A stretch of DNA of 64,000 nt, from contig NZ_JACJSZ010000002.1 in the NCBI RefSeq assembly GCF_014698445.1, positions 124,001 through 188,000 of the forward strand, written 5' to 3'. Below are positions 1-64,000 of this stretch, one piece after another (within the stretch, counting starts at the first letter, position 1; the number at the start of each line of letters is the position of its first letter). The stretch comes from Microcystis elabens FACHB-917. Lineage in GTDB: Bacteria; Cyanobacteriota; Cyanobacteriia; PCC-6307; Cyanobiaceae. The notes below the pieces were generated by a model that did no database searches, was not told the origin of the DNA, and saw nothing but the letters and a program-made list of their open reading frames with translations. Position numbers and translations under genes: made by a program.

Positions 1-602
1 AGGGCGGACTCGGTTCGATCGAGGGCCTTGACCGCCAGGAACTCGATGGCGCAGACAAAGCCGGCCGCCAGTCCCAGCAGATCACCTGGCTTGTCGAGCA
101 GGCTGGCGTTCGGCTGGACGACGATCACCATCCCGGCGAATCCCACCGCGAGGGCCTTCCATAGGCTGGAGGGAATGCGCTGCCTGAGCACCAGCCAGGC
201 CAGCAACGGGATGAACATCGGCGTGGTGTTCAGCAGCACATTGGCATTGACAAGATTCACCAGCTGGGCCGCCGACATGAACAGCAGAAACCCTCCCATG
301 CCCATGCCACCGCGCAGCAGGTGAAGCGGGAACACACCCGTCGGCAGATCGCGGCCGCCGCGCACGGCCAGCAGGGGAATCAGCAGGACCAGCGCCAGTA
401 CGAAAGTCAGCCAGGTGAACATCAGGGCGTCCATGGCGCTGCCCACGGCCCGCGCGAAGGCGCTCTGCAACGTGTTGGCCAGAAATGCCGCCACCAGCAG
501 GGCCGCGCCCCGGGTCACCGCCGGTCGGGCCGGTGCGCTGATGGTGGCGCTGCTGCCAGCACTGCCGTCGGGGGCCGGCTTCTGCAGGGCATCGCCATCC
601 AT
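1..602 (-). CDS. EamA-family (DMT) transporter, C-terminus beyond the window
   Basis: About 200 residues are visible; the gene runs off the left edge. The start is the ATG at 602, giving MDGDALQKPAPDG, a hydrophilic tail followed by at least five hydrophobic helices. The helices, the glycine-rich segment LLRGGMGMGGFLLFMSAAQL and the pattern VNANVLLNTTPMFIPLLAWLVL are typical of the first EamA repeat of drug/metabolite exporters of the inner membrane. The substrate cannot be told. An IS630 copy sits about 65 bp upstream of the start and may have altered its promoter. A family call is fairly safe; the missing half could still hold a truncation. Confidence 0.75.
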   Translation of the reverse strand, partial: MDGDALQKPAPDGSAGSSATISAPARPAVTRGAALLVAAFLANTLQSAFARAVGSAMDALMFTWLTFVLALVLLIPLLAVRGGRDLPTGVFPLHLLRGGMGMGGFLLFMSAAQLVNLVNANVLLNTTPMFIPLLAWLVLRQRIPSSLWKALAVGFAGMVIVVQPNASLLDKPGDLLGLAAGFVCAIEFLAVKALDRTESA

Positions 603-666
603 CGGGCCGGTTCCCCTCGCTTCCGCCAAAGACTAGATGCTGGGGCCATTTGTGAGGCTGTCCCTC

Positions 667-1809
667 GTGTACCGTCCCGGAAATAACAGATAGAATTCGG
701 AGTGTTGCGCTGGGTGCTCCATGGCTCCTGGTCGTCCGATGGCGCCGCTGGTCCTCGGCGAGGACGAGGTTCAGCAACTGCAGGGCATCACCAGCTCCCG
801 CTCGCTGCCTCACGCGATTGTCCAACGAGCCCAGATCGTTCTGGCCTGCGGTGCCGGTGAAACCAACACCTCCATCGCCAAGCGAATGGGGTTGACGGGA
901 ATGACCGTGGGCAAGTGGCGCAAGCGGTACCTGGAACTGGGGCTGGAAGGGCTGCACGATGAGCTCCGCCCTGGCCGCCCTCGCACCTACGAAGACGACG
1001 CCGTCGCCGAGGTGATCAACCGGGCACTCCAGACCAAGCCCACCGATGGCAGCACCCACTGGAGTGCCCGCACTCTGGCTGCGGCGACAGGGATTTCCAA
1101 AACCACCGTGCATCGCTGGCTGCAGACCTTCTCGGTGCAGCCGCACCGGCAGGAGACGTTCAAACTCTCCACCGACCCGTTCTTTGTGGAGAAGGTCCGC
1201 GACATCGTTGGCCTGTACCTGAACCCGCCTGACAAGGCGATGGTCCTCTGCGTCGACGAGAAGACGCAGATCCAGGCTCTGGATCGGACCCAACCGCTGC
1301 TGCCGATGGGACTTGGCTACGTGGAGGGCGTCACCCATGACTACATCCGCCATGCCACCACCACTTTGTTCGCCGCCCTGGATGTGGCGACAGGAGAAGT
1401 GTTGACCCAGTGCAGGCCCCGCCACCGACATCAGGAGTTCCTGGGGTTCCTCAGGCAGATCGAGAAGTCCGTCCCCGAGGACCTTGATGTCCACCTGATC
1501 GTGGAGAACTACTGCACCCACAAGCACACCAAGGTCCGCTCCTGGCTGGCCCAGCGGCCTCGCTTCCATGTCCACGACACGCCCACGTACGCCTCCTGGC
1601 TCAATCAGGTAGAGCGATGGTTTGGGATCGTCACCCAGCGAGCAATCCGTCGCGGCAGCTTCTCCAGCGTCAAAGAGCTGATCGCCAAGATCGAGCAGTT
1701 CGTGGCGGCCTACAACAAGACCAGGGCCCCGTTCAATTGGATCGCCACAGCCGATTCAATCCTGGAGAAGCTCCAGCGACTTTGCTCGCAAATCTCCGGG
1801 ACGGGACAC
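667..1809 (+). mobile_element. IS630-family insertion sequence
   Basis: Near-perfect 18-bp terminal inverted repeats bound the transposase: 667-684 (GTGTACCGTCCCGGAAAT) and the complement of 1792-1809 (GTGTCCCGTCCCGGAGAT), 16 of 18 identical. The right end is followed by TA, the usual IS630/Tc1 target, but the left end is preceded by TC, so no clean TA duplication is visible. The transposase stop codon lies across the right end. Confidence 0.8.
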
Positions 1810-1812
1810 TAA
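721..1812 (+). CDS. IS630-family transposase
   Basis: 363 residues, full length for the family. The N-terminal half is a pair of helix-turn-helix domains (SIAKRMGLTGMTVGKWRKRY near residues 55-75, and TGISKTTVHRWL near 125-136). The C-terminal half is the RNase H-like DDE domain. The first acidic residue is Asp179 in LCVDEKTQ and the third is Glu298 in WLNQVERWF. The second, in HLIVENYCTHKH, is Glu262, where the family normally has Asp (DNYxTH). It would cut and paste its own element; the substitution may make it weak or dead. The ATG at 721 is used; an in-frame ATG lies six codons later. Confidence 0.88.
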   Translation: MAPGRPMAPLVLGEDEVQQLQGITSSRSLPHAIVQRAQIVLACGAGETNTSIAKRMGLTGMTVGKWRKRYLELGLEGLHDELRPGRPRTYEDDAVAEVINRALQTKPTDGSTHWSARTLAAATGISKTTVHRWLQTFSVQPHRQETFKLSTDPFFVEKVRDIVGLYLNPPDKAMVLCVDEKTQIQALDRTQPLLPMGLGYVEGVTHDYIRHATTTLFAALDVATGEVLTQCRPRHRHQEFLGFLRQIEKSVPEDLDVHLIVENYCTHKHTKVRSWLAQRPRFHVHDTPTYASWLNQVERWFGIVTQRAIRRGSFSSVKELIAKIEQFVAAYNKTRAPFNWIATADSILEKLQRLCSQISGTGH

Positions 1813-1859
1813 AATGAACGTGTGGATGTTCCACCACCTTCCTCTGCCGGCACCGCCCG

Positions 1860-2666
1860 ATGACGAATTCGAATCCGCTGGCGGGCAAGGCCCTCTCCAG
1901 CCTGCTCCAGGGCAAGGTCGCCATCGTCACCGGCGGCAACAGCGGCATCGGCCGATCGATCGTCGAGGTGCTGGCGGAACAGGGTGCCAAGGTGGTGATC
2001 GATTACCGCTCCCACCCCGAGGCCACCGAAGAGCTGGAGCGGGAAATCGGCTCCTACGGCGGCAGCAGCTTTGGGGTGCAGGCCGATGTGAGCAGGCTCG
2101 ATGACCTGCAGCGCCTTGTGGATGCTGCCGTGACCAAGTACGGCCGCCTCGATGTGATGGTGAACAACGCCGGTATCGAAACCCGCACCTCGATCCTCGA
2201 CACCACTCCGGAGGACTTCGACAAGGTGCTGAACGTGAATCTGCGCGGTGTGTTCTTCGCCACCCAGTACGCCGCCAGACAGATGATCGCCCAGGGCGGC
2301 GGGGGGCGGATCATCAACATCTCCTCGGTGCACGAAGATTGGCCGATGCCCAACAACACGCCTTATTGCGTGGCCAAGGGGGGGGTGCGCATGCTCACCC
2401 GCACCGCCGGCGTGGAACTGGCATCCAAAGGGGTCACGATCGTGAATGTGGGCCCCGGGGCGGTGGCCACACCGATCAACGATTCCACCATGAACAACCC
2501 TGAGCTGCTGGCCAGGCTCAACGCCGCCATTCCCATGGGCCGGATGGCCCAGCCTTCGGAAATTGCCCAGGTGGTGGCCTTTCTGGCCAGCGATGCCGCC
2601 AGCTACATCACGGCCACGAGCATCTTCGCCGACGGAGGCATCATGCAGAGCAGCCCCGGCCTCTGA
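1860..2666 (+). CDS. SDR-family oxidoreductase (glucose 1-dehydrogenase-like)
   Basis: 268 residues, the usual size of a classical short-chain dehydrogenase. Visible motifs in order: the nucleotide-binding TGGNSGIG near residue 25, NNAG near 101, the catalytic Ser in NISSVHEDW, and Tyr/Lys in YCVAKGG, then PGAVATPIN. The C-terminus has the ATSIFADGG segment common in glucose/ribitol dehydrogenase-like members. It should be a cytosolic NAD(P)-dependent alcohol or sugar dehydrogenase; the substrate is unknown. It lies just after the IS630 copy and faces the NADH dehydrogenase gene with about 30 bp between the stops. Confidence 0.88.
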   Translation: MTNSNPLAGKALSSLLQGKVAIVTGGNSGIGRSIVEVLAEQGAKVVIDYRSHPEATEELEREIGSYGGSSFGVQADVSRLDDLQRLVDAAVTKYGRLDVMVNNAGIETRTSILDTTPEDFDKVLNVNLRGVFFATQYAARQMIAQGGGGRIINISSVHEDWPMPNNTPYCVAKGGVRMLTRTAGVELASKGVTIVNVGPGAVATPINDSTMNNPELLARLNAAIPMGRMAQPSEIAQVVAFLASDAASYITATSIFADGGIMQSSPGL

Positions 2667-2696
2667 TGGCCCGCCGTCACGGCCAAGGGGATCAGC

Positions 2697-4160
2697 TCAG
2701 CCATCACCGTGACCGGCCAACTGGATATGGCCATCCTGATCGCCCTGGTCCTGGGCCGCTTCCACCGCCGCCGGATCTGAGGCCAGTTCACGCCGCTCCA
2801 GGCCCACCTCCACGCCCATGTGCTGATCGGCGCGGCCGGTGATCACCAGGGCGGCGCGCTGGTTGGTGGCGATCTGCCACAGCCACTTGGTGAGCAGGGT
2901 GAGCCGGTTCTCGGTGTCGGGCATGAAGGCCAGGTGGGCGACGCCCCAGAGCAGCCAGCCGGGGAAGCCGCTCAGGCGCAGGCCGCGCAGGTCGGCCACG
3001 GCGTAGGTGCGGCCGATCACCGCCATGCTGCCGAAATCGGTGAAGCGGAACGGGCCATGCTCCCGGCCCTGGCTGCGGGCCAGGATGTCCCGGGCCACCC
3101 AGGTGCCCATCTGCACAGCCGGGCCAGCCATGCCGGGCAGGGACTTGCCATCGGCCGTGTGGCTGTAGCTGCAGAGGTCGCCCACCACCCGGATCTCCGG
3201 ATGCTCCGGGATCGAGAAGTCGGCCTGCACCACCACCCGGCCGCCCCGGTCCACCTCGCAGCCGGTCTGTTCCGCCAGCAGCTTGCCCAGGTGGGAGGCT
3301 CGCACGCCCGCGGTCCAGCACACGGTGCCGCCCTCGCGCGTGCGGGTGCTGCTGCTGCCATCGGCCCCTTTCTGGCTGAGGGTCACCCTGCCTCCCTCAA
3401 TCGACTGGACCCTACCGCCGAGCTCGAGCTCCACCCCCAGCGACTGCAGGTAGCTTCCGGCGGCCGCCGACAGGCTGGGATGCATGGCCCGGAGCACCCG
3501 GTCGCCCGGGTCGATCAGCACCACCTTGCTGTGGCTCGGGTCGAGTTGCTTGAACTCGTTGGCCACGGCGTTCTTCATCAGATCCACCACCGAGCCGGCC
3601 AACTCGCAACCGGTGGGACCGGCGCCGATCACCAGCACGGTCTGCAGCAGCTGGCGGCGCTGGGGATCGGGGGTCTGCTCGGCTTCCTCCAGGGCCATCA
3701 GCACCCGCCGGCGGATCTCGTCGGCGTGCTCGATGATCTTCATCGGCGGCGCCTCAGGCCGCCACTCCTCATGGCCGAAGTAGGTGCTGCCGGAGCCGGT
3801 GGCCAGGATCAGGTGGTCGTAGCGGAAGCGGCGGTCGTTGAACACCACCTCCTTGGCTGTGGTGTTGATCTCCTCCACCTCCCCCAGCAGGATCTGGATG
3901 TTGGGGGCCTTGCCCAGCAGCTGCCGCAGCGGCGACGCCACGTCGGCCTCCGACACCAGGCCGGTGGCCACCTGATAGAGCAGTGGCTGGAACAGATTGA
4001 AGTTGCGCTTGTCGATCAGCGTCACGCGCAGGGGCTGGCCGCGCAGGGCCTGGGCCGCCTTGAGGCCCGCGAAACCGCCGCCCACGATCACCACGCGGGG
4101 CCAGGTCTTCATCACGGCATCGCTCGGCTCCAGCTCCAGGAAGAAGCGTTCCTTCGCCAT
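2697..4160 (-). CDS. type II NADH dehydrogenase (NDH-2), single-subunit
   Basis: 487 residues. The FAD-binding Rossmann motif VIVGGGFAGLKAAQAL is near residue 24, the second (NADH) motif VLVIGAGPTGCELAG near 175, and the FAD-contact segment VVGDLCSY near 325. LFQPLLYQVATGLVS is a hallmark of NDH-2 enzymes. These proteins pass electrons from NAD(P)H to quinone at the membrane without pumping protons; in cyanobacteria some seem to act as redox sensors. The start at 4160 gives a 16-residue lead; an ATG at codon 17 (MKTWPRVV) is possible. The last 20 residues (QDQGDQDGHIQ...) are polar and unlike the family end. It points away from the oxidase operon. Confidence 0.85.
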   Translation of the reverse strand: MAKERFFLELEPSDAVMKTWPRVVIVGGGFAGLKAAQALRGQPLRVTLIDKRNFNLFQPLLYQVATGLVSEADVASPLRQLLGKAPNIQILLGEVEEINTTAKEVVFNDRRFRYDHLILATGSGSTYFGHEEWRPEAPPMKIIEHADEIRRRVLMALEEAEQTPDPQRRQLLQTVLVIGAGPTGCELAGSVVDLMKNAVANEFKQLDPSHSKVVLIDPGDRVLRAMHPSLSAAAGSYLQSLGVELELGGRVQSIEGGRVTLSQKGADGSSSTRTREGGTVCWTAGVRASHLGKLLAEQTGCEVDRGGRVVVQADFSIPEHPEIRVVGDLCSYSHTADGKSLPGMAGPAVQMGTWVARDILARSQGREHGPFRFTDFGSMAVIGRTYAVADLRGLRLSGFPGWLLWGVAHLAFMPDTENRLTLLTKWLWQIATNQRAALVITGRADQHMGVEVGLERRELASDPAAVEAAQDQGDQDGHIQLAGHGDG

Positions 4161-4372
4161 CGATCCGGTCTGCGTGATACGCGAAAGCTAGAGGCAACCC
4201 CGGGAACGGAGAGCGCGTCGTGGGTCACATCGCCGGCAGATGATCACCGCAGAGGGGGGGGGGCACCCCGTCAGGTCGGGGTATCGGCACATGGCTGTAG
4301 CAAAAGGACACAGAGCCAGGGCAACAGCGTGACTCTGGCCATGGTGATGGGGCACTCGCCAGCCGGTGCCCG

Positions 4373-4870
4373 ATGCAGCAGCTGCTGCCAGCCCTCAACG
4401 ATCACAACCTGCCCTGGATGGACACCCTCCATCCGATCGTGGTCCACTTCGTCATCGCCATGGCGGTGATCAGCGTGGTCTTCGATCTGATCGGCGTCGT
4501 GCTGCGTCGTCCGAATCTGTTCGAAGTCAGCTTCTGGAATCTGCTGTTCGCCACCGGAGCCATCTTCGTGGCGATCATCTTCGGCCAGGTGGAGGCGGGG
4601 CTGGCCGATCCCTATGGCGCCTCCCGGGCGATCCTCAACCTGCACAGCACCCTGGGCTGGTCCCTGGCCGGCATCCTCTCGGTGCTCACCGGCTGGCGCT
4701 ACGTGCTGCGCAACCGGGATCCCGAGACCCTGCCCCTGCCCTTCCTGGCTGCCGGCGGAGTCCTGGCGGCCCTTGTGGTGGTCCAGGTCACCCTGGGCAA
4801 CCAGCTGATCTGGGTGTACGGCCTGCACACGGTGCCGGTGGTGGCCGCCGAACGCGCCGGACTGATCTGA
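4373..4870 (+). CDS. DUF2231 membrane protein
   Basis: 165 residues with four predicted membrane helices. The opening DTLHPIVVHFVIAMAVISVVFDLIG is the typical DUF2231 signature (HP followed by HF in the first helix); another conserved pair is LHSTLGW. It is the first gene of the terminal-oxidase operon and ends in a TGATG overlap with the next DUF2231 gene. Function is not established; the histidines in the first and third helices could bind haem or metal, which would fit a redox partner of the oxidase (inference). A run of ten G (4254-4263) lies upstream. Confidence 0.8.
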   Translation: MQQLLPALNDHNLPWMDTLHPIVVHFVIAMAVISVVFDLIGVVLRRPNLFEVSFWNLLFATGAIFVAIIFGQVEAGLADPYGASRAILNLHSTLGWSLAGILSVLTGWRYVLRNRDPETLPLPFLAAGGVLAALVVVQVTLGNQLIWVYGLHTVPVVAAERAGLI

Positions 4871-5493
4871 TGGCCCTCTCCATGCTCCCGGCCGAGACGC
4901 CGATCCGGCAGCTTGGTGACTGGCTGGGGCCCAACGACCTGCCCTACAGCCTGCCGATCCATCCGAACCTGGTCCACTTCACGATCGGCCTGTTCGTGAT
5001 CGCCATCGCCTTCGACATCGTCGGCGCCCTCTACCCGATCGAGAAGCGGGTGTTCCGCTTTCTCGCCCTGCCGATCACCCGGGCCGGCTTCCACGATGTG
5101 GGCTGGTACAACCTGCTGGCCTGCGCCATCGTCAGTTTCTTCACCGTGGCGGCGGGCTTCTTCGAGATCCTGCTGGCGGTGCCGATTCCCGACGTCACCA
5201 GCAGCATCGGCCTGCAGAGCATGGAGACGATGCTTTGGCACGGTGTCGGCGGGGTGGCGATCCTGCTGGCGATCGTCGCCATGACCGTCTGGCGGGGCTA
5301 CCAGCGCTTCCTCTGGCGCCGCGACATGGGCCGGCAGGTGCAGTGGCTCTACCTGCTGGTGGGTCTGGCCCTGTTCCTGGTGATCGGCCTGCACGGCACC
5401 CTCGGCGCCGAACTGGCGGCCGAATTCGGCGTCCACATCACCGCCGACCAGCTCCTGGCCAACGGCGCCGACCTCCGCGACGCCCTTCCCTGA
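4870..5493 (+). CDS. DUF2231 membrane protein, paralogue of the preceding gene
   Basis: 207 residues. The start ATG overlaps the preceding stop (TGATG), implying translational coupling. It has the same HPNLVHFTIGLFVIAIAFDIVGALY first-helix signature (residues 31-55), three further helices, and histidine-containing segments MLWHGVGG and IGLHGTLGAEL. It carries a longer soluble N-terminus than its neighbour. The pair precedes the oxidase subunit II gene by 11 bp. The two proteins may form a membrane heterodimer that assists or donates electrons to the oxidase; that is inference from position only. Confidence 0.8.
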   Translation: MALSMLPAETPIRQLGDWLGPNDLPYSLPIHPNLVHFTIGLFVIAIAFDIVGALYPIEKRVFRFLALPITRAGFHDVGWYNLLACAIVSFFTVAAGFFEILLAVPIPDVTSSIGLQSMETMLWHGVGGVAILLAIVAMTVWRGYQRFLWRRDMGRQVQWLYLLVGLALFLVIGLHGTLGAELAAEFGVHITADQLLANGADLRDALP

Positions 5494-5504
5494 GGCCCCC
5501 TCCC

Positions 5505-6443
5505 ATGACCTCCGCTTCCCCGCGTCGCCCCGGACCCATCGCCCTGGCCGCCCTGGCCGTCTGGATCGTCCTGCTGGTGCTGATCAGCCTCTGGGTGGCG
5601 GGGCAGTCGCTGCGCTGGCTGCCGGTGCAGGCCTCCAATGCCGCCCCGCTGGTGGATGGGCTGTTCAGCTTCGAAACCGGCGTCGGCACATTCGTGTTCC
5701 TGGGGGTGATCTCGGTGATGGCCTGGGTGGTGCTCGTGCACCGGGCCGAGAAGTACGACGAGAGCGATGCCGAGCCGATCGAGGGCAACACCCGCCTGGA
5801 GGTGATCTGGACCGCCATCCCGCTGGTGCTGGTGATGGCCATCGCCTGGTACGCCATCCAGGTGAACACCGAGCTGGGGGTGCTGGGCCCGATGGAGCAC
5901 GTCCATCTGGGCGAACCCCAGAGGATGGCGATGGGCGCCCCGAAGGGCCAGGGGCCGGCTGAGGAGATCGAGGTGATCGCCCGGCAATGGTCGTGGGAGT
6001 TCCGCTACCCGGCCGCGAACGTCTCCAGCACCGAGCTCCACCTGCAGCTGGATCGGCCGGTCACCTTCCACCTGGTCTCCGAGGACGTGCTGCACGGCTT
6101 CTTCATCCCGGCCTTCCGGCTCAAGCAGGACGTCATTCCCGGACGGGCGATCGATTTCAGCCTCACGCCCACCCGCCTGGGCCGCTACCGCCTGCGCGAC
6201 TCCCAGTTCAGCGGCACCTGGTTCGCCGCCAACCAGGCCGATGTGGTGGTCGAGTCCGCCGACGACCATGCCGCCTGGCTGCAGCAGGCCGCTGCGGCGC
6301 CCCTGCAGCGGGGCCTGAGCGTCGCGGCCGACGAGTACGCCGAGCGCCAGGCCAAGCCCCGCGGCGGCTGGCCGACGGTGGTGCCGGCCCCGCCGCCCCA
6401 GGTGAACGCCCCCGGTTCCAGCTCCCTTCCCCACGACGCCTGA
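5505..6443 (+). CDS. ctaC: alternative respiratory terminal oxidase subunit II, lacking CuA
   Basis: 312 residues with two N-terminal helices (about 10-35 and 60-85) and a periplasmic/lumenal cupredoxin domain. The order NTRLEVIWTAIPLV, RQWSWEFRYP, VLHGFFIPAFRLKQDVIPG matches COX subunit II. At the CuA loop, where cytochrome oxidases have CxExCGxxHxxM, this protein reads RDSQFSGTWFAANQ: both Cys, the bridging Glu, the His and the Met are replaced (Asp232 is the first Cys position). Only the early His of VLHGFF remains. It therefore cannot take electrons from cytochrome c through CuA. This is the feature of the cyanobacterial second oxidase (ARTO, CtaII), thought to oxidise quinol or another donor. 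Confidence 0.88.
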   Translation: MTSASPRRPGPIALAALAVWIVLLVLISLWVAGQSLRWLPVQASNAAPLVDGLFSFETGVGTFVFLGVISVMAWVVLVHRAEKYDESDAEPIEGNTRLEVIWTAIPLVLVMAIAWYAIQVNTELGVLGPMEHVHLGEPQRMAMGAPKGQGPAEEIEVIARQWSWEFRYPAANVSSTELHLQLDRPVTFHLVSEDVLHGFFIPAFRLKQDVIPGRAIDFSLTPTRLGRYRLRDSQFSGTWFAANQADVVVESADDHAAWLQQAAAAPLQRGLSVAADEYAERQAKPRGGWPTVVPAPPPQVNAPGSSSLPHDA

Positions 6444-6447
6444 GGCC

Positions 6448-8118
6448 ATGACCAGCACCGTCCTCTCCCCCGAGCCACCCGCCTCCTGGCGGCGTTACTT
6501 CGGCTTCAGCACCGATGCCAAGGTGATCGGCATCCAGTACATCGTGGTGGCCTTTTTCTTCTTCCTCGTGGGTGGCCTTCTGGCCATGATCATGCGGGGA
6601 GAGCTGATCACGCCTGAGGCCGATCTTGTGGATCGCACCGTGTACAACGGCCTCTACACGATGCACGGAACGATCATGCTGTTCCTGTTCATCTTTCCGG
6701 TGCTCAACGGGCTCAACAACCTGCTGATCCCCACCATGATCGGCGCCCCCGACATGGCCTTCCCCCGGCTCAACACCGCCGCCTTCTGGCTGGTGCCGGT
6801 GTTCGGCATCCTGCTGATCGTCAGTTTCTTCCTGCCCAGCGGCCCGGCCACCTCCGGCTGGTGGTCGTACCCGCCGGTGAGCCTCCAGAATCCCCTCGGT
6901 CACCTGGTCAACGGGGAGTTTCTCTGGGTGCTGGCCGTGGCCCTCTCCGGCGTCTCCTCGATCATGGGGGCGGTGAACTTCGTCACCACGATCCTGCGGA
7001 TGCGGGCGCCGGGAATGGGCTTCTTCCGCATGCCCGTCTTCTGCTGGACGGCCCTGGCCGCCCAGACCCTCCAGCTGATCGGCCTTCCCGCCCTCACCGG
7101 CGGCGCCGTGATGCTGCTGATGGATCTGAGCGTCGGCACCTCCTTCTACCGGCCGGAGGGGGGCGGCGATCCTGTGCTCTATCAGCACTTCTTCTGGTTC
7201 TATTCGCACCCGGCGGTGTACGTGATCATCCTGCCGGTGTTCGGCATCTTCTCCGAGCTGTTCCCTGTCTATTCCCGCAAGCCCCTGTTCGGCTACGTCT
7301 ACGTCTGTCTGGCCTCCTTCATCATCGTCGGGCTGGGGCTGATCGTCTGGGTGCACCACATGTTCCCCAGCGGCGTCGCTCAGTGGATGCGCGACCTGTT
7401 CATGGTCACCACGATGCTGATCGCCGTTCCCACCGGCGTCAAGGTGTTCGCCTGGCTGGGCACCCTCTGGCGCGGCAAGATCCGGCTCACCACCCCGATG
7501 CTGTTCTGCCTCGGGGGCCTCTTCAACTTCGTCTTCGCCGGCATCACCGGCATCATGCTGGCCACCGTGCCGGTCGACATTCACGTCAGCAACACCTACT
7601 TCGTGGTGGGGCATTTTCACTACGTGATCTATGGCGCGGCCGTCATGGGAGTCTTCGCCGCCATCTATCACTGGTTTCCCAAGTTCACCGGCCGCATGCC
7701 CTACGAGGGCCTCGGCAAGCTGCATTTCGTGCTCACCTTCCTCGGCGCCAACCTGAACTTCCTGCCCATGCACCCCCTCGGCCTGATGGGGATGCCGCGG
7801 CGGGTCTCCTCCTACGACCCGGAGTTCGCCTTCTGGAACGTGCTCGCCAGCCTCGGGGCCTTCCTGCTGGGGGTGTCCATCATCCCCTTCCTGCTCAACA
7901 TGATCAGTTCCTGGGCCCGGGGCCCGCGGGCGCCCCACAACCCCTGGAACGCCATCGGCCTGGAGTGGCTGCTGCCCTCGCCGCCGGCGGAGGACAACTT
8001 CGGGGAGCACCTTCCCACCGTGATCAGCCGCCCCTACGGCTACGGCAGCGGCGAACCGCTGGTGCAGGACCAGGCCGCGATCGAGCGCACCCTCACCCTT
8101 CAGGACGCCAACCGATGA
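6448..8118 (+). CDS. ctaD: alternative terminal oxidase subunit I (haem-copper, A2-like)
   Basis: 556 residues, twelve membrane helices. All metal ligands are present: low-spin haem His in TMHGTIM, CuB His in FYSHPAVY and WVHHMF, high-spin haem and second haem ligands in VGHFHYV. The cross-linked Tyr in SHPAVY is kept. The D-channel entrance residue is kept in GAPDMAFPRLN and the K-channel Lys in PTGVKVF. The D-channel Glu of GHPEVY is replaced by Ala, with YS just before, the motif of A2-type oxidases that use a Tyr-Ser pair. It should reduce oxygen to water and pump protons. Four bases separate it from subunit II; its stop overlaps the start of subunit III. Confidence 0.93.
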   Translation: MTSTVLSPEPPASWRRYFGFSTDAKVIGIQYIVVAFFFFLVGGLLAMIMRGELITPEADLVDRTVYNGLYTMHGTIMLFLFIFPVLNGLNNLLIPTMIGAPDMAFPRLNTAAFWLVPVFGILLIVSFFLPSGPATSGWWSYPPVSLQNPLGHLVNGEFLWVLAVALSGVSSIMGAVNFVTTILRMRAPGMGFFRMPVFCWTALAAQTLQLIGLPALTGGAVMLLMDLSVGTSFYRPEGGGDPVLYQHFFWFYSHPAVYVIILPVFGIFSELFPVYSRKPLFGYVYVCLASFIIVGLGLIVWVHHMFPSGVAQWMRDLFMVTTMLIAVPTGVKVFAWLGTLWRGKIRLTTPMLFCLGGLFNFVFAGITGIMLATVPVDIHVSNTYFVVGHFHYVIYGAAVMGVFAAIYHWFPKFTGRMPYEGLGKLHFVLTFLGANLNFLPMHPLGLMGMPRRVSSYDPEFAFWNVLASLGAFLLGVSIIPFLLNMISSWARGPRAPHNPWNAIGLEWLLPSPPAEDNFGEHLPTVISRPYGYGSGEPLVQDQAAIERTLTLQDANR

Positions 8119-8723
8119 GCAGCACCCCCCTTCCCCCCGAGCACGCCGCCGCGGCCCAGCCCCACGGCGAGGGAGCCCACGGCGGCCACAACCTCACCGG
8201 CTTCATCATCTTCCTGTGCTCCGAGAGCGTCATCTTCCTGGCGTTCTTCAGCGGCTACGCCGTGCTGCGTCTGTCCGCCATCGACTGGCTGCCCGCCGGT
8301 GTGGACGGCCTCGAATGGCGTCTGCCGCTGATCAACACGGTGGTGCTGGTCTCCAGTTCCTTCACGATGGTGGCGGCCGAGCATTTCAAGGACAAGGAGA
8401 GGCTCTGGCTGTTCCGGGGCTTCTGGCTGCTGACCATGGCCATGGGGGCCTACTTCCTCTACGGCCAGGCGGTGGAATGGAGCGGCCTGCCCTTCGGCTT
8501 CACCTCCGGCACCTTCGGCGGCACCTTCTATCTGCTCACCGGTTTCCATGGCCTGCATGTGCTCACCGGCATCCTGCTGATGGGGCTGATGCTGGCCAAG
8601 TCGTTCGTCCCCGGCAACTACGCCGGTGGCGAAGAAGGCGTGAAGGCCACGTCCCTGTTCTGGCACTTCGTGGATGTCATCTGGATCCTCCTGTTCGTGC
8701 TGCTCTACGTCTGGAGAGCCTGA
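8115..8723 (+). CDS. ctaE: alternative terminal oxidase subunit III
   Basis: 202 residues, five helices, the short form found in many bacteria. The start ATGA overlaps the subunit I stop. Conserved segments include FLCSESVIFLAFFSGYAVLR, the acidic FTMVAAEHF, LTGFHGLHVLTGI and LFWHFVDVIWILLFVLLYVW. A histidine-rich tail precedes the first helix (HGEGAHGGHNL). Subunit III stabilises the proton uptake path of subunit I. Only 3 bp separate it from the first GMC oxidoreductase, so the sugar-enzyme genes are likely in the same transcript. Confidence 0.92.
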   Translation: MSSTPLPPEHAAAAQPHGEGAHGGHNLTGFIIFLCSESVIFLAFFSGYAVLRLSAIDWLPAGVDGLEWRLPLINTVVLVSSSFTMVAAEHFKDKERLWLFRGFWLLTMAMGAYFLYGQAVEWSGLPFGFTSGTFGGTFYLLTGFHGLHVLTGILLMGLMLAKSFVPGNYAGGEEGVKATSLFWHFVDVIWILLFVLLYVWRA

Positions 8724-8726
8724 ACC

Positions 8727-10241
8727 ATGATCATCGACGACACCCACTACGACGTGATCCTGATCGGCAGCGGCGCCGGTGGCGGCACCCTGGCCGCCAC
8801 CCTCGCCGAGGGGGGCCGCACCGTGCTGCTGCTGGAGCGGGGGGGCGTGATGCCCCGGGCCGATCAGAACGTCGCCGAAGTGAGTCTGATCCGCCAGCCC
8901 CGCTATCACCCCGAGGAGAAGTGGTTCGGCACCGACGGCGACCCGTTCTCCCCCCAGATGGTGCACGCCATCGGCGGCAACACCAAGATCTGGGGCGGCG
9001 TGCTCGAGCGCATGCGCGAGGCGGAGTTCACGGGCGTGGCGCTGCAGGAGGGGCCCTCGCCGGACTGGGAGCTGCGCTACGACGACCTGGCCCCCTGGTA
9101 CACGCAGGCTGAAACGCTCTACCGGGTCCATGGGGTGGCCGGCGCCGATCCCACCGCCCCCGCCCGCGAGGGCCCCTATCCCGCCGCGCCGCGGCCGGTG
9201 GAGCCTTTCCTGGTGGAACTGCGCGCCGCGCTCGAACGCCAGGGGCTCCACCCCTACGACCTGCCCCTGAGCTGGTCCGACTCGGCGGTTGATCCCACCG
9301 GGGATGCCGAACTGTTCGGCGTGGATCCGGCGCGCGCCTCCGGCACCGTGACGGTGCGGGAGAAGGCCCGCGTGCTGCAGCTGCACATCAACCCGTCCGG
9401 CCGGGAGGTGCGCGGCGTCGAGGTGGAGATCGACCGCCAGCGCTGGCTGTTCCGCAGCCACCAGGTGGTGCTGGCCGCCGGGGCCATCGGCACGCCGGAG
9501 ATCCTGCTGCGATCCGCCACCGACCACCACGCCCGCGGGCTGGCCAACGGCTCCGACCAGGTGGGCCGCAACCTGATGAAGCCCCAGCTCACCTCGATCC
9601 TGCAGCTGGCGGCCGTCCCCAACTCGGGTCGCTACGCCCGCAGCCATGGCCTCACCGACTTCTACTGGGGCGACAGGAACGTCGACTTCCCCCTCGGTTC
9701 GATCCAGAGCGGCGGCGGTGTGCTCCAGGACGCCCTGTTCGCCGAGTCGCCGCCGGTGCTCTCCCTGGTGACCCGCCTGCTGCCGGAGTTCGGCCTCGAG
9801 CAGCTGGCCGCCCGCTCGATCACCTGGTGGGCGATGAGCGCCGTGCGACCCGATCCCCACAACCGGGTCGCCCTGCGGGGCCAGCACCTGCAGGTGCACT
9901 ACACGGCCAACAACCGGGAGGCCCACGACCGGCTGGTCTACCGCTGGATCGACTGCCTCAAGGCCGTCGAAGCCGACCCCCAGACCATGGTCGCCAGGGC
10001 CGCCCCCACCCATCCCCGCGGCGAGGCGCCCCTGCCGGTGATCGGCGGCGCCTGCGGCACCTGCCGCATGGGCTCGGATCCGGCCACCTCGGTGGTGAAC
10101 CTCGACGGCCGCAGCCACGAGGTGGCCAACCTCTGGATCGCCGATGCGAGCGTGCTGCCCTCCTGTCCGTCGGTGGGGGTGGGGCTGACGGTGATCGCCA
10201 ATGCCCTGCGCATCGGCGCCGCCCTGAAGGCGTCCCTGTGA
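8727..10241 (+). CDS. GMC-family oxidoreductase with altered active site
   Basis: 504 residues. The FAD motif IGSGAGGGTLAATLAEGG is near residue 12 and ANGSDQVGRNLM in the middle; the C-terminus is typical of GMC enzymes. At the active site the usual His (GHQAGTCRFG in the paralogue at 12967) is missing: here it reads GGACGTCRMG (residues 440-449). The second catalytic residue, normally His or Asn before Pro-Ser/Phe, is also lost (PSVGVGLTVIANAL versus GAVNPSLTAIANAL). It also lacks the Cys cluster of the paralogue. It keeps FAD binding but may not oxidise alcohols by the usual base mechanism; it could be the partner of the second GMC protein in a heterodimer (inference). Its stop overlaps the next start. 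Confidence 0.85.
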   Translation: MIIDDTHYDVILIGSGAGGGTLAATLAEGGRTVLLLERGGVMPRADQNVAEVSLIRQPRYHPEEKWFGTDGDPFSPQMVHAIGGNTKIWGGVLERMREAEFTGVALQEGPSPDWELRYDDLAPWYTQAETLYRVHGVAGADPTAPAREGPYPAAPRPVEPFLVELRAALERQGLHPYDLPLSWSDSAVDPTGDAELFGVDPARASGTVTVREKARVLQLHINPSGREVRGVEVEIDRQRWLFRSHQVVLAAGAIGTPEILLRSATDHHARGLANGSDQVGRNLMKPQLTSILQLAAVPNSGRYARSHGLTDFYWGDRNVDFPLGSIQSGGGVLQDALFAESPPVLSLVTRLLPEFGLEQLAARSITWWAMSAVRPDPHNRVALRGQHLQVHYTANNREAHDRLVYRWIDCLKAVEADPQTMVARAAPTHPRGEAPLPVIGGACGTCRMGSDPATSVVNLDGRSHEVANLWIADASVLPSCPSVGVGLTVIANALRIGAALKASL

Positions 10242-12958
10242 CGGCCGGCATCCCCGGCCGTGAGGCGATCGACGCCATCAACCCGTCGGAGACCCGGCGC
10301 ATGGCCGAGCGGGACCACGGGCTGGCTCCCTGGAGCCTGTGGGGCAGCTACCTGAGCGAGCGCCAGTGGGGCACCGTGCGCGAGGACTACTCCGGCGACG
10401 GGGACGCCTGGCGCTCCTTCCCCCACGACCATGCCCGCTCCCGCGTCTACCGCTGGGGCGAGGACGGCCTGCTGGGGATCTGCGACGAGCAGTGCCGTCT
10501 GTGCTTCTCGCTGGCCCTCTGGAACGGGGTGGATCCGATCCTCAAGGAGCGGCCCTTCGGCCTGGGCAATCCCGAAGGCAACCACGGCGAGGACCTCAAG
10601 GACTACTTCTTCCATCTCGCCAACACCCCCACCCACAGCTTCATGCGGGGGCTCTACAAGTACCCCCAGCGGGCCTTCCCCTATGCGGATCTGGTGGCGG
10701 AGAACGGCCGGCGCGGTCGCGACCAGCCCGAGTACGAACTGGTCGACACGGGCATCTTCGACGACAGCCGCTACTTCGATGTCCTCATCGAGTATGCCAA
10801 GGCCGGACCGGAGGACCTGCTGATCCGGATCCGGGCCACCAACCGCGGCCCCGAGCCGGCCCCCCTCACCCTGCTGCCCAGCCTGTGGCTGCGCAACACC
10901 TGGCGCTGGGGTTACCCCGACGAGGTGGAGCACCGGATCCGCCCGCTCGCCGACGCCAGCGGCCCCTCGATCGTCACCGAGGCCATCCCCCATCTCGGGG
11001 TGTACCAGCTCGACTGCCGGGAGCCCGGCACCTGGATCTTCACCGACAACGAGACCAACAGCGAGCGGCTCTGGGGCCGGCCCAACGCCACACCCTTCCA
11101 GAAGGACGGCTTCCATCGCCACCTGGTCGACGGCGAGGTCGGCGCGGTGAATCCGGCCCTGGAGGGCAGCAAGGCGGGGCGTGTGCTGGTGCGCACCCTG
11201 GCCGCCGGCGAGGAGTGGGTGGTGGAGCTGCGCCTGCACCGGATCGACGGCCCCGCGCCGGGACCGGCCGAGCACGGCGAGATGGTCGGGGAGGCGTTCG
11301 GGGCGATCGTCGCCGAGCGCGAACGGGAATGGCTGGAGTACTTCGAGCACCGTGTGCCGGGGCTGTCGGAGGACGACCGCCGCATCCACCTGGCCGGCAC
11401 CGCCGGGCTGCTCTGGTGCAAGAAGTACTACGGCTGGAGCGTGATGCGCTGGCTCGAGGGCGACCCCACCGGCCCGCCCCCACCGCCCGAGCGGCTTCAC
11501 ACCCAGAACGCCTACTGGAAGCGGCTGCACGCCCACGACGTCATCTCGATGCCGGACTGCTGGGAGTACCCCTACTTCTGCCAGTGGGATCTGATGTTCC
11601 ATGCCGTGGCCTTCGCGATCTTCGATCCGGCGACGGCCAAGGAGCAGTGCATGCTGCTGCGCAAGCCCCACTACACCGCCCCCAACGCCCAGACCCCTGC
11701 CTACGAGTGGGCCCTCTCCGATCCCAACCCGCCGATCGGGGCCTGGGCGGCAATGCGCATCTATCAGATCGATCGCAGGAACAGCGACGCCGCCGATCTG
11801 TCCTTCCTTCGGGCCGCCCTGCGCAAGCTGATCCTGGAGTACGGCTGGTGGGCCAACCGCAACGACCGCTCCGGCGACAACGTGTTCGAGGGGGGCTTCC
11901 TGGGCCTCGATAACATCGCCGTCTTCGATCGTCGCTTCCCCCTCGCCGACGGCAGCGTCATCGAACAGTGCGACGGCACCGCCTGGATGGCCTCGCTGAG
12001 TCTCAATCTGCTGCAGATCGCCGTGGAGCTGAGCCGCGAGGAGCCGGAGTACGCCGACATCTGCGAGCGTTTCGTGGTGGATTTCGTGCAGCTGGCGATC
12101 GCTCTCAACAATCCCGCCGGCCGCAACTACCTCAACTGGGACGAGGAGGACGGCTTCTACTACGACGTCATCAAACGGACCGACGGCAGCGTCGACTACC
12201 TGCGCACCCGCTCCATCTCGGGCCTGGTGCCCCTGCTGGCGGTGCAGAGCTTCGACATCGACACCGTGGCGCGGCTGCCGATGCTCGATGTCACCAACAC
12301 CCTGGCCTGGTTCACCCACGAGCGGACCACCCCCTCCTGGATCGTGGAGAATCTGGGACTCTGGAACAACGACCGGGTGCTGTTCACCCTGGTGCCCAGG
12401 GCGCGGCTGCAGCGCATCTGCGAGCGGCTCTTCGACGAGGAGGAGTTTCTCTCACCCCATGGCATCCGCTCCCTCTCCAAGGTGTATGAGCAGCACCCCT
12501 ACACCTACACCGAAGGCAGCCAGAGCCAGACGCTCGCCTACAGCCCGGCCGACAGCCCGGTGGCGATGTTCGGTGGCAACTCCAACTGGCGCGGGCCGGT
12601 GTGGATGCCGATGAACTTCCTGCTGATCGAATCGCTCCAGAAGTTCGCCCATTTCTATGACGACAGCTTCAAGGTGGAGTTCCCCACCCGCTCGGGCCAC
12701 TGGATCACCCTCTGGCAGGCCTCCCTGGAACTGGAGAAACGGCTGGTGGGTCTGTTCCGCCGCGACGGCCGGGGCCGTCGCCCGTTCCTGGGGGATGTGG
12801 AGCTGTTCCAGACCGATCCCCACTGGCGCGATCTGATCCTGTTCAACGAATACTTCCACGGCGACAATGGCAGCGGAGTGGGTGCCTCCCACCAGACCGG
12901 ATGGAGCGCCATGGTCTGCAAGATGCTCAACCAGCTCCACCGCTACCCCGAAGGCTGA
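10238..12958 (+). CDS. GH63/MGH1-like glycoside hydrolase
   Basis: 906 residues from the GTG at 10238, which overlaps the preceding TGA (GTGA); an in-frame ATG at 10301 is an alternative. It resembles the large GH63-type glucosidases: N-terminal beta domain (WGSYLSERQWGTVREDYS..., LCFSLALWNGVDPILKERPFG, GNHGEDLKDYFFHL) and an (alpha/alpha)6 catalytic half with SMPDCWEYPYFCQWDLMFHA, FLGLDNIAVFDR, EQCDGTAWMA and GGNSNWRGPVWMP. Those acidic residues are the likely catalytic pair. No signal peptide, so cytosolic. Related enzymes release glucose or mannose from oligosaccharides or glycerates. Its position between two GMC oxidoreductases suggests that its product is oxidised next. Confidence 0.82.
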   Translation: MTAGIPGREAIDAINPSETRRMAERDHGLAPWSLWGSYLSERQWGTVREDYSGDGDAWRSFPHDHARSRVYRWGEDGLLGICDEQCRLCFSLALWNGVDPILKERPFGLGNPEGNHGEDLKDYFFHLANTPTHSFMRGLYKYPQRAFPYADLVAENGRRGRDQPEYELVDTGIFDDSRYFDVLIEYAKAGPEDLLIRIRATNRGPEPAPLTLLPSLWLRNTWRWGYPDEVEHRIRPLADASGPSIVTEAIPHLGVYQLDCREPGTWIFTDNETNSERLWGRPNATPFQKDGFHRHLVDGEVGAVNPALEGSKAGRVLVRTLAAGEEWVVELRLHRIDGPAPGPAEHGEMVGEAFGAIVAEREREWLEYFEHRVPGLSEDDRRIHLAGTAGLLWCKKYYGWSVMRWLEGDPTGPPPPPERLHTQNAYWKRLHAHDVISMPDCWEYPYFCQWDLMFHAVAFAIFDPATAKEQCMLLRKPHYTAPNAQTPAYEWALSDPNPPIGAWAAMRIYQIDRRNSDAADLSFLRAALRKLILEYGWWANRNDRSGDNVFEGGFLGLDNIAVFDRRFPLADGSVIEQCDGTAWMASLSLNLLQIAVELSREEPEYADICERFVVDFVQLAIALNNPAGRNYLNWDEEDGFYYDVIKRTDGSVDYLRTRSISGLVPLLAVQSFDIDTVARLPMLDVTNTLAWFTHERTTPSWIVENLGLWNNDRVLFTLVPRARLQRICERLFDEEEFLSPHGIRSLSKVYEQHPYTYTEGSQSQTLAYSPADSPVAMFGGNSNWRGPVWMPMNFLLIESLQKFAHFYDDSFKVEFPTRSGHWITLWQASLELEKRLVGLFRRDGRGRRPFLGDVELFQTDPHWRDLILFNEYFHGDNGSGVGASHQTGWSAMVCKMLNQLHRYPEG

Positions 12959-12966
12959 TCCCCGCC

Positions 12967-14607
12967 ATGAGCACCCCCTCCTCCAGCGCAGCGGTCGCCG
13001 GTCCGAACCCGTACACCCCGCCCCTGCCGGAGCCGGCCCAGCTGCAGGTGAACAGCGGCGCCCATTTCGACGTGGTGATCATCGGCAGCGGCGCCGGCGG
13101 CGGCACCCTGGCCCGCCACCTGGCCCCCACGGGCCTGAAGGTGCTGGTGCTGGAGCGGGGTGACTGGCTGCCCCAGGAGCCGGAGAACTGGGACGCCGAG
13201 GCGGTGTTCCAGAAGAATCGCTACGTGTCGAAGGATCCCTGGCTCGACAAACACGGCAGGCCCTTCCAGCCCGGCAGCCATTACTTCGTCGGCGGGGCCA
13301 CCAAGATGTACGGCGCCGCCCATTTCCGCCTGCGCCAGCAGGACTTCGAGGAGCTGGCCCACTTCGACGGCCTCTCGCCCGCCTGGCCCCTGCGCTACGC
13401 CGACTTCGAGCCCTGGTACCAGAAGGCCGAGGAGATGTACCACGTGCACGGCCAGCGGGGCGAGGATCCCACCGAGCCGCCCTGCAGCGGCCCCTACCCC
13501 CATCCGCCGGTGGCCCATGAGCCGCGCATCCAGCAGCTGGTCGATGACCTGCGCTCCGCCGGGCTGCACCCCTTCCACGCCCCCAGCGGCGTCCAGCTGG
13601 ATGAGGCCCACATGGCCTTCAGCCGCTGCCGCAAGTGCAACTGCTGCGATGGCTTCCCCTGCCTGGTGCATGCCAAGTCGGACGCGGAGGTGCTGGGCAT
13701 GCGGCCCGCCCTCGAGCGCCCCAACGTGTCGCTGCTGACGCGGGCCCAGGTGAAGCGGCTGCACACCGACGCCTCCGGCCGAACGGTGACCGGGGTGGAG
13801 CTGGAGCGGGACGGCGAACCGCTGACGGTGAGCGGCGATGTGGTGGTGGTGAGCTGCGGCGCCGCCAACAGCGCCCGGCTGCTGCTGCTGTCGGCCAGCG
13901 ACCGCCATCCCCGGGGCCTGGCCAACGGCTCCGACCAGGTGGGGCGCCATTACATGTTCCACAACAGCAAGGCGATGGTGGCCCTGGCCCATGAGCCGAA
14001 CCGCACCGTCTTCCAGAAGACGGTGTCGATCAACGACTGGTATCTCGGGGATGCCGACTTCGACTACCCGATGGGCAACATCCAGATGACGGGCAAGACC
14101 AATGGCACGATCATGAAGGGCTACGCACCGCTGGAAACCTTCCTGATGCCCGGCTGGAGCATGGACAGGATCGCCGAACATGCCCTCGACTTCTGGATCT
14201 CCAGCGAGGATCTCCCCGATCCGGACAACCGGGTGACCGTCACCGGCTCCGGCCAGATCCAGCTCACCTACACCCCCAACAACCTCACCGCCTCGGCGCG
14301 CCTGGTGAGCCGGCTGGAGGGGCTGCTGGATCGCCTCTATCTGCGCCAGCACCTGGTGGAGCGCCAGTTCTACATCGCCAACAGCATGGGCATCGCCGCC
14401 GTGGGGCACCAGGCCGGCACCTGCCGCTTCGGCAGCGATCCGGCCACCTCGGTGCTCGATCTGAACTGCAAGGCCCACGAGCTCGACAACCTTTACGTCG
14501 TCGACACCAGCTTCATGCCGACGATCGGCGCCGTGAACCCCTCCCTCACCGCCATCGCCAATGCCCTGCGGGTGGGCACCCACCTGGTGGAACGGCTGCG
14601 GGGCTGA
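12967..14607 (+). CDS. GMC-family oxidoreductase (sugar/alcohol dehydrogenase type)
   Basis: 546 residues from the ATG at 12967. FAD motif IIGSGAGGGTLARHLAP near residue 38. A cysteine-rich segment CRKCNCCDGFPC with LVHAKSDAE around 220-240 is shared with sugar-oxidising GMC dehydrogenases. Both catalytic residues are present: His481 in GHQAGTCRFG and Asn524 in AVNPSLTAIANAL. It should oxidise a sugar or polyol and pass electrons to a quinone or other acceptor. It is the last gene of the block that begins with DUF2231 and the terminal oxidase, which makes quinone-linked sugar oxidation a reasonable but unproven role. Confidence 0.87.
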   Translation: MSTPSSSAAVAGPNPYTPPLPEPAQLQVNSGAHFDVVIIGSGAGGGTLARHLAPTGLKVLVLERGDWLPQEPENWDAEAVFQKNRYVSKDPWLDKHGRPFQPGSHYFVGGATKMYGAAHFRLRQQDFEELAHFDGLSPAWPLRYADFEPWYQKAEEMYHVHGQRGEDPTEPPCSGPYPHPPVAHEPRIQQLVDDLRSAGLHPFHAPSGVQLDEAHMAFSRCRKCNCCDGFPCLVHAKSDAEVLGMRPALERPNVSLLTRAQVKRLHTDASGRTVTGVELERDGEPLTVSGDVVVVSCGAANSARLLLLSASDRHPRGLANGSDQVGRHYMFHNSKAMVALAHEPNRTVFQKTVSINDWYLGDADFDYPMGNIQMTGKTNGTIMKGYAPLETFLMPGWSMDRIAEHALDFWISSEDLPDPDNRVTVTGSGQIQLTYTPNNLTASARLVSRLEGLLDRLYLRQHLVERQFYIANSMGIAAVGHQAGTCRFGSDPATSVLDLNCKAHELDNLYVVDTSFMPTIGAVNPSLTAIANALRVGTHLVERLRG

Positions 14608-14638
14608 GGAGGGTTTCAGGTCTGCCGCAGCAACGCCG

Positions 14639-15607
14639 TCAGGACGACCGCCGCCGCAACACCCCCAGCAGCGTCTCGAACACCTCCGGCAGGGGCGCCT
14701 CGCACACCAGCCGCTCGCCGCTGATCGGGTGGTCGAGGGCCAGCCGCACCGCGTGCAGGGCCTGACCGGGAAGCGCCACCGGCAGCCGGCGGCAGCGGCC
14801 GTAGGTGGCATCCCCCACGATCGGGTGGCCCATGTGGGCGCAGTGGACCCGGATCTGGTGGGTGCGGCCCGTATCGAGCCTGAAGCGCAGCAGGGCGTGG
14901 TCGCCCAGGGGTTCGACCAGACGCCAGTGGGTGCAGGCATGGCGGCCGCTGGCGTCGGTCACCACGGCGTACTTCTTGCGATCGACCGGATGGCGGCCGA
15001 TCGCCGCCACGATCGTGCCGCTCTCGGCCGCAGGTCGGCCATGCACCACCGCCAGATACTCCCGCGAGGCGATGCGCTTCTGGATCTGCACCTGCAGCTT
15101 CACCAGGGCCTCCTGGCTCTTGGCGACCACGATGCAGCCGGTGGTGTCCTTGTCGAGGCGGTGCACGATGCCGGGCCGCATCTCGCCGCCGATGCCCGGC
15201 AGGTCGGGGCAGTGGTGCAGCAGGCCGTTCACCAGGGTGCCGTCCTTGTTGCCGGGGGCCGGATGGACCGTCAGCCCGGCGGGCTTGTTGATCACGATCA
15301 GATGCTCGTCCTCGAACAGCACGTCGAGGGCCATCGGCTGGGGGACCAGGTAGGGCAGCGGCTCCGGCGGCGGCATCCACAGCTCGACGGTGTCGTCGGT
15401 GCGCAGGGGCGTCTTGGCCCGGCCCGTGATGCCGTTGACCCGCACGTAGCCCGCCTCGATGAATTTCTGGATGCGGGCCCGGCTCTGCTCGGGGCGCTGG
15501 GACACCAGCCAGCGGTCGAGCCGCATCGGCAGCGGCTTCGGATACCGCAGGGTGAGCAGTTCGCCCTCGCCCACGCCGAAACCGTTGGCCGCAGTGCCCT
15601 GCTCCAT
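14639..15607 (-). CDS. RluD-family 23S rRNA pseudouridine synthase
   Basis: 322 residues. An S4-like RNA-binding domain (residues 25-85, MRLDRWLVSQRPEQSRARIQ and YVRVNG) precedes the catalytic domain. The catalytic Asp is in GIVHRLDKDTTGCIVVAKS, with INKPAGLTVHP before it and LDTGRTHQIRVH after it. It isomerises uridines in large-subunit rRNA; the RluA/C/D branch is clear but the target base is not. It ends convergently with the GMC gene, 31 bp apart. Gene neighbourhood (this, ylqF, pgk) is common backbone in picocyanobacteria. Confidence 0.9.
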   Translation of the reverse strand: MEQGTAANGFGVGEGELLTLRYPKPLPMRLDRWLVSQRPEQSRARIQKFIEAGYVRVNGITGRAKTPLRTDDTVELWMPPPEPLPYLVPQPMALDVLFEDEHLIVINKPAGLTVHPAPGNKDGTLVNGLLHHCPDLPGIGGEMRPGIVHRLDKDTTGCIVVAKSQEALVKLQVQIQKRIASREYLAVVHGRPAAESGTIVAAIGRHPVDRKKYAVVTDASGRHACTHWRLVEPLGDHALLRFRLDTGRTHQIRVHCAHMGHPIVGDATYGRCRRLPVALPGQALHAVRLALDHPISGERLVCEAPLPEVFETLLGVLRRRSS

Positions 15608-15990
15608 GGCCTACGCCCGCCCGCTCCGTCGCCTCGATGGCAGGGTCTCTGCGGTGGGTGCTGCCCTCTGTCTATCGGCAGTCATAGCAAAGGCGGTGCT
15701 GACAGGCTGCGCCGCTTTCGGTCGCGGCGTTCATCCAGTGGGAAGCCCAAGGATTCTTCGGCAACGTGGCGGCGACACGACTGACACGTTGAAAACTTAT
15801 TGGTGATTCACTCTACCGCTTGGTTGGTACGCAGCTCTTCAGCTGGTAAAGGTTCTATCCATAGCAGACCAGCAGGCTGCTGGCCGGAGCCAGCCAGCAG
15901 GCTGGCGATCGAGAATCAACACGATTTATTCGTCTTGTTTTGCACTGATCTGATCCGCCGCGAAGCGTCTTAGAAAAAGGCAACCTCCAG
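15608..15990. other. non-coding gap upstream of the subtilase
   Basis: No convincing gene. The right half is AT-richer than the surroundings and probably holds the subtilase promoter. A cluster of overlapping palindromes lies at about 15869-15908: CCAGCAGGCTGCTGG followed by CCAGCCAGCAGGCTGG, which could be an operator or a small structured RNA. Divergent expression of the pseudouridine synthase also starts here. Confidence 0.4.
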
Positions 15991-18660
15991 ATGTTCAGGC
16001 TCATGCGCTCTGCTCTGGCCCCCGTGCTCCCCCTGCTCCAGAGCAGGTTTCCCGGTCTGGCCCTCTGGTTTGACGATCGACCTCGCAGGCGAGGCCAGCC
16101 CCTCATCGAAGCGCTGCCCGATGGGCTGACCATCGGTGGGCTGGCTGCCCGGGCCGTGCCTGCGCTCGAGGCTTTCAGAAGCTCTGCAGAAGGTCAGCGG
16201 CTTCTCTCTGGCTGGCCTGGGCAGGCCTTGGATCGTTGGTCACTGCGCCTGCAACGCGCCCTGGCCGATCGCCTCCCGGAGAGTGCCCCCATGGCTGAAG
16301 CGGGTGCCCCCACCGCCTCAGGGGGTGGCGCCTTGGCAGCTGGCGGCCCGGATCAACCTGGGGGGTCAAGCGCAGCGGCGCCGACCTTGAAGGCCGATCG
16401 ACTCATGGTGCAGTGGAGCCCCACCAGCACCGCTGCGGAACGGCTCGCTGCCCTCGGAGCCATCGGCGGCACGGTGGTGAACACGATCCAGACCGGCCTG
16501 ATGCGCGACCTGGGCCAGGGGAAGGTGGAGGTGATCAGCCTGCCGCCAGGTGTTTCGCTGCAACAGGCGATCCGGGCCTACCAGAACCGTCCCGGGGTGG
16601 AGCTGGCTGAGGCCGACTGGGTCGTGGGCACCCAGGCGGTGTCCAACGACCCTTACTACACCACCAACAGCCGCCTCTGGGGCCTGTACTCCAGCGACAG
16701 TCCCACGGCCGTCGGCGGCAGCGGCACCACCAACCAGTTCGGCAGCCAGGCCGAGCAGGCCTGGGCCCAGGATTTCACCGGCAGCAGCACAACGGTGGTG
16801 GGTGTGATCGATGAAGGGATCGACTACAGACACCCCGATCTGTACCTCAACATCTGGCTCAATCAAGGAGAGATCAGCACGCTCAGCTTCTTCTCCCAGC
16901 TCACGGATAGCAATGGCGATGATCTGATCACCTTCCGGGATCTCAACGACAGCCGCAACGCCGCCTTTGTGAGCGATGGCAATGGCAACGGCTACATCGA
17001 TGCCGGCGACCTGCTGATCGACTCCCGCTGGGAGGATGGCATCGACAACGATGGCAACGGCTATCGCGATGACCTGGTGGGTTGGGACTTCTTTAACAAC
17101 AGCAACGACCCCTTTCGTGCCACGGATGGTGACAACCATGGCACTCACGTGGCCGGCACAATCGGAGGGATCGGTGGCAATGGCACCGGTGTTGTCGGTG
17201 TCAACTGGGATGCGCAGCTGATGCCTCTGAAGTTTCTGGGGCCCACTGGCGGCTATACCTCGGGAGCCGTGTCGGCGGTGAACTATTACGCCGACATGAC
17301 CTCCCGCCAAGGGTCGAAGGCCACCTACATCGGCACCAACAACTCCTGGGGGGGTGGCGGGTACTCCTCCACGCTGTACAACGCCATCCGCAGTGGAGGC
17401 AGTGTCGGCAACCTTTTCGTGGCCGCCGCCGGCAACAGCACGGCCAACAACGACAGCACCGCCTCCTATCCATCCGGCTACAGCACCCAGGCCGACCTGG
17501 GCTGGGATGCGGTCGTCGCCGTGGCCTCGATCACCAGCACCGGCGCTCTGTCCAGCTTTTCCAACTACGGGCTCACGTCGGTGGATCTGGGTGCGCCCGG
17601 CTCCGGCATCAACTCCACCGTGGCCGGTGGCGGTTATGCCAGCTACAACGGCACCTCGATGGCCTCACCCCATGTGATGGGTGCCCTGGCTCTGCTCGCC
17701 GCCGCCTTCCCCACGGCCACGCGCCAGCAGTTGCGCCAGGCCCTCTTCGACGGCGCGGCAGCCACCAGCAGCCTCTCCGGCAGAACCGTCACCGGCGGCC
17801 GGCTGGACATCCAGCGCTCCATCCAGCTCCTGCAGGGAGCAGTCACCTACACCCTCACGCCCTCGGCCGGTTCGGTGAACGAAGCGGACAGCGTCACCTT
17901 CTCGCTGACCACGACCAACGTGGCTGAGACCACCACTTTGGTATGGAGGCTCAGCGGCACCGGGATCACCACGGGCGATGTGCAGGGCGGCCAGCTGGAG
18001 GGCAGCCTCACCGTGGCTGCCGATGGCACGGCCAGCTTCAGCGTCAGCCTGACGGCTGATCAGCTCACCGAAGGTGCCGAGACCCTGGTGGCGCGCCTGT
18101 TCGCCGACAGCACCAGCACGGCCGTGCTCAGCTCGGCGTCAGTGGTGGTGAACGACACCTCCCAGGCTCCGCCGCCGCCGGATCAGCCTCTGGTGCTCTG
18201 GGGCACCACCGCCAGTGACACGATCACGGGCGGCGGCGCTGCAGACAGGCTTGCGGGTGTGCGCTCGAGCGGAACCCGCGCCGCCGATCTGGGTCGCAAT
18301 CAGATCGATACGCTCACCGGCAATGGTGGTGCCGATGTGTTCCTTGTGGCCGACAGCCGCGGCACCTTCTATAACGACAACAATGCAAAGAATCAAGGTG
18401 TCAATGATTATGCCTTGGTCAAGGATTTCAAGCTGGCCGAGGCAGACAAGCTGCAGCTGAAGGCGCGCACAAATTATCTGTTCCGCAATGCCACGGTCAG
18501 CGGCGTCGCTTACACCGAGATCTTTCTCAGCAACGGTGACTCCAGCCTCTCAGCTGCCGACGAACTGATCGCCCGGCTGGAGGGTTCGCCGATCAGCGGC
18601 AGCGGGCTCAACTTCTTCTCCAGCAGCAGCAACGCCCCGACCTGGGCCACGTTCGTCTGA
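15991..18660 (+). CDS. secreted subtilisin-like (S8) protease with RTX-like C-terminus
   Basis: 889 residues. The catalytic triad is visible: Asp274 in VGVIDEGIDYRHPDL, His383 in DNHGTHVAGT, Ser556 in YNGTSMASPHVMG. An inhibitor-like propeptide precedes (about 130-220, ERLAALGAIGGTVV). Between Asp and His are EF-hand-like loops DGNGNGYIDAGD and DGIDNDGNGYRDD, likely calcium sites. After the protease comes a Calx-beta-like domain (about 625-720), then a short glycine-rich RTX-type segment (TITGGGAADRLAG, IDTLTGNGGADVF) found in type I secretion substrates. There is no classical signal peptide, which fits type I export. The gene stands alone, with ordinary high-GC codon use. Confidence 0.9.
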   Translation: MFRLMRSALAPVLPLLQSRFPGLALWFDDRPRRRGQPLIEALPDGLTIGGLAARAVPALEAFRSSAEGQRLLSGWPGQALDRWSLRLQRALADRLPESAPMAEAGAPTASGGGALAAGGPDQPGGSSAAAPTLKADRLMVQWSPTSTAAERLAALGAIGGTVVNTIQTGLMRDLGQGKVEVISLPPGVSLQQAIRAYQNRPGVELAEADWVVGTQAVSNDPYYTTNSRLWGLYSSDSPTAVGGSGTTNQFGSQAEQAWAQDFTGSSTTVVGVIDEGIDYRHPDLYLNIWLNQGEISTLSFFSQLTDSNGDDLITFRDLNDSRNAAFVSDGNGNGYIDAGDLLIDSRWEDGIDNDGNGYRDDLVGWDFFNNSNDPFRATDGDNHGTHVAGTIGGIGGNGTGVVGVNWDAQLMPLKFLGPTGGYTSGAVSAVNYYADMTSRQGSKATYIGTNNSWGGGGYSSTLYNAIRSGGSVGNLFVAAAGNSTANNDSTASYPSGYSTQADLGWDAVVAVASITSTGALSSFSNYGLTSVDLGAPGSGINSTVAGGGYASYNGTSMASPHVMGALALLAAAFPTATRQQLRQALFDGAAATSSLSGRTVTGGRLDIQRSIQLLQGAVTYTLTPSAGSVNEADSVTFSLTTTNVAETTTLVWRLSGTGITTGDVQGGQLEGSLTVAADGTASFSVSLTADQLTEGAETLVARLFADSTSTAVLSSASVVVNDTSQAPPPPDQPLVLWGTTASDTITGGGAADRLAGVRSSGTRAADLGRNQIDTLTGNGGADVFLVADSRGTFYNDNNAKNQGVNDYALVKDFKLAEADKLQLKARTNYLFRNATVSGVAYTEIFLSNGDSSLSAADELIARLEGSPISGSGLNFFSSSSNAPTWATFV

Positions 18661-18681
18661 GCTGAGCAGCCTGGGAGATAG

Positions 18682-18806
18682 TCACTGGGGCGGCAGCTCC
18701 AGGGCGATCGGCCCCAGGAGGGAGCGGCGGAAGTCGTCGAGCAGGCGCTGGGCCATGCGGACGGTGTCGCCGCTGGTGTGGCGGGCCGCGGCGGCCATGG
18801 GCCGGC
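18682..18806 (-). pseudogene. duplicated 3' end of ylqF (GTPase fragment)
   Basis: Bases 18692-18789 match 20591-20688 inside ylqF with one mismatch (18718), and similarity fades by about 18806. On the minus strand the fragment reads HTSGDTVRMAQRLLDDFRRS and on to GPIALELPPQ, then stops at 18682-18684. The intact gene instead ends ELPTPVDGQQGPRSTIN. The fragment therefore seems to hold the ancestral 3' end, displaced when the membrane-protein gene between the copies arrived. Confidence 0.85.
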
Positions 18807-18922
18807 TGGAGACACCGGATCGTCGGTGAACCGGGCCGCCGACGCATCAGAACCTGGAGCACGTGAACAGCCACCGACTCTCGGGGGGCGCATCATGCCC
18901 TCAAAGCTCCCCCTAACCGCTC

Positions 18923-20575
18923 ATGAAGCCCCGCAGCCGGCCGGAGCTGTTCTTCTGGATGCTGGCCGGCATCGCGTCGGTCGTCATGTTCGCTGCAGCG
19001 GGTGACGGGAACAGTTTTCACGACTTCCTCGGCGGGCGCTTTCCCGTCGCCGACGGGTTCGACTGGCTGAAGGCGTCTGTGGATGCGGCCAGCGGCTACG
19101 GCACCGACTACGGCGTCAGGCGTCCCTGGAATCTTCCCTTCAACGTCGCCTCGCTCTGGGCGGGCGATCGGATCGGCCCGGATCCCCTGCTCAGTTCCCT
19201 GGCCATCAAACGTCTGATGGCGCTGGCCAGCGTGGCCTCCCTGCTCGCCGTGCTGCGCCCCCGCCTGACCCTGTTGGCGACGGTGGGGCTTGGCGCCCTC
19301 CTGGTGAGCACCCTGCCCAGACTGGCTCGGTTTGCCCTCCACCAGGACTTCATCGGTCAAGGCCTGGGCTACACCCAGGGCTCCGAACTCAACGCCTTCA
19401 TCTTCGTGAACATGGCCCTCGCATGGTTTGTGCTGGGGGCCGAGGCGCTGGTGGCCGGCCGTTTTCGTTCGCTCGCCTTTCGCAGCTCTGCCGGCATCCT
19501 GCTGCTCACCCTGGCGGTGCAGTCCCGGCCGGGAACCCTGGGACTCCTGCCTTCTCTGGTGGTGCTGCTGGCCACGGCGGCGGGTCGTCGAACTGACGAG
19601 ACCAGGCCACCACGCTGGTCATGGCGCCGGGCCGTTCCCATCGTGCTCGTGGCGGCTGTGGCTTGGGCGCTGGTTTCGGGGGGTCAACTGGCCCTGGCGC
19701 AGACGCTGGCCAAAACCTCCTGCGGGGCGATCGGGGGTAATGCGGGGAGCTCGGTCATGGGAATGGCCACCGGCCAGACCTGGCGCGAAGCTCTCCGGGA
19801 AACCCAGGCGGCCGGTTGGCCGGAATGCGGACGGGAACTGTCCAGAGCGCAGATGAGGACCGGCATCGCGCGCATCCGGGCCAACCCCCTTCCGTTCCTG
19901 AGCCTGTTGAAACGCAATGCGATCAACCTGGCATCCACGCCGATCATGGCCCTTGTCCTGGTGGTGCTGGGGGTCCTGGCACTCCGGCAGGCCAGGGTCC
20001 GAACGTCCGACCTCAGCACGCCAACCATGATCAACGCTGGTGATCAGCTGCTCGTCGGAGTTGCGATCTGCGGCAGTCTCAGCATCCTTCTGTTTCAGGT
20101 CATCTTTCTTGGCGAGGCCGGCCTGAGACCTTCCGTTCCTTACTCTGCCTTTCCATTTCTACTTCTGATCTTGGCTGCCGACCAATCCATTCGGCTCTTC
20201 TTTCCCTTGTTCGTCCCTGCATATCGGCGATCACGACTTGGCCATGCTGCGGTGGCCTTGATGTCCACCCTGATCGTGGCCTACATGGCCCTGGGGATGC
20301 TGCTGATCCATCGCCAGGCGCTCCGCAGCGCAGGCTACGACAATGTAACAGGGAAGATCCAGACAACCCCAGCCTGGCTCCATGAATGGATGCGGTTTCA
20401 GATCATCTCACCAACGATGAAAATCATGTATGAGTTTCAGATTTCTCCGGATCTTGTCCCTCTGGGATCATCCACCCATGAAGAGCATGAATCCCTTTGT
20501 GTTCACTATCGGCGCAAAGGGTTTCCATGGGGCCTGCCCTACGGTCAATTGATGGTGGATCGAGGACCCTGCTGA
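18923..20575 (+). CDS. large polytopic membrane protein, function unknown
   Basis: 550 residues with about ten hydrophobic helices. The first helix (FFWMLAGIASVVMFAA) is followed by an extracytoplasmic loop with GDGNSFHDF, a layout that recalls GT-C glycosyltransferases, but no clear family motif was recognised. The soluble C-terminus holds CVHYRRKGFPWGLPYG. The last 450 bp are AT-richer than the neighbours. The gene overlaps the 3' end of ylqF by 31 bp and is bracketed by two copies of that end, so it is probably a recent arrival. Confidence 0.65.
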   Translation: MKPRSRPELFFWMLAGIASVVMFAAAGDGNSFHDFLGGRFPVADGFDWLKASVDAASGYGTDYGVRRPWNLPFNVASLWAGDRIGPDPLLSSLAIKRLMALASVASLLAVLRPRLTLLATVGLGALLVSTLPRLARFALHQDFIGQGLGYTQGSELNAFIFVNMALAWFVLGAEALVAGRFRSLAFRSSAGILLLTLAVQSRPGTLGLLPSLVVLLATAAGRRTDETRPPRWSWRRAVPIVLVAAVAWALVSGGQLALAQTLAKTSCGAIGGNAGSSVMGMATGQTWREALRETQAAGWPECGRELSRAQMRTGIARIRANPLPFLSLLKRNAINLASTPIMALVLVVLGVLALRQARVRTSDLSTPTMINAGDQLLVGVAICGSLSILLFQVIFLGEAGLRPSVPYSAFPFLLLILAADQSIRLFFPLFVPAYRRSRLGHAAVALMSTLIVAYMALGMLLIHRQALRSAGYDNVTGKIQTTPAWLHEWMRFQIISPTMKIMYEFQISPDLVPLGSSTHEEHESLCVHYRRKGFPWGLPYGQLMVDRGPC

Positions 20576-21471
20576 CCATCAACAGGCGTGGGCAGCTCCA
20601 GGGCGATCGGCCCCAGCAGGGAGCGGCGGAAGTCGTCGAGCAGGCGCTGGGCCATGCGGACGGTGTCGCCGCTGGTGTGGCGGGCCGCCGCCGCCACGAG
20701 CCAGGCTTCGGCATCGGACGCCGCCACCCCGTAGCGGCGCTCCAGCAGTCCCGGCGCCACGCCGGCGGCCGTCACCGGCTCCAGCTGGGCCAGCAGGCGC
20801 AGGAAGGCCTGGGCCACCGCTTCGCCGTCGTAGGAGGCCTGGCCGATGTCGTCGCAGAGGGCCAGCCGCAGCCCGGCGAGCTGGTCGTCGAGGCGGGGGG
20901 GCAGCACGCCGGGGGCGTCGAGCAGGTCGAGGTCCTGGCCCAGCCGCACCCAGCGCAGGCTGCGGGTGACCCCGGCCCGGCGGGCGCTCTCCACCACCTT
21001 CTGGCGCACCAACCGGTTGATCAGGGCTGACTTGCCCACGTTGGGGAAGCCCAGCATCAGGGCCCGCACCGGCCGCGGTTTCATGCCCCGTCCGGCACGG
21101 CGGGCGTTGAGCGCCTCTCCGGCCCGGATCGCGGCCTGCTGCAGCTGCTTCACGCCGGTGCCCACCTTGGCGTCGCACCACCAGGGCACCTCGCCCCGCC
21201 GGCGGAACCAGCCATCCCAGGCCAGGCGCGCCGCGGCGCTCACCATGTCGCGGCGATTGATCACCAGCAGATGCTGCTTGCCCCGGATCCAGCGCTGCAG
21301 CCGGGGGTGCCCGGTGGCCAGGGGGATGCGGGCATCGCGCACCTCGATCACCAGGTCCACCTTCTCGAGGTTGGCGCTGAGGGCCTTCTCCGCCTTGGCG
21401 ATGTGGCCCGGATACCACTGGATCGGCGGGGCGGCGGTACTGAGGCGGACCGTGTCGCCGGCGTCCGGCAT
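20545..21471 (-). CDS. ylqF: ribosome-assembly GTPase YlqF/RbgA
   Basis: 308 residues. A circularly permuted GTPase: G4 (VINRRD) and G5-like segments come first, then the P-loop GFPNVGKSALINRL near 140 and G3 DAPGVLPP near 185. The N-terminal IQWYPGHIAKAEKAL is diagnostic. It helps late assembly of the 50S subunit. Its ATG overlaps the stop of the upstream stress-protein gene by one base. The last dozen residues (ELPTPVDGQQGPRSTIN) differ from those of the duplicated fragment at 18682, showing that the 3' end was replaced. Confidence 0.93.
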   Translation of the reverse strand: MPDAGDTVRLSTAAPPIQWYPGHIAKAEKALSANLEKVDLVIEVRDARIPLATGHPRLQRWIRGKQHLLVINRRDMVSAAARLAWDGWFRRRGEVPWWCDAKVGTGVKQLQQAAIRAGEALNARRAGRGMKPRPVRALMLGFPNVGKSALINRLVRQKVVESARRAGVTRSLRWVRLGQDLDLLDAPGVLPPRLDDQLAGLRLALCDDIGQASYDGEAVAQAFLRLLAQLEPVTAAGVAPGLLERRYGVAASDAEAWLVAAAARHTSGDTVRMAQRLLDDFRRSLLGPIALELPTPVDGQQGPRSTIN

Positions 21472-21854
21472 CAGGGCACCACCAGCACCGGACAGGGCGC
21501 CAGCTGCAGCACCCGGGCGGCGGTGCTCTGGTGATCGCCCTCGAGGGTGATGCCGCGGGTGCCCATCACGATCACATCGGCGTTGATCTCATCGGCCACG
21601 TCGCCGATGACGAAGGCGGGCTTCCCCGCCCGCTCCAGCACCTCGCAGGCCACCCCGGCGCCGGTGAAGCTGGCGCGGGCCTGCTCCAGCAGGCGGGCCA
21701 CATCGGCCGGATCATGCATCACGCCCTCCTCGGCCTCCACCACCGACAGCAGCACGACGCGGCTGCCGTGGCGCTGGGCGAGCTGCAGGGCGACCGCTGC
21801 CGTTTCCATCGTCTGGCGGCTCTGGTCGATGGGGAACAGGACGGTGTCGAACAT
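21471..21854 (-). CDS. universal stress protein (UspA family)
   Basis: 127 residues, single Usp domain. It begins FDTVLFPIDQSRQTMETAAVAL and ends with the nucleotide-loop region VMGTRGITLEGDHQSTAARVLQLAPCPVLVVP. The loop keeps GTRG and the distal Ser-Thr but has no standard GS pair, so ATP binding is uncertain. Cytosolic; the role is unknown. It is co-transcribed with ylqF through a TGATG overlap. Confidence 0.9.
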   Translation of the reverse strand: MFDTVLFPIDQSRQTMETAAVALQLAQRHGSRVVLLSVVEAEEGVMHDPADVARLLEQARASFTGAGVACEVLERAGKPAFVIGDVADEINADVIVMGTRGITLEGDHQSTAARVLQLAPCPVLVVP

Positions 21855-21943
21855 GGCGGGGATGGCGGCTCCTCCGTCCTAGCGCCCGCTGGCGAGGGCG
21901 CGCTGCAAGGCCCGGGCAGACAACCTGTCGCCCTTGGCGAAGA

Positions 21944-22160
21944 GACGTGGACCTACTCGTTGGCGAACGGCCAGGGCGCTTGGATCTCGCTGCACCGGCC
22001 GCTGATCTTCGCGAGCTGCAGGCCACCATGCCCCCCAACCCCACGGTGATCGATGCCTGCCGCGCCAGCGAGCGCTGGTGAGTCCAGAGGCTCGATGATC
22101 GACCTCGACGCCAGTGTGGTGGTGGCGCTGCTGACCCCGGAGGATCGCAGCGCCATGGGG
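21944..22160 (+). pseudogene. possible VapBC-type toxin-antitoxin remnant
   Basis: In the 580-bp gap between the stress protein and the DUF3616 pseudogene no intact gene is seen. On the + strand one frame gives a 46-residue tail ending MPPNPTVIDACRASERW and a stop at 22079-22081, like an antitoxin C-terminus. Seventeen bases later an ATG (22098) begins MIDLDASVVVALLTPEDRSA, like the first strand of a PIN toxin, but similarity is then lost. The rest, to 22436, holds nothing recognised. Weak evidence. Confidence 0.3.
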
Positions 22161-22436
22161 ATCAAGCAACGCCATCACGGTCTCAGCTCCCAGAACCGCC
22201 AGGCCGCCGGCGAACGGTTCGAGCGCCTGCTGCAAGGGGGGGTTGCACAGCCGCTGCACCCAGCTGGCCAGCTTTGCTGGGCGGATGCTGCGAGCCGCGG
22301 CGGCCCTGGAGAAGGGACCAGCGCTGGACTGGGACAACAATCCGGGGGGTCCGCCTTGGAGCGGGTTCAGGGTTGGCCAAGGGGAAGCTGGTTGGTCAGA
22401 GTCTGGAAGAGCTGCAGGAGCAGGGCAGCGGCCATA

Positions 22437-23358
22437 TCAGCCCAGCGCCTCTGGCAGCAGGAAGCCATCGAGGCGGGTGCAGCAGCCCGTGCCCCGGCGG
22501 CGGTGGGGATCGGGGTTGTCGTAGGCCACCCAGGCGATCAGGTCGCCATCGACTCGGCTGATGTCCAGTCCTTCGGGTTTGTTGTGGCCGGGGCCGGGGG
22601 CGCCATCGCGAATCCAGAGCAGGGGCTCGGGAGTGTGCACCGTGATCTCCGCGGGTGCTCCGGCCGCTGGGGCGTCGCTGCGGAAGGCGTGGCGCCAGCG
22701 GTGGAGCAGGCAGGGCCCCGCCAGGGTCATGGTGGGGGACGGCGAGGATCAGCACGTCGTTGCCGCGGGACAGCAGGGTGATGCCCTCGATGTCGAGGCC
22801 GTTGTCCTTGCCGGGGATGGGCAGGAAGGGCCGCAGCAGCGGTTCGCTGGCCAGGGCGGCGGTGAGGGCATCCTCGCTGTTGGTGGTGTTGCAGCGGAGC
22901 CGCTGGCCGCTGCGGGGGAAGCCGCGGGCATCGAGGTGGAGGCAGCCGAGCACCTGAGCGTTGGCGCTGCGGCGCGACTCCAGCGCCAGCGGCGGATCGT
23001 CGGTGCTGGTGTGCTTGAACCGGCGCAGGCTGTGGGAGCCCACCAGCCAGAGCCGCTCGCCATCGAGGGCCAGGCCCTCCAGGTCGGATTCGCCGTCGTG
23101 CTTGCTGCCGGCCAGGCCGAAGTCACGCTGCTTCAGCCAGCTCGGATGGCCGTAGGGCTGCTCACCCTCGCGCCGCTCACTCTCGCTGCGCAGATGCAGG
23201 AGGCTGCGGCCCTCATCGCCCGCCAGCCACAGCCAGCCCTCGCGACCTGCCAGGCCGGAGAGGTTGTCGCGCAGCGCACGGGCATCCTTGTCAGCGGCCT
23301 GGCCCAGCTGCAGCAAGCGCTGCTGGGCGGGCCTGGCCAGGAGGAGGGGGTAGGGCAT
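22437..23358 (-). pseudogene. DUF3616 protein, frameshifted
   Basis: The ATG at 23358 gives MPYPLLLARPAQQ and a reading frame with SDLEGLALDGERLWLVGSHS and NGLDIEGITLLSRGNDVLI, both DUF3616 signatures. At about 22730-22745 the homology jumps frame: the next conserved parts (LAGPCLLHRWRH..., HNKPEGLDISRVDGDLIAW, YDNPDPHRR) are read in another frame to the stop at 22437. The product is unknown in the family (beta-propeller-like repeats). Either an inactivating indel of about a dozen bases or a sequencing error. It flanks the left side of the conflict island. Confidence 0.75.
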
Positions 23359-23473
23359 GGGGCGTCGCGATCCGGTGGCGCGGCGGGTCGGCAAGAGGCG
23401 GCTCCTCGGGCGGCTGACCTGAGTTAGGAAACAGTCTGGCTGGCACGGCTGTAGACGTACAACAGACTGGCCG

Positions 23474-23479
23474 TAAAAT
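23474..23479 (+). promoter_or_regulatory. possible -10 box for the conflict operon
   Basis: TAAAAT, about 75 bp before the first gene of the operon, in the AT-rich divergent spacer between the DUF3616 pseudogene and the membrane-protein gene. No strong -35 is visible; TAGACG 16 bp upstream is a weak candidate. Confidence 0.25.
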
Positions 23480-23554
23480 GGGTGTAAGCAAGGTCTGCAC
23501 TGGCTTGGCCCAGTACAGAGCACTCCCCTGCTGTTGCTCTCCGACTTGCCAGTG

Positions 23555-24055
23555 ATGTCGTTGTTGCGTGTGGCTGGTGCTGAGTATGGCGACCTCTATC
23601 AGCAGCATCTGTTTGATCAATACAAGCTGGCGGTGGAGATGGCAGACCGGGTCAGCGCCAGGAGGATGCAGGCCAACACCTTTTTTCTGGCGATCAACAC
23701 CGGTCTTTTAACCGTATTCGCCAACCTTGTAAAAGATGAGATCATCACGGGCTTCTCGGGAACGCTGCCAATTATTGCTCTGCTAGTGCTCTGTTTTGTG
23801 TGGTGGCGGATTGTACGGAGTTACCGCCAGCTCAACAGTGGCAAATATGCGGTGATCCTGGAAATGGAAAACCTATTGCCCGCGGCTCCTTACGCAGCTG
23901 AATGGGTGGCCCTTGGCGAAGGCAAGGATCCCAAGCGCTATCTCCCGCTCACCCATGTGGAAAACTGGGTGCCGCGGTTGTTTGGGGTGCTTTACCTGCT
24001 GTTATTGCTTGCCGTGCTGCTCGGCGGATGGGGTTCGGTGGCCGCGGGGGCCTGA
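23555..24055 (+). CDS. two-helix membrane protein (RipA-like), first gene of conflict operon
   Basis: 166 residues from the ATG at 23555. It begins with a soluble segment YQQHLFDQYKLAVEMADRVS then ARRMQANTFFLAINTGLL, a motif seen in small bacterial RipA-like membrane proteins. Two helices follow (about 45-60 and 70-85), then a soluble part ending in a third hydrophobic stretch FGVLYLLLLLAVLLGGW. It lies 3 bp before the FGE-receiver gene and its GC content is lower than the chromosome average, as in the next genes. Similar proteins often sit beside TIR or nucleotide-signalling genes; a membrane-linked effector or sensor is possible but unproven. Confidence 0.6.
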   Translation: MSLLRVAGAEYGDLYQQHLFDQYKLAVEMADRVSARRMQANTFFLAINTGLLTVFANLVKDEIITGFSGTLPIIALLVLCFVWWRIVRSYRQLNSGKYAVILEMENLLPAAPYAAEWVALGEGKDPKRYLPLTHVENWVPRLFGVLYLLLLLAVLLGGWGSVAAGA

Positions 24056-24058
24056 GGG

Positions 24059-25333
24059 ATGCCCCTCCTCCTGAGCTGGCAGAGCACCACCCAGGCGTTC
24101 ATCGAGCCGCTGGGGAATGGAGAGACGCTCACCATGGTGCGCATTCCCGCCGGCAGCTTCCAGATGGGCTCACCCGAGCAGGAGAGCGGGCGGGATGAGG
24201 ATGAGGGTCCCGTGCATAGGGTAGAGCTGCAGGAGTTTTTGATGGCCAGCACACCGATCACTCAGGCGCAGTGGCGCGAGGTGGCGGGCTGGTCGCCACC
24301 GCTGGGCGAAACCTGGCCGCAGATTCTGCACCTGGAGCCATCCATATTTCAGGCTGGCCACACCCGCCACGGCGAGGGGGAGAGCGAGACCCAGGAGCTG
24401 CCGGTGGAGCGGATCACCTGGGAGGAGGCGATGGAGTTCTGCCGGCGGCTCAGCCGGCGCGCCGGCAGGCATTACACCCTGCCCAGCGAGGCGCAGTGGG
24501 AATACGCCTGCCGGGCAGGTGGCACGGGTGTCTATGGGTTCGGCGCCACGCTCACGGCCGAGCTGGCCACCCTGCGCTGGCCTACGGCTGTGGTGGATGG
24601 CCCCCGGGCGCTGGAGGACCAGCAGACCAGCCCGGTGCGGCTCCATCCCGCCAACGCCTGGGGCCTGCACGACATGCACGGCAATCTGTGGGAGTGGTGC
24701 CTGGATCACTGGCACTCCAGCTACCGCGGTGCTCCGCAGGACGGCAGCGCCTGGATCGATCACGGTGCCCCATCCAGCGCCGATCGGGTGGTGCGCGGCG
24801 GCGCCTGGAGCGATCCTGCCAGCGATGCCCGCTCCGCCTGCCGCTACCGCCTGCCGCCGCAATCCCGCGAGCCGGCGATCGTGGGATTGCGGGTGGTGTG
24901 TGTGCCGGGTGGGGCGGAGATCGAGCCCAAACCCCTGGTGGTGTGGATTGATGACCATCACGACAACAATCGCAGCGAGCGATCGGCGCTGGAGGCTGAG
25001 GGGATGCGTGTTGTCCTGGCCGACAGCGACGATGATGTGCTGGGCTTGCTAGCTTCAGAGTCTGTTGATCTGCTCATTTCCGACATGAGCCGGCACCAGG
25101 ATCCTGAGGCTGGCCTGAAGCTGTTGAAGCGGCTCCGAGCAGCACCGGAGAGGCCACCGGTGATGTTCTATGTGGGAGCCCAGAACGCGAACCTGGCTGA
25201 GCAGGCGAAGCTGATGGGAGCCAATGCTGTTGTCACAACGCCAACCGATTTATTGGCGGCTGTTCGAGCTGCTTTGGCCCCGCAGAAAGCCGGGCTAAAC
25301 CGCTTAAGGCAGGTGAAAGGTAAGCTGTTGTGA
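24059..25333 (+). CDS. FGE-sulfatase-like domain fused to a degenerate receiver domain
   Basis: 424 residues. Residues 15-285 form an FGE/C-type-lectin-like domain: [84 protein letters not shown]. The C-terminus (about 290-410) is a receiver-like domain with acidic pair WIDDHHD and the phospho-acceptor position LLISDMSRHQD, but the conserved Lys near the end is Thr (AVVTTPTD). The FGE half is a paralogue of the two DGR targets, yet its 3' end is not a variable repeat. It probably acts as an adaptor or sensor in the conflict complex. It is 31 bp before the TIR gene. Confidence 0.8.
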   Translation: MPLLLSWQSTTQAFIEPLGNGETLTMVRIPAGSFQMGSPEQESGRDEDEGPVHRVELQEFLMASTPITQAQWREVAGWSPPLGETWPQILHLEPSIFQAGHTRHGEGESETQELPVERITWEEAMEFCRRLSRRAGRHYTLPSEAQWEYACRAGGTGVYGFGATLTAELATLRWPTAVVDGPRALEDQQTSPVRLHPANAWGLHDMHGNLWEWCLDHWHSSYRGAPQDGSAWIDHGAPSSADRVVRGGAWSDPASDARSACRYRLPPQSREPAIVGLRVVCVPGGAEIEPKPLVVWIDDHHDNNRSERSALEAEGMRVVLADSDDDVLGLLASESVDLLISDMSRHQDPEAGLKLLKRLRAAPERPPVMFYVGAQNANLAEQAKLMGANAVVTTPTDLLAAVRAALAPQKAGLNRLRQVKGKLL

Positions 25334-25364
25334 CGCTCCTGATGTTGCCAGGAAGCTCCTAGCC

Positions 25365-27269
25365 GTGCCAACGCCCGCCGCTTACATCTCCTATTCTTGG
25401 GGTGATGACACCCCTGAGGGAAGAGAGCGCGAGGCGATCGTTGATGATCTCTGCCGCAGCGTTGCCAAGGCGGGGATTGTAATCGGCAGAGACAAGAATG
25501 AGGTAAAGACTGGAGATTCGATTCAGGCATTTGGTGTCCGCATTGCCCAGGCTCCAGTGATTCTTGCGGTGATCAGCTCTCGATCGTTACGCTCTCAATG
25601 GTGCATGATTTACGAACTTTATCAGGCATTTTTGCGCCGCGGGCTCTCGGGAAAAGATTTTGGCAACGATGTAGTCGCACTCGTGCTTGACGATGCCTTG
25701 GATGATCTTAATGAGGCCAACATGAAGCCCTTGCTTGAGTATTGGGATAAATGGTGCGAAGGCCTCGAGGGAGCGCTACAGCTCGCAGAGCGGCGTGGCA
25801 GGAATAAAAGCCCTGATTCAAATCAAGTTTTAGAGAGTTGCAAGGACATGATTGCATGCCTCCCAGATATGCTTCTGGCCATCAATCGCATCGCCATGCC
25901 CCGCGGCAATGCCGCGATTCGCCGCGACGACTTCAGCGCGATCATGGCTTATGTGCAGGGCAAGCTCCCCAGTGCTGCGCAGGAGATCCCCGCCCCGCCG
26001 ACTCCTGATTTAACGGCGATCCGAGCAACGCTGCAGCAGCTTTCCCTCCAGCATGCTGCGCTCACCCCGGATCAACTGCATGCCAGCTGGCATGGGGCCA
26101 TCCAGGCAACGTGGCCTCTGCAGACCTCCGCCGCCCTGTTCCCCCAGCTTGCATCGCACGTTCCCGTGCGGTGGCAGGACCTGCAACAGAGCCTGGCAGA
26201 CGCGAACCAGTGGAATCATCTTGAGATCGAGAGGATCAAGCTGCTGTTTGAACACTTCACATCACGGCTGAAGCAGCTGGCCTCGGATGCATCGCCGGAC
26301 GCCCCATCCCCGTCCACGCCAGCGTCGATACCGCCTTCGCTGGCGGTGTTGATCAGGCCCACGGGCGACAAGTCAACAGATGGGCAGGCCGCCTATCGCT
26401 GCCAGGCCGTGCTCTCCATCCCGATGGCTGGAGGAGATCGGCAGTATGAGCCGATGGAGCCAACCGCCGATCATGTGTTCTGCTTTCACCCACCTGCCGA
26501 TCGACCCGATTGGCGACCGCCGGGTGCGGTTCTGGGCAGGCTGTGGCAGGCAGCCCAGGAACGCTTGCTGGAGCTGGGCCGCCATGATCACGAGCCCCTG
26601 CTGGATCTGTTCGTGCCGCGCGCCCTGTTCGATCAGGAATGGTGGCGATTGGAGCTGGAGAATGATTCGGATTATGGCGCCTCCCTGGCCACCATCTTTT
26701 ATCGACTTCGTTCCATCGATCGCTGGACACAGCCCACCCTGCTTTTGCATCAACAACATTTCGATCGCAAACACAGTGTTCTCGCCAGCGGCGCTGGGCA
26801 TTGGCAACTGTTCACTGAGCACCATTCCAGCGATGAGATCCATCGCCAACTTCCTCTCAGCCGCACTTCCAGCTCTGGCCAGAGCGAAACCGTGGCGATT
26901 CTCCGCTTCGGCTCGATCGGGCTTGATTTTCCAGAACGGGATAGATTCTATCGCTCTGCGCTGGAATCGGCAGCGCCTGTGGTGCTCTGGTGGGATCGAT
27001 CCAGCGAGAATCATACCGCGCAGGAAAGAGCTCGCCACGTGACGCAGCTCCTGCAGAGACTCCAGCTCAACAAGCCAACCAAGAACCAGCATCACTTCCA
27101 GAAGGTGAACGGCAATCCTCTTGACCTTCATGTTCAGAAGCGGGATCTGCCCGATTCCCTGGTTGTGCTGATCGACGATCGCCTGGAGATGGATCAAGGG
27201 TCTGGGATCCCCCGTTTGATCGCAGTGGCGAAGCGGGCCCCGTCCCTCGGTTACGGAGGAAGTGGTTGA
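25365..27269 (+). CDS. TIR-domain effector with VMAP C-terminal domain
   Basis: 634 residues from a GTG at 25365 with a good ribosome site (AGGAAG at about 25350). The first 150 residues are a TIR domain: AYISYSWGDD, GRDKNEVKTGDSIQ, ILAVISSRSLRSQWCMIYELYQAF. The glutamate of the WCxxxEL motif, the NADase catalytic residue in active TIRs, is present. The middle is helical. Residues 330-625 resemble the VMAP C-terminal domain (vWA-MoxR-associated protein): LAVLIRPTGDKSTDGQAAYR, LLDLFVPRALFDQEWW, PVVLWWDRSS. In known systems VMAP couples a MoxR/vWA pair to an effector. Expected output: NAD+ cleavage and growth arrest when triggered (inference). Confidence 0.83.
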   Translation: MPTPAAYISYSWGDDTPEGREREAIVDDLCRSVAKAGIVIGRDKNEVKTGDSIQAFGVRIAQAPVILAVISSRSLRSQWCMIYELYQAFLRRGLSGKDFGNDVVALVLDDALDDLNEANMKPLLEYWDKWCEGLEGALQLAERRGRNKSPDSNQVLESCKDMIACLPDMLLAINRIAMPRGNAAIRRDDFSAIMAYVQGKLPSAAQEIPAPPTPDLTAIRATLQQLSLQHAALTPDQLHASWHGAIQATWPLQTSAALFPQLASHVPVRWQDLQQSLADANQWNHLEIERIKLLFEHFTSRLKQLASDASPDAPSPSTPASIPPSLAVLIRPTGDKSTDGQAAYRCQAVLSIPMAGGDRQYEPMEPTADHVFCFHPPADRPDWRPPGAVLGRLWQAAQERLLELGRHDHEPLLDLFVPRALFDQEWWRLELENDSDYGASLATIFYRLRSIDRWTQPTLLLHQQHFDRKHSVLASGAGHWQLFTEHHSSDEIHRQLPLSRTSSSGQSETVAILRFGSIGLDFPERDRFYRSALESAAPVVLWWDRSSENHTAQERARHVTQLLQRLQLNKPTKNQHHFQKVNGNPLDLHVQKRDLPDSLVVLIDDRLEMDQGSGIPRLIAVAKRAPSLGYGGSG

Positions 27270-27332
27270 GGGGGGCGTCGCTCCTCGTGCCACCAGCCCT
27301 CCTTCCCATCCCCCGCAACCGCCTCATCAGCC

Positions 27333-28577
27333 ATGACCCGCTCCGGCTCCCGCACCAGCTCCAGCTCCAGCTCCAGCCAGACGACCTCGCCCTCCTGGGA
27401 CCTGTTCACCAATCTCCCCAGAACCGAGCGGGAGACAAAGGGACTTCAGCGCCAGCGGCAGGATCCCTGGCCCGAATCCCCACCCTGGCGCCGCTTTCTG
27501 CAGCCGGAGGCCGAACAGGAGAAGGCTTTGCAGAAGGTTGAGGAGGGCTATTGGCAGCAGTATCAGGAGTGGTTGGCCGCGAATCCCGGTCTCAACACCC
27601 AGGAGCGCGACCGCCTGCGCGGTGAGGTGTTCCGCCTGCCGCGAACCAGCGATGGAGCCTTGCGGCCTGAGGGTGAAGCGGTGCGTCTGGCGGTGAATGC
27701 CGCGATTCACCTCCGCCGGCCGCTGCTGGTGTCCGGCACGCCAGGCTGCGGCAAGACCAGCCTCGCCTATGCCATCGCCGAGGAGCTCGACCTCGGCCCC
27801 GTGCTGAGCTGGGATGTCACCCCCCGCAGTCAGTTGCAGGATGGCCAGTTTCTCTACGACGCCGTCGGCCGGCTGCAGGAAGCGGGCTGGAGCCATTCCT
27901 CTTCACCTTCCAATCGTAAGAACCGCGCCTCCGCAACTGCCAAGGAGCAGGACCCCGCCTCCGCAGCCGGCGCACCTGCCGAAGAGCGCCCCACCAGCGA
28001 CTATCTGAAGCTGGGTCCTGTGGGCACAGCCTTTCTCCCTTTTTCCAGGCCACGGGTGCTGTTGATCGATGAGCTGGACAAGGGCGACCTGCAGCTTCCC
28101 AATGAGCTGCTGAACCTGTTTGAAGAGGGCTTCTTCGAGATTCCCCAGCTCGTGCGCGAGGCCAGGCGTCACGCTGCTGAGCAGCCTGTGCATACCGCTG
28201 ATCCGGGTTGCACCTGGCCCGTGAGCGGCGGCAGGGTGGTGAGCCGTGAATTTCCAATCATCGTGCTCACCAGCAATGGTGAGCGGGAGTTTCCCGCCGC
28301 CTTTCATCGCCGTTGCATCCGCATCGCGATGCCCACGCCAACCCATGAAGATCTGGTGCACGTGGTGGGCGCCCACTTCAAAGCTTCGCATCAGCTTTCC
28401 GACCATGAGCTGGGCGAAGAAATCCGCCAGTTCCTTGGCGATGAGGGAAATCTCGATCGGGCCACTGATCAGCTTCTCAATGCCCTCTACCTGCTCACCC
28501 TGCAGCAGGGATCGCCCGCCAGCGAAGAGCAGCGCAGCGGTCTGCGCCAGATCCTCTATCGCCAGCTGCACACTTGA
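27333..28577 (+). CDS. MoxR-type AAA+ ATPase of the conflict system
   Basis: 414 residues. A low-complexity serine tail (1-20) and a helical segment come first. The AAA+ core has Walker A SGTPGCGKTSLAYA near 131-144, a long insertion rich in Ser/Ala (about 185-225), Walker B VLLIDELDKGD near 239-249 and sensor-1 VLTSNGEREFP. It should use ATP to remodel the vWA/VMAP partners. Its stop TGA overlaps the TTG start of the vWA-FGE gene, so the two are translated together. It differs from the housekeeping MoxR at 47519 by the insert and the N-terminal extension. Confidence 0.9.
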   Translation: MTRSGSRTSSSSSSSQTTSPSWDLFTNLPRTERETKGLQRQRQDPWPESPPWRRFLQPEAEQEKALQKVEEGYWQQYQEWLAANPGLNTQERDRLRGEVFRLPRTSDGALRPEGEAVRLAVNAAIHLRRPLLVSGTPGCGKTSLAYAIAEELDLGPVLSWDVTPRSQLQDGQFLYDAVGRLQEAGWSHSSSPSNRKNRASATAKEQDPASAAGAPAEERPTSDYLKLGPVGTAFLPFSRPRVLLIDELDKGDLQLPNELLNLFEEGFFEIPQLVREARRHAAEQPVHTADPGCTWPVSGGRVVSREFPIIVLTSNGEREFPAAFHRRCIRIAMPTPTHEDLVHVVGAHFKASHQLSDHELGEEIRQFLGDEGNLDRATDQLLNALYLLTLQQGSPASEEQRSGLRQILYRQLHT

Positions 28578-31435
28578 GCACCTCCACCGATCCCACGACC
28601 AGCCGCGCCGCAGGCCCGCCTCCGCCAGCCAGCGCGCTCTGCGAGCTGCTGGGCTGGTTGACGGCCTGGCCTCCAGCTGCGGAGACCCTCACGGGTACCG
28701 ACCTGGCCGACCTGCTGTGGCTGGCTCAAAGGATGCCAGAGGCGCCGCAGCCCGCGGCCCGAGATCCGGCCCATGATCCAGGGGAGAAGCACAAGCCATC
28801 ACACACTCCCGTCTCGGCCAGCAAGGGTTCCGCCAAGCGCGTGCCACACCCACCGCCAGAGCCCCCCGCAGACGAGCACGACCCTCCGGCCTTCTTTCCC
28901 GAGCCACCACCGGCCAGAACTCGCGAGCGGGCGGCCCAGCTTCTGCCCGATCGGGTGCTGCCCAGGCAACGGGACCTCGATGCGGCGATCGCCAGCCTGC
29001 CGGTCCGTCTGCAGACCCCGCGGCTGCTGCCGCCGGAGCGGTTCCTGCTGAATGCGCTGCGGCCCCTGATGGGGCGCATCGCTGTTGCCGACAACCAGCA
29101 GCTCGATGAGGAGGCCACAGCCGAGCGTTGGGCGCTGGAACGGCTGCCGATCCCGGTGTACCAGGGCCGCATGGAGCCTCGCTTCAGCGTGACCCTGCTG
29201 GTGGATCGCGGGCTCTCGATGGAGGTGTGGATACCGCTGGCGCGTGAGTTTCGCGATCTGCTGGTGCGTTCTGGTGCGTTCCGCGCGGTGCACCTGGTGG
29301 AGCTGATTCCACCCCGGAGCATGGAGAGCGGCGGGGCCGTGGGGCTGCGCCCCGAGGGATCGCGCCAGGTGGTGTGGAAGAGTGCTGCCATGCTTCGCAG
29401 CAGTCCGCCCCCTCTGGCCGCGGAGGCGCAGCGCAGCCTGCTGCTGGTGCTCAGCGATACGGCCGGCCCCCACTGGTGGGACGGCCTGATGTTTGAGGTG
29501 CTGGCGTCCTGGAGCGCACGGCTGCCACTGGCGATCCTCCAGACGCTGCCGCGCTGGATGGCGGAGCGCACAGCGCTGCGGGGGCTGGCGCCGGCTGAGC
29601 TCCACAACGACCAGACAGGCGCCTGCACGTCGCGGTATCGGGTGCGTGATCCCGATGGTTGGGATGACAAGCTCTCACGCGGTGGTGCCTTGCCTGTGCT
29701 GAGGCTGGATCCTGCGGCGCTGGCGCCATGGGCTGCCCTCGTGATGGGCGATGGGCGCCTGGGGCTCGGCGGCGTGCGGATCCCGGCCGAATGGACGGTG
29801 TTGCAGCAGCAGCTGGAACCGTTCCGGCCTGAGGTGCTGGCTCCGGATCGGGCGCAACCCAACAGTGCCGAGGAGCTCTGGAGGGGGTTCTGCCGCTCGG
29901 CGACCCCCGAAGCCCAGCGTCTGATGATGGTGCTGGCGGCGGCGCCGGTGTTGAGCCTGCCGGTGATGCGCCTGATCAAGGAGGCGCTGCTGCCTCCGGA
30001 GAGTGGACCGTTGCCGTTGCAGGAGGTGTTGCTCAGCGGTCTGCTGCAACCGATCGCGGCCCCAACCCACGAGCAGGGTCAACAAAGACCGAGCGATCGC
30101 TGGGAGCCTGGTTCTCCAGAATTAATCGATGTTGACGGCCTTCAGTATGGCGTCCATGCCGGAGTGCTCGAACTGCTGCGCAGCGATCTCAGCGCCACCG
30201 ACACCGTGACGGTGGTGCGGATGGTGACGGGGCTGTTGGAGCGGCGCTGGAATGCCCTGGGCACGGGCCACAGTTTTCGGGCGCTGCTGCGTGATCCTGA
30301 TCTGGAGATCGAAGACGACGATCTCAAGGGTGTGGTGAATTTCGCCACAGCCACGGCGGAGTTGATCGAGCGGCTGCCGGGCGAGGAGTACCAGCGATTA
30401 GCGCGTCAGTTGCGCGGCCGATCGCCCCAGCCCCATCGCCAAATCTGGCCGAAGTCGATGGCGTTCGTGAGCCATGGCTTCACCACCGCATGGCTTGTTG
30501 AGGTTCCCGAAATTCAAGCCGTCCGCGTGGAAACGGCACGCCTGGAGGATGTGCCCCTGCAGCCGATCGCCAACGCCGAAACCTGGGGGTTCCGTGAACC
30601 ACGGCTTGCGGCGGCCCTCACCCTCGTCGAGATCCCCGCCGGCACCTTCCTGATGGGCTCCCCCTTAGATGAACCCGAGCGATTTGCCGATGAAGGCCCC
30701 CAGCATGAGGTGACGCTGCAGAACTTCTTCATCAGCCAGACCCCGATCACCCAGGCCCAGTGGCGGGAGGTGGCGGAGTGGAGCAAGCAGCCAGCAGAGC
30801 ACTGGGGCCACGATTTGAAGCCGAACCCCTCAAGTTTCAGCGATCAATCAGACAGCGATCAGCGGCCGGTGGAGAATGTGAGCTGGCACGACGCCATGGA
30901 GTTCTGCAACCGCATGAGCCAACGCACCGGCCGCCACTACACCCTGCCCAGTGAAGCCCAGTGGGAGTATGCCTGCCGTGCGGGCAGCGCCACGCCCTTT
31001 CACTTCGGGGCCACGATCACACCAGACCTGGCCAACTACGACGGCAACACCACCTATGCCGATGGCCCCAAGGGTGTCAACCGGAAGCAGACCACACCGG
31101 TGGGGATGTTCCCGGCCAACGCCTGGGGCCTGCACGATATGCATGGCAACGTGTGGGAATGGTGCCTTGATCAGTGGCATGCCAGTTATGAGGGAGCCCC
31201 CCCTGATGGCAGTGCCTGGTTGAACACCACTCAGCCCACCAAGAAAACAACAAGAGACACAGGAAACGACAGCGACACCGAAGAAGAAGAGAGGCTGCTG
31301 CGCGGCGGCTCCTGGGGCGACGTCCCCGGGGGCTGTCGCTCGGCTTGCCGCGACCACGGCCGGCCCGGCGATGCCAGCCTCGGCGTTGGGTTCCGTGTGG
31401 TCTGCCTCCCCCAGGGCCCTTCCCTTATCGCTTAA
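28574..31435 (+). CDS. vWA-like (SAV_2336-type) protein with DGR-variable FGE domain
   Basis: 953 residues from TTG at 28574 (TTGA overlap with the MoxR stop); no earlier good ATG exists. A proline-rich N-terminus (70-130) leads to a vWA-like domain with FSVTLLVDRGLSMEVWIP (degenerate MIDAS Asp-Ser) and LLLVLSDTAGPHWWDG around 210-330, as in SAV_2336-type proteins. A helical region follows, then an FGE/C-type-lectin-like domain (about 680-953): [51 protein letters not shown]. Residues 907-947 are encoded by variable repeat VR1. The vWA part would bind the MoxR ATPase and the FGE end would be the changeable ligand sensor. Confidence 0.85.
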   Translation: MSTSTDPTTSRAAGPPPPASALCELLGWLTAWPPAAETLTGTDLADLLWLAQRMPEAPQPAARDPAHDPGEKHKPSHTPVSASKGSAKRVPHPPPEPPADEHDPPAFFPEPPPARTRERAAQLLPDRVLPRQRDLDAAIASLPVRLQTPRLLPPERFLLNALRPLMGRIAVADNQQLDEEATAERWALERLPIPVYQGRMEPRFSVTLLVDRGLSMEVWIPLAREFRDLLVRSGAFRAVHLVELIPPRSMESGGAVGLRPEGSRQVVWKSAAMLRSSPPPLAAEAQRSLLLVLSDTAGPHWWDGLMFEVLASWSARLPLAILQTLPRWMAERTALRGLAPAELHNDQTGACTSRYRVRDPDGWDDKLSRGGALPVLRLDPAALAPWAALVMGDGRLGLGGVRIPAEWTVLQQQLEPFRPEVLAPDRAQPNSAEELWRGFCRSATPEAQRLMMVLAAAPVLSLPVMRLIKEALLPPESGPLPLQEVLLSGLLQPIAAPTHEQGQQRPSDRWEPGSPELIDVDGLQYGVHAGVLELLRSDLSATDTVTVVRMVTGLLERRWNALGTGHSFRALLRDPDLEIEDDDLKGVVNFATATAELIERLPGEEYQRLARQLRGRSPQPHRQIWPKSMAFVSHGFTTAWLVEVPEIQAVRVETARLEDVPLQPIANAETWGFREPRLAAALTLVEIPAGTFLMGSPLDEPERFADEGPQHEVTLQNFFISQTPITQAQWREVAEWSKQPAEHWGHDLKPNPSSFSDQSDSDQRPVENVSWHDAMEFCNRMSQRTGRHYTLPSEAQWEYACRAGSATPFHFGATITPDLANYDGNTTYADGPKGVNRKQTTPVGMFPANAWGLHDMHGNVWEWCLDQWHASYEGAPPDGSAWLNTTQPTKKTTRDTGNDSDTEEEERLLRGGSWGDVPGGCRSACRDHGRPGDASLGVGFRVVCLPQGPSLIA
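31294..31414 (+). repeat. DGR variable repeat 1 (VR1)
   Basis: 121 bp matching the template repeat at 34304-34424. The outer 22 bp (31294-31315) and 30 bp (31385-31414) are identical. In the 69-bp core (31316-31384) there are 20 differences, and every one falls on a template adenine (20 of 25 adenines changed). It codes for the last part of the FGE domain of the vWA protein: GDVPGG-C-RSACRDHGRPGDASLG. The GC-rich 3' end is the expected initiation-of-mutagenic-homology side. Confidence 0.97.
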
Positions 31436-31507
31436 TCCATCAATCCCTCAACACTGGCTGTTGTTTAACCCTGGCTGTTGGCTTGCGGCTGTTGGCTGTT
31501 GCCCCCT

Positions 31508-31522
31508 GGCGCCGCAGGCGCC
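31508..31522. other. inverted repeat downstream of VR1
   Basis: GGCGCC, loop GCA, GGCGCC, about 94 bp after VR1. It is preceded by repeats of GGCTGTTG. The same arrangement with loop ATA occurs after VR2 (35649-35663). It may be a DGR target hairpin or a transcription terminator. Confidence 0.6.
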
Positions 31523-31613
31523 TCGAATCATTGGCGCTTTCAACGGAAGCAGCCCGGCTGCACATCTGATCGTCGAGATGGCGTCACAGCGCTGCGCTGC
31601 CGCCGGCAGCGCC

Positions 31614-31985
31614 TCAGGCTTCAGGGTCAAGCTGCCACGGCTCGAGGCCCTGTAGATCAAGGGCTTGGATCACGCTGGCGGCGATCGCCGTCAGCTCGGC
31701 AGAGGTGAGCCGGCCGAGCGGGCCCTGCAGCTGATCGGCGTGGACCGTGGTGGGCAGCCAGGTCATCACAAAACTGGCCTGGCGCAGCCCGTTGGTCTCC
31801 GTTGGTGCCAGGCGATAGGCCAGAGGGTTGCTGGCCAGGTCGCTCACTGTGCTGAGGGGAAGCACCACCCAGCGCCGCCCGTGGCGGGTGGCGGCATCCG
31901 GCGAGATCACCACCACCGGTCGCGCTTTGCTGTCGCCGAAGCTGCGGTTGCGGGGCCAGAGGTAGAGCCGGCCCCGTTCAGCCAT
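31614..31985 (-). CDS. MazF/PemK-family toxin (endoribonuclease)
   Basis: 123 residues from the ATG at 31985. It opens GRLYLWPRNRSFGDSKARPVVVIS, then WVVLPLSTVSDLASNPLAYRL and ASFVMTWLPTTV, the fold pattern of PemK/MazF toxins that cut mRNA. The start lies 8 bp inside the end of the upstream antitoxin gene, the standard antitoxin-first order. It sits between the vWA-FGE gene and the DGR, transcribed against both. Confidence 0.8.
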   Translation of the reverse strand: MAERGRLYLWPRNRSFGDSKARPVVVISPDAATRHGRRWVVLPLSTVSDLASNPLAYRLAPTETNGLRQASFVMTWLPTTVHADQLQGPLGRLTSAELTAIAASVIQALDLQGLEPWQLDPEA

Positions 31986-32223
31986 CGCCTTCGCTCGTGA
32001 GGGCCGAAAGGCCCATGGCCACGGCGGCATCGCCAGCCTCGGCCAGATCGCCACTCTCCAGAGAGGCCAGGTGGGCATAGGCCGCGTTCAGAGCGTCGAT
32101 GCGGCGGCGGGCCAACCACTGCACAAGGGCTTCGCTCACCAGGGCCGAGCGGTTGGACCCCTGAGCATCCAACTGGGCGAGGAGGCCTTCCTCCAGAGAA
32201 ATGCTGATCGAACGGTTCGCCAA
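31978..32223 (-). CDS. ribbon-helix-helix antitoxin of the MazF/PemK toxin
   Basis: 81 residues from TTG at 32223 (LANRSISISLEEGLLAQLDAQG); an ATG at 32280 would add 19 residues of unlikely sequence that overlaps promoter-like DNA. The N-terminus is a short strand and two helices of the CopG/RHH type (RSISISLEEGLLAQLDAQGS then NRSALVSEALVQWL), followed by an acidic tail that would bind the toxin. It overlaps the toxin gene by 8 bp and would also repress its own promoter. Confidence 0.7.
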   Translation of the reverse strand: MANRSISISLEEGLLAQLDAQGSNRSALVSEALVQWLARRRIDALNAAYAHLASLESGDLAEAGDAAVAMGLSALTSEGDG

Positions 32224-32361
32224 GGGACTAACAGAGAACTTGCCAGTTATCCTAATAGTGACTCCAGTCCCATTTCTCAACCCCTCGTTCGCGGCCTGGC
32301 CATGGCGCTTACCTCAGGCACGGTGAGGGATGGAGCGGGCCAGGGGACGCATCAGCCCCTT

Positions 32362-32721
32362 TCAGCCCAGCAGCTGAATCCGCAGCGGCAGGCTCAGGCA
32401 GGCACGATCTGCCTGCGACAAGTCGAGATTTCGCGTCTGGGGCCAGAGCAGGGCGGCCGTATCGGCATCCCCGGCTGAGCACGGCTCCACCGCCAGGCCA
32501 AGGGCCTGCAGCACCTCGGCTCCGTTCACTCTGGTGAACAGCGCCGATCCCAGCACGACCCGCCTCACCGCAACGGGATTGTTCCAACGCAGCCCCGGGA
32601 AGCGGCTGAAATCCCTATCATTGGAGTGTACTTCCACTTGGTTGAGTCGCAGCGGGGCAATTGCCGGCATCCAGCCACAGGATTGGGCCAGCTCATCATC
32701 CAGGGTGAGGGTGGTGCGCAT
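32362..32721 (-). pseudogene. mosaic of VapB/VapC remnants
   Basis: A single open frame of 119 residues joins unrelated toxin-antitoxin pieces. It starts MRTTLTLDDELAQ, a VapB-type antitoxin N-terminus, then shows SNDRDFSRFPGLRWNNPV, the last strand of a PIN toxin, then SALFTRVNGAEVLQALGLAVE and LWPQTRNLDLSQADRACLSL, the middle of another PIN toxin, and stops at 32362. The order is not that of any normal protein, so it is debris from deletions. It might still be expressed. Confidence 0.7.
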
Positions 32722-32835
32722 GGCTAAGCATCGTGCCTGCTCTTGTGACTTGCATCATGATGTTTTATGTGGACACGGTCAGGATGACGGGGGTGGCGGT
32801 TGGCTGGCTGTGCCCCCCGACGTGCGTCACGCCCC

Positions 32836-33210
32836 ATGCCCTCTGATGCACCCGGCTCCGCCCCCTCCACCGCCGACCTGCCGATTCAGGAGGCCACCCT
32901 GGAGCTGATCCGCTGGTTCATTCCAATCCTGCACCGCCTGCCGCGGCTGCACCGCCACGGCCTGGGCGACCGGCTGGTGGCCAATCTCTATGAGTTGCTC
33001 GAGCAGCTGGCCCTGGCCCGCTTCCAGCGTGAGCGGCTGGCGATCCTCGAACCCCTGCGCGGCCGCATCCAGCTGATCCAGCTGCAGACGCGCCTGCTCC
33101 ATGATTTCCAGCTGATCGACCTGCGCCGCTACGAGCACGCCAGCCGCCTGATCACCGCCATCGGCCGCCAGCACAGCGCCTGGCTGTCCCAGCAGCGCCG
33201 GCCCGCCTGA
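32836..33210 (+). CDS. avd: DGR accessory variability determinant (Avd)
   Basis: 124 residues from the ATG at 32836. Residues 15-115 are four amphipathic helices (ELIRWFIPILHRLPRLHRHG, GDRLVANLYELLEQLALAR, LEPLRGRIQLIQLQTRLLHD, YEHASRLITAIGRQHSAWL), the barrel-like fold of Avd proteins, basic overall. Avd binds the RT and the template RNA and is needed for mutagenic retrohoming. It is 4 bp upstream of the RT gene. A start at TTG 32800 would add 12 unlikely residues. Confidence 0.88.
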   Translation: MPSDAPGSAPSTADLPIQEATLELIRWFIPILHRLPRLHRHGLGDRLVANLYELLEQLALARFQRERLAILEPLRGRIQLIQLQTRLLHDFQLIDLRRYEHASRLITAIGRQHSAWLSQQRRPA

Positions 33211-33214
33211 GGCG

Positions 33215-34285
33215 ATGAGCGCTCCGCCCCTTCGCCACCTCTATGCCCGGCTCACAAGCTTTGCCAGCCTCCAGGCCGCCGCCCGCCGCGCCCAGCGGGG
33301 CAAGCGCTACCGCCCAGTGGTGCTGGCCTTCAACGCCAACCTGGAAGCCGAGCTGCTGCAGCTGCAGGAGGAGCTGCGCAGCTTCACCTATCAACCCGGC
33401 GCCTACCGCCAGTTCCGCATCCGCGATCCCAAGCCGCGCCTGATCAGCGCCGCCCCCTACCGGGATCGGGTGGTGCACCACGCCCTCTGCGCCGCGATTG
33501 TGCCGCCGCTGGAACGCCGCTTCCATCGCGGCAGCCATGCCAACCGGGTTGGCTACGGCAGCCACCGCGCGTTGCGCCGCTTCACCGCGGCGGCGGCCCG
33601 CCACGGCTGGGTCCTGCAGGCCGACATCCGCCTCTATTTCCCCAGCATCGATCTCACCATTCTGCGGGCCCAGCTCGCTGCAGCCATCGCCTGCCCCGGC
33701 ACCCTCTGGTTGCTGGATCAGATCCTGGCCAATGGCGCCATCTTCGGCCCGGCACTGGATGCCTTTCCCGGCGACACTCTGCTCACGCCCCTGCAGCGGC
33801 CGCGAGGGCTGCCGATCGGCAACCTCACCAGCCAGTTTCTCGCCAATCTGCATCTCAATGGGCTCGACCACTGCCTCAGTGCACTGCCGGGGGTGCGGGT
33901 CTATCTGCGCTACGTGGATGATCTGGCCCTGTTTGCGGATCATCCGGATCCTCTGGGCCGGGCCCGGGCCCTGATGGAGCAGGAGCTGGCCGCCCTGCGG
34001 CTGAGGGCCCATCCGGTGAAAACCCAGATCCGTCGCTGCCGTGTAGGCGCCAGCTTCGTGGGGTTTGTGGTGCGGCCCGGCCGGCTGCGGGTGCGCAACC
34101 ACAATCTGCGCAGCGGTCGCCGCCGCCTGAACCTTCAGCACCGAGCTGTGCTCTCAGGTCTGTTATCCGCTGAAGCCGCCCGCACCAGCCTGCTCAGCTG
34201 GAACGCCCATCTGGCCCACGGCCACACCTGGCGGCTGCGGCGCCGCCTGTTTGCGGGCCTCCCCTACGCAACCGACCTACCCTGA
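33215..34285 (+). CDS. DGR reverse transcriptase
   Basis: 356 residues. RT motifs in order: [18 protein letters not shown], the first catalytic motif [37 protein letters not shown] (200-217), YVDDLALF (233-240), then KTQIRR and [13 protein letters not shown]. The IGNLTSQ segment replaces the QGxxxSP of retroviral and group II RTs and is typical of DGR RTs, linked to adenine-specific errors. The YVDD catalytic pair is intact. The template repeat begins 19 bp after its stop. Together with Avd this is a complete DGR core. Confidence 0.95.
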
Positions 34286-34303
34286 ACCCGGGCGGGTCGC
34301 GCA

Positions 34304-34424
34304 GCTGCTGCGCGGCGGCTCCTGGAACAACAACCCCAGGAACTGTCGCTCGGCTTACCGCAACCACAACCAGCCCGACAATGCCAACAACAACGTTGGG
34401 TTCCGTGTGGTCTGCCTCCCCCAG
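34304..34424 (+). repeat. DGR template repeat (TR)
   Basis: 121 bp directly after the RT gene. Its core, 34326-34394, is rich in AAC codons (25 adenines in 69 bp) where the two variable repeats have other bases. The flanks (22 bp left, 30 bp right) are identical to both variable repeats and nearly free of adenine. It is copied from RNA by the RT with adenine errors and installed into VR1 (31294-31414) and VR2 (35434-35554). Homology with both stops after CCCCCAG at 34424. Confidence 0.97.
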
Positions 34425-34443
34425 CACCCTTCATCGACAGAGC

Positions 34444-34463
34444 CGCTGGAAGGGATTCCAGCG
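34444..34463. other. perfect hairpin just downstream of TR
   Basis: An 8-bp stem CGCTGGAA / TTCCAGCG with loop GGGA, 20 bp after the end of TR. The loop fits the GRNA tetraloop rule reported for DGR target hairpins, but here it follows the template. It could be part of the structured spacer RNA required with TR for cDNA priming, or a terminator. Confidence 0.55.
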
Positions 34464-34600
34464 GGAGATCAGGAAGGGTCCAGACCCGCTCCCGTGATCG
34501 ATCGGCTCCGCCTGTTGATCCGCACAGCGCCGGAGGGCGCCCCGCTCGCCCACGGCTCTGCCATCGGCGCCGGAACCGTGCCCTTCTTTTCGCTCCAGCC

Positions 34601-35575
34601 ATGACCGCCACCCCCGACAGCGGCCCTCGCTCTGCAGGCTTCCTGCTGCGCCAGCCGCGCCAGGTGCAGGGGTTTCGCGAACCCCTGGCGGAGGGGGTAG
34701 CCCTCACGATGCTCTGGATCCCTCCAGGTCGCTTCTGGATGGGATCACCGGAGAAGGAGCTGGGTCGGCGGGATGACGAAGGACCGCAGCATCTGGTGCA
34801 GCTGCAGGGCTTCTTCATGGGGCAGACGCCGATCACCCAGGCCCAGTGGCGGGAGGTGGCGAGTTGGCGTGAGCAAGCTGGGGAAAGCTGGGGGCGAGAG
34901 TTAGATCCGGAGCCGTCGTTCTTTCAGCCAATCCCCCATCCAAAGGCCATTAGTTTTGACGGAGAGTTCTCACTGCTGCCAGAGGAAGCCAGCAGCGACC
35001 AGCGGCCGGTGGACAATGTGAGCTGGCTGGATGCCAGCGAATTCTGCAACCGGCTGAGCCAACGTACGAGCCGCTATTACATGCTGCCCAGTGAAGCGCA
35101 GTGGGAATATGCCTGCCGCACAGGAACCTCCACGCCCTTTCACTTTGGGGCCACGATCACCCCAGGCCTGGCCAATTACGACGGCAACCACACCTATGCC
35201 GATGGCCCTAAGGGGGCCTACCGGAAGCAGACCACACCGGTGGGGATGTTTCCCGCCAATGCCTGGGGCCTGCAAGATATGCACGGCAATGTGTGCGAAT
35301 GGTGCCTGGATCACTGGCATGACAGCTACGAGGGAGCACCTTCGGATGGAAGCGCCCGGGAAAACACGACTGAGCGGAATAAGACAGTGACAAAAAAGGA
35401 ACGAAACGACAATGTGAGTGATGAAGAACGCAAGCTGCTGCGCGGCGGCTCCTGGGACGTCTCCCCCTGGAGCTGTCGCTCGGCTGACCGCGGCCGCGGC
35501 CGGCCCGGCGTTGCCTACGGCTTCGTTGGGTTCCGTGTGGTCTGCCTCCCCCAGGACCCTTCCCTTAACCCTTAA
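34601..35575 (+). CDS. stand-alone FGE-like DGR target protein
   Basis: 324 residues, one FGE/C-type-lectin-like domain without signal peptide: [70 protein letters not shown]. Residues 278-318 come from variable repeat VR2. The catalytic Cys pair of true formylglycine-generating enzymes is not evident; the fold is used here as a scaffold for variable residues. Its DNA is closely similar to the 3' third of the vWA-FGE gene and its downstream region, so it arose by duplication. It may be a second antigen-like sensor that joins the same complex. Confidence 0.88.
35434..35554 (+). repeat. DGR variable repeat 2 (VR2)
   Basis: 121 bp matching TR, flanks identical. The core 35456-35524 has 22 differences: 21 at template adenines and one T to G (35486). 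It encodes [23 protein letters not shown], with the invariant CRSA and [10 protein letters not shown] framework shared with VR1. The cell carries two independently diversified versions of the same loop. Confidence 0.97.
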
Positions 35576-35648
35576 TCCATCAATCGCTCAACACTGGCTG
35601 TTTCTTAACCCTGGCTGTTGGTTTTTAGCTGTTGGTTGTTCACCCCCT

Positions 35649-35663
35649 GGCGCCATAGGCGCC
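35649..35663. other. inverted repeat downstream of VR2
   Basis: GGCGCC, loop ATA, GGCGCC, again 94 bp after the variable repeat. The stem equals that after VR1 while the loop differs. A T-rich stretch follows at once (CGAGTTTTTTAG), so it may work as a terminator. The remaining gap to the IS66 end holds no gene. Confidence 0.6.
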
Positions 35664-35832
35664 TCGAGTTTTTTAGTCTTTTAATCGGAAACAGCTCACA
35701 CGAAAGGTTCACGGGCGTAGAGCAGCAGCACCCACCACTCCCAGCAGGTTCCGCCACCTTCTTGCTCGCCTCCGCCTTACTCCATGTCCAGCCGCCGCCC
35801 CTGCATCAGCTCAAGGAAGATCCGCAGTATGC

Positions 35833-37577
35833 GTTCAGGGGTCGGGACGCTCCGCCGCAGGACTGCACGCTGATCGTGCATCGCTGAGCGATCAAGATGC
35901 CGTTCTGGCTGTTGGCGAATTCAGAGCGCCGGCAGCAGCGATGGCATCACTCCGCCGCGGTGATGAGCGATCCAGGCCTACTCAAGGAATTTCCAGACAT
36001 CACGGCCCTGTTGCCGCAGGCTGGTGGTAACGGTGAGCAGCCGGCTGCGGCAGATCCCACCCTGGCGGGATTGGTCGCCATGACTGACTTTGCGCTGGAT
36101 GACGGCCGGCCGCAAGGCTCTCTCGGCAGCGTTGTTGGTGGGCTCGATTCCCTCAGTCTCCAGGAAGGTCCACAACGCATCAGCCACCTTCAGAAGCTTC
36201 TGGCAGGTGCGCACCGTGCTGGCCCATGGCGTTCGCTCGCCGCGCTGAATACCCAGCTCCACAACCTGCTGCAGCGTCGCTACCGCTGCGCGGAAGTCTT
36301 CGACTACAAACGCCAGCCGGATCGGCCTGCACTCCTGTTGCAAGGCAAGCCAGTCGATCGTTCCGTCCTTGTAGCGGTGCCACTGCTCAAAGAGCTGGTG
36401 CTGCAGCTCCAGCAGCTGGGCGCCGAACCCAGCGTTGGCATCGGAGCGCTCAGCGATGGCGGTGAGATCACGGATCAGATGGGCCACCCACAGCTGGCGC
36501 TGCTGGCTGGGCAGGTGGTTGTAAGCCGAGAAGCGATCGCTCACCACGATCCCGCCAAAGCCGGGGCCCAGCAGTTCGGTGGCTGCTGCCGCTGAGCGGC
36601 TCAGGCCCTGCAGAAACACCGTCACAACCGGAGACATACACGCCCACAGCCAGCCGCGCCTGCCGGTGGGATGACGGCCCACCGCTGCGCGCAAGACTTC
36701 GTCTACGGTATTGCCGGTGGGGGCGCCGGTTTCATCCACGTCAACCACCGGCTGCTGCCGCAAGGCCCGATGGGCTGCTGTGGTGGGCTGCTCCAGCGCT
36801 GAACTCACCCGCTGCAGGCTCCTGACGATCGACGCCCGCGACAGCGTGACCCCCAGCACCTGCTGCAGCAGCGCCTGACTCCTGCTGATGCTCAGGGGGA
36901 AGGCAGCCCCCAGCAACGCGATCAAGGAACTGAGCCTGGGGCCGTAGCGGCTCACGTCCACAGCCGCCGGCAATGGCGCACAGGTGCTGGTGGAGCAGCA
37001 GGGGCACACCAACCGGTGCAGCCGATGCTCAATCACCACTGGCGTGATCGGCGGGATCTCAATCACCTGATGCCGCACGGGCGCTGGATCCTCGCCGTGC
37101 AGCAAGGTGCCGCAGCAGCGGCAGGCGTTGGGGTGGTGTTCCACCACCTCATTCACCCGCTCGATCGGCAGCAGCTCCGGCCCTGATCCGGGATGGCCCG
37201 GCTGGCCGCCGCGCTTGCGGCCGCTGCCCTTCCGCCGCTCGGGTGGTTTAAAGCCAGGCCCATCACTGGAGGGCGGTTTGGAGGAGTTGCGCGAGCTGCG
37301 GCCGATCTGCTCGCGCAGGCTGGCCAGCTCGGTTGCCAAGGCGGCGAGCTGGACGCGGAGCTCATCGTTCTCCTGCCTGAGAGCCTGAATCTCCTGCTGC
37401 TGAACGAGGATCAGCGTTCTGACGCTGGCTGGTGTGGCCAGCCAATCCGCTTCTGGAATCCCGGCAGGAGGGCTGCTCATCACAGGCGGTCTCTGCCTGA
37501 GATAAAACCGGGAATCAAGCTGTCGTCAAGGGTTCAGCAGGGCTGAAGTTCGAGATGAGCCATCTCGCCCCCTGAAC
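35833..37577 (-). mobile_element. IS66-family insertion sequence (borders tentative)
   Basis: The IS66 transposase lies between two short inverted repeats: 35833-35847 (GTTCAGGGGTCGGGA) and the complement of 37563-37577 (GTTCAGGGGGCGAGA), 13 of 15 identical. No convincing 8-bp target duplication was found next to them. Only the transposase gene is present, without the small tnpA/tnpB helpers of larger IS66 members. Confidence 0.6.
35978..37483 (-). CDS. IS66-family transposase (TnpC type)
   Basis: 501 residues. An N-terminal coiled coil (about 20-60, QQQEIQALRQENDELRVQLA), a basic segment SRNSSKPPSSDGP, a zinc-finger-like part CRCCGTLLH and CPCCSTSTC, then the DDE domain with VDVDETGAP, VVSDRFSAYN and EPTNNAAERALRP. 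The protein ends at WKFLE followed by TAG, perhaps slightly shorter than relatives. It probably moved in after the FGE gene duplication, since it lies downstream of the VR2 gene and its 3' repeat block. Confidence 0.9.
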   Translation of the reverse strand: MMSSPPAGIPEADWLATPASVRTLILVQQQEIQALRQENDELRVQLAALATELASLREQIGRSSRNSSKPPSSDGPGFKPPERRKGSGRKRGGQPGHPGSGPELLPIERVNEVVEHHPNACRCCGTLLHGEDPAPVRHQVIEIPPITPVVIEHRLHRLVCPCCSTSTCAPLPAAVDVSRYGPRLSSLIALLGAAFPLSISRSQALLQQVLGVTLSRASIVRSLQRVSSALEQPTTAAHRALRQQPVVDVDETGAPTGNTVDEVLRAAVGRHPTGRRGWLWACMSPVVTVFLQGLSRSAAAATELLGPGFGGIVVSDRFSAYNHLPSQQRQLWVAHLIRDLTAIAERSDANAGFGAQLLELQHQLFEQWHRYKDGTIDWLALQQECRPIRLAFVVEDFRAAVATLQQVVELGIQRGERTPWASTVRTCQKLLKVADALWTFLETEGIEPTNNAAERALRPAVIQRKVSHGDQSRQGGICRSRLLTVTTSLRQQGRDVWKFLE

Positions 37578-37624
37578 GGGTACGGTTGGTGGGTGGCCAG
37601 GGGCTTGCGGCGCTTTGTTGCTGA

Positions 37625-37939
37625 TCAGGTCGCCAGTTGAGCGTCGCGCCTAGGTGGCGCGCTGTATGGCACAAACCCACCAACCACTGTCGCCACCGAG
37701 GCAGCGATGCAAGCGATTCCCCATGGCTGGGGCAGCGGGACGGTGGAACCGGCGATGGAGAGGTGGTCATAGGAGCTGAGCAGGGCGATCAGGCCGAGAA
37801 TCAGGCCCACGAGAGCTTGAAGGACCCCTGGCGGATCGAGGCCCAGCCACCGGAGTTGCGTTGCTGGTAACTCTGGCGGAAATGACGGTTGGCCGCCGCC
37901 GCCCTCAGGCGGGGCCGGGGCTGAGAGGGGAGCTGGCAC
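37625..37939 (-). CDS. small two-helix membrane protein, hypothetical
   Basis: 104 residues from GTG 37939. A proline-rich N-terminus is followed by two hydrophobic helices (LQALVGLILGLIALLSS and WGIACIAASVATVVGGFV). No family recognised. It lies between the IS66 copy and the Xre/RES module. The stretch from here to 38154 otherwise shows only a minor reading frame ending GIRGILVTWER at 38167, which is not supported as a gene. Confidence 0.4.
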   Translation of the reverse strand: MPAPLSAPAPPEGGGGQPSFPPELPATQLRWLGLDPPGVLQALVGLILGLIALLSSYDHLSIAGSTVPLPQPWGIACIAASVATVVGGFVPYSAPPRRDAQLAT

Positions 37940-38154
37940 GGTGCGGTGGTTGGCGGTTGGCGGGAGGTCACAGCAAGTCCCCTACAAACAAGTGCCACCA
38001 CTCGTCACAGCAGCAGTAGCGGGTCGTCCCATTCCCATCCCTTGATTCAGCGCTTCTGGATCGGCGGGGCAGCCCTGACGGGGCCAACCCACGCGGAATG
38101 GGTCCAGGTTCCAGCTGAGCAGCTGCGCCTCGGCATCCGCGGCATACTGGTCAC

Positions 38155-38457
38155 ATGGGAACGCTGATCAACTTCACAACTGAGCAGACCTCCTCGGGCT
38201 CGTCTGCCTCAGTTGATGTTGTTGGCGCGCCAGAGGGCGCTGCGGCGCGGCAGCGTCTGATCCAGCAGGTGGAGCTGCTGCTGCGCGAATCAGGCAGCAG
38301 CGAGCCGTTTGAGACCGCCGCCTGGGTCGACCGCTGGTTGCGGCGCCCCAACCATGCCCTGGGCGGATCCACGCCCGAGATCTATCTTCACACCCCGGAA
38401 GGGGAGGCCGTGCTCGCCCGCCTGATCGGCGCCATGGCGGCCGGTTCCTACCTCTGA
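38155..38457 (+). CDS. MbcA/ParS/Xre-type antitoxin
   Basis: 100 residues. The C-terminal toxin-binding domain (DUF2384) is clear: FETAAWVDRWLRRPNHALGGSTPEIYL then TPEGEAVLARLIGAMAAGSYL. The DNA-binding N-terminus seen in longer family members is missing or reduced. Its stop is 10 bp before the RES gene, the normal order for Xre/RES pairs. It should neutralise the RES toxin by covering the NAD+ pocket. Confidence 0.82.
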   Translation: MGTLINFTTEQTSSGSSASVDVVGAPEGAAARQRLIQQVELLLRESGSSEPFETAAWVDRWLRRPNHALGGSTPEIYLHTPEGEAVLARLIGAMAAGSYL

Positions 38458-38467
38458 TTCGGCGGCG

Positions 38468-39469
38468 GTGAGCGAGGCGATCAGCAGCTGGCGCATCGCC
38501 AGCCCGGGCCTCACCTGGACGGCAAACGACCTCAGCGGCAAGGGCTCCGCCCGCCATCCGGGGCGCTGGAACTCCCTGGATCGGCCGATCCTCTACAGCT
38601 CCAGTTCGATCGCCCTGGCCTGCCTGGAAACCGTGGTGCATCCGGCCGGCGATGATCCGCTGCCGTTTCAACGGCAACTGGTGCGCATCACTATCCCCCG
38701 CCAGCACTGGGAGCAGCGCCGTATTTTTGCCGTGGAGGAGCGCAGCGATTGGCACCTTCCCCCCACCCTGGAGACCGCCGAGCACTGGCTCGCCACCACC
38801 CGCGCCTGGGGCGATGCCTGGTTGCAGGGCCTGGAATCGCTGATCGCCGAGGTGCCTTCGGTGATCGTGCCGGAGGAAAGCAACCTGCTGCTCAATCCCC
38901 TCCACCCAGCCCATCGGGAGGTGGTGGCCGAGATCGTGCGCCCCTGGGTCTACGACGCCCGTCTGCTGCCCGCCCCACGGGGCGCCATCCCCCAGGCGGG
39001 GCCGCCCTGGCAGCAGCCCCTCGGGGGAGGTGTGGCTCTGGAGATGGTGCCGATCCCGGCCGGGGAGTTCCTGATGGGCTCGCCAGACGATGAACCAGGG
39101 CGGCTCGATAACGAGGCCCCCCAACATCGAGTGCGGCTGGCGCCCTTCTCCCTGGCCCGCATGCCGATCACCCAGGCCCAGTGGCGGCAGCTGGCGCTCT
39201 GGCAGCCGGCGGCGGGAGAGCCTCCCTGGGAGCGGCAGTTGAACCCCGAGCCTGCCTGCTTCCAGAGCGGCCAGCCCGCGCACCGCCGCGTACTCCTCCT
39301 CCCCGATCGGCCGTTCGGCGGCCCGGCTCAACGCCTCCCGTGCCGAACCATTGCCCATCGTGCTGCCGTCCGGGGGGAGCACCTCCATCAGCAGGTCGCC
39401 CAGGTCCTCCTCGGCCGCGCTGGGGGATGGGCTGGCGGCCGAATCGCTCACAGGCACCTGGACACTTGA
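38468..39469 (+). CDS. RES-domain NAD+-degrading toxin fused to a truncated FGE domain
   Basis: 333 residues from GTG 38468. Residues 5-165 are a full RES domain: SSWRIASPGLTWTANDLSGKG, HPGRWNS, ILYSSSSIALACLETVVH, VPSVIVPEESNLLLNPLHP. RES toxins break down NAD+. Residues 185-268 match the first third of an FGE domain ([43 protein letters not shown]) and homology then stops at about 39270. The remaining 65 residues are the antisense of a different gene fragment. A gene fusion by deletion is likely; it may still act as a toxin because the RES part is whole. Confidence 0.8.
   Translation: MSEAISSWRIASPGLTWTANDLSGKGSARHPGRWNSLDRPILYSSSSIALACLETVVHPAGDDPLPFQRQLVRITIPRQHWEQRRIFAVEERSDWHLPPTLETAEHWLATTRAWGDAWLQGLESLIAEVPSVIVPEESNLLLNPLHPAHREVVAEIVRPWVYDARLLPAPRGAIPQAGPPWQQPLGGGVALEMVPIPAGEFLMGSPDDEPGRLDNEAPQHRVRLAPFSLARMPITQAQWRQLALWQPAAGEPPWERQLNPEPACFQSGQPAHRRVLLLPDRPFGGPAQRLPCRTIAHRAAVRGEHLHQQVAQVLLGRAGGWAGGRIAHRHLDT
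39270..39457 (-). pseudogene. N-terminal fragment of a methylase-like protein
   Basis: The minus strand starts with ATG at 39457 and reads DLGDLLMEVLPPDGSTMGNG, then SAREALSRAAERPIGEEEYAAVRGL, a winged-helix-like segment of a kind seen in restriction-modification proteins. After about 60 residues the homology ends at the same point where the RES-FGE frame loses its own, so this is the other side of a rearrangement joint. Identification is tentative. Confidence 0.35.
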
Positions 39470-39588
39470 GCCATTCTCCAGCTCCTGCCGCCCTGTTGCC
39501 CGTTACGCACTGGGGGCATGAAAACGGGCTGCATCGCCCTGGCCTGAACTCACGGCTCCCCCGCCTGGCGGCGGTGCTGCGGCCCGAA

Positions 39589-40032
39589 TCACGGCAGAAC
39601 CTGCAGCAGCAGCGAATCGGGCGGCTCGATCAGGGGATTGACCACGCGCACGCCGCGCCAGCTGAAGCCGGGGTGAAGGTCTTCCGTGAGCAGCAGACGG
39701 GCACCACCCTCCGCCGCCACGTTGAGCACCAGGGCATCCCAGCTGGCCACCTGATGGGCCACGCACAGATCCATGGCGCCACGCCAGGCAGCCGGGGTGG
39801 ACTCCAGCACCGCAAAGGCATCCATCCAGCCCAGCACCGCCTCCTGGGCCTGCAGGGCTGATCGTCCGGCCTTGCCGGTGAGCACCCGGAACAATTCACC
39901 GAGGCATTGCAGCGGGATCACCAGATCGGCCTCGCTGAGCTGATCCAGCAGCTGGCGGGTGCGGCTCACGCGAGCCTCATCCCCGAAGCCTTCCGCATAG
40001 ACCAGCAGGTTGGTGTCGAGCGCTGCGCGCAT
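39589..40032 (-). CDS. PIN-domain toxin (VapC-like RNase)
   Basis: 147 residues. Opens AALDTNLLVYAEGFGD with the first acidic residue; further PIN acids appear in LGELFRVL, SWDALVLNVAAEGG and LLTEDLHPGF, followed by VVNPL. Such toxins cut tRNA or rRNA with Mg2+. Its start overlaps the stop of the upstream Phd-type antitoxin (TGATG), so the pair is one operon. It forms the right edge of the accessory island, before pgk. Confidence 0.85.
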   Translation of the reverse strand: MRAALDTNLLVYAEGFGDEARVSRTRQLLDQLSEADLVIPLQCLGELFRVLTGKAGRSALQAQEAVLGWMDAFAVLESTPAAWRGAMDLCVAHQVASWDALVLNVAAEGGARLLLTEDLHPGFSWRGVRVVNPLIEPPDSLLLQVLP

Positions 40033-40277
40033 CAGTCGTAAAGGTCATCGCGCCGCCAGTCGAGGGGAGTGCCGGTCGCGGGCTGCGTCGCCAGGCGGGC
40101 CAGCAGAACGCGCCGCGCCGTTCCCTGCGCGCCTCTGGCCTGGTCGGCCGGGGCGATGGTGGCGACAGGACGGCCATGGGAGAGCACGGTGAAACGCTGC
40201 CCCTGAGCGACCCGCCGCAGCAGGCTGGAGAACGAGCGGTTGGCCTGCGAGGCGCTGATGATGGTGTTCGAGATCAC
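40032..40277 (-). CDS. Phd/YefM-family antitoxin
   Basis: 81 residues from GTG at 40277: ISNTIISASQANRSFSSLLRRVAQGQRFTVLSHGRPVATIAPAD is the Phd/YefM DNA-binding domain, with a toxin-binding tail. A longer frame from ATG 40418 would run through the palindrome at 40316-40336, which argues for the shorter start. It should repress its own operon and block the PIN toxin. Confidence 0.82.
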   Translation of the reverse strand: MISNTIISASQANRSFSSLLRRVAQGQRFTVLSHGRPVATIAPADQARGAQGTARRVLLARLATQPATGTPLDWRRDDLYD

Positions 40278-40315
40278 GGCAGGGGAATCGACTCGCGGGT
40301 CGGACACAGCCGTCG

Positions 40316-40336
40316 AAGTAGTGAATTTCACTACTT
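40316..40336. promoter_or_regulatory. probable operator of the antitoxin operon
   Basis: A perfect 9-bp inverted repeat, AAGTAGTGA-ATT-TCACTACTT, in an AT-rich patch 39 bp upstream of the antitoxin start. Placement and symmetry fit binding by a Phd/YefM dimer. Confidence 0.6.
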
Positions 40337-40483
40337 TAGGCCCCTTCGGCTGGACCCCTTCGGCGGATCCATGCAGCTCCACCGGGGGTTCACGCGGGAC
40401 ATCGGGGAAATCAGCCAAGCCGTTGGGCTCTCCGCGGCGCGGGGGTTAACCTCTCCCCGTTTTCTCCCACCCCCCCCCTAACC

Positions 40484-41689
40484 ATGGCGAAGCGATCCCT
40501 GGCCAGCCTCGGCGAGAGCGACCTGCGCGGCAAGCGCGTGCTGGTGAGGGTCGACTTCAACGTTCCCCAGGACGACAGCGGCGCCATCACCGACGACACC
40601 CGCATCCGCGCCGCCCTGCCCACCATCGGCTTCCTGCGCGACCTGGGCGCCAAGGTGATCCTGGCCGCCCACTTCGGCCGGCCCAAGGGGCAGGTGAACG
40701 AAGGTATGCGCCTCACCCAGGTGGCCGCCCGCCTGAGCGACCTGCTGGGCGTGCCCGTGGAGAAGACCGACAGCTGCATCGGCCCCGACGCCGAGGCCAA
40801 GGTGGCGGCCCTGGCGGAAGGCGGCGTGGTGCTGCTGGAGAACGTGCGCTTCTTCGCGGAAGAGGAGAAAAACGATCCCGCCTTCGCCGAGAAGCTCGCC
40901 GCCCTGGCGGAGGTCTACGTGAATGACGCCTTCGGCGCCGCCCACCGCGCCCATGCCTCCACCGAAGGCGTCACCAAGTTCCTCAGCACCAACGTGGCCG
41001 GCCACCTGATGGAGAAGGAGCTGGCCTACCTGCAGGGCGCCATCGACGATCCCAAGCGCCCGCTGGCCGCGATCGTGGGCGGCTCCAAGGTGAGCAGCAA
41101 GATCGGCGTTCTCGAGGCCCTGATCGACAAGTGCGACAAGATCCTGATCGGCGGCGGCATGATCTTCACCTTCTACAAGGCACGTGGCCTCTCGGTGGGC
41201 AAGAGCCTCGTGGAGGAGGACAAGCTCGAGCTGGCCAAGGAGCTGGAGGCGAAAGCCGCCGCCAAGGGCGTGCAGTTTCTGCTGCCCACCGATGTGGTGC
41301 TGGCCAACGACTTCAAGCCTGATGCCGAGAGCCAGATCGCCAAGATCGACGCCATTCCCGACGGCTGGATGGGCCTCGACATCGGCCCCGATTCGGTGAA
41401 GCTGTTCCAGGACGCCCTGGCCGACTGCCAGACCGTGATCTGGAACGGACCGATGGGCGTGTTCGAATTCGACGCCTTCGCCGCCGGCACCAACGCCATC
41501 GCCCACACCCTCGCCGAGCTGAGCGCCAAGGGCACGATCACCATCATCGGTGGCGGTGACTCGGTGGCGGCCGTGGAGAAGGTGGGGGTGGCCGAGAAGA
41601 TGAGCCACATCTCCACCGGCGGCGGCGCCAGCCTGGAGCTGCTGGAGGGCAAGGTGCTCCCCGGCGTGGCCGCCCTCGACGAGGCCTGA
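40484..41689 (+). CDS. pgk: phosphoglycerate kinase
   Basis: 401 residues, full length. It converts 1,3-bisphosphoglycerate and ADP to 3-phosphoglycerate and ATP in glycolysis, and the reverse in the Calvin cycle of cyanobacteria. Motifs: [13 protein letters not shown] near 19, AAHFGRPKG near 62, [13 protein letters not shown] near 147, ATP-site lysine region [16 protein letters not shown] near 195, and the C-terminal [14 protein letters not shown]. It is cytosolic and stands alone on the + strand. Its upstream region separates the accessory island from the backbone. Confidence 0.98.
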
Positions 41690-41721
41690 GGCCCCGGCCG
41701 GCGGCACCCACCTGAACGGCC

Positions 41722-42156
41722 TCAGATCGTTCCGGGGGTGCCGCGCCGGCCCTCCCCCCATCCCCCCTTGCGGTCGCCCTTGCCCCACTGGGGCAGGGGA
41801 ATGCCGTTGCGCTCGAACAGCGCCCTCATGGCCGCCCGGTGCTGTTCCCGCTGGCGCTGGCTGTTGTCGCGCTGTTGCTTCATGCAGGTTCGCAGGGCTT
41901 CGCTGCTGCCGGCGGCCGACAGGCAGCGCTCACCGCTCTGGAGGATCGCGATGCGGGCCCGCTGATCGCTGATCGCCAGGCGCTTCTGCTCGGGGAAGAT
42001 CGCCTGCATCTGCGCCGGCGTGGGGCGCCGGATCTGGGAGGGGTCGCTCTGGGCCATGGCGGCGCCGGTGGACCCCAGGACCATCGCCAGCAGGGCGACA
42101 CGGAGGGGCTGCAACAGGGGGGAGGGCATGGGAGGGCTGGTCATCGACGCTTTCAT
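41722..42156 (-). CDS. small secreted hypothetical protein
   Basis: 144 residues from the ATG at 42156; a second ATG at 42144 is possible. A signal peptide is plain (PLRVALLAMVLGSTGAAMAQ, with cleavage after AMA). The mature part is short, polar and helical with QIRRPTPAQMQAIFPEQKRL and two Cys (GERCLSAA, LRTCMKQQRD). The tail is Gly/Arg-rich. The pattern resembles small periplasmic proteins of picocyanobacteria without known function. It lies convergent to pgk. Confidence 0.65.
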   Translation of the reverse strand: MKASMTSPPMPSPLLQPLRVALLAMVLGSTGAAMAQSDPSQIRRPTPAQMQAIFPEQKRLAISDQRARIAILQSGERCLSAAGSSEALRTCMKQQRDNSQRQREQHRAAMRALFERNGIPLPQWGKGDRKGGWGEGRRGTPGTI

Positions 42157-42227
42157 CGTGGCCGGCAGGTGTGACGGCAATCCGACTGGCCAGGGGCCAG
42201 ATGTGACCGGTTGCAACTGACGTCCCC

Positions 42228-43631
42228 TCACTCCCCGGCCAGGGGCCAGGCCCGCAGCACCACGGCGAAGCGGCCTGTCCCCGGTTGACCGGCCGCAGGC
42301 GCCTCCAGCCGGCGCAGGTCGCCGCCATGGTCGCGGGCCACCTTGGCGGCGATGGCCAGGCCCAGGCCGCAGTGCCCCTCGCCGCCGCGGGCCCGGTCGA
42401 GCCGCTGGAAGGGGGTCATGGCTTTCTGCCACTGCTGCGGGTCGATGCCCTCGCCACAGTCCCAGACCTGGATCTCGAAGCCGCTCTCCACCGCCGCGGC
42501 CTCCCCGTGGGGTCGCCCGTCCCCTTCCCCCGGACCCAGGGGCCGCAGCACCACCCGCAGGGGCGGCCGGCCATAGGTGAGGGCGTTGTCGAGCAGGTTG
42601 CCCACCGCCCGCGCCAGCGCGACGGGGCGGACCCGCCGCACCAGGGGCTCCAGATCCAGCTCCAGGGGCACCTCCCCCACCGCCGCCGCCGCCTCCGCCA
42701 CCAGGGCATCAAGGGGCACGAGCAGCGGCGCCTCGCCGGCTTCGGCGCCGGCGAAGATCATGAACTGGCGCGTGATCCGCTCGATCGAGCGGATGTCAGC
42801 CTGGGCCCGCTCCAGCTCCTGCGGCGCCATCGGCCCCGCGGCGGCGAGGGCGAGGCGCAGCCGCAGCCGGGTGAGGGGGCTGCGCAGGTCGTGGGCGATG
42901 CCGGCCAGCATCGTGGAGCGCTCCCGCCCTGACTCCTCCAGCCGCAGCAGCATGGCGTTGAAGCGGGCCATCAGCTGGCGCACCGCCGGGGCCCCCTGGT
43001 GCGGCAGGGCCTCAGGCAGGGCCTCCAGTCCCACATCGGCCAGGGCCTCCTGCAGGCGGGTGAGGGGCCGCTGGATCTCCAGGGTGAGATAGAGCAGCAG
43101 CGCGCCGAGGGCCCCGAGGCCGATCGACAGGGTCAGCAGCAGGGGGTCGGGCGGCCAGCCGCGGGGGGAAGGCAGGGCGACGAACAGCCACACCCGCTCC
43201 AGGGGGGAGGCCATCTCCACCCACACCCCCCGCCGCGGCGAGGCGGCCGGCAGCACGGCAGGGCAGCGCCCCAGACGCCGGCAGAGTTCCGCCTGCATCC
43301 GCTGGGTCTGCCAGCGCAGCCGCCGGTCACCCCGGCCGGCCTCGGCCGCCGTCACCCCCGGCTCCGGCCGCTGACCCTCCACCAGCTCCATGCCGCTGAT
43401 CCGGCCGAGCACCTCCGGGCTGAAGCGTTCCAGGGCCACCTCCCCGAGCACCACGTTCGCGGCCGTCTCCGAGCCGGTCTGGACCAGCTGCTGCTGGGCC
43501 AGCCGGCGCCCCACCAGCAACTGCAGCAGCAGCAGGCTGAAGGCCGCAGCCCCGGTGCCCGCCAGCAGATAGCCGAGGGTGCGCCCCGGCGACGGCCGCC
43601 GCACCCGCTCAGGACTGGCGGGGCTTGCCAT
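42228..43631 (-). CDS. sensor histidine kinase
   Basis: 467 residues from ATG 43631. Two membrane helices (about 17-40 and 160-185) enclose a periplasmic sensor region; a HAMP-like linker follows, then the dimerisation box with the phospho-acceptor His in LAGIAHDLRSPLTRLRLRL, and the ATPase domain with N-box GNLLDNALTYG, G1 DCGEGI and G2 GLGLAIAAKVA. The layout is of the EnvZ/RstB group. It starts 23 bp inside the end of the response-regulator gene, so the two form one operon and one signalling pair. The signal is unknown. Confidence 0.93.
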   Translation of the reverse strand: MASPASPERVRRPSPGRTLGYLLAGTGAAAFSLLLLQLLVGRRLAQQQLVQTGSETAANVVLGEVALERFSPEVLGRISGMELVEGQRPEPGVTAAEAGRGDRRLRWQTQRMQAELCRRLGRCPAVLPAASPRRGVWVEMASPLERVWLFVALPSPRGWPPDPLLLTLSIGLGALGALLLYLTLEIQRPLTRLQEALADVGLEALPEALPHQGAPAVRQLMARFNAMLLRLEESGRERSTMLAGIAHDLRSPLTRLRLRLALAAAGPMAPQELERAQADIRSIERITRQFMIFAGAEAGEAPLLVPLDALVAEAAAAVGEVPLELDLEPLVRRVRPVALARAVGNLLDNALTYGRPPLRVVLRPLGPGEGDGRPHGEAAAVESGFEIQVWDCGEGIDPQQWQKAMTPFQRLDRARGGEGHCGLGLAIAAKVARDHGGDLRRLEAPAAGQPGTGRFAVVLRAWPLAGE

Positions 43632-44334
43632 CGGGAACGAACACGTAGCCGTAGCCCCAGACCGTCTGCACATAGCGGGGCCGGGCCGGCTCCGGTTCGA
43701 TCAGCCGCCGCAGCCGCGACACCTGCACGTCCATGCTGCGGCTGTCGGTGTCGCTGAGCGGGCCCCGGGCCAGTTCGATCAGCCGTTCCCGCGACAGGGG
43801 CCGGTGGGGGTGCTGCACGAACGCCGCCAGCAGGGCGAATTCACCGCCGGTGATCGTCAGCGTCTCCCCATGGCGCTCCAGGGTGCGGGCCGCCAGGTCC
43901 ACCTCCAGGTCGCCGAAGGCGATCCGGGCCCCGTCGGGCTGGGGCAACCCACCGGGCAGGGTGCCGCGGCGACGCAGCACCGCCTCGATGCGGGCGGTCA
44001 GTTCCCGGGGCAGGAAGGGCTTGGCCAGGTAGTCGTCGGCCCCCTGCTCCAGGCCGATGATGCGATCCACCGCATCGGCCCGGGCCGTGAGCATCAGCAC
44101 CGGCAGGTCGTCGGCCCCGTCCCGCAGTCGCCGCAGCAGGGTCAGACCGTCGTCGCCGGGGAGCATCAGGTCGAGCACCAGCAGATCGGGACGCTGTCCC
44201 TCCAGCCGGGCCATCAGCTGGGCGCCGTCCCCCATGCAGCGCACTTCGTAGCCCTGCTCCGAGAGGTAGGTGGAGAGGAGCTGGCGCAGGTCCGGATCGT
44301 CATCCACCACCCAGATCCGATGCGGCCGGCCCAT
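43609..44334 (-). CDS. OmpR-family response regulator
   Basis: 241 residues. The receiver domain has the acidic pair VVDDDPD, phospho-acceptor Asp in LLVLDLMLPGDDG, Thr in LMLTARAD and Lys in YLAKPF. The C-terminal winged helix (about 135-235) has ITGGEFALLAAFV, SMDVQVSRLRRLIEP and VWGYGYVF. It is the DNA-binding partner of the kinase encoded just downstream. It lies 3 bp after the following secreted-protein gene on the same strand, perhaps co-transcribed. Confidence 0.95.
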   Translation of the reverse strand: MGRPHRIWVVDDDPDLRQLLSTYLSEQGYEVRCMGDGAQLMARLEGQRPDLLVLDLMLPGDDGLTLLRRLRDGADDLPVLMLTARADAVDRIIGLEQGADDYLAKPFLPRELTARIEAVLRRRGTLPGGLPQPDGARIAFGDLEVDLAARTLERHGETLTITGGEFALLAAFVQHPHRPLSRERLIELARGPLSDTDSRSMDVQVSRLRRLIEPEPARPRYVQTVWGYGYVFVPDGKPRQS

Positions 44335-44337
44335 GGC

Positions 44338-45132
44338 TCAGGGTTCGAGCGACTTGCGATCGGCGACGACCCGCACCCGCTTGGTCGCGCTGACGATGCC
44401 GTCGGGATGGACCAGCAGCACGGCCCAGGTCTGGGACCCGGGGGACAGCGGGGCCTGGACGATCCTGAACAGCCCGCCGCCGCCGAGGGCGCCCAGTTCC
44501 AGGCTGGGGCTGGCCATCGCCGCCTGCTGCTGGGCGGTGATGGCCGCGATGCCGCCCGCGGCGAGGGCCCCGTCCAGCGGTTCATCGAAGATCACATCGA
44601 CGTCGTAGCGCTGGCCGGTCAGCACCGCATCGGGGATCAGCAGGCTCACCGGCAGGGGCTTGTCGCCACTGCGCAGCAGGGACTTCTCCCGCAGCACCGT
44701 CTGGCCGTTGATGCGGGTGCCGTCGCTCTGCAGGGCCAGCAGCTGCTCCGCCTCCAGCCGGTAGGTGGTGCCGCCCTGGCGCCGGGTTCCCTCCACCCGC
44801 ACCGTGACCGTGGGCTGGCCGTCACGGGTCTGGGTGCCGGAGCTGAGCTGCCAGCGGGCATCGGGGAACTGCTGGCGCAGCAGCCGGCGACGGTTCTCCA
44901 GCTGGGCAGGATCGAGACCGGGGCCGGCCTGCAGCAGGCCGGCCAGGGCCGTCTCCGAGCTGCTGTTGAGGGCGCTTTCGAGGGCCTGCAGCTGGGCCGT
45001 CGTCGGGGGAGCCGCCTGGGCGGGGGCCGCGCCGGCGCCGGCCGCCAACGCCAGACCGACCAGACCGGCGGCAAGCCGCCGCGGCATCGGGACCGGGGGC
45101 AGGGGGGCGGGCAGCGGGCGGGACGGAGCCAT
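44338..45132 (-). CDS. secreted hypothetical protein upstream of the two-component genes
   Basis: 264 residues. The N-terminus holds a signal peptide ([23 protein letters not shown]), preferably started at the internal Met16. The mature protein has an N-terminal helical part (ALESALNSSSETALAGLLQ) and a beta-rich C-terminus with YDVDVIFDEPLDGALAAGG and WAVLLVHPDGIVSATKRVRV. It resembles conserved picocyanobacterial proteins of unknown role. Its place in front of the regulator pair suggests a periplasmic target or ligand of the kinase (inference). Confidence 0.7.
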   Translation of the reverse strand: MAPSRPLPAPLPPVPMPRRLAAGLVGLALAAGAGAAPAQAAPPTTAQLQALESALNSSSETALAGLLQAGPGLDPAQLENRRRLLRQQFPDARWQLSSGTQTRDGQPTVTVRVEGTRRQGGTTYRLEAEQLLALQSDGTRINGQTVLREKSLLRSGDKPLPVSLLIPDAVLTGQRYDVDVIFDEPLDGALAAGGIAAITAQQQAAMASPSLELGALGGGGLFRIVQAPLSPGSQTWAVLLVHPDGIVSATKRVRVVADRKSLEP

Positions 45133-45209
45133 GGAGAAGGGGAGATCCGGGGCGGCGGTGGGCGGACCGGAGTCGGCTTTTAAGTTAGGCGCGCTCGTTC
45201 CACCCGCCC

Positions 45210-46292
45210 ATGCCGACCCTGCTGATCGCCGCCAGCGGCACGGGTGGTCACCTGTTCCCGGCCCTGGCGGTGGCCGAGGCCCTGCCGGACGACTGGCAGG
45301 TGCATTGGCTGGGGGTGCCGGACCGCCTGGAGACCGGGCTGGTGCCCAGCCGCTACCCCCTGCACACGGTGCGGGCCGGTGGTCTGCAGGGGAAAGGGCT
45401 GCGCAGACTCTGGAACCTGCTCCAGCTGCTGCTGGCCGTGGTGCCGGTGCGGCGTCTGATCCGGCGGGAGGGGGTGAGCGCGGTGTTCAGCAGCGGCGGG
45501 TACATCGCCGCACCGGCGATCCTCGCCGCCCGCTGGTGCGGGGTCCCGGTGGTGCTGCATGAGAGCAACGCCGTGCCCGGGCGGGTGACCCGGCTGCTGG
45601 GGCCCCTGTGCACCCGCGTGGCGGTGGGCCTGCCCCAGGCGGTGGAACGGCTGCCCCGCTGCCGACCGCTGGTGTGCGGCACTCCGGTGCGGCGGGCCTT
45701 CCTGGGTCCCGCGGCCCTGCCGGCCTGGGTGCCCCGCGGCGCCGGCCCCCTGCTGCTGGTGATGGGCGGCAGTCAGGGGGCGCTGCGCCTCAACCGCATG
45801 GTGCGGCCCCTGCTGCCGCGGCTGGCGGCCAGCGGCTGCCGCGTCGTTCACCTCACCGGCAGCCAGGATCCGGACGCCGGCCAGCTGCAGCTCGACGGGG
45901 TGGTCGAGCGGGCCTTCAGCGATGAGCTGCCGGGCCTGCTGCAGCACGCCGACCTGGCCATCAGCCGGGCCGGTGCCGGCAGCCTCAGCGAACTGGCGGT
46001 CTGCGGCACCCCGGCGATCCTGGTGCCCTTCCCGCAGGCCGCCGACCGCCATCAGGACGCCAACGCCGCCGCCGCCGCCGCCGTGGGCGCCGCGGTGATC
46101 GTCTGGCAGCACGACCCCGGGGAGACCGCCCTGGAACGGGCCGTCTGGCGGCTGCTGGGTCCTCGCCTGCGGGGTGCCCCCGCCGCCGCCGACCCCCTGG
46201 AGGCGATGGGCGACGGCATGGAGACCCTGGCGGTGCGGGACGCCGACCGCCGGCTGGTGCAGGTACTGGAGCAGCTCATCGGCCGCCGCTGA
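45210..46292 (+). CDS. murG: MurG, lipid II-forming GlcNAc transferase
   Basis: 360 residues. It transfers GlcNAc from UDP-GlcNAc to lipid I on the inner face of the plasma membrane, giving lipid II for peptidoglycan. Motifs: [18 protein letters not shown] near 6, [14 protein letters not shown] near 94, [15 protein letters not shown] near 116, [17 protein letters not shown] near 183 and [32 protein letters not shown] near 250. Slightly divergent but all donor-site motifs are there. The 3' end overlaps the convergent PLP-enzyme gene by 17 bp. Confidence 0.95.
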
Positions 46293-47409
46293 TCCGGGCC
46301 AGGGCCGCCAGCAGGCGCCGGTTGCCGGCCCTGTCCTGAACGGCGATCCGCAGCCAGTCCTCCCCGAGGCCGTCGAAGGAGCGGCAGTCGCGCACCAGAA
46401 TCCGGTGGCGGCGCTCCAGCGCCAGCCGCAGCGGCTGCAGCGACGCGCCCGGCGGGCGGCTGCGCACCAGCAGGTAGTTGGCGGCCGAGGGCAGGGGCGC
46501 CAGTCCCGGCACCGCCGCCAGCCGGCCCGCCAGCCAGACCCCCTCATCGGCCACCCAGCGCTGCACCCGCCCCTGCCAGCGCCGCAGGCCGTCCTGATCG
46601 GCCAGGAGGAACCGGCCCGCCGCCGCCGCCAGCCCGTTGACGGGCCAGGGGTCGCGCCAGCCGGCCCAGCGCGCCAGCCGCCCGGGCTCGCCCAGGGCGT
46701 AGCCGAGCCGCAGCCCGGCGATCGAAAAGAGCTTGGTGAGGCTGCGGATCACCACCAGCCGGGGATGGGCCGTCAGCAGCGGCGCCAGCGACTGCTCCTC
46801 CCCGCCGGGCACCAGCGGCAGGAAGGCCTCATCCACCACCACCAGGGCGAAGCGCTCCAGCAGGGGCTCGATCGAGGGGCGGCTCCAGAGCTGGCCGGTG
46901 GGGTTGTGGGGGTTGGTGAGCCAGAGCACGGCCGCGCCGTCCCCGGACCCGGCGACCTCGGCGGCGACCTCGGCCAGGGGCCAGGGGCCCGGCCCGGCCC
47001 CGGTCCAGTCGAGCGGCAGCGGCAGGGCACGCCAGGCGCCGCCCCAGCAGGCCAGGGCCCGCCGGTAGTCGGCGAATCCGGGGGCCGGCAGCAGGCTCAG
47101 GCCAGCGGCGGCCGCATCCCGGGCCGCCCAGGTGAACAGTTCGGCGGCTCCGTTGCCGGGAAGGACCATGGCCGGATCCAGCCCGTGCCAGGCGGCGATG
47201 GCGTCGCACAGGGCGGTGTAGTCCCGGTCGGGGTAGTCCCGCAGATCGGTGGCCAGCGCCCGGCGGAGCAGGCGCCGCAGGCGGGGCGGAGGACCGAAGG
47301 GCACCAGGGAGGCGCTGGCATCGAGCAGCTGCTCCGGGCGGCAGCCGAGCCGGCGGGCGGCCGCCTGCAGGTTGCCGCCATGGCAATCCGGCGGTTCGGG
47401 CGTTCCCAT
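46276..47409 (-). CDS. PLP-dependent aminotransferase/decarboxylase, CobC/HisC-like
   Basis: 377 residues from ATG 47409 (a GTG 21 bp earlier is possible). [13 protein letters not shown] with [13 protein letters not shown] at the N-terminus is the signature of threonine-phosphate decarboxylases of cobalamin synthesis. The PLP lysine is in [19 protein letters not shown] and the ring-contact segment in [12 protein letters not shown]. It probably makes (R)-1-aminopropan-2-ol phosphate for the nucleotide loop of B12 or pseudo-B12. A histidinol-phosphate transaminase role is less likely but not excluded. Confidence 0.85.
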
Positions 47410-47518
47410 CGCCGGCTGGAGGGCTGGCACCGGCTCCAGCGAACATCAAGGCGGTTGTAACACGGAAGTGTGGCCGGGCTGCTGCAATGGGTGGGCCACC
47501 GGTGCACCGACCTCCTCC

Positions 47519-48430
47519 GTGCCCTCGTCCCCCCTCGAGCCGGTGATCAGCGCGATCGGCCAGGTGCTGCTGGGCAAGGAGCATCAGGTGCGGCTGGCCC
47601 TGGCCTGCCTGCTGGCCCGCGGCCACCTGCTGATCGAGGACCTGCCCGGCATGGGCAAGACCACCCTGGCGGAGGCCCTGGCCCGCAGCTTCGGGCTGGG
47701 GTTCAAGCGGGTGAGCTTCACCAGTGATCTGCTGCCGGCGGATCTGACGGGCCTGAACGTGTTCGACCCCGCCGCCGCCAGCTTCCGCTTCCAGCCCGGT
47801 CCCCTGTTCAGCCAGGTGCTGCTGGCCGACGAGATCAACCGGGCCAGCCCGCGCACCCAGAGCGCCCTGCTGGAGGCGATGGCCGCCGGCCGGGTGAGCG
47901 TGGACGGCACCAGCCATCCCCTGCCCCGGCCGTTCCTGGTGATCGCCACCCAGAACGGCCTCGACCAGGGGGGCACCTCGGCCCTGCCGGAATCCCAGCT
48001 CGACCGCTTCCTGATGCGCCTCAGCCTCGGCTACCCCCCCCGCCAGGCGGAGCGGGCCCTGCTGCTGGGCGAGGGCCTGCGGCCCGACGGCCTCGGCCGC
48101 GCCTTCGGCCCCGACGACCTGCTGGCGCTGCAGGAGCGCTGCGAGCGGCAGCACTGCAGCCCCGCCCTGCTCGACTATGTGCTCGACCTGCTGGAGCGCA
48201 GCCGCCGCCCGCCCGTCCAGGGCCATCCCCTCTCGCCCCGGGCCGGCCTGGCCCTGGTGGCCGCCGCCCGCGGCTGGTCGCTGCTGGAGGGCCGCGACCA
48301 TGTGATCCCGGACGACGTGCAGGCGGTGCTGGCGGCCGTGTGCGAACACCGCATGGACGGCGGCCAGCGCGGCGGCGACGACGGGGAGCTGAGCCGCCGG
48401 CTGCGGGAAGGCGTCGATGGACTTCGGTAG
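47519..48430 (+). CDS. MoxR-family AAA+ ATPase (housekeeping)
   Basis: 303 residues from GTG 47519 (VPSSPLEPVISAIGQVLLGKEHQVRLAL). Walker A is EDLPGMGKTTLAEALA near 42, the Walker B region VLLADEINRASPRTQSALLEAMA near 103, sensor-1 VIATQN near 141 and the arginine finger region ESQLDRFLMR. MoxR proteins act as chaperones with vWA or DUF58 partners. It overlaps the DUF58 gene by 14 bp; with the transglutaminase gene it makes the common three-gene operon. Confidence 0.93.
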   Translation: MPSSPLEPVISAIGQVLLGKEHQVRLALACLLARGHLLIEDLPGMGKTTLAEALARSFGLGFKRVSFTSDLLPADLTGLNVFDPAAASFRFQPGPLFSQVLLADEINRASPRTQSALLEAMAAGRVSVDGTSHPLPRPFLVIATQNGLDQGGTSALPESQLDRFLMRLSLGYPPRQAERALLLGEGLRPDGLGRAFGPDDLLALQERCERQHCSPALLDYVLDLLERSRRPPVQGHPLSPRAGLALVAAARGWSLLEGRDHVIPDDVQAVLAAVCEHRMDGGQRGGDDGELSRRLREGVDGLR

Positions 48431-49328
48431 GCCCCAGCAGGGCGAACGGGTGCGCCTGCGGATGCGCAACCTCTACATCCTGCCGACGCGGTTCGGCTGG
48501 CTCTGGCTGGCGGGCACGGTGCTGCTGCAGGTGGTGGGGATCCAGATGCAGAGCAACGGCACGCTGCTGCTGAGCTTCCTGATGCTGAGCCTGTTCCTGC
48601 TCACCCTGCACCTCACCCACTTCAACCTGCAGGGCGTCGAGCTGGCCTGCGGCGCCCCGGCGCCGGGTTTCGCCGGGGAAGCGGCGCCCTACCCGATCCG
48701 GCTGCGCTGCCCGGGCCGCAGCGAGGGGGTGCGTCTGTGGCTGGAGGGACCGGCCCCGGGGCCGGCCCTGTCGCTGGCGGCGGGGGAGCACGAACTGACC
48801 GTGGCCTGGACGCCGCCGGCCCGGGGCTGGCAGCGTCCCGGGCTGCTGCGGATCCAGACCACCGCGCCCCTGGGACTGTTCTGCTGCTGGTCGCGCTGGC
48901 AGCCGCAGACGGCCCAGCTGATCTACCCGGCCCGGCGGGCCGGGCCGGTGCGGCTGCTGGCGGCCGGGTCGGCGCCGCCTGTCGGGGAGTCGGCCCTGGC
49001 CAGCCGGCAGGACGGCAGCGACGACTGGCGCGACCTGGCCCCCCATCGCCCCCAGGACAGCCCCAGCCGACTGGCCTGGAAGCTGGTGGCCCAGGGGCGG
49101 GGTGAGTACGCCAAGCGCTTCCTGGACCGGCCCGAGGCGGCCCCCCTGCTGGCCCCGGAACCCGAGGTGCCCCTGGAGACGGCCCTCGAGCACCTGAGCG
49201 AGCGCATCTGGAAGTGGCACGGCCGGGGCCTCAGCTACGGCCTGGAGCTGAACGGCCAGAGCATCGCGCCCGGCCGGGGGGCGGTCCACCGGGACCAGTG
49301 CCTGGCGGCCCTGGCCTGCTGCCGATGA
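48417..49328 (+). CDS. DUF58 protein
   Basis: 303 residues. Two membrane helices near the N-terminus (about 27-65) are followed by a beta domain and the DUF58 core with GSDDWRDLAPHRPQDSPSRLAWKLVAQ, close to a vWA fold though the C-terminal part is short. It is the usual partner of MoxR ATPases. Its stop overlaps the start of the next gene (ATGA), so the three genes are translated as a unit. Exact role unknown; such operons often affect cell envelope or stress resistance. Confidence 0.85.
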   Translation: MDFGRPQQGERVRLRMRNLYILPTRFGWLWLAGTVLLQVVGIQMQSNGTLLLSFLMLSLFLLTLHLTHFNLQGVELACGAPAPGFAGEAAPYPIRLRCPGRSEGVRLWLEGPAPGPALSLAAGEHELTVAWTPPARGWQRPGLLRIQTTAPLGLFCCWSRWQPQTAQLIYPARRAGPVRLLAAGSAPPVGESALASRQDGSDDWRDLAPHRPQDSPSRLAWKLVAQGRGEYAKRFLDRPEAAPLLAPEPEVPLETALEHLSERIWKWHGRGLSYGLELNGQSIAPGRGAVHRDQCLAALACCR

Positions 49329-51169
49329 GCCGCGCCGCCGCCCCCCTGCAGTGGCTCACCATGGGGGTGCTGGCCGTGGGGCTGCTGGGCCTGTCGCCGG
49401 CCCTGTCCCTGAACCTGCTGGCCTTCGGCCTGGCCGTGCTGACGGCCCTGAAGCTGCGCGAAGCCCGCAGCCTCGAGGAACGGCGGGTGGTGGCGCTGCT
49501 GCAGCTGGTCTGCGCCGGGCTGCTGGCGGCCCTGCGCCCGGAGCTGGGCCCGAGCCTGCTGCAGGGCCTGGCCATCCTGATGGCCCTGGCCGGGCTGCTG
49601 GCCCTGGAACTGGGGGCCGGGCCCGACTGGAAGGCGCTGCTGCGCCGCAGCCTGCAGGTGCTGCTGGCGGCCCTGCCCATCGCCCTGGTGCTGTTCCTGC
49701 TGCTGCCCCGCCTGATGCCCTTCACCACCTTCGGGGCGGGCCAGGGCATGGGGGCGATGACCGGGCTGAGCGACAGCATGGAGCCCGGTTCCATCGCCAG
49801 GCTCGCGGTCAGCCGCCAGGCCGCCGCCCGTGTCGCCTTCCCCCTGGGCGGCGAGCCCCCGCCCGTGGAGCAGCGCTACTGGCGGGTGCTGGTGCATGAA
49901 CGCTTCGATGGCCGCAGCTGGCGCAGCGCCGCGCCGTCCTTCACCCGGCCGGCGGTCGGCCAGCCCACCCCGCCACCACCGCCCGCCGCCCCAGGGGAGG
50001 GGATCCAGCTGTGGCTGATCGAACCCAGCGGCCTGGCCGCGGTGCCCTGGAGCGGCTCCGGCCGGCCCCTCTCCGCCGACCTGAGCCTGCAGCGCAGCGG
50101 CGAACTGCTCAACCGGGCGCCGGGAAGCCAGCGGCGCGTCTACGCCCTGACCCTGACGGCGGACCTGCCCGACTGGCGCACCACCCCCCCCGGCCCGGTC
50201 GACCGGCTGCTGCCGCTGGGCGAGAACCCGCGGCTGGAGGCCCTGGCCGCCGGCTGGCGGGGCCTCGGCAGCGACCGGCAGCGGCTGGAGGCCGCCGAAG
50301 CCTGGTTCCGCGGCCAGCCCTTCCGCTACACGCTCGAGCCAGGGGCCCTGCCCCCCCAGGCCCCCCTCGACCACGTCCTGTTCGAGAGCCGGCTGGGCTT
50401 CTGCGGCCACTACGCCAGCGCCTTCACCACCCTGATGCGGGCGGCGGGGGTGCCGGCGCGGGTGGTGAGCGGCTACCGCGGCGGCCGGTGGGTGCAGCCG
50501 GTGGGCGGCAGCGGCTACGTCGACCTGCGCCAGGCCGACGCCCACGCCTGGAGCGAGGTGTGGCTGGACGGGGAGGGCTGGCGGCGGGTCGATCCCACCG
50601 CCTGGGCGGCGGGGGACCCCCTGGCACGTTCCGCGACCACAGGCGCGGGGAACAGGGCCGGCGGCGGCCCGCTGGACTGGATCCAGCGGCAGTGGTGGGG
50701 CCTGGACATCGCCTGGGCCCGCTGGTGGCTGGGGTACGACAGCGAGCAGCAGCAGGCCCTGGTGGCCCGCCTGCTGGGCGAGCGGCGCCACCTGCTGGGG
50801 GTGGTGGTGCTGCTGGCGGTGGCCATCAGCCTGGCCGCCGGACTGGGGGGCCTGGGCTGGCTGGGCCGGCGCCGGCGCGGCGATCCCCTGCGCCTGGAGC
50901 TGGAGCGCACCCTGCGCGCCTTCGCCCGGCAGGGCATGGCACCGGCGGCGGGGGAGACCCTGGGCGGTTTCGCCCGCAGGCTGGCGGAGCGCTGGCCGTC
51001 CCTGGCCGAGCCCCTGGAGGCCTACGTGGCGACCTACCAGCAGCAGCGCTTCGCCAGCACCCCCAGCCCGACGGGACGGCGGCAGACCCACCGGCTGGGA
51101 CGGGTGCTGCGCCGTTGCCTGCGGACCGGCAGGCGGCCGGCGGAAGCGGTACAACGGGACCTTCCCTGA
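49325..51169 (+). CDS. membrane transglutaminase-like protein (TgpA/DUF3488 type)
   Basis: 614 residues. Five or more helices (1-140), an extracytoplasmic transglutaminase-like domain with Cys in SRLGFCGHYASAFTTLMRAAGVPARVVSGY, His in ADAHAWSEVWLDG and Asp in WRRVDPTAW, then one last helix (HLLGVVVLLAVAISLAAGLGGLGW) and a cytoplasmic C-terminal domain. The triad is complete. It may crosslink or cleave proteins at the cell surface. It ends the MoxR-DUF58 operon. Confidence 0.92.
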   Translation: MSRAAAPLQWLTMGVLAVGLLGLSPALSLNLLAFGLAVLTALKLREARSLEERRVVALLQLVCAGLLAALRPELGPSLLQGLAILMALAGLLALELGAGPDWKALLRRSLQVLLAALPIALVLFLLLPRLMPFTTFGAGQGMGAMTGLSDSMEPGSIARLAVSRQAAARVAFPLGGEPPPVEQRYWRVLVHERFDGRSWRSAAPSFTRPAVGQPTPPPPPAAPGEGIQLWLIEPSGLAAVPWSGSGRPLSADLSLQRSGELLNRAPGSQRRVYALTLTADLPDWRTTPPGPVDRLLPLGENPRLEALAAGWRGLGSDRQRLEAAEAWFRGQPFRYTLEPGALPPQAPLDHVLFESRLGFCGHYASAFTTLMRAAGVPARVVSGYRGGRWVQPVGGSGYVDLRQADAHAWSEVWLDGEGWRRVDPTAWAAGDPLARSATTGAGNRAGGGPLDWIQRQWWGLDIAWARWWLGYDSEQQQALVARLLGERRHLLGVVVLLAVAISLAAGLGGLGWLGRRRRGDPLRLELERTLRAFARQGMAPAAGETLGGFARRLAERWPSLAEPLEAYVATYQQQRFASTPSPTGRRQTHRLGRVLRRCLRTGRRPAEAVQRDLP

Positions 51170-51179
51170 TCAGGCGACC

Positions 51180-52019
51180 ATGACCACGCACCCAGGGTCA
51201 GGCCATGGGTCCGCCCGCCACGCCTTGACGGGGCTGCTGTTCACCGGCCAGGCGCTGCTCGTGCTGCTGCAGGCCGGTCCTGGGCAGGCGGGCAGTGATG
51301 CCGATCTGATGCGGCTGCTGAGCCAGCGCGACTGCCCCCGCTGCAGGCTGCAGGATGCCGACCTGGTGCACGCCGACCTGCGCGACGCCGATCTGCAGGG
51401 CGCCAGGCTCCAGCGGGCCAACCTGGGCCAGGCCCGGCTGGATGGGGCCAGCCTCAAGGGGGCCGACCTGCGCTTCACCAGCCTCCAGGGGGCGTCCCTG
51501 CGGGGTGCCGACCTGCGCGGAGCGAATCTGGAGGGCACCGACCTGCGCCAGAGCGACCTCAGCGGCGCCCAGATCGATCCGGGCGGGCTCGCCCGCAGCC
51601 ACTGGCAGGACGCCCGCGGCCTGGCGCCAACGGTGCTGAGCTACCCGGAACTCCACAACGCCGGCGTGACCGCCGCCCTGGCGGGTCGCCATCCCCAGGC
51701 GGAGCAGCTGTTCTCCGAGGCGATCCGGCTGCAGCCTGACGCGGCGATCAGCTGGGTGGCCCGGGGCCTGAGCCGCAGCGAACAGGGCAAGACCGATCTG
51801 GCGGCCGCCGACCTGAACTACGCCGCCGTGCTGTACGGCCAGGCCGGCGAGGAGGCCCAGGCGAAGCAGCTCACCGAAGTGGCCACCGCCCTGATCAAAC
51901 CCGGCAAGAAAGCCAACCAGGGCAGCGGGATGGGCGGCCAGATGCTCTCCGGAGCCGCCTCCTTCGCCTCGGCCGTGGCCCCACTGGCGATGAAGTTCCT
52001 GTTGCCGCTGGCCTTCTGA
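51180..52019 (+). CDS. secreted pentapeptide-repeat protein with TPR-like tail
   Basis: 279 residues. A signal-like helix (LTGLLFTGQALLVLLQAGPGQAG) is followed by about sixteen A(D/N)Lxx repeats (residues 55-130: LQDADLVHADLRDADLQGAR and on), a right-handed beta-helix. The C-terminal half has a tetratricopeptide-like stretch (GRHPQAEQLFSEAIRLQPDA and GKTDLAAADLNYAAVLYG) and a hydrophobic end. Likely in the thylakoid lumen or periplasm; role unknown. It lies 10 bp after the transglutaminase gene and may share its transcript. Confidence 0.85.
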   Translation: MTTHPGSGHGSARHALTGLLFTGQALLVLLQAGPGQAGSDADLMRLLSQRDCPRCRLQDADLVHADLRDADLQGARLQRANLGQARLDGASLKGADLRFTSLQGASLRGADLRGANLEGTDLRQSDLSGAQIDPGGLARSHWQDARGLAPTVLSYPELHNAGVTAALAGRHPQAEQLFSEAIRLQPDAAISWVARGLSRSEQGKTDLAAADLNYAAVLYGQAGEEAQAKQLTEVATALIKPGKKANQGSGMGGQMLSGAASFASAVAPLAMKFLLPLAF

Positions 52020-52038
52020 ATCCTGGGGTGTCGCCGGA

Positions 52039-54321
52039 TCAGGGGGTCATGGCCGGCTGGGGTGAGCCGCCCATGAGGGCGCGCGACGCCGGGGTGGAGG
52101 GCTGGAAGCCGTAGCCGTAGGTGCCGCCCTCGGTGTCGTTGATGATCCGCGGTGTCACCATGATCACCAGCTCCCGCTTCTCACGGTTGTTGGATGAGGC
52201 CCTAAAGAACTGGCCGATGATGGGAATATCGCCGAGAATCGGCCACTTCGACACCAAAGCCCGGTCGAAATCGGAGATCACGCCGGTGAGAATCAGGGTC
52301 TGGCCGTCCCGCACCCGCACCACGCCCGTATCCAGCCGCCGCACCCGCAGGATGCTGATGGGGGGACACTGGTCGCCGGCGCTGACCTCCCGCTCCACCG
52401 CTGAGATGCTGGGGGAGAGGGTGAAGGTGACGAAGCCGTTGTCGTCGATCTTCTGGACGCGGGCCCCCAGCACCAGACCCGCGGTGGATAGTTCACTGAT
52501 GGTGCAGCTCACCGTGGCTGAGGTGCCGGTGACATTGGAAGTGACGTTGGTGGGCACGTTGATCCCCACGCGAACTACACCTTCATTACCCCGTTTGCGG
52601 CCGATCGGAGCATCGATGTTGTCGAACGAGGAGGAGAAGAGGCTGGATCCGGACGTGTCGCCACCGCTGGCACCCCCGGTGGCGTCACCACGGAGCTCGG
52701 AAGGGTCTTCCTGGAGGATCAGGGTCGGATTGGCCAGCACCTTGGAGTTGTCCGCCAGGATCCTGGCCTGGAAGAAGTCGAAGAAGTTATTGTTAGGATA
52801 AAGCGGCTGGCCTGACGCTCCCACGGCGGCACCGGGATTAGGTTGCCCCACGAAGCCGCCAAGCGGTAGCCCAGGAAGCAGCGGCGCATCCAAAGACCTC
52901 TGCAGGGAAGAGGCACCCAGAACTCCACCGAAGTTCGCCGCCAGGGTGCCATTGTCGTTGACGATGAAGTTGTTGCCCCAGCGGAAGGCGAAGCTGTTGT
53001 ATAGATCGGTGTCGTTCTGGAGATTCACATCCAGAATCTTCACCGACAGGGCCACCTGCCGCTGGCGCAGATCAAGCTGCTTCAGATACTGCTCGGCTAT
53101 GGCCACCAAGCCTGGTGCGCCCACCAGGGTGATGGTGCCCAGCCGGGTGTCGGTGGTGGCCCGCAGGCCGATCAGGGGGCCGTTGCTGGCGCCGAACGAC
53201 TCCACCGTGGTGGTGGTGCTGGCGGTGGTGGTGGAGGCCGTGGGGCTGCCGGCAGGGGCCGACGTGCTGGCGACCCCCTCGGACACGGCCGTCGTGATCG
53301 TGTTGGTCTTGGTGACCTGGGCCCCCAGGTTGGCCAGGTAGTCGGCGGCCGAGTTGGCGGGCACCTGGTTCAGCCGGTAAACCTTGGAGAGCTGGGCACC
53401 GAAGCTCTTGGCCAGCACGTTGGGGCCGGCGAAGATCGTGTTGCCGTCACGCTTGCCCTGCAGTCCCGCCGCCAGCAGGGCGGAATTGATCGCCCGGCCG
53501 TAGTTCTCACGACGGAAGGAGATCGAGATGGGTCGCATGTCTGCAGGAGCCGCCGCGGGCGTTCCACCGGCGGCTGGAGCAGCGGGGGGGTCACCCACAT
53601 AGACGAACCCGTAACCACCCAGCTGGCTCAGGGCCATCAGCACGTCCCTGGCGGGCGCGTTGCGGAGCGTCATCGTCACCGGCGGCCCGCTCACATTGAC
53701 GTAACTGGGGTTGCTGATGGTCATGGTCCCCACGGCCATGTCCCCCAGCGGCGGGGCCACCGCGCGCGGCTGCAGAGGGGGAACGAAACCCGGCTGGGGC
53801 ACCCGTCCCGGGGTGGTGACGTTGGGAGTGAGGGTCTGGAGGGTGGGCTGCGCCGGAGCGTTGAAGGTGAGGATCAGGCTGCGGCCGTCACCGCTCACCA
53901 GGGGCCGGCCCACCGGGAATCCCGGCGTGGGGGAGACCGTGAGATCGAAGACGTTGCCCGAACCCTCGAAGCGGATGCTCTGCAGCCCCGCTTCGGGGAG
54001 GGAGAGCTGCACCGGGCCGCGACGCAGGGTCATCGGCTGGGCGGTCTGCAGCCGGCCCAGCCACACGGCGCCCTGGGTGGTCTGCTGCAGCATGGGGGAT
54101 GGGCCGGTGCCCTCGATCACCACCTCGACGGAATCGCTCAGCCGCCTGACCTTGATGTCAAGGCTGCCGCTGGCCTGGGCGATCTTCAGCGGCCGGGGGC
54201 CGGAGCTGCCCCCGGCCGGCGACGGGACGGCGGCGGCGACGCCGCCCAGCACACCGCTGCCCTGGAGGGTCACCACGCCGAGAGAGATCGAAAGAACGTG
54301 CCGCCACTGACGTTTTGCCAC
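52039..54321 (-). CDS. pilQ: type IV pilus secretin PilQ
   Basis: 760 residues from GTG 54321, preceded by GGAGAG about 10 bp upstream; an ATG at 54402 would add 27 residues ahead of the signal peptide. The signal peptide is RQWRHVLSISLGVVTLQGSG then VLGGVAAAV. An AMIN-like domain follows (about 45-150), then secretin N domains (SISFRRENYGRAINSALLAAGL; GLRATTDTRLGTITLVGAPG) and the secretin pore (VKILDVNLQND, VLANPTLILQED, VRVRDGQTLILTGVISD, LPILGDIPIIG-type segment WPILGDIPIIGQFF). It is the outer-membrane channel of the pilus, used for twitching and DNA uptake. Last gene of the pilM-N-O-Q operon. Confidence 0.93.
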   Translation of the reverse strand: MAKRQWRHVLSISLGVVTLQGSGVLGGVAAAVPSPAGGSSGPRPLKIAQASGSLDIKVRRLSDSVEVVIEGTGPSPMLQQTTQGAVWLGRLQTAQPMTLRRGPVQLSLPEAGLQSIRFEGSGNVFDLTVSPTPGFPVGRPLVSGDGRSLILTFNAPAQPTLQTLTPNVTTPGRVPQPGFVPPLQPRAVAPPLGDMAVGTMTISNPSYVNVSGPPVTMTLRNAPARDVLMALSQLGGYGFVYVGDPPAAPAAGGTPAAAPADMRPISISFRRENYGRAINSALLAAGLQGKRDGNTIFAGPNVLAKSFGAQLSKVYRLNQVPANSAADYLANLGAQVTKTNTITTAVSEGVASTSAPAGSPTASTTTASTTTTVESFGASNGPLIGLRATTDTRLGTITLVGAPGLVAIAEQYLKQLDLRQRQVALSVKILDVNLQNDTDLYNSFAFRWGNNFIVNDNGTLAANFGGVLGASSLQRSLDAPLLPGLPLGGFVGQPNPGAAVGASGQPLYPNNNFFDFFQARILADNSKVLANPTLILQEDPSELRGDATGGASGGDTSGSSLFSSSFDNIDAPIGRKRGNEGVVRVGINVPTNVTSNVTGTSATVSCTISELSTAGLVLGARVQKIDDNGFVTFTLSPSISAVEREVSAGDQCPPISILRVRRLDTGVVRVRDGQTLILTGVISDFDRALVSKWPILGDIPIIGQFFRASSNNREKRELVIMVTPRIINDTEGGTYGYGFQPSTPASRALMGGSPQPAMTP

Positions 54322-54404
54322 GTTCTGTTGCTCTCCGAATCGGGAAAATGGTATCGACGATTGGGCGGAACGGCCAGTTGCCGGTTCCCGATGCATCGGC
54401 ATGG

Positions 54405-55241
54405 TCAGCTGGTTGGTGCGGGGGTCGGGGCTGGCGCCGGAGCAGGGGCGGGTGCGGGTGCGGGTGCGGGGGAGCCTGGAGGGGCAGGGGTTGCCGCTGC
54501 CGGGGCGGCGGCCGGGGCGACGGTGCGGCTGTAGAGGCCGAGGGTGAGCTTCATCACCACCGGGCCGGTGCTGCGGCTGCCTGTGGCACCGTCGGCGGCG
54601 CCATCCTCGGGGAGGGAGAGATTGAGATCGCTCTGCACCACCAGCACATTCAGGGCCTCCAGTCGCCGAAGGAAGGACAGCAGCGACGGGAAGGAGCCTT
54701 TGGCGGACACCAGCAGGGTGCGGAGGGTGAGTCCCTGCAGCGCCAGGGGGTCCTTGGCCGCGGCGCCCTGGGCGGGAGGCGCGGCGCCGGGGGCTCCCGG
54801 CGCAGGGGCGGGCTGGGGAGGGGCTGGCTGAGGGGGGGCGTTGGGGGCCGTGGTGGCGGCGGGCGCCGCGGGCTGGGTGGGCTCGAACAGGGTGAGCTCC
54901 ACACCCGTGGTGCCGGCCTCCCGGTCGAGCATGGCCAGGAAGGTGGACAGGTCGCCGTTGCCCGTGATCAGCCGCTCGATCTTGGCCTTGCTGGCCATGG
55001 CGGCCTCGGTGTTCTCCTGGGTGGTCACCAGCTGCCCCCGCATCAGGGTCACCTGGTCCCGCAGCTGTTCGAGCTCCTGGAGACGCAGGCTGTCGCGCTG
55101 CAGCCCGGCCCAGAGGGGCACCAGAGCCGCCAGCAACACCAGCAGCCCAAGCCCGCCCAGCACGCCCACCGGCAGCAGCAGCCAGATCAGGCGCAGGCTG
55201 GCGACCGGAAGCCGCCTGGCCCCTTGCTGGAGATTGGTCAT
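54405..55241 (-). CDS. pilO: type IV pilus assembly protein PilO
   Basis: 278 residues. One helix near the N-terminus (about 18-40), a coiled coil (QRDSLRLQELEQLRDQVTLM), and a beta domain SFPSLLSFLRRLEALNVLVVQSDLNLS. Two low-complexity Pro/Ala segments are present: about 125-160 and the C-terminal APAPAPAP tail, coded by GGTGCG repeats (54420-54475), a site where strand slippage could change length. It pairs with PilN in the alignment complex. Its ATG overlaps the PilN stop. Confidence 0.85.
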   Translation of the reverse strand: MTNLQQGARRLPVASLRLIWLLLPVGVLGGLGLLVLLAALVPLWAGLQRDSLRLQELEQLRDQVTLMRGQLVTTQENTEAAMASKAKIERLITGNGDLSTFLAMLDREAGTTGVELTLFEPTQPAAPAATTAPNAPPQPAPPQPAPAPGAPGAAPPAQGAAAKDPLALQGLTLRTLLVSAKGSFPSLLSFLRRLEALNVLVVQSDLNLSLPEDGAADGATGSRSTGPVVMKLTLGLYSRTVAPAAAPAAATPAPPGSPAPAPAPAPAPAPAPTPAPTS

Positions 55242-55948
55242 GGGATGAGGCCCTCCGCCTGGAGAAGCTGCAGCCGGCGCGCCATGCCCTCGGATCCCAG
55301 CTGGCGCATGACACCCAGCTGGCGGGCGGGGGGCAGGCTGGCGAACGGTCCGGTCAGCTCGAAGCGCACGGTCGCGGGGCTGGCGGGCGCGGCCTGTCCG
55401 GCCTGCGGCTGGGCGGCAGGATCCCGCTCCAGCTTGACGAGCGCCACTCCCTTGCCCTGCAGAAGGGGGGAGCGGGACAGTTCCAGCTGCAGGGCGTTGA
55501 TGCGGGCGAAGGCCAGGGGATCGACGGCCTGGCCCTTGAGCACCAGGTTCGTGCCCTTCACCTCGGCGCTCTGGAGCTGGATGCCTTCAGGGGTGCGCAG
55601 TTGCAGCTCGGCCAGGAGGGCCGAGGACGTGCGCAGCGTGGTGAGCCCCTCGGTGAGGCTGCGGTTGGTGGCGTTGAGCTGGTTGAGCCTGGCCCGGCTG
55701 GCCGCCATCTGCGCCTGCAGCTGGGTGGACTCGGCCTCGAAGCGGGTGAGCTGGGCGGCCTGCATCCGGACGTACTGAAAGCGGAGGAACACCAGAGCCG
55801 TGGCGCCGACGGACACCCCCAGGACGACCGCCCCGATCAGGGCACCGCGCAACAGCAGGGGCCGACGGTCCACCAGGGCCGAGACCATGCTCTCCTGGCC
55901 GAGTTCCCTGCGCCTCTCCCGCAGCAGATCCAGGATCGGTGCGCTCAT
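55238..55948 (-). CDS. pilN: type IV pilus assembly protein PilN
   Basis: 236 residues. A cytoplasmic N-terminal tail (PILDLLRERRRELGQE, the PilM-binding motif), one helix (LLLRGALIGAVVLGVSVGATALVFL), a coiled coil, and a periplasmic beta domain ending ARRLQLLQAEGLIP. It sits between pilM and pilO with 4-bp overlaps on both sides. Confidence 0.87.
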   Translation of the reverse strand: MSAPILDLLRERRRELGQESMVSALVDRRPLLLRGALIGAVVLGVSVGATALVFLRFQYVRMQAAQLTRFEAESTQLQAQMAASRARLNQLNATNRSLTEGLTTLRTSSALLAELQLRTPEGIQLQSAEVKGTNLVLKGQAVDPLAFARINALQLELSRSPLLQGKGVALVKLERDPAAQPQAGQAAPASPATVRFELTGPFASLPPARQLGVMRQLGSEGMARRLQLLQAEGLIP

Positions 55949-56850
55949 CGGGCCGACTCGACCATCGCCAGGCCCTGGAGGGCCAGGGAGCCGAAGGGTT
56001 CGGGGGTGAGAATCTCGGCCCGCACCCCGAGGGCGTCCTGCAGGTTGTCCTGGCTGGGGAGCGGGGCGCTGAGCAACAGCCTGAGCCGGCGGATGGAGGA
56101 ATCCCGTCGACGGCAGAAGGACACACAGCGGCTGACCTCCCTGACCAGGTCGTCGTCGTCGTCCTGGGGCAGCGGCCAGTCGAACACCGGCTCCGTCCGA
56201 CGCAGCAGCAGCAGCCGGGCCCCGGCCGGAAGCGGATGGATCAGCACGGTCAGCTCCTCCGGCGGAGACACCTCCAGCAGGGAGGCCACGGCCGCCAGTC
56301 GGCAGGACTGGGCCGGGGCCAGCCGCTCCAGCTGCACACCGGCCAGGTTGAAGACGTCGATCCAGTCATCCACCAGCTTTCTCGGGGCCACGGCCAGCAG
56401 CATCCGGGGGGAGGTGCCCGGCAGGGGCCGCAGATCGATCGTGGCCTCCGAGAGGGGGACCGCGAGATTCAGGGGCGGATCGATGGTGCGCAGGGCCGCG
56501 ATGGGGTCGTCGGGGATGGCGTCGATGGGCCAGTCGAGGACACGCCATTGCGCCGCCCCCTCGGGCAGGGAGGCCAGGACAAGGGCATCGAACAGGCCGT
56601 TGCGCACCAGAAGATCGCCGATCAGATCACCGAGGGGTTCCTTCTCCAGGGGCTGGCCATCCAGGCAGGTGAGGGGTGGCAGGGGCAGATCGATGCTCAC
56701 GGCTTCAGGGCCCGATCCCCTGAGCACCTGACCCTTCAGGGAATCGTCCTGAAGCTCCAGCAGCAGCTGACGGGGGAAGAGCTGGGCACGGATGGGCCTC
56801 AGTCGGTCCTCCAGATCCTCCTTCAAGCCGACCAGGCCAGAAAAAACCAA
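55945..56850 (-). CDS. pilM: type IV pilus assembly protein PilM-like
   Basis: 301 residues starting at TTG 56850 (no ATG nearby). An actin-like fold is suggested by LLLELQDDSLKGQVL and by its place in front of pilN, with APRKLVDDWIDVFNLAGVQLERL and a long acidic loop PLPQDDDDDLVREVS. Phosphate-loop motifs of actin are weak, as in other picocyanobacterial PilM-like proteins. It should bind the PilN tail at the membrane's inner face. Confidence 0.75.
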   Translation of the reverse strand: MVFSGLVGLKEDLEDRLRPIRAQLFPRQLLLELQDDSLKGQVLRGSGPEAVSIDLPLPPLTCLDGQPLEKEPLGDLIGDLLVRNGLFDALVLASLPEGAAQWRVLDWPIDAIPDDPIAALRTIDPPLNLAVPLSEATIDLRPLPGTSPRMLLAVAPRKLVDDWIDVFNLAGVQLERLAPAQSCRLAAVASLLEVSPPEELTVLIHPLPAGARLLLLRRTEPVFDWPLPQDDDDDLVREVSRCVSFCRRRDSSIRRLRLLLSAPLPSQDNLQDALGVRAEILTPEPFGSLALQGLAMVESAR

Positions 56851-56883
56851 GGCTCCGATCCGTTGCCTGCGAAAGTTACCGAA

Positions 56884-58071
56884 TCAGGGGCGCCAGGGTG
56901 TCCCCGAACCTACAACTTCCGAAAGCGTCCGGCATCCGTGGTCATCGAGCTGGCGGGACAATCCCTCCAGAATGGAGGGCACAAGTGCGGGGCCTTCGTA
57001 AATCCAACCGGTGTAGATCTGGATCAGGGACGCTCCCGCGCTGATCCGCTCCCAGGCGGCCTCGGCCGAATCGATGCCCCCCACACCGATCAGGGGCAGG
57101 GCCGGACCGGCGGTCGCCCGCAGCCGCCGCAGCACCTCCACCGCCCGCCGCCGCAGAGGCCGGCCGCTCAGCCCTCCGGCCTCCTCCGCCAGGGTGCGGC
57201 CCGTGGCCACCAGCCGTCGACCCTCCAGTCCGAGGCGGTGCACCGAGGTGTTCACGGCGATCACGCCGGCGAGTCCCTCCTCGTAAGCCAGCCGGGCGAT
57301 GGTGTCGATGGCGTCGTCCTCCAGGTCGGGGGCGATCTTGACCAGCAGGGGCGGACAGGCGGGCAGGCGCCGCAGCCGCTCCACCAGGCGGCGGAGCTGG
57401 GCCTCCGCCTGCAGGTCCCGCAGCCCCGGGGTGTTGGGGGAGCTGACATTGATGACGGCATAGTCGGCCAGCGGGGCCAGGAGCTCCAGGGAGGCCGCAT
57501 AGTCGTCCGGGGCCATCTCCAGCGACACCGCCTTCGACTTGCCGAGGTTGATGCCGAGCACCGCGGGCCGCTGCCCGGGGGGGGGCAGGCCCTGACGCTC
57601 CAGGGTGCGTCGCACCGCCCTGGCCCCGTCATTGTTGAAGCCCATCCGGTTGAGTGCCGCCCGTTCCTCGGCCAGCCGGAACAGCCGCGGCCGGGGATTG
57701 CCCGGCTGGGGCTGCCACGTGATGGTGCCCAGTTCGGCAAAGCCGAAGCCGAACCGGTGCCAGATGGCGGCCGCCACCCCGTTCTTGTCGAAGCCGGCGG
57801 CCAGCCCCACCGGATTGGCGAAGCGACAGCCGAACAGGGTCTGCTCCAGGCGGGGGTCGCGCCGCTGCAGCTCCGCCCCGAGGCCCTCCAGGCTGCCGCT
57901 CACCAGGGGCCAGTGGCGCCGCAGGGCCGCCTGGCCGAGGGCCAGGAGGGTCAGGCGGCTCAGCTGCTCGGCATCGGCGCCGTCATCACGACGCAGCAGG
58001 GGCTCGATGAAGCGGGCATAGAGGGCGCCGGTCCCCACCTGGTCGCCGCTGGTCGCTGGCTCCTGCGGCAT
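56884..58071 (-). CDS. pyrD: dihydroorotate dehydrogenase (quinone), class 2
   Basis: 395 residues from ATG 58071. It oxidises dihydroorotate to orotate with quinone as acceptor, fourth step of pyrimidine synthesis. Motifs: [15 protein letters not shown] near 90, [22 protein letters not shown], the class-2 catalytic Ser in [26 protein letters not shown], and FMN-phosphate site [29 protein letters not shown]. An N-terminal helix region for membrane contact is present. It lies 10 bp after rnhA and is likely co-transcribed. Confidence 0.96.
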
Positions 58072-58081
58072 CTCGTTCTCC

Positions 58082-58837
58082 TCACGGCGGCGGGCCCAAT
58101 CCTCCCGCGCCGCGCTCCAGGCGCCAGCGCCCTTCCCCCAGGGGTCTGACCAGCCAGTCACGCCAGAGCCAGGGCTCCACCTTGCCTTCGAGCCGGGCCG
58201 TGGGCACCTCCAGCAGCCTGGCCAGCTCCACGGCCCCGAGGCTGTAGCCGCCCGCCGCCAGCCGGTCGGCCAGCTCCAGGCGCGAGAGCAGCTGCAGGAG
58301 CGACGGCGGGGCCGGATCGGGGGACTCGGCCATCGCCGGGGCCTGGGCCATCGCCGCCCCAGCCTCACTCGCCAGGGCCGGGGACTGGCCCCGGGAGAAG
58401 GCGACCGCGATGGCATCGCAGCGGTCGTTGTCCAGATCGCCGCTGTGGCCGCGCACATGGCGCAGCACCAGCCCCGGCAGCCGGGCGGCATCCAGCTGCT
58501 CCCAGAGATCGCGGTTGAGCACCGCCCCGCCGGAGGCGGTGCGCCATCCCTTGCGCTTCCAGCCGGCCATCCACTTCTCGAAACCGTCGATCAGGTAGCG
58601 GCTGTCGGTGCGCAGCACCAGATCCGGGTGGCGCGGCAGCTCCCGCAGGGCCTCCAGCACCGCAAGGGCGGCGGTGAGCTCCATGCGGTTGTTGGTGGTG
58701 GCCGCATCGGCACCCCCCAGCTCCCGGCGGGAGCCGTCCTCGAAACGCAGCAGGGCGCCCCAGCCCCCCGGCCCCGGATTGCCGCTGCAGGCCCCGTCAC
58801 AGGCGGCAGCCACTACCCGCACCGGTCGATCAGCCAT
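58082..58837 (-). CDS. rnhA: ribonuclease HI with C-terminal extension
   Basis: 251 residues from ATG 58837. The catalytic acids are visible in [20 protein letters not shown] (Asp), [13 protein letters not shown] (Glu), [11 protein letters not shown] (Asp) and DLDNDRCD (Asp). It removes RNA from RNA-DNA hybrids. After residue 150 there is an extra domain of about 100 residues ([43 protein letters not shown]), winged-helix-like, not found in the short enterobacterial enzyme. The extension may be a nucleic-acid binding part; similar tails occur in cyanobacteria. Confidence 0.93.
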
Positions 58838-58910
58838 GGGGTCGTCTTGACGGCATCGCTTGAATAGGCCCCTCTCTCCCGGAGAACGCCCGGGCCCTGG
58901 AGGTGTTCCC

Positions 58911-59690
58911 ATGCAGCGAACCTACCTGGCCCTGGCGGGCCTCGCCCTGGCCGGAGCCGGCCTGCCGCTGGTCCAGCCCCGGCTGGCCTCAGCCTCCGGC
59001 CTGTTCCAGAGCATCGATGTCGATGCCGAGCGGTTCGCGGTGCTGGCCCGCCCGGTGGGCGACGACGACTGGACGCTCCTGGTGCTGGAGCAGCTGACGC
59101 CCCAACCCGCCTGCTGGCAGGCGCGCCCGGACGGTCTGATCGACCCCAGCCTCAACCGCTTCGACTACACGGGTGTCTGCAGCCGCTACCTCGACAGCAA
59201 CGGCTATTCCCTGCGGGTCGCCGAGCAGGACCTGGGCACGAGCTACCGGCTGCGGGTGCAGCAGGTGGGCTCCCGCCTCGAGCTCCAGGCCATCTCCCCG
59301 GGCACCTCGGCCATCCTCGTGGTGGGCAGGGCCGACATCCCCCTGCGTGACCGCGACGGCTTCGTGGCCCTCAGCCTCGAGCCGGGCTGGGATCTGAAGC
59401 GGCGCACCTACGAGGAACGCACGCTGAGTCACATCTACTTCGCCAGCCCCACCCCCCTCGAGCAACTGATCGCCAGCGCCGGCGGCTCCCCCACCTGGCG
59501 CCGGCCCCTCGCCCCCGGCCGTCCCCAACCGCCGGCCCTGTCCCCGGCCGGCGGCCGGGGCGAGGACGGCATGGCCATGGGCAGTTCCGGTCGTGCCATT
59601 GCCCTTCCGGTGATCCCTTACACCGGCACCGGCTCCGGCGACAGCGGTGGCGACAGCAGCGGCAGCGGCAGCGAGCCCGACGGGTTCTGA
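58911..59690 (+). CDS. secreted DUF3747 protein
   Basis: 259 residues from ATG 58911 with GGAGGT 8 bp upstream. A signal peptide ([17 protein letters not shown] ... ASA) leads a domain with [43 protein letters not shown] (paired Cys) and [20 protein letters not shown], characteristic of the cyanobacterial DUF3747 family. The C-terminal 70 residues are Ser/Gly/Pro-rich and likely disordered. Divergent from rnhA, facing the ribosomal cluster. Confidence 0.8.
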
Positions 59691-59775
59691 TCCTTGGCCA
59701 GCTCCGGCCGGTGGCCAGTTGAATCTCCGGACATCCCCGCCGCCATGCCCCTTCCCCCCCGTTTATCTTGATGGA

Positions 59776-59871
59776 GTGAGGAGTGAAGGACGCTCTTCCA
59801 GGGTCGAAACGAGGACAGACTCCCGGAAACGTTCCATCTCCAGAGCCCTGCCTTCGGCGGGGCTCTTTTTT
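59776..59871 (+). ncRNA. candidate Yfr2-like small RNA
   Basis: In the 303-bp gap between DUF3747 and rplL. A -10-like TATCTT (59764-59769) is followed by about 95 bp with two GAAAC-centred motifs (TCGAAACG and CCCGGAAACG) and a strong terminator at the end. Abundant picocyanobacterial Yfr2-type RNAs have this size, two GGAAACA-like loops and a terminal hairpin. Recognition is by pattern only. Confidence 0.45.
59842..59871 (+). terminator. intrinsic terminator
   Basis: AGAGCCCTGCC, loop TTC, GGCGGGGCTCT followed by six T: an 11-bp GC-rich stem with a U-run on the + strand. It ends the candidate small RNA or read-through from the DUF3747 gene. Confidence 0.85.
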
Positions 59872-59993
59872 ATGTTGACGCCAGCTTCAGGCCAGGGGTG
59901 ATCCCCGTGCGGCCCAGACCATGAGAAAGCCGGCCCCGAAGGACCGGCTGACGACGGAGAGGGCTGCCGGACCCGGGGGCCCGGCGACGGGGG

Positions 59994-60380
59994 TCACTTG
60001 ATCGAGACCTTGCCACCCACGTCTTCGATGCTCTTCTTGAGAGCTTCGGCATCGTCCTTGGAGATACCTTCCTTGACGGCCTTGGGAGCGGCTTCGACCA
60101 GGGCCTTGGCTTCGCCGAGACCGAGGCCGGTGGCCTCGCGGACGGCCTTGAGCACCTTGATCTTGGCGGCCGGATCGAAGCCATCGAGGATGACGTCGAA
60201 TTCGGTCTGCTCCTCAGCGACCTCAGCGGCGGCGCCGGGGGCGGCGGCCGCCATGACGACGCCGGCGGAAGCGGCGGCGGACACGCCGAAGGCCTCTTCG
60301 ATCTGCTTGACGAGCTCGGAAGCCTCAAGCAGGGAGAGGGTTTTCAGTTGTTCGAGAATCTGGTCGGTGGTAGCGGACAT
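59994..60380 (-). CDS. rplL: 50S ribosomal protein L7/L12
   Basis: 128 residues. N-terminal dimerisation helices ([22 protein letters not shown]), an alanine-rich hinge ([20 protein letters not shown]), and the C-terminal factor-binding domain ([33 protein letters not shown]). It binds L10 in the ribosomal stalk and recruits translation GTPases. Last gene of the nusG-rplK-rplA-rplJ-rplL cluster, 63 bp after rplJ. Confidence 0.98.
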
Positions 60381-60443
60381 GGGGGGGGAATCAGCAACAG
60401 AACGGGAGGATCGGTGGAGCCGAGGGGTTCGCGGGGTGCGAAC

Positions 60444-60971
60444 TCAGCTGTCGCCGGATTCGGCGTGCTGCTTGAGCGCCCTGGCGAGACCGGACGGAAC
60501 CTCGTTGATGCCCACGGCCAGCTTGGTGGCCAGGCCGTTGATCGCACCGGCGATCTGGGCCATGAGCACCTCCTTGGAGGGCAGATCCCCGATGGCCTGG
60601 ATGTCGGCGGGGGAAAGGAGCCTGCCTTCGAAAAGGCCGCCCTTCACTTCCGACTTCTTGCTGTCCTTCTGGAAGGACTGCAGGGCCTTCACCGCACCGC
60701 CGACATCGCCCTTGACCAGGACGAAGGCGTTGGTGCCGGTGAGCAGGGAATCGAGATCCGACCAGGCGCTGTCACCATCGATGGCGCGGCGCATCAAGGT
60801 GTTTTTGGTCACCTTGCACACACCGTTGCTGGCCTGCAGACGGGTCCGCAGATCAGTCATCTCCTTGATGGTCAGGCCCTTGTAATCGAGGACCAGCGCC
60901 ATTTCGGCTTCACCGAGGAGCCCCTTGAGCTCTTCGACGATCTGTTGCTTGTTCTCCAGCGTGCGGCCCAT
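60444..60971 (-). CDS. rplJ: 50S ribosomal protein L10
   Basis: 175 residues from ATG 60971. [18 protein letters not shown] at the N-terminus, [29 protein letters not shown], and the C-terminal helix that holds L12 dimers ([25 protein letters not shown]). In many bacteria L10 represses its own mRNA by binding the leader; a 259-bp upstream spacer is available here. Confidence 0.97.
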
Positions 60972-61230
60972 AGGAGGTGGATCGGATCGGGGGAACAAGC
61001 AGGGAACGCGGACCGGACGACCTCCCCTGACGGGGAGCTTCGAGGCCGCTCATCGCTCCGCTCCGATCTGCTGATCTCCGTTGGAGACCCCAGCCCAGGC
61101 AAAAACCAATCGCGTGAACCTCGGCAGGATTTACGGCTGGGAACGACCGATGGGAATCGGCGACCCTGACGACCTGCTGTCTTGGGTGGGGCGCGTGCCC
61201 TTCTGGACGAATCCAGATTTTGAACTTACA
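60972..61230 (-). promoter_or_regulatory. rplJ leader region
   Basis: 259 bp without a gene between the SGNH hydrolase and rplJ. A hairpin CTCCCC-GTCA-GGGGAG (minus sense, 61022-61037) lies about 50 bp before the start, within a long untranslated leader that could hold the L10 autoregulatory site. AT-rich bases near 61210-61225 may be a promoter. Confidence 0.4.
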
Positions 61231-61890
61231 TCACGGCAGGCCCAGCTCCCGCAGCCGTGCCACCCAGCGGGCATAGCCGGCGGCATTGAGATGGACGCCG
61301 TCGACGGTGTAAGCACGCCTGAGGCCGTCGCCATCCGCCATCACCGAGGTGAGATCGACGAAGTCAGCGGCCGGGGTCTGGCGGGCGATCAGCGCGTTGA
61401 GCTCGGCCACCCGGCGGACGCCGTCGTCGCCGCAGCGGAACCGGGCGCAGGGAATGGTGGACTGGATGATCACCCGCGCCCCCGTGCCGATCCGGAGGCC
61501 GGTGCGCAGCCACTGGATGCGGCCGGCGATCCGCCCGGGGTCGTAGCCCCAGACGATGTCGTTGATGCCCACCATCACCAGATAGGTACCGGCCCCGGTA
61601 CGGCGGATCGCCGGCAGGCGGGCCATCAGCTGGAAGCTGGTGTCACCGCTGACCCCCTGGTTGAACACCACGCGGTCCGGAAAGGCCGCCTGCCAGTCCC
61701 CCTGGGCCGTGAGCGAATCGCCGACGAAGGTGACCGGCGAGCGGCGAGGGGTCCCGCTACCCTCGCTCGCCGCCGCCGGCGACGCCTTGGGGGAGGAACT
61801 GGACCTGGAGATCAGGCCCCAGCCCAGCGCCAGCAGCGCCAGGGGCACGACCACCCAGCCAGCGGTCCGCAGCCATGGCGTGGCAGGCAC
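61231..61890 (-). CDS. SGNH/GDSL hydrolase, membrane-anchored
   Basis: 219 residues. An N-terminal helix (WVVVPLALLALGWGLI) is followed by a Ser-rich linker and the SGNH fold: block I FVGDSLTAQGDW with nucleophile Ser, the Gly block GVSGDTSF, Asn block MVGINDIVWGYD, and block V DGVHLNAAGYARW with Asp/His. It should be an esterase or deacylase outside the cytoplasm. It lies between rplA and rplJ, an unusual place, with 9 bp to rplA, so it is expressed with ribosomal genes or as a read-through. Confidence 0.88.
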   Translation of the reverse strand: MPATPWLRTAGWVVVPLALLALGWGLISRSSSSPKASPAAASEGSGTPRRSPVTFVGDSLTAQGDWQAAFPDRVVFNQGVSGDTSFQLMARLPAIRRTGAGTYLVMVGINDIVWGYDPGRIAGRIQWLRTGLRIGTGARVIIQSTIPCARFRCGDDGVRRVAELNALIARQTPAADFVDLTSVMADGDGLRRAYTVDGVHLNAAGYARWVARLRELGLP

Positions 61891-61899
61891 GGCAGGCGC

Positions 61900-62607
61900 T
61901 CAGCTCTCCTGCTTGATGTCCTGGAGCGCGGCGAAATCGACCTGCACCGAGGGACCCATGGTGGAGGTGACGTACAGGCTCCGCCAGTAGCGGCCCTTGG
62001 CGCCGCTGGGCTTGTTGCGGTCGATGGTCTCCTGCAGGGCCTTGAGGTTCTCCAGCAGCCTGGAGGCGGAGAAGCTGGCCTTGCCGAAACGTACGTGGAC
62101 GATGCCGGCCCGGTCGGCCCGGAACTCCAGCTTGCCGGCCTTGAACTCGCTGATGGCGCCGCCCAGATCGGTGGTGACGGTGCCGGCCTTGGGGTTGGGC
62201 ATCAGGCCGCGGGGACCAAGCACCCGGCCGAGCTTGGCCACCTTGGGCATCATGTCGGGGGTGGCGATCAGCAGATCGAAATCGATCGCGCCACCGGCGA
62301 TCTGGTCGACGAGCTCATCATCGCCGGCCAGGTCGGCGCCGGCGGCCTTGGCCTCGGCCACCTTCTCACCGCGGGCGATCACGGCGATGCGCACGGTCTG
62401 GCCGGTGCCGTTGGGCAGGGCCACGGTGGTGCGCAGCTGCTGGTCGGTGTACTTGGGGTCGATGCCGAGGCGCACGTGGGCTTCGATCGTCTCGTCGAAG
62501 CGGGCGGTGGCGTTGTCCTTGACCAGCTCGAGGGCCTCGAGCGGTTCGTAGGCGCGGTCCTCCACCTTGGCGGCGAGGGCGGTGAAGCGTTTGGAGACTT
62601 TTGTCAT
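61900..62607 (-). CDS. rplA: 50S ribosomal protein L1
   Basis: 235 residues from ATG 62607. [28 protein letters not shown]-type segment [11 protein letters not shown], and [25 protein letters not shown] are signatures. It binds 23S rRNA at the E-site stalk and may repress its own operon. 88 bp after rplK. Confidence 0.98.
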
Positions 62608-62695
62608 GGCGGTAAGGGGTGCGGACGACCGTGGAGGGTCTCCCCCGAAAAGGTGAAGCGGAAAGTGAACGGAAGGGAACGACGGCCGGTGGCGG

Positions 62696-63121
62696 TCAGT
62701 CCCTGACGGCGACGCCCATGTTGCGGGCGGTGCCTTCGATGATGCGCATGGCCGACTCGACGCTGGTGCAGTTGAGGTCGGGCAGCTTGGTCTTGGCGAT
62801 CTCCTCGAGCTGGGCGCGGCTGATGGCACCCACCGCTCCCTTGGCGGACGTGGCGGCACCCTTGTCGATGCCGGCCGCCTTGGAGATCAGCACCGAGGCG
62901 GGCGGGGTCTTGGTGATGAAGGTGAAGCTGCGGTCTTCGAAGACCGAGATCTCCACCGGAATCACGTACCCGGCCTTCTCCTGGGTGCGGGCGTTGTACT
63001 CCTTGCAGAACGCCATGATGTTGACCCCGTGCTGACCGAGGGCAGGGCCCACCGGTGGTGCGGGGTTGGCTTTGCCGGCCTGGAGGGCCAGCTTGATCAC
63101 AGCTACGACTTTCTTGGCCAT
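62696..63121 (-). CDS. rplK: 50S ribosomal protein L11
   Basis: 141 residues, exact family size. [43 protein letters not shown] and the C-terminal RNA-binding part ending [12 protein letters not shown]. It sits at the GTPase-associated centre with L10/L12. Its leader holds the tandem hairpins at 63134-63182. Confidence 0.98.
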
Positions 63122-63133
63122 CGGCTGGGCTGG

Positions 63134-63182
63134 GGGACGAAACTCCCTCGCGGGAGTGCGGGACGAAACTCCCTCGCGGGAG
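63134..63182. repeat. tandem 23-bp direct repeat with hairpins, rplK leader
   Basis: Two identical 23-bp units (63134-63156 and 63160-63182), each containing CTCCC-TCGC-GGGAG, a 5-bp stem with a four-base loop. They lie 12-60 bp upstream of the rplK start in the mRNA leader. Confidence 0.75.
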
Positions 63183-63221
63183 GCTTGCGGATCGTCGGGG
63201 CGGTGGCCGGCCCGGCGGCGT

Positions 63222-63253
63222 GGCGGCCCCGGAAGGGACCACCCGGGGCCGCC
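63222..63253 (-). terminator. GC-rich inverted repeat between nusG and rplK
   Basis: A perfect 11-bp inverted repeat, GGCGGCCCCGG / CCGGGGCCGCC, with a 10-base loop. There is no U-run, so it is either an attenuator, an RNA stabiliser or a weak terminator after nusG. Confidence 0.4.
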
Positions 63254-63280
63254 CTCCGCAGGGAGGCGGCCGCCGCTCGA

Positions 63281-63991
63281 TCAGCTCTGTTTGCTGATCT
63301 GGGAGAACTCCAGCTCCACCGGGGTCTCCCTGCCGAAGATCGACAGGAGGGCCTTCAGTTTGCTGCGCTCGCCGGAGACCTCGATCACCTCGCCCTGGAA
63401 GTCCTTGAACGGACCGGCGGTGACGAGGATCTGATCGCCTTCGGTGAGATCGACCTTGAGGACAGGCTTCTTCTCGGCGGCACGCTTGAAGATGCGGTCG
63501 ACCTCCTGGCGGCTGAGGGGACGGGGCCGGATGTGGCCGCGGGCCTTGCCGGTGGCGCGGCGCTCCTCCTGGCCCACGAAGTTGATGACGTTGGGGGTGC
63601 TGCGCACGGCCATCATCGTGTCCTCATCGAGGACCATGCGCACCAGCACATAGCCGGGGAACACCTTCTCCTCGATCGACTGGCGGCTGCCGTCCTTCTT
63701 CAGCTTCACACCGGGGGTCTGGGGGATCTCGATCTCCAGGATCCGGTTGCTCACCCCGAGAGTGACGGCCCGCTGCTCCAGGGTGGCCTTGACCTTCTTC
63801 TCGCAGCTGGAGGCCACCTGGACCGCGAACCAGCGGGCCACCTGGGGCTTGGCGGCCTCGGTCCCCTCAGCACCACCTTCGGCGGACGGGTCGGTGCTCT
63901 CCGCGCCGGGGCCCGGGCCCACGGCGGGAAGCTCCAGCACTTCGAGGGCGTCCGGTTCGATCTCAGGCACGGCAGGCGGGGGAAGGGTCAT
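63281..63991 (-). CDS. nusG: transcription termination/antitermination protein NusG
   Basis: 236 residues from ATG 63991 (a TTG one codon earlier also fits). An acidic Pro/Glu-rich extension of about 50 residues precedes the NGN domain (ARWFAVQVASSCEKKVKATLEQRA, EEKVFPGYVLVRMVLDEDTMMAVRSTPNVINFVG). The C-terminal KOW domain is EGDQILVTAGPFKDFQGEVIEVSGERSKLKALLSIFGRETPVELEF. It binds RNA polymerase and links to ribosomes or Rho. First gene of the ribosomal cluster seen here; secE would be expected just beyond the right edge. Confidence 0.96.
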   Translation of the reverse strand: MTLPPPAVPEIEPDALEVLELPAVGPGPGAESTDPSAEGGAEGTEAAKPQVARWFAVQVASSCEKKVKATLEQRAVTLGVSNRILEIEIPQTPGVKLKKDGSRQSIEEKVFPGYVLVRMVLDEDTMMAVRSTPNVINFVGQEERRATGKARGHIRPRPLSRQEVDRIFKRAAEKKPVLKVDLTEGDQILVTAGPFKDFQGEVIEVSGERSKLKALLSIFGRETPVELEFSQISKQS

Positions 63992-64000
63992 CAACGGAAG

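Follow-up and report, generated by a model that had tools for sequence, protein, structure and literature searches.

A stand-alone FGE gene behind the template repeat of a picocyanobacterial DGR looks like an old, position-conserved second target

Cyanobacterial DGRs have been described with several targets per DGR, with CLec-only paralogues and with target duplication, and DGRs were reported absent from Synechococcus and Prochlorococcus spp. (Vallota-Eastman 2020, PMC7517822). Here and below, earlier work is cited from selected parts of the respective papers. Within the classification of Dore (2024, PMC10907252), clade 5A holds short CLec-only plus long targets, clade 5E is almost exclusively multicellular (63/64, 98%), and the DGR targets of ternary systems are proposed to be antigen sensors. 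Most cyanobacterial VMAP ternary systems are linked to DGRs, and their FGS domain is treated as an effector (Kaur 2020, PMC7159879). As far as these papers are drawn upon here, CLec-only second targets and DGR-linked ternary systems are therefore already described (PMC7517822, PMC10907252, PMC7159879). In the phage DGR BPP-1, a hairpin or cruciform 3' of the variable repeat (VR) is required for efficient homing, and phage DGR hairpins have 7-10 bp stems, GRNA loops and a distance of 4-34 bp (PMC3240598). The BPP-1 spacer 3' of the template repeat (TR) folds, recruits RT-Avd and primes cDNA (PMC12875486).

The window, i.e. the whole stretch of DNA that was analysed, covers 64 kb out of a 3.68-Mb draft genome in 121 contigs. 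Since the genus also includes Cyanobium sp. FGCU6 (L033), the host is a picocyanobacterium. The locus starts with an FGE domain fused to a response-regulator receiver domain, as assigned by Pfam (24059..25333, plus strand as all genes below unless stated otherwise); this gene is also present in L032, L033 and L034 and gave no match in the DNA search of the genome with the TR. It is followed by a TIR - VMAP-C protein of 634 aa (25365..27269; VMAP-C 27.9 bits with a cut-off of 27, TIR_2 24.9 bits and thus below its cut-off of 28) and an AAA ATPase of 414 aa (27333..28577; Pfam AAA / AAA_5) that is MoxR-type by neighbourhood. The next gene (28574..31435) encodes the fused target, in which an N-terminal SAV_2336-type region precedes a C-terminal FGE domain (FGE1) with VR1 (31294..31422, plus strand). 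A Pfam search with its N-terminal 659 residues gave no match, vWA included, and the region matches NCBIfam SAV_2336_NTERM with 306 bits (cut-off 200); the vWA label given to this protein in the earlier note was based on neighbourhood. A PemK-type toxin with a probable antitoxin lies on the minus strand between VR1 and bAvd (31614-32280). Then come the accessory protein bAvd (32839..33211, Pfam bAvd, exact start uncertain), the DGR reverse transcriptase (RT) of 356 aa (33215..34285, RVT_1 match), the TR with its adenine-rich codons (34304..34424, plus strand) and, directly 3' of it, a structured RNA (34423..34525, plus strand). The stand-alone gene FGE2 (34601..35575) encodes 324 aa with FGE-sulfatase as its sole Pfam match (E 5.9e-51), and beyond it an IS66 transposase starts at 35978 on the minus strand. 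Further on, 38155-39469 holds an Xre/MbcA/ParS-type antitoxin and a RES toxin domain to which the beginning of an FGE domain is fused; this FGE domain breaks off, and a PIN / Phd-YefM pair comes next (39589-40418).

VR2 occupies the 3' end of FGE2 (35434..35562, plus strand). Comparison of its 115-nt core with the TR shows changes at 21 of 26 adenines and at 2 of 89 other bases; for VR1 these values are 20 of 26 and 1 of 89. Such near-exclusive change at adenines is the signature of a DGR. The 30-nt IMH-like end, at 35525-35554 (plus strand) in VR2, has exactly three copies in the genome, namely in TR, VR1 and VR2. The base that follows it is G in both VRs of the window (CAGG) and C in the TR (CAGC), and this contrast is kept in most relatives compared, though not in one VR of L040. 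In BPP-1, VR and TR also differ at the IMH end. Searching the genome at the DNA level with the TR led to four places: the TR itself, VR1, VR2 and, on another contig, the TR that belongs to a second DGR. The TR is adjoined by the RVT_1 and bAvd matches, and the RT reading frame contains IGNLTSQ, which we take to be the GxxxSQ-type motif of DGR-type RTs. FGE2 is thus almost certainly a genuine target of the adjacent DGR, and its description in the earlier note as a second, stand-alone target that lacks the vWA part stands.

Nearest solved relatives of FGE2 by sequence include PvdO (E 2.1e-29). The DGR protein 2y3c of Treponema denticola matches with E 2e-13 (best single stretch 2e-4), and in this alignment the VR of FGE2 pairs with the C-terminal part of 2y3c. 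The catalytic cysteine pair of formylglycine-generating enzyme would presumably lie in the stretch that is VR here, which makes formylglycine-generating activity of FGE2 unlikely. An AlphaFold2 model built on 19 aligned FGE sequences reached a mean pLDDT of 58.6, with the VR mostly below 50; this was too poor for a surface to be mapped, and the model was discarded.

The two VRs are diversified independently, as was claimed before from the window sequence. VR1 and VR2 differ in 12 of 15 adenine-bearing codons (counted by eye), and in an 80-nt stretch with 25 template adenines they have the same letter at 9 of these, where their composition leads one to expect 10.2 if they are independent. The same holds more widely: among 25 within-locus pairs from 17 loci with at least two VRs, 219 of 646 sites were identical against 212.8 expected. 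Single pairs fell below 0.05 in L043 (P 0.019) and L073 (P 0.034), with 1.25 of 25 expected to do so, and one pair of L034 gave 0.053. Invariance of VR2 across strains, named in the earlier note as a refuting result, was not seen in near-relative pairs that served as stand-ins for strains of the window's species. Their stand-alone VRs vary mainly at adenines. In the comparison of L073 with L074, 15 of 28 adenines and 1 of 52 other bases differ (16 of 300 bases do so upstream); the counts are 19 of 29 and 1 of 51 for L076 and L079, and 15 of 25 and 3 of 55 for the window and L033.

The location of FGE2 is shared with other DGRs. We scanned 46 DGR loci (the window, L005, L032-L043 and L073-L104; L042 is apparently non-cyanobacterial); no TR was found in L037, L039, L042, L083, L085 and L090, and L038, L086 and L096 have calls that look doubtful. 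A VR-bearing FGE gene directly 3' of the TR, from here on the post-TR gene, is present in 15 of the 46. Its VR starts 1004-1246 nt past the RT stop in 14 of these 15 loci and at 1698 nt in L036. L035 and L090 also have an FGE gene in this place, with a contig end or without a TR found. On the RT tree (44 rows, with the RTs of L043 and L085 dropped) the post-TR trait requires three changes when five unclear loci are set aside and six if those count as lacking it. Since the same place behind the TR is used in 15 of 46 loci, FGE2 looks like an old, position-conserved second target and not like a recent copy of the fused gene, as far as gene order and trees can tell. The post-TR gene is not essential to the DGR, as 23 of 37 comparable loci are without it.

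The conservation extends beyond the coding sequence. Past the stop codons, the fused gene and FGE2 are 87% identical over the first 55 nt. The match in downstream DNA that had been taken as part of a duplication is therefore real but not special to this pair, since the same 55 nt have a mean identity of 90% (minimum 80%) among 11 of 12 targets from five genomes. The twelfth, the stand-alone gene of L034, lost the flank, and all 66 pairs have a mean of 84% and a minimum of 54%. Judged by these alignments, the downstream match of roughly 130 bp represents a conserved flank of the target site, with a GC-rich hairpin, GGCGCC-NNN-GGCGCC, at its end. Behind VR1 the hairpin reads GGCGCC-GCA-GGCGCC without a T run (31508..31522) and behind VR2 GGCGCC-ATA-GGCGCC followed by a T run (35649..35663), both on the plus strand. 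The pattern CTGGCGCCNNAGGCGCC has exactly three copies in the 3.68 Mb, every one 3' of a DGR VR. As the best-scoring inverted repeat is not always the homologous hairpin, a fixed stem pattern was counted instead: CGCC-N3/4-GGCG stems of at least 5 bp were found in 41 of 60 VR flanks (all loci except L038) compared with 25 of 1200 control stretches taken within these loci. Post-TR VRs have the pattern in 9 of 15 cases; those without it belong to L034, L036, L076, L079, L091 and L092, and of these L036, L076 and L079 have another stem. Outer stem pairs vary in a compensatory way (G-C/G-C, T-A/C-G, C-G/T-A, T-A/G-C, T-A/A-T), and the loop reads GCA or GAA in 26 of the 41 hairpins. The distance from the IMH-like end to the hairpin is about 78-131 nt in picocyanobacterial loci; since this is greater than in phage DGRs, the equivalence of the two kinds of hairpin is one that we infer. 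The ATA loop at VR2 differs from the commonest GNA type, and it might lower homing there.

A simpler reading of the hairpin is that it is a transcription terminator only, with no bearing on homing. Five T residues do follow within 16 nt behind 30 of the 41 hairpins, and the VR2 hairpin scores as a terminator, yet with two sites in the region such predictions are not above shuffled sequences (mean 2.8). Against this reading, the T run is absent in 11 of the 41, including the VR1 hairpin, the stem remains at VRs although it varies by compensatory pairs, and BPP-1 needs such an element for efficient homing (PMC3240598). We therefore consider a role in termination only unlikely, and prefer to see the hairpin as part of the target site whose stem may double as a terminator. 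Within 31200-35900, no promoter-like site was found.

Directly 3' of the TR, a second conserved element was examined in the flanks of 33 of 38 TRs (all but those of L033, L043, L078, L086 and L088). It consists of three helices, with standard pairs in 93.9% of 749 pair cells; slid versions of the 33 flanks gave at most 49.1%. Both sides have changed in 17 of 23 pairs, and pairing is weaker in the third helix (82.8%). In a search of the window this RNA did not reach the gathering score of any Rfam family, and when E values up to 1 were allowed, 34250-34640 yielded nothing but a low miRNA match on the opposite strand. A covariance model of the element found two copies in the genome, both at DGRs. 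Within the genus it detected the element in 9 of 42 genomes, and in a phylum sample in 16 of 117. By analogy, this RNA is most likely the counterpart of the BPP-1 spacer, i.e. the RNA that would bind RT and Avd and prime cDNA synthesis. It lies between the TR and the second target because the RT is upstream of the TR. We also considered that the TR might be read as protein, with translational coupling to FGE2. In five picocyanobacterial loci the frame through the TR (34131-34604 in the window) continues from the end of the RT without a stop until one that overlaps the start of FGE2; this is not so in nine other loci, and L102 gave no motif. This candidate was rejected, because the differences behind the TR show no codon-position bias (68/77/80 in the four loci of equal length), so that the stretch is probably not coding.

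Based on these elements, we propose the following role for the locus. RT and bAvd would bind the structured RNA 3' of the TR, the RT would copy the TR with errors at adenines, and the mutated cDNA would overwrite VR2 and, separately, VR1. FGE2 would then be a free, variable ligand-binding subunit of the TIR-VMAP / MoxR-type / SAV_2336(vWA)-FGE conflict system. As a second receptor it would broaden the sensing range of a single cell, with the N-terminal, position-specific portion of the FGE domain (see below) as the likely contact surface, and sequence exchange would let both receptors share bodies. A MoxR-like gene is found nearby in all 14 loci with a post-TR gene but in 10 of 23 without one (Fisher 0.0003; 37 loci, after leaving out L042 and 8 of the other 45 loci because of a short contig or a TR that was not found), and vWA-region matches in 11 of 14 and 5 of 23, respectively (Fisher 0.0016). 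When relatedness is allowed for, 2 to 4 independent pairs remain for the MoxR association and none is significant, so the association is a hint. That FGE2 could be the sensor subunit of the TIR-VMAP/MoxR-type system is held tentatively, with somewhat less than even confidence, and our preference for a sensor over an effector view of the FGE domain is likewise an interpretation.

Free FGE2 could also be a decoy or competitor that dampens the fused sensor, either by titrating ligands or by occupying the sensor's partner. The protein is indeed a bare domain without effector or adaptor, and the MoxR-like gene alongside in all 14 testable loci would suit this role as well. The VRs, however, are independent of each other, which would make FGE2 a poor decoy for the ligand of VR1, and we regard dampening as rather improbable compared with a receptor of its own.

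The relation between the two targets is complicated by recombination. In six picocyanobacterial loci, namely the window, L032, L033, L034, L036 and L043, the first ~65 FGE residues of the post-TR genes form one clade (97/98), with the motif WIPPGRFW where fused genes have xIPAG[ST]F[LF] (one with ILAG); L040 and L041 fall outside this clade in a tree of 65 columns only. For the remaining FGE domain, both a post-TR clade (p-AU 0.0012) and a fused clade (p-AU 5.5e-5) of the six loci are rejected. Both trees were made from 16 of the 19 rows of alignment A2. Their conflict arises because the targets exchanged sequence: phylogenetically, the FGE sequence past the first ~65 residues is exchanged between the targets of these six loci, while the first residues stayed apart by position. 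In the window itself, an alignment of both genes, proposed earlier as a way to find the boundary of a duplication, gave a mosaic instead of a single boundary, with a break in the fused gene near 30730-30840. Before 30730, informative sites of FGE1 favour the fused copy of L033 by 34 to 6, and at 30840-31165 they favour the stand-alone copy of L033 by 40 to 23 (Fisher 1.7e-6 for left versus middle; breakpoint statistic reached in 0 of 2000 permutations). Conversely, the fused copy of L033 resembles window FGE2 at 30820-30920 by 25 to 4. For window FGE2 the left-versus-middle contrast is not significant (Fisher 0.72), but the breakpoint statistic is (0/2000). In the window, it looks as if the exchanged tract came from the stand-alone gene into the fused gene, a direction that is uncertain with few genomes compared. 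Several genomes are MAGs or drafts (L033, L034 and L036 are not labelled MAGs), so assembly errors at repeats may exist, and the RT of L043 is internally deleted, so its targets may be inactive.

The stand-alone gene might also be mainly a reservoir of diversified FGE bodies recombined into the fused sensor, like the silent cassettes of antigenic variation, and both the mosaic in FGE1 and the L033 tract speak for it. On the other hand, the stand-alone gene keeps a full ORF, no VR is shared between the targets, and the direction of exchange is based on few genomes. Moreover, window FGE2 and the L033 stand-alone gene are less identical at third codon positions (68%) than overall (79%), so the FGE2 protein itself seems to be selected. 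That the gene is mainly a donor is thus quite unlikely. Joining receptor and donor, one may imagine a receptor diversified in two layers, in which RT hypermutation would vary the tips and recombination would shuffle the FGE bodies, with the N-terminal ~65 residues kept apart as docking part; the stand-alone gene would then act as a receptor and at the same time supply tested bodies to the sensor of a cell-death-type system. We offer this extension as doubtful.

Recombination also bears on the origin of FGE2. DNA homology between the fused gene and FGE2 runs from ~30590/34675 to ~31556/35697, with 75% coding-base and 61% third-codon-position identity upstream of the VR and 86% over the 129-nt VR block. 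On the FGE tree (55 domains, VR removed; rows of L035 and L038, the partial L034 target and all rows of L005, L103 and L104 dropped) the post-TR trait changes nine times, at least eight of these on supported branches, because the two targets resemble each other in many loci. The label is still clustered, since shuffled labels gave a mean of 13.2 changes and were as low in 1 of 500. As the RT and FGE trees have different rows, the contrast between their change counts is only indicative. Window FGE2 groups with FGE2 of L033 in this tree (99/94) and in a second tree without L035_FGE1 and the partial L034_FGE0 (97/86), in which a sister relation between window FGE1 and FGE2 was weakly rejected (p-AU 0.037). 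A recent local copy of the fused gene's 3' third and downstream DNA, set behind the TR in this lineage, would explain why homology spans the FGE domain and ~130 bp (at most 91% per segment) and, if repeated, why the targets are sisters on the FGE tree in several loci (L091 100/100, L102 99/97), but given the gene order common to 15 loci, the six-locus clade in the N-terminal part, the grouping with L033, the rejected sisterhood and a downstream identity not above that between genomes, we hold it very improbable, and the local duplication proposed in the earlier note is largely refuted for this genus. We consider it fairly probable that the explanation as a whole is correct, i.e. that FGE2 is an old second DGR target with exchanged bodies and would act as a free receptor subunit of a conflict system.

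The same genome carries a second DGR (G000:C56, locus L005, 9040-14856, minus strand) with bAvd, an RT that is 66% identical, a TR and the same hairpin pattern and RNA element. Its target has 1119 aa with a C-terminal FGE domain and is NACHT/STAND-like by eye. Among 17 loci with the RNA element that were examined, 10 have a VR (including L111 with a broken RT) and 7 do not. Several are RT-less cassettes (L105, L106, L107, L110, L113, L115, L116, L117 and L121), composed of an FGE target, its own TR and the RNA element, with no RT match within the 6-10 kb examined. VR and TR differ at 12 of 18 adenines and 0 of 62 other bases in L106 and at 11 of 18 and 0 of 62 in L117; weaker cases such as L121 have 10 of 17 and 7 of 63. 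These cassettes may be served in trans or be relics. In Cyanobium sp. FGCU6, a third VR-bearing target is a TIR-FGE fusion (L033, 14060-15736), the flank of which closely resembles that behind VR1 of the window. The PemK-type toxin beside it has 97% protein identity to that of the window, and as two PemK-type copies (one split) lie downstream of this target, the toxin may travel together with the 3' ends of targets.

Antigen sensing for bacterial conflict systems has been proposed for DGR-diversified FGE proteins, which raises the question of whether the two members of a target pair are redundant or distinct components. In a picocyanobacterium, a putative free receptor that is conserved, diversified on its own and equipped with an N-terminal part specific to its position makes this question testable. 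The covarying RNA and the VR-flank hairpin provide sequence handles for finding DGR parts genome-wide, RT-less cassettes included, and the RNA is usable as a marker for cyanobacterial DGRs. In the selected parts of the cited DGR literature we found neither an exchange between targets that leaves an N-terminal part separate, nor the covarying RNA, nor the presence of two DGRs within a single picocyanobacterial genome.

Compared with known systems, the target site resembles that of BPP-1 as described in part by Guo (2011, PMC3240598), with a hairpin downstream of the VR. Unlike the phage DGR hairpins reported there, the hairpin here has a 6-bp stem and a 3-nt, mostly GNA loop at a distance of ~78-131 nt from the IMH-like end in the picocyanobacterial loci. 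The structured RNA directly 3' of the TR recalls the BPP-1 spacer RNA as presented in PMC12875486, from which it differs in having three covarying helices and in its location between the TR and a second target. As in the VMAP ternary systems outlined by Kaur (2020, PMC7159879), a TIR-VMAP-C protein, an AAA ATPase and an FGE-bearing third component are adjacent; unlike in those systems, an extra FGE-only target lies behind the TR, and vWA was not detected by Pfam. With the clade-5/5E DGRs, as characterised in the cited parts of PMC7517822 and PMC10907252, the locus shares C-terminal CLec/FGE targets, multiple targets, CLec-only paralogues and MoxR/vWA/TIR genes. Related RTs were found in 8 of 42 species genomes of the Cyanobium-containing genus, which is at odds with the near-restriction of clade 5E to multicellular cyanobacteria that is reported in the corresponding part of PMC10907252.
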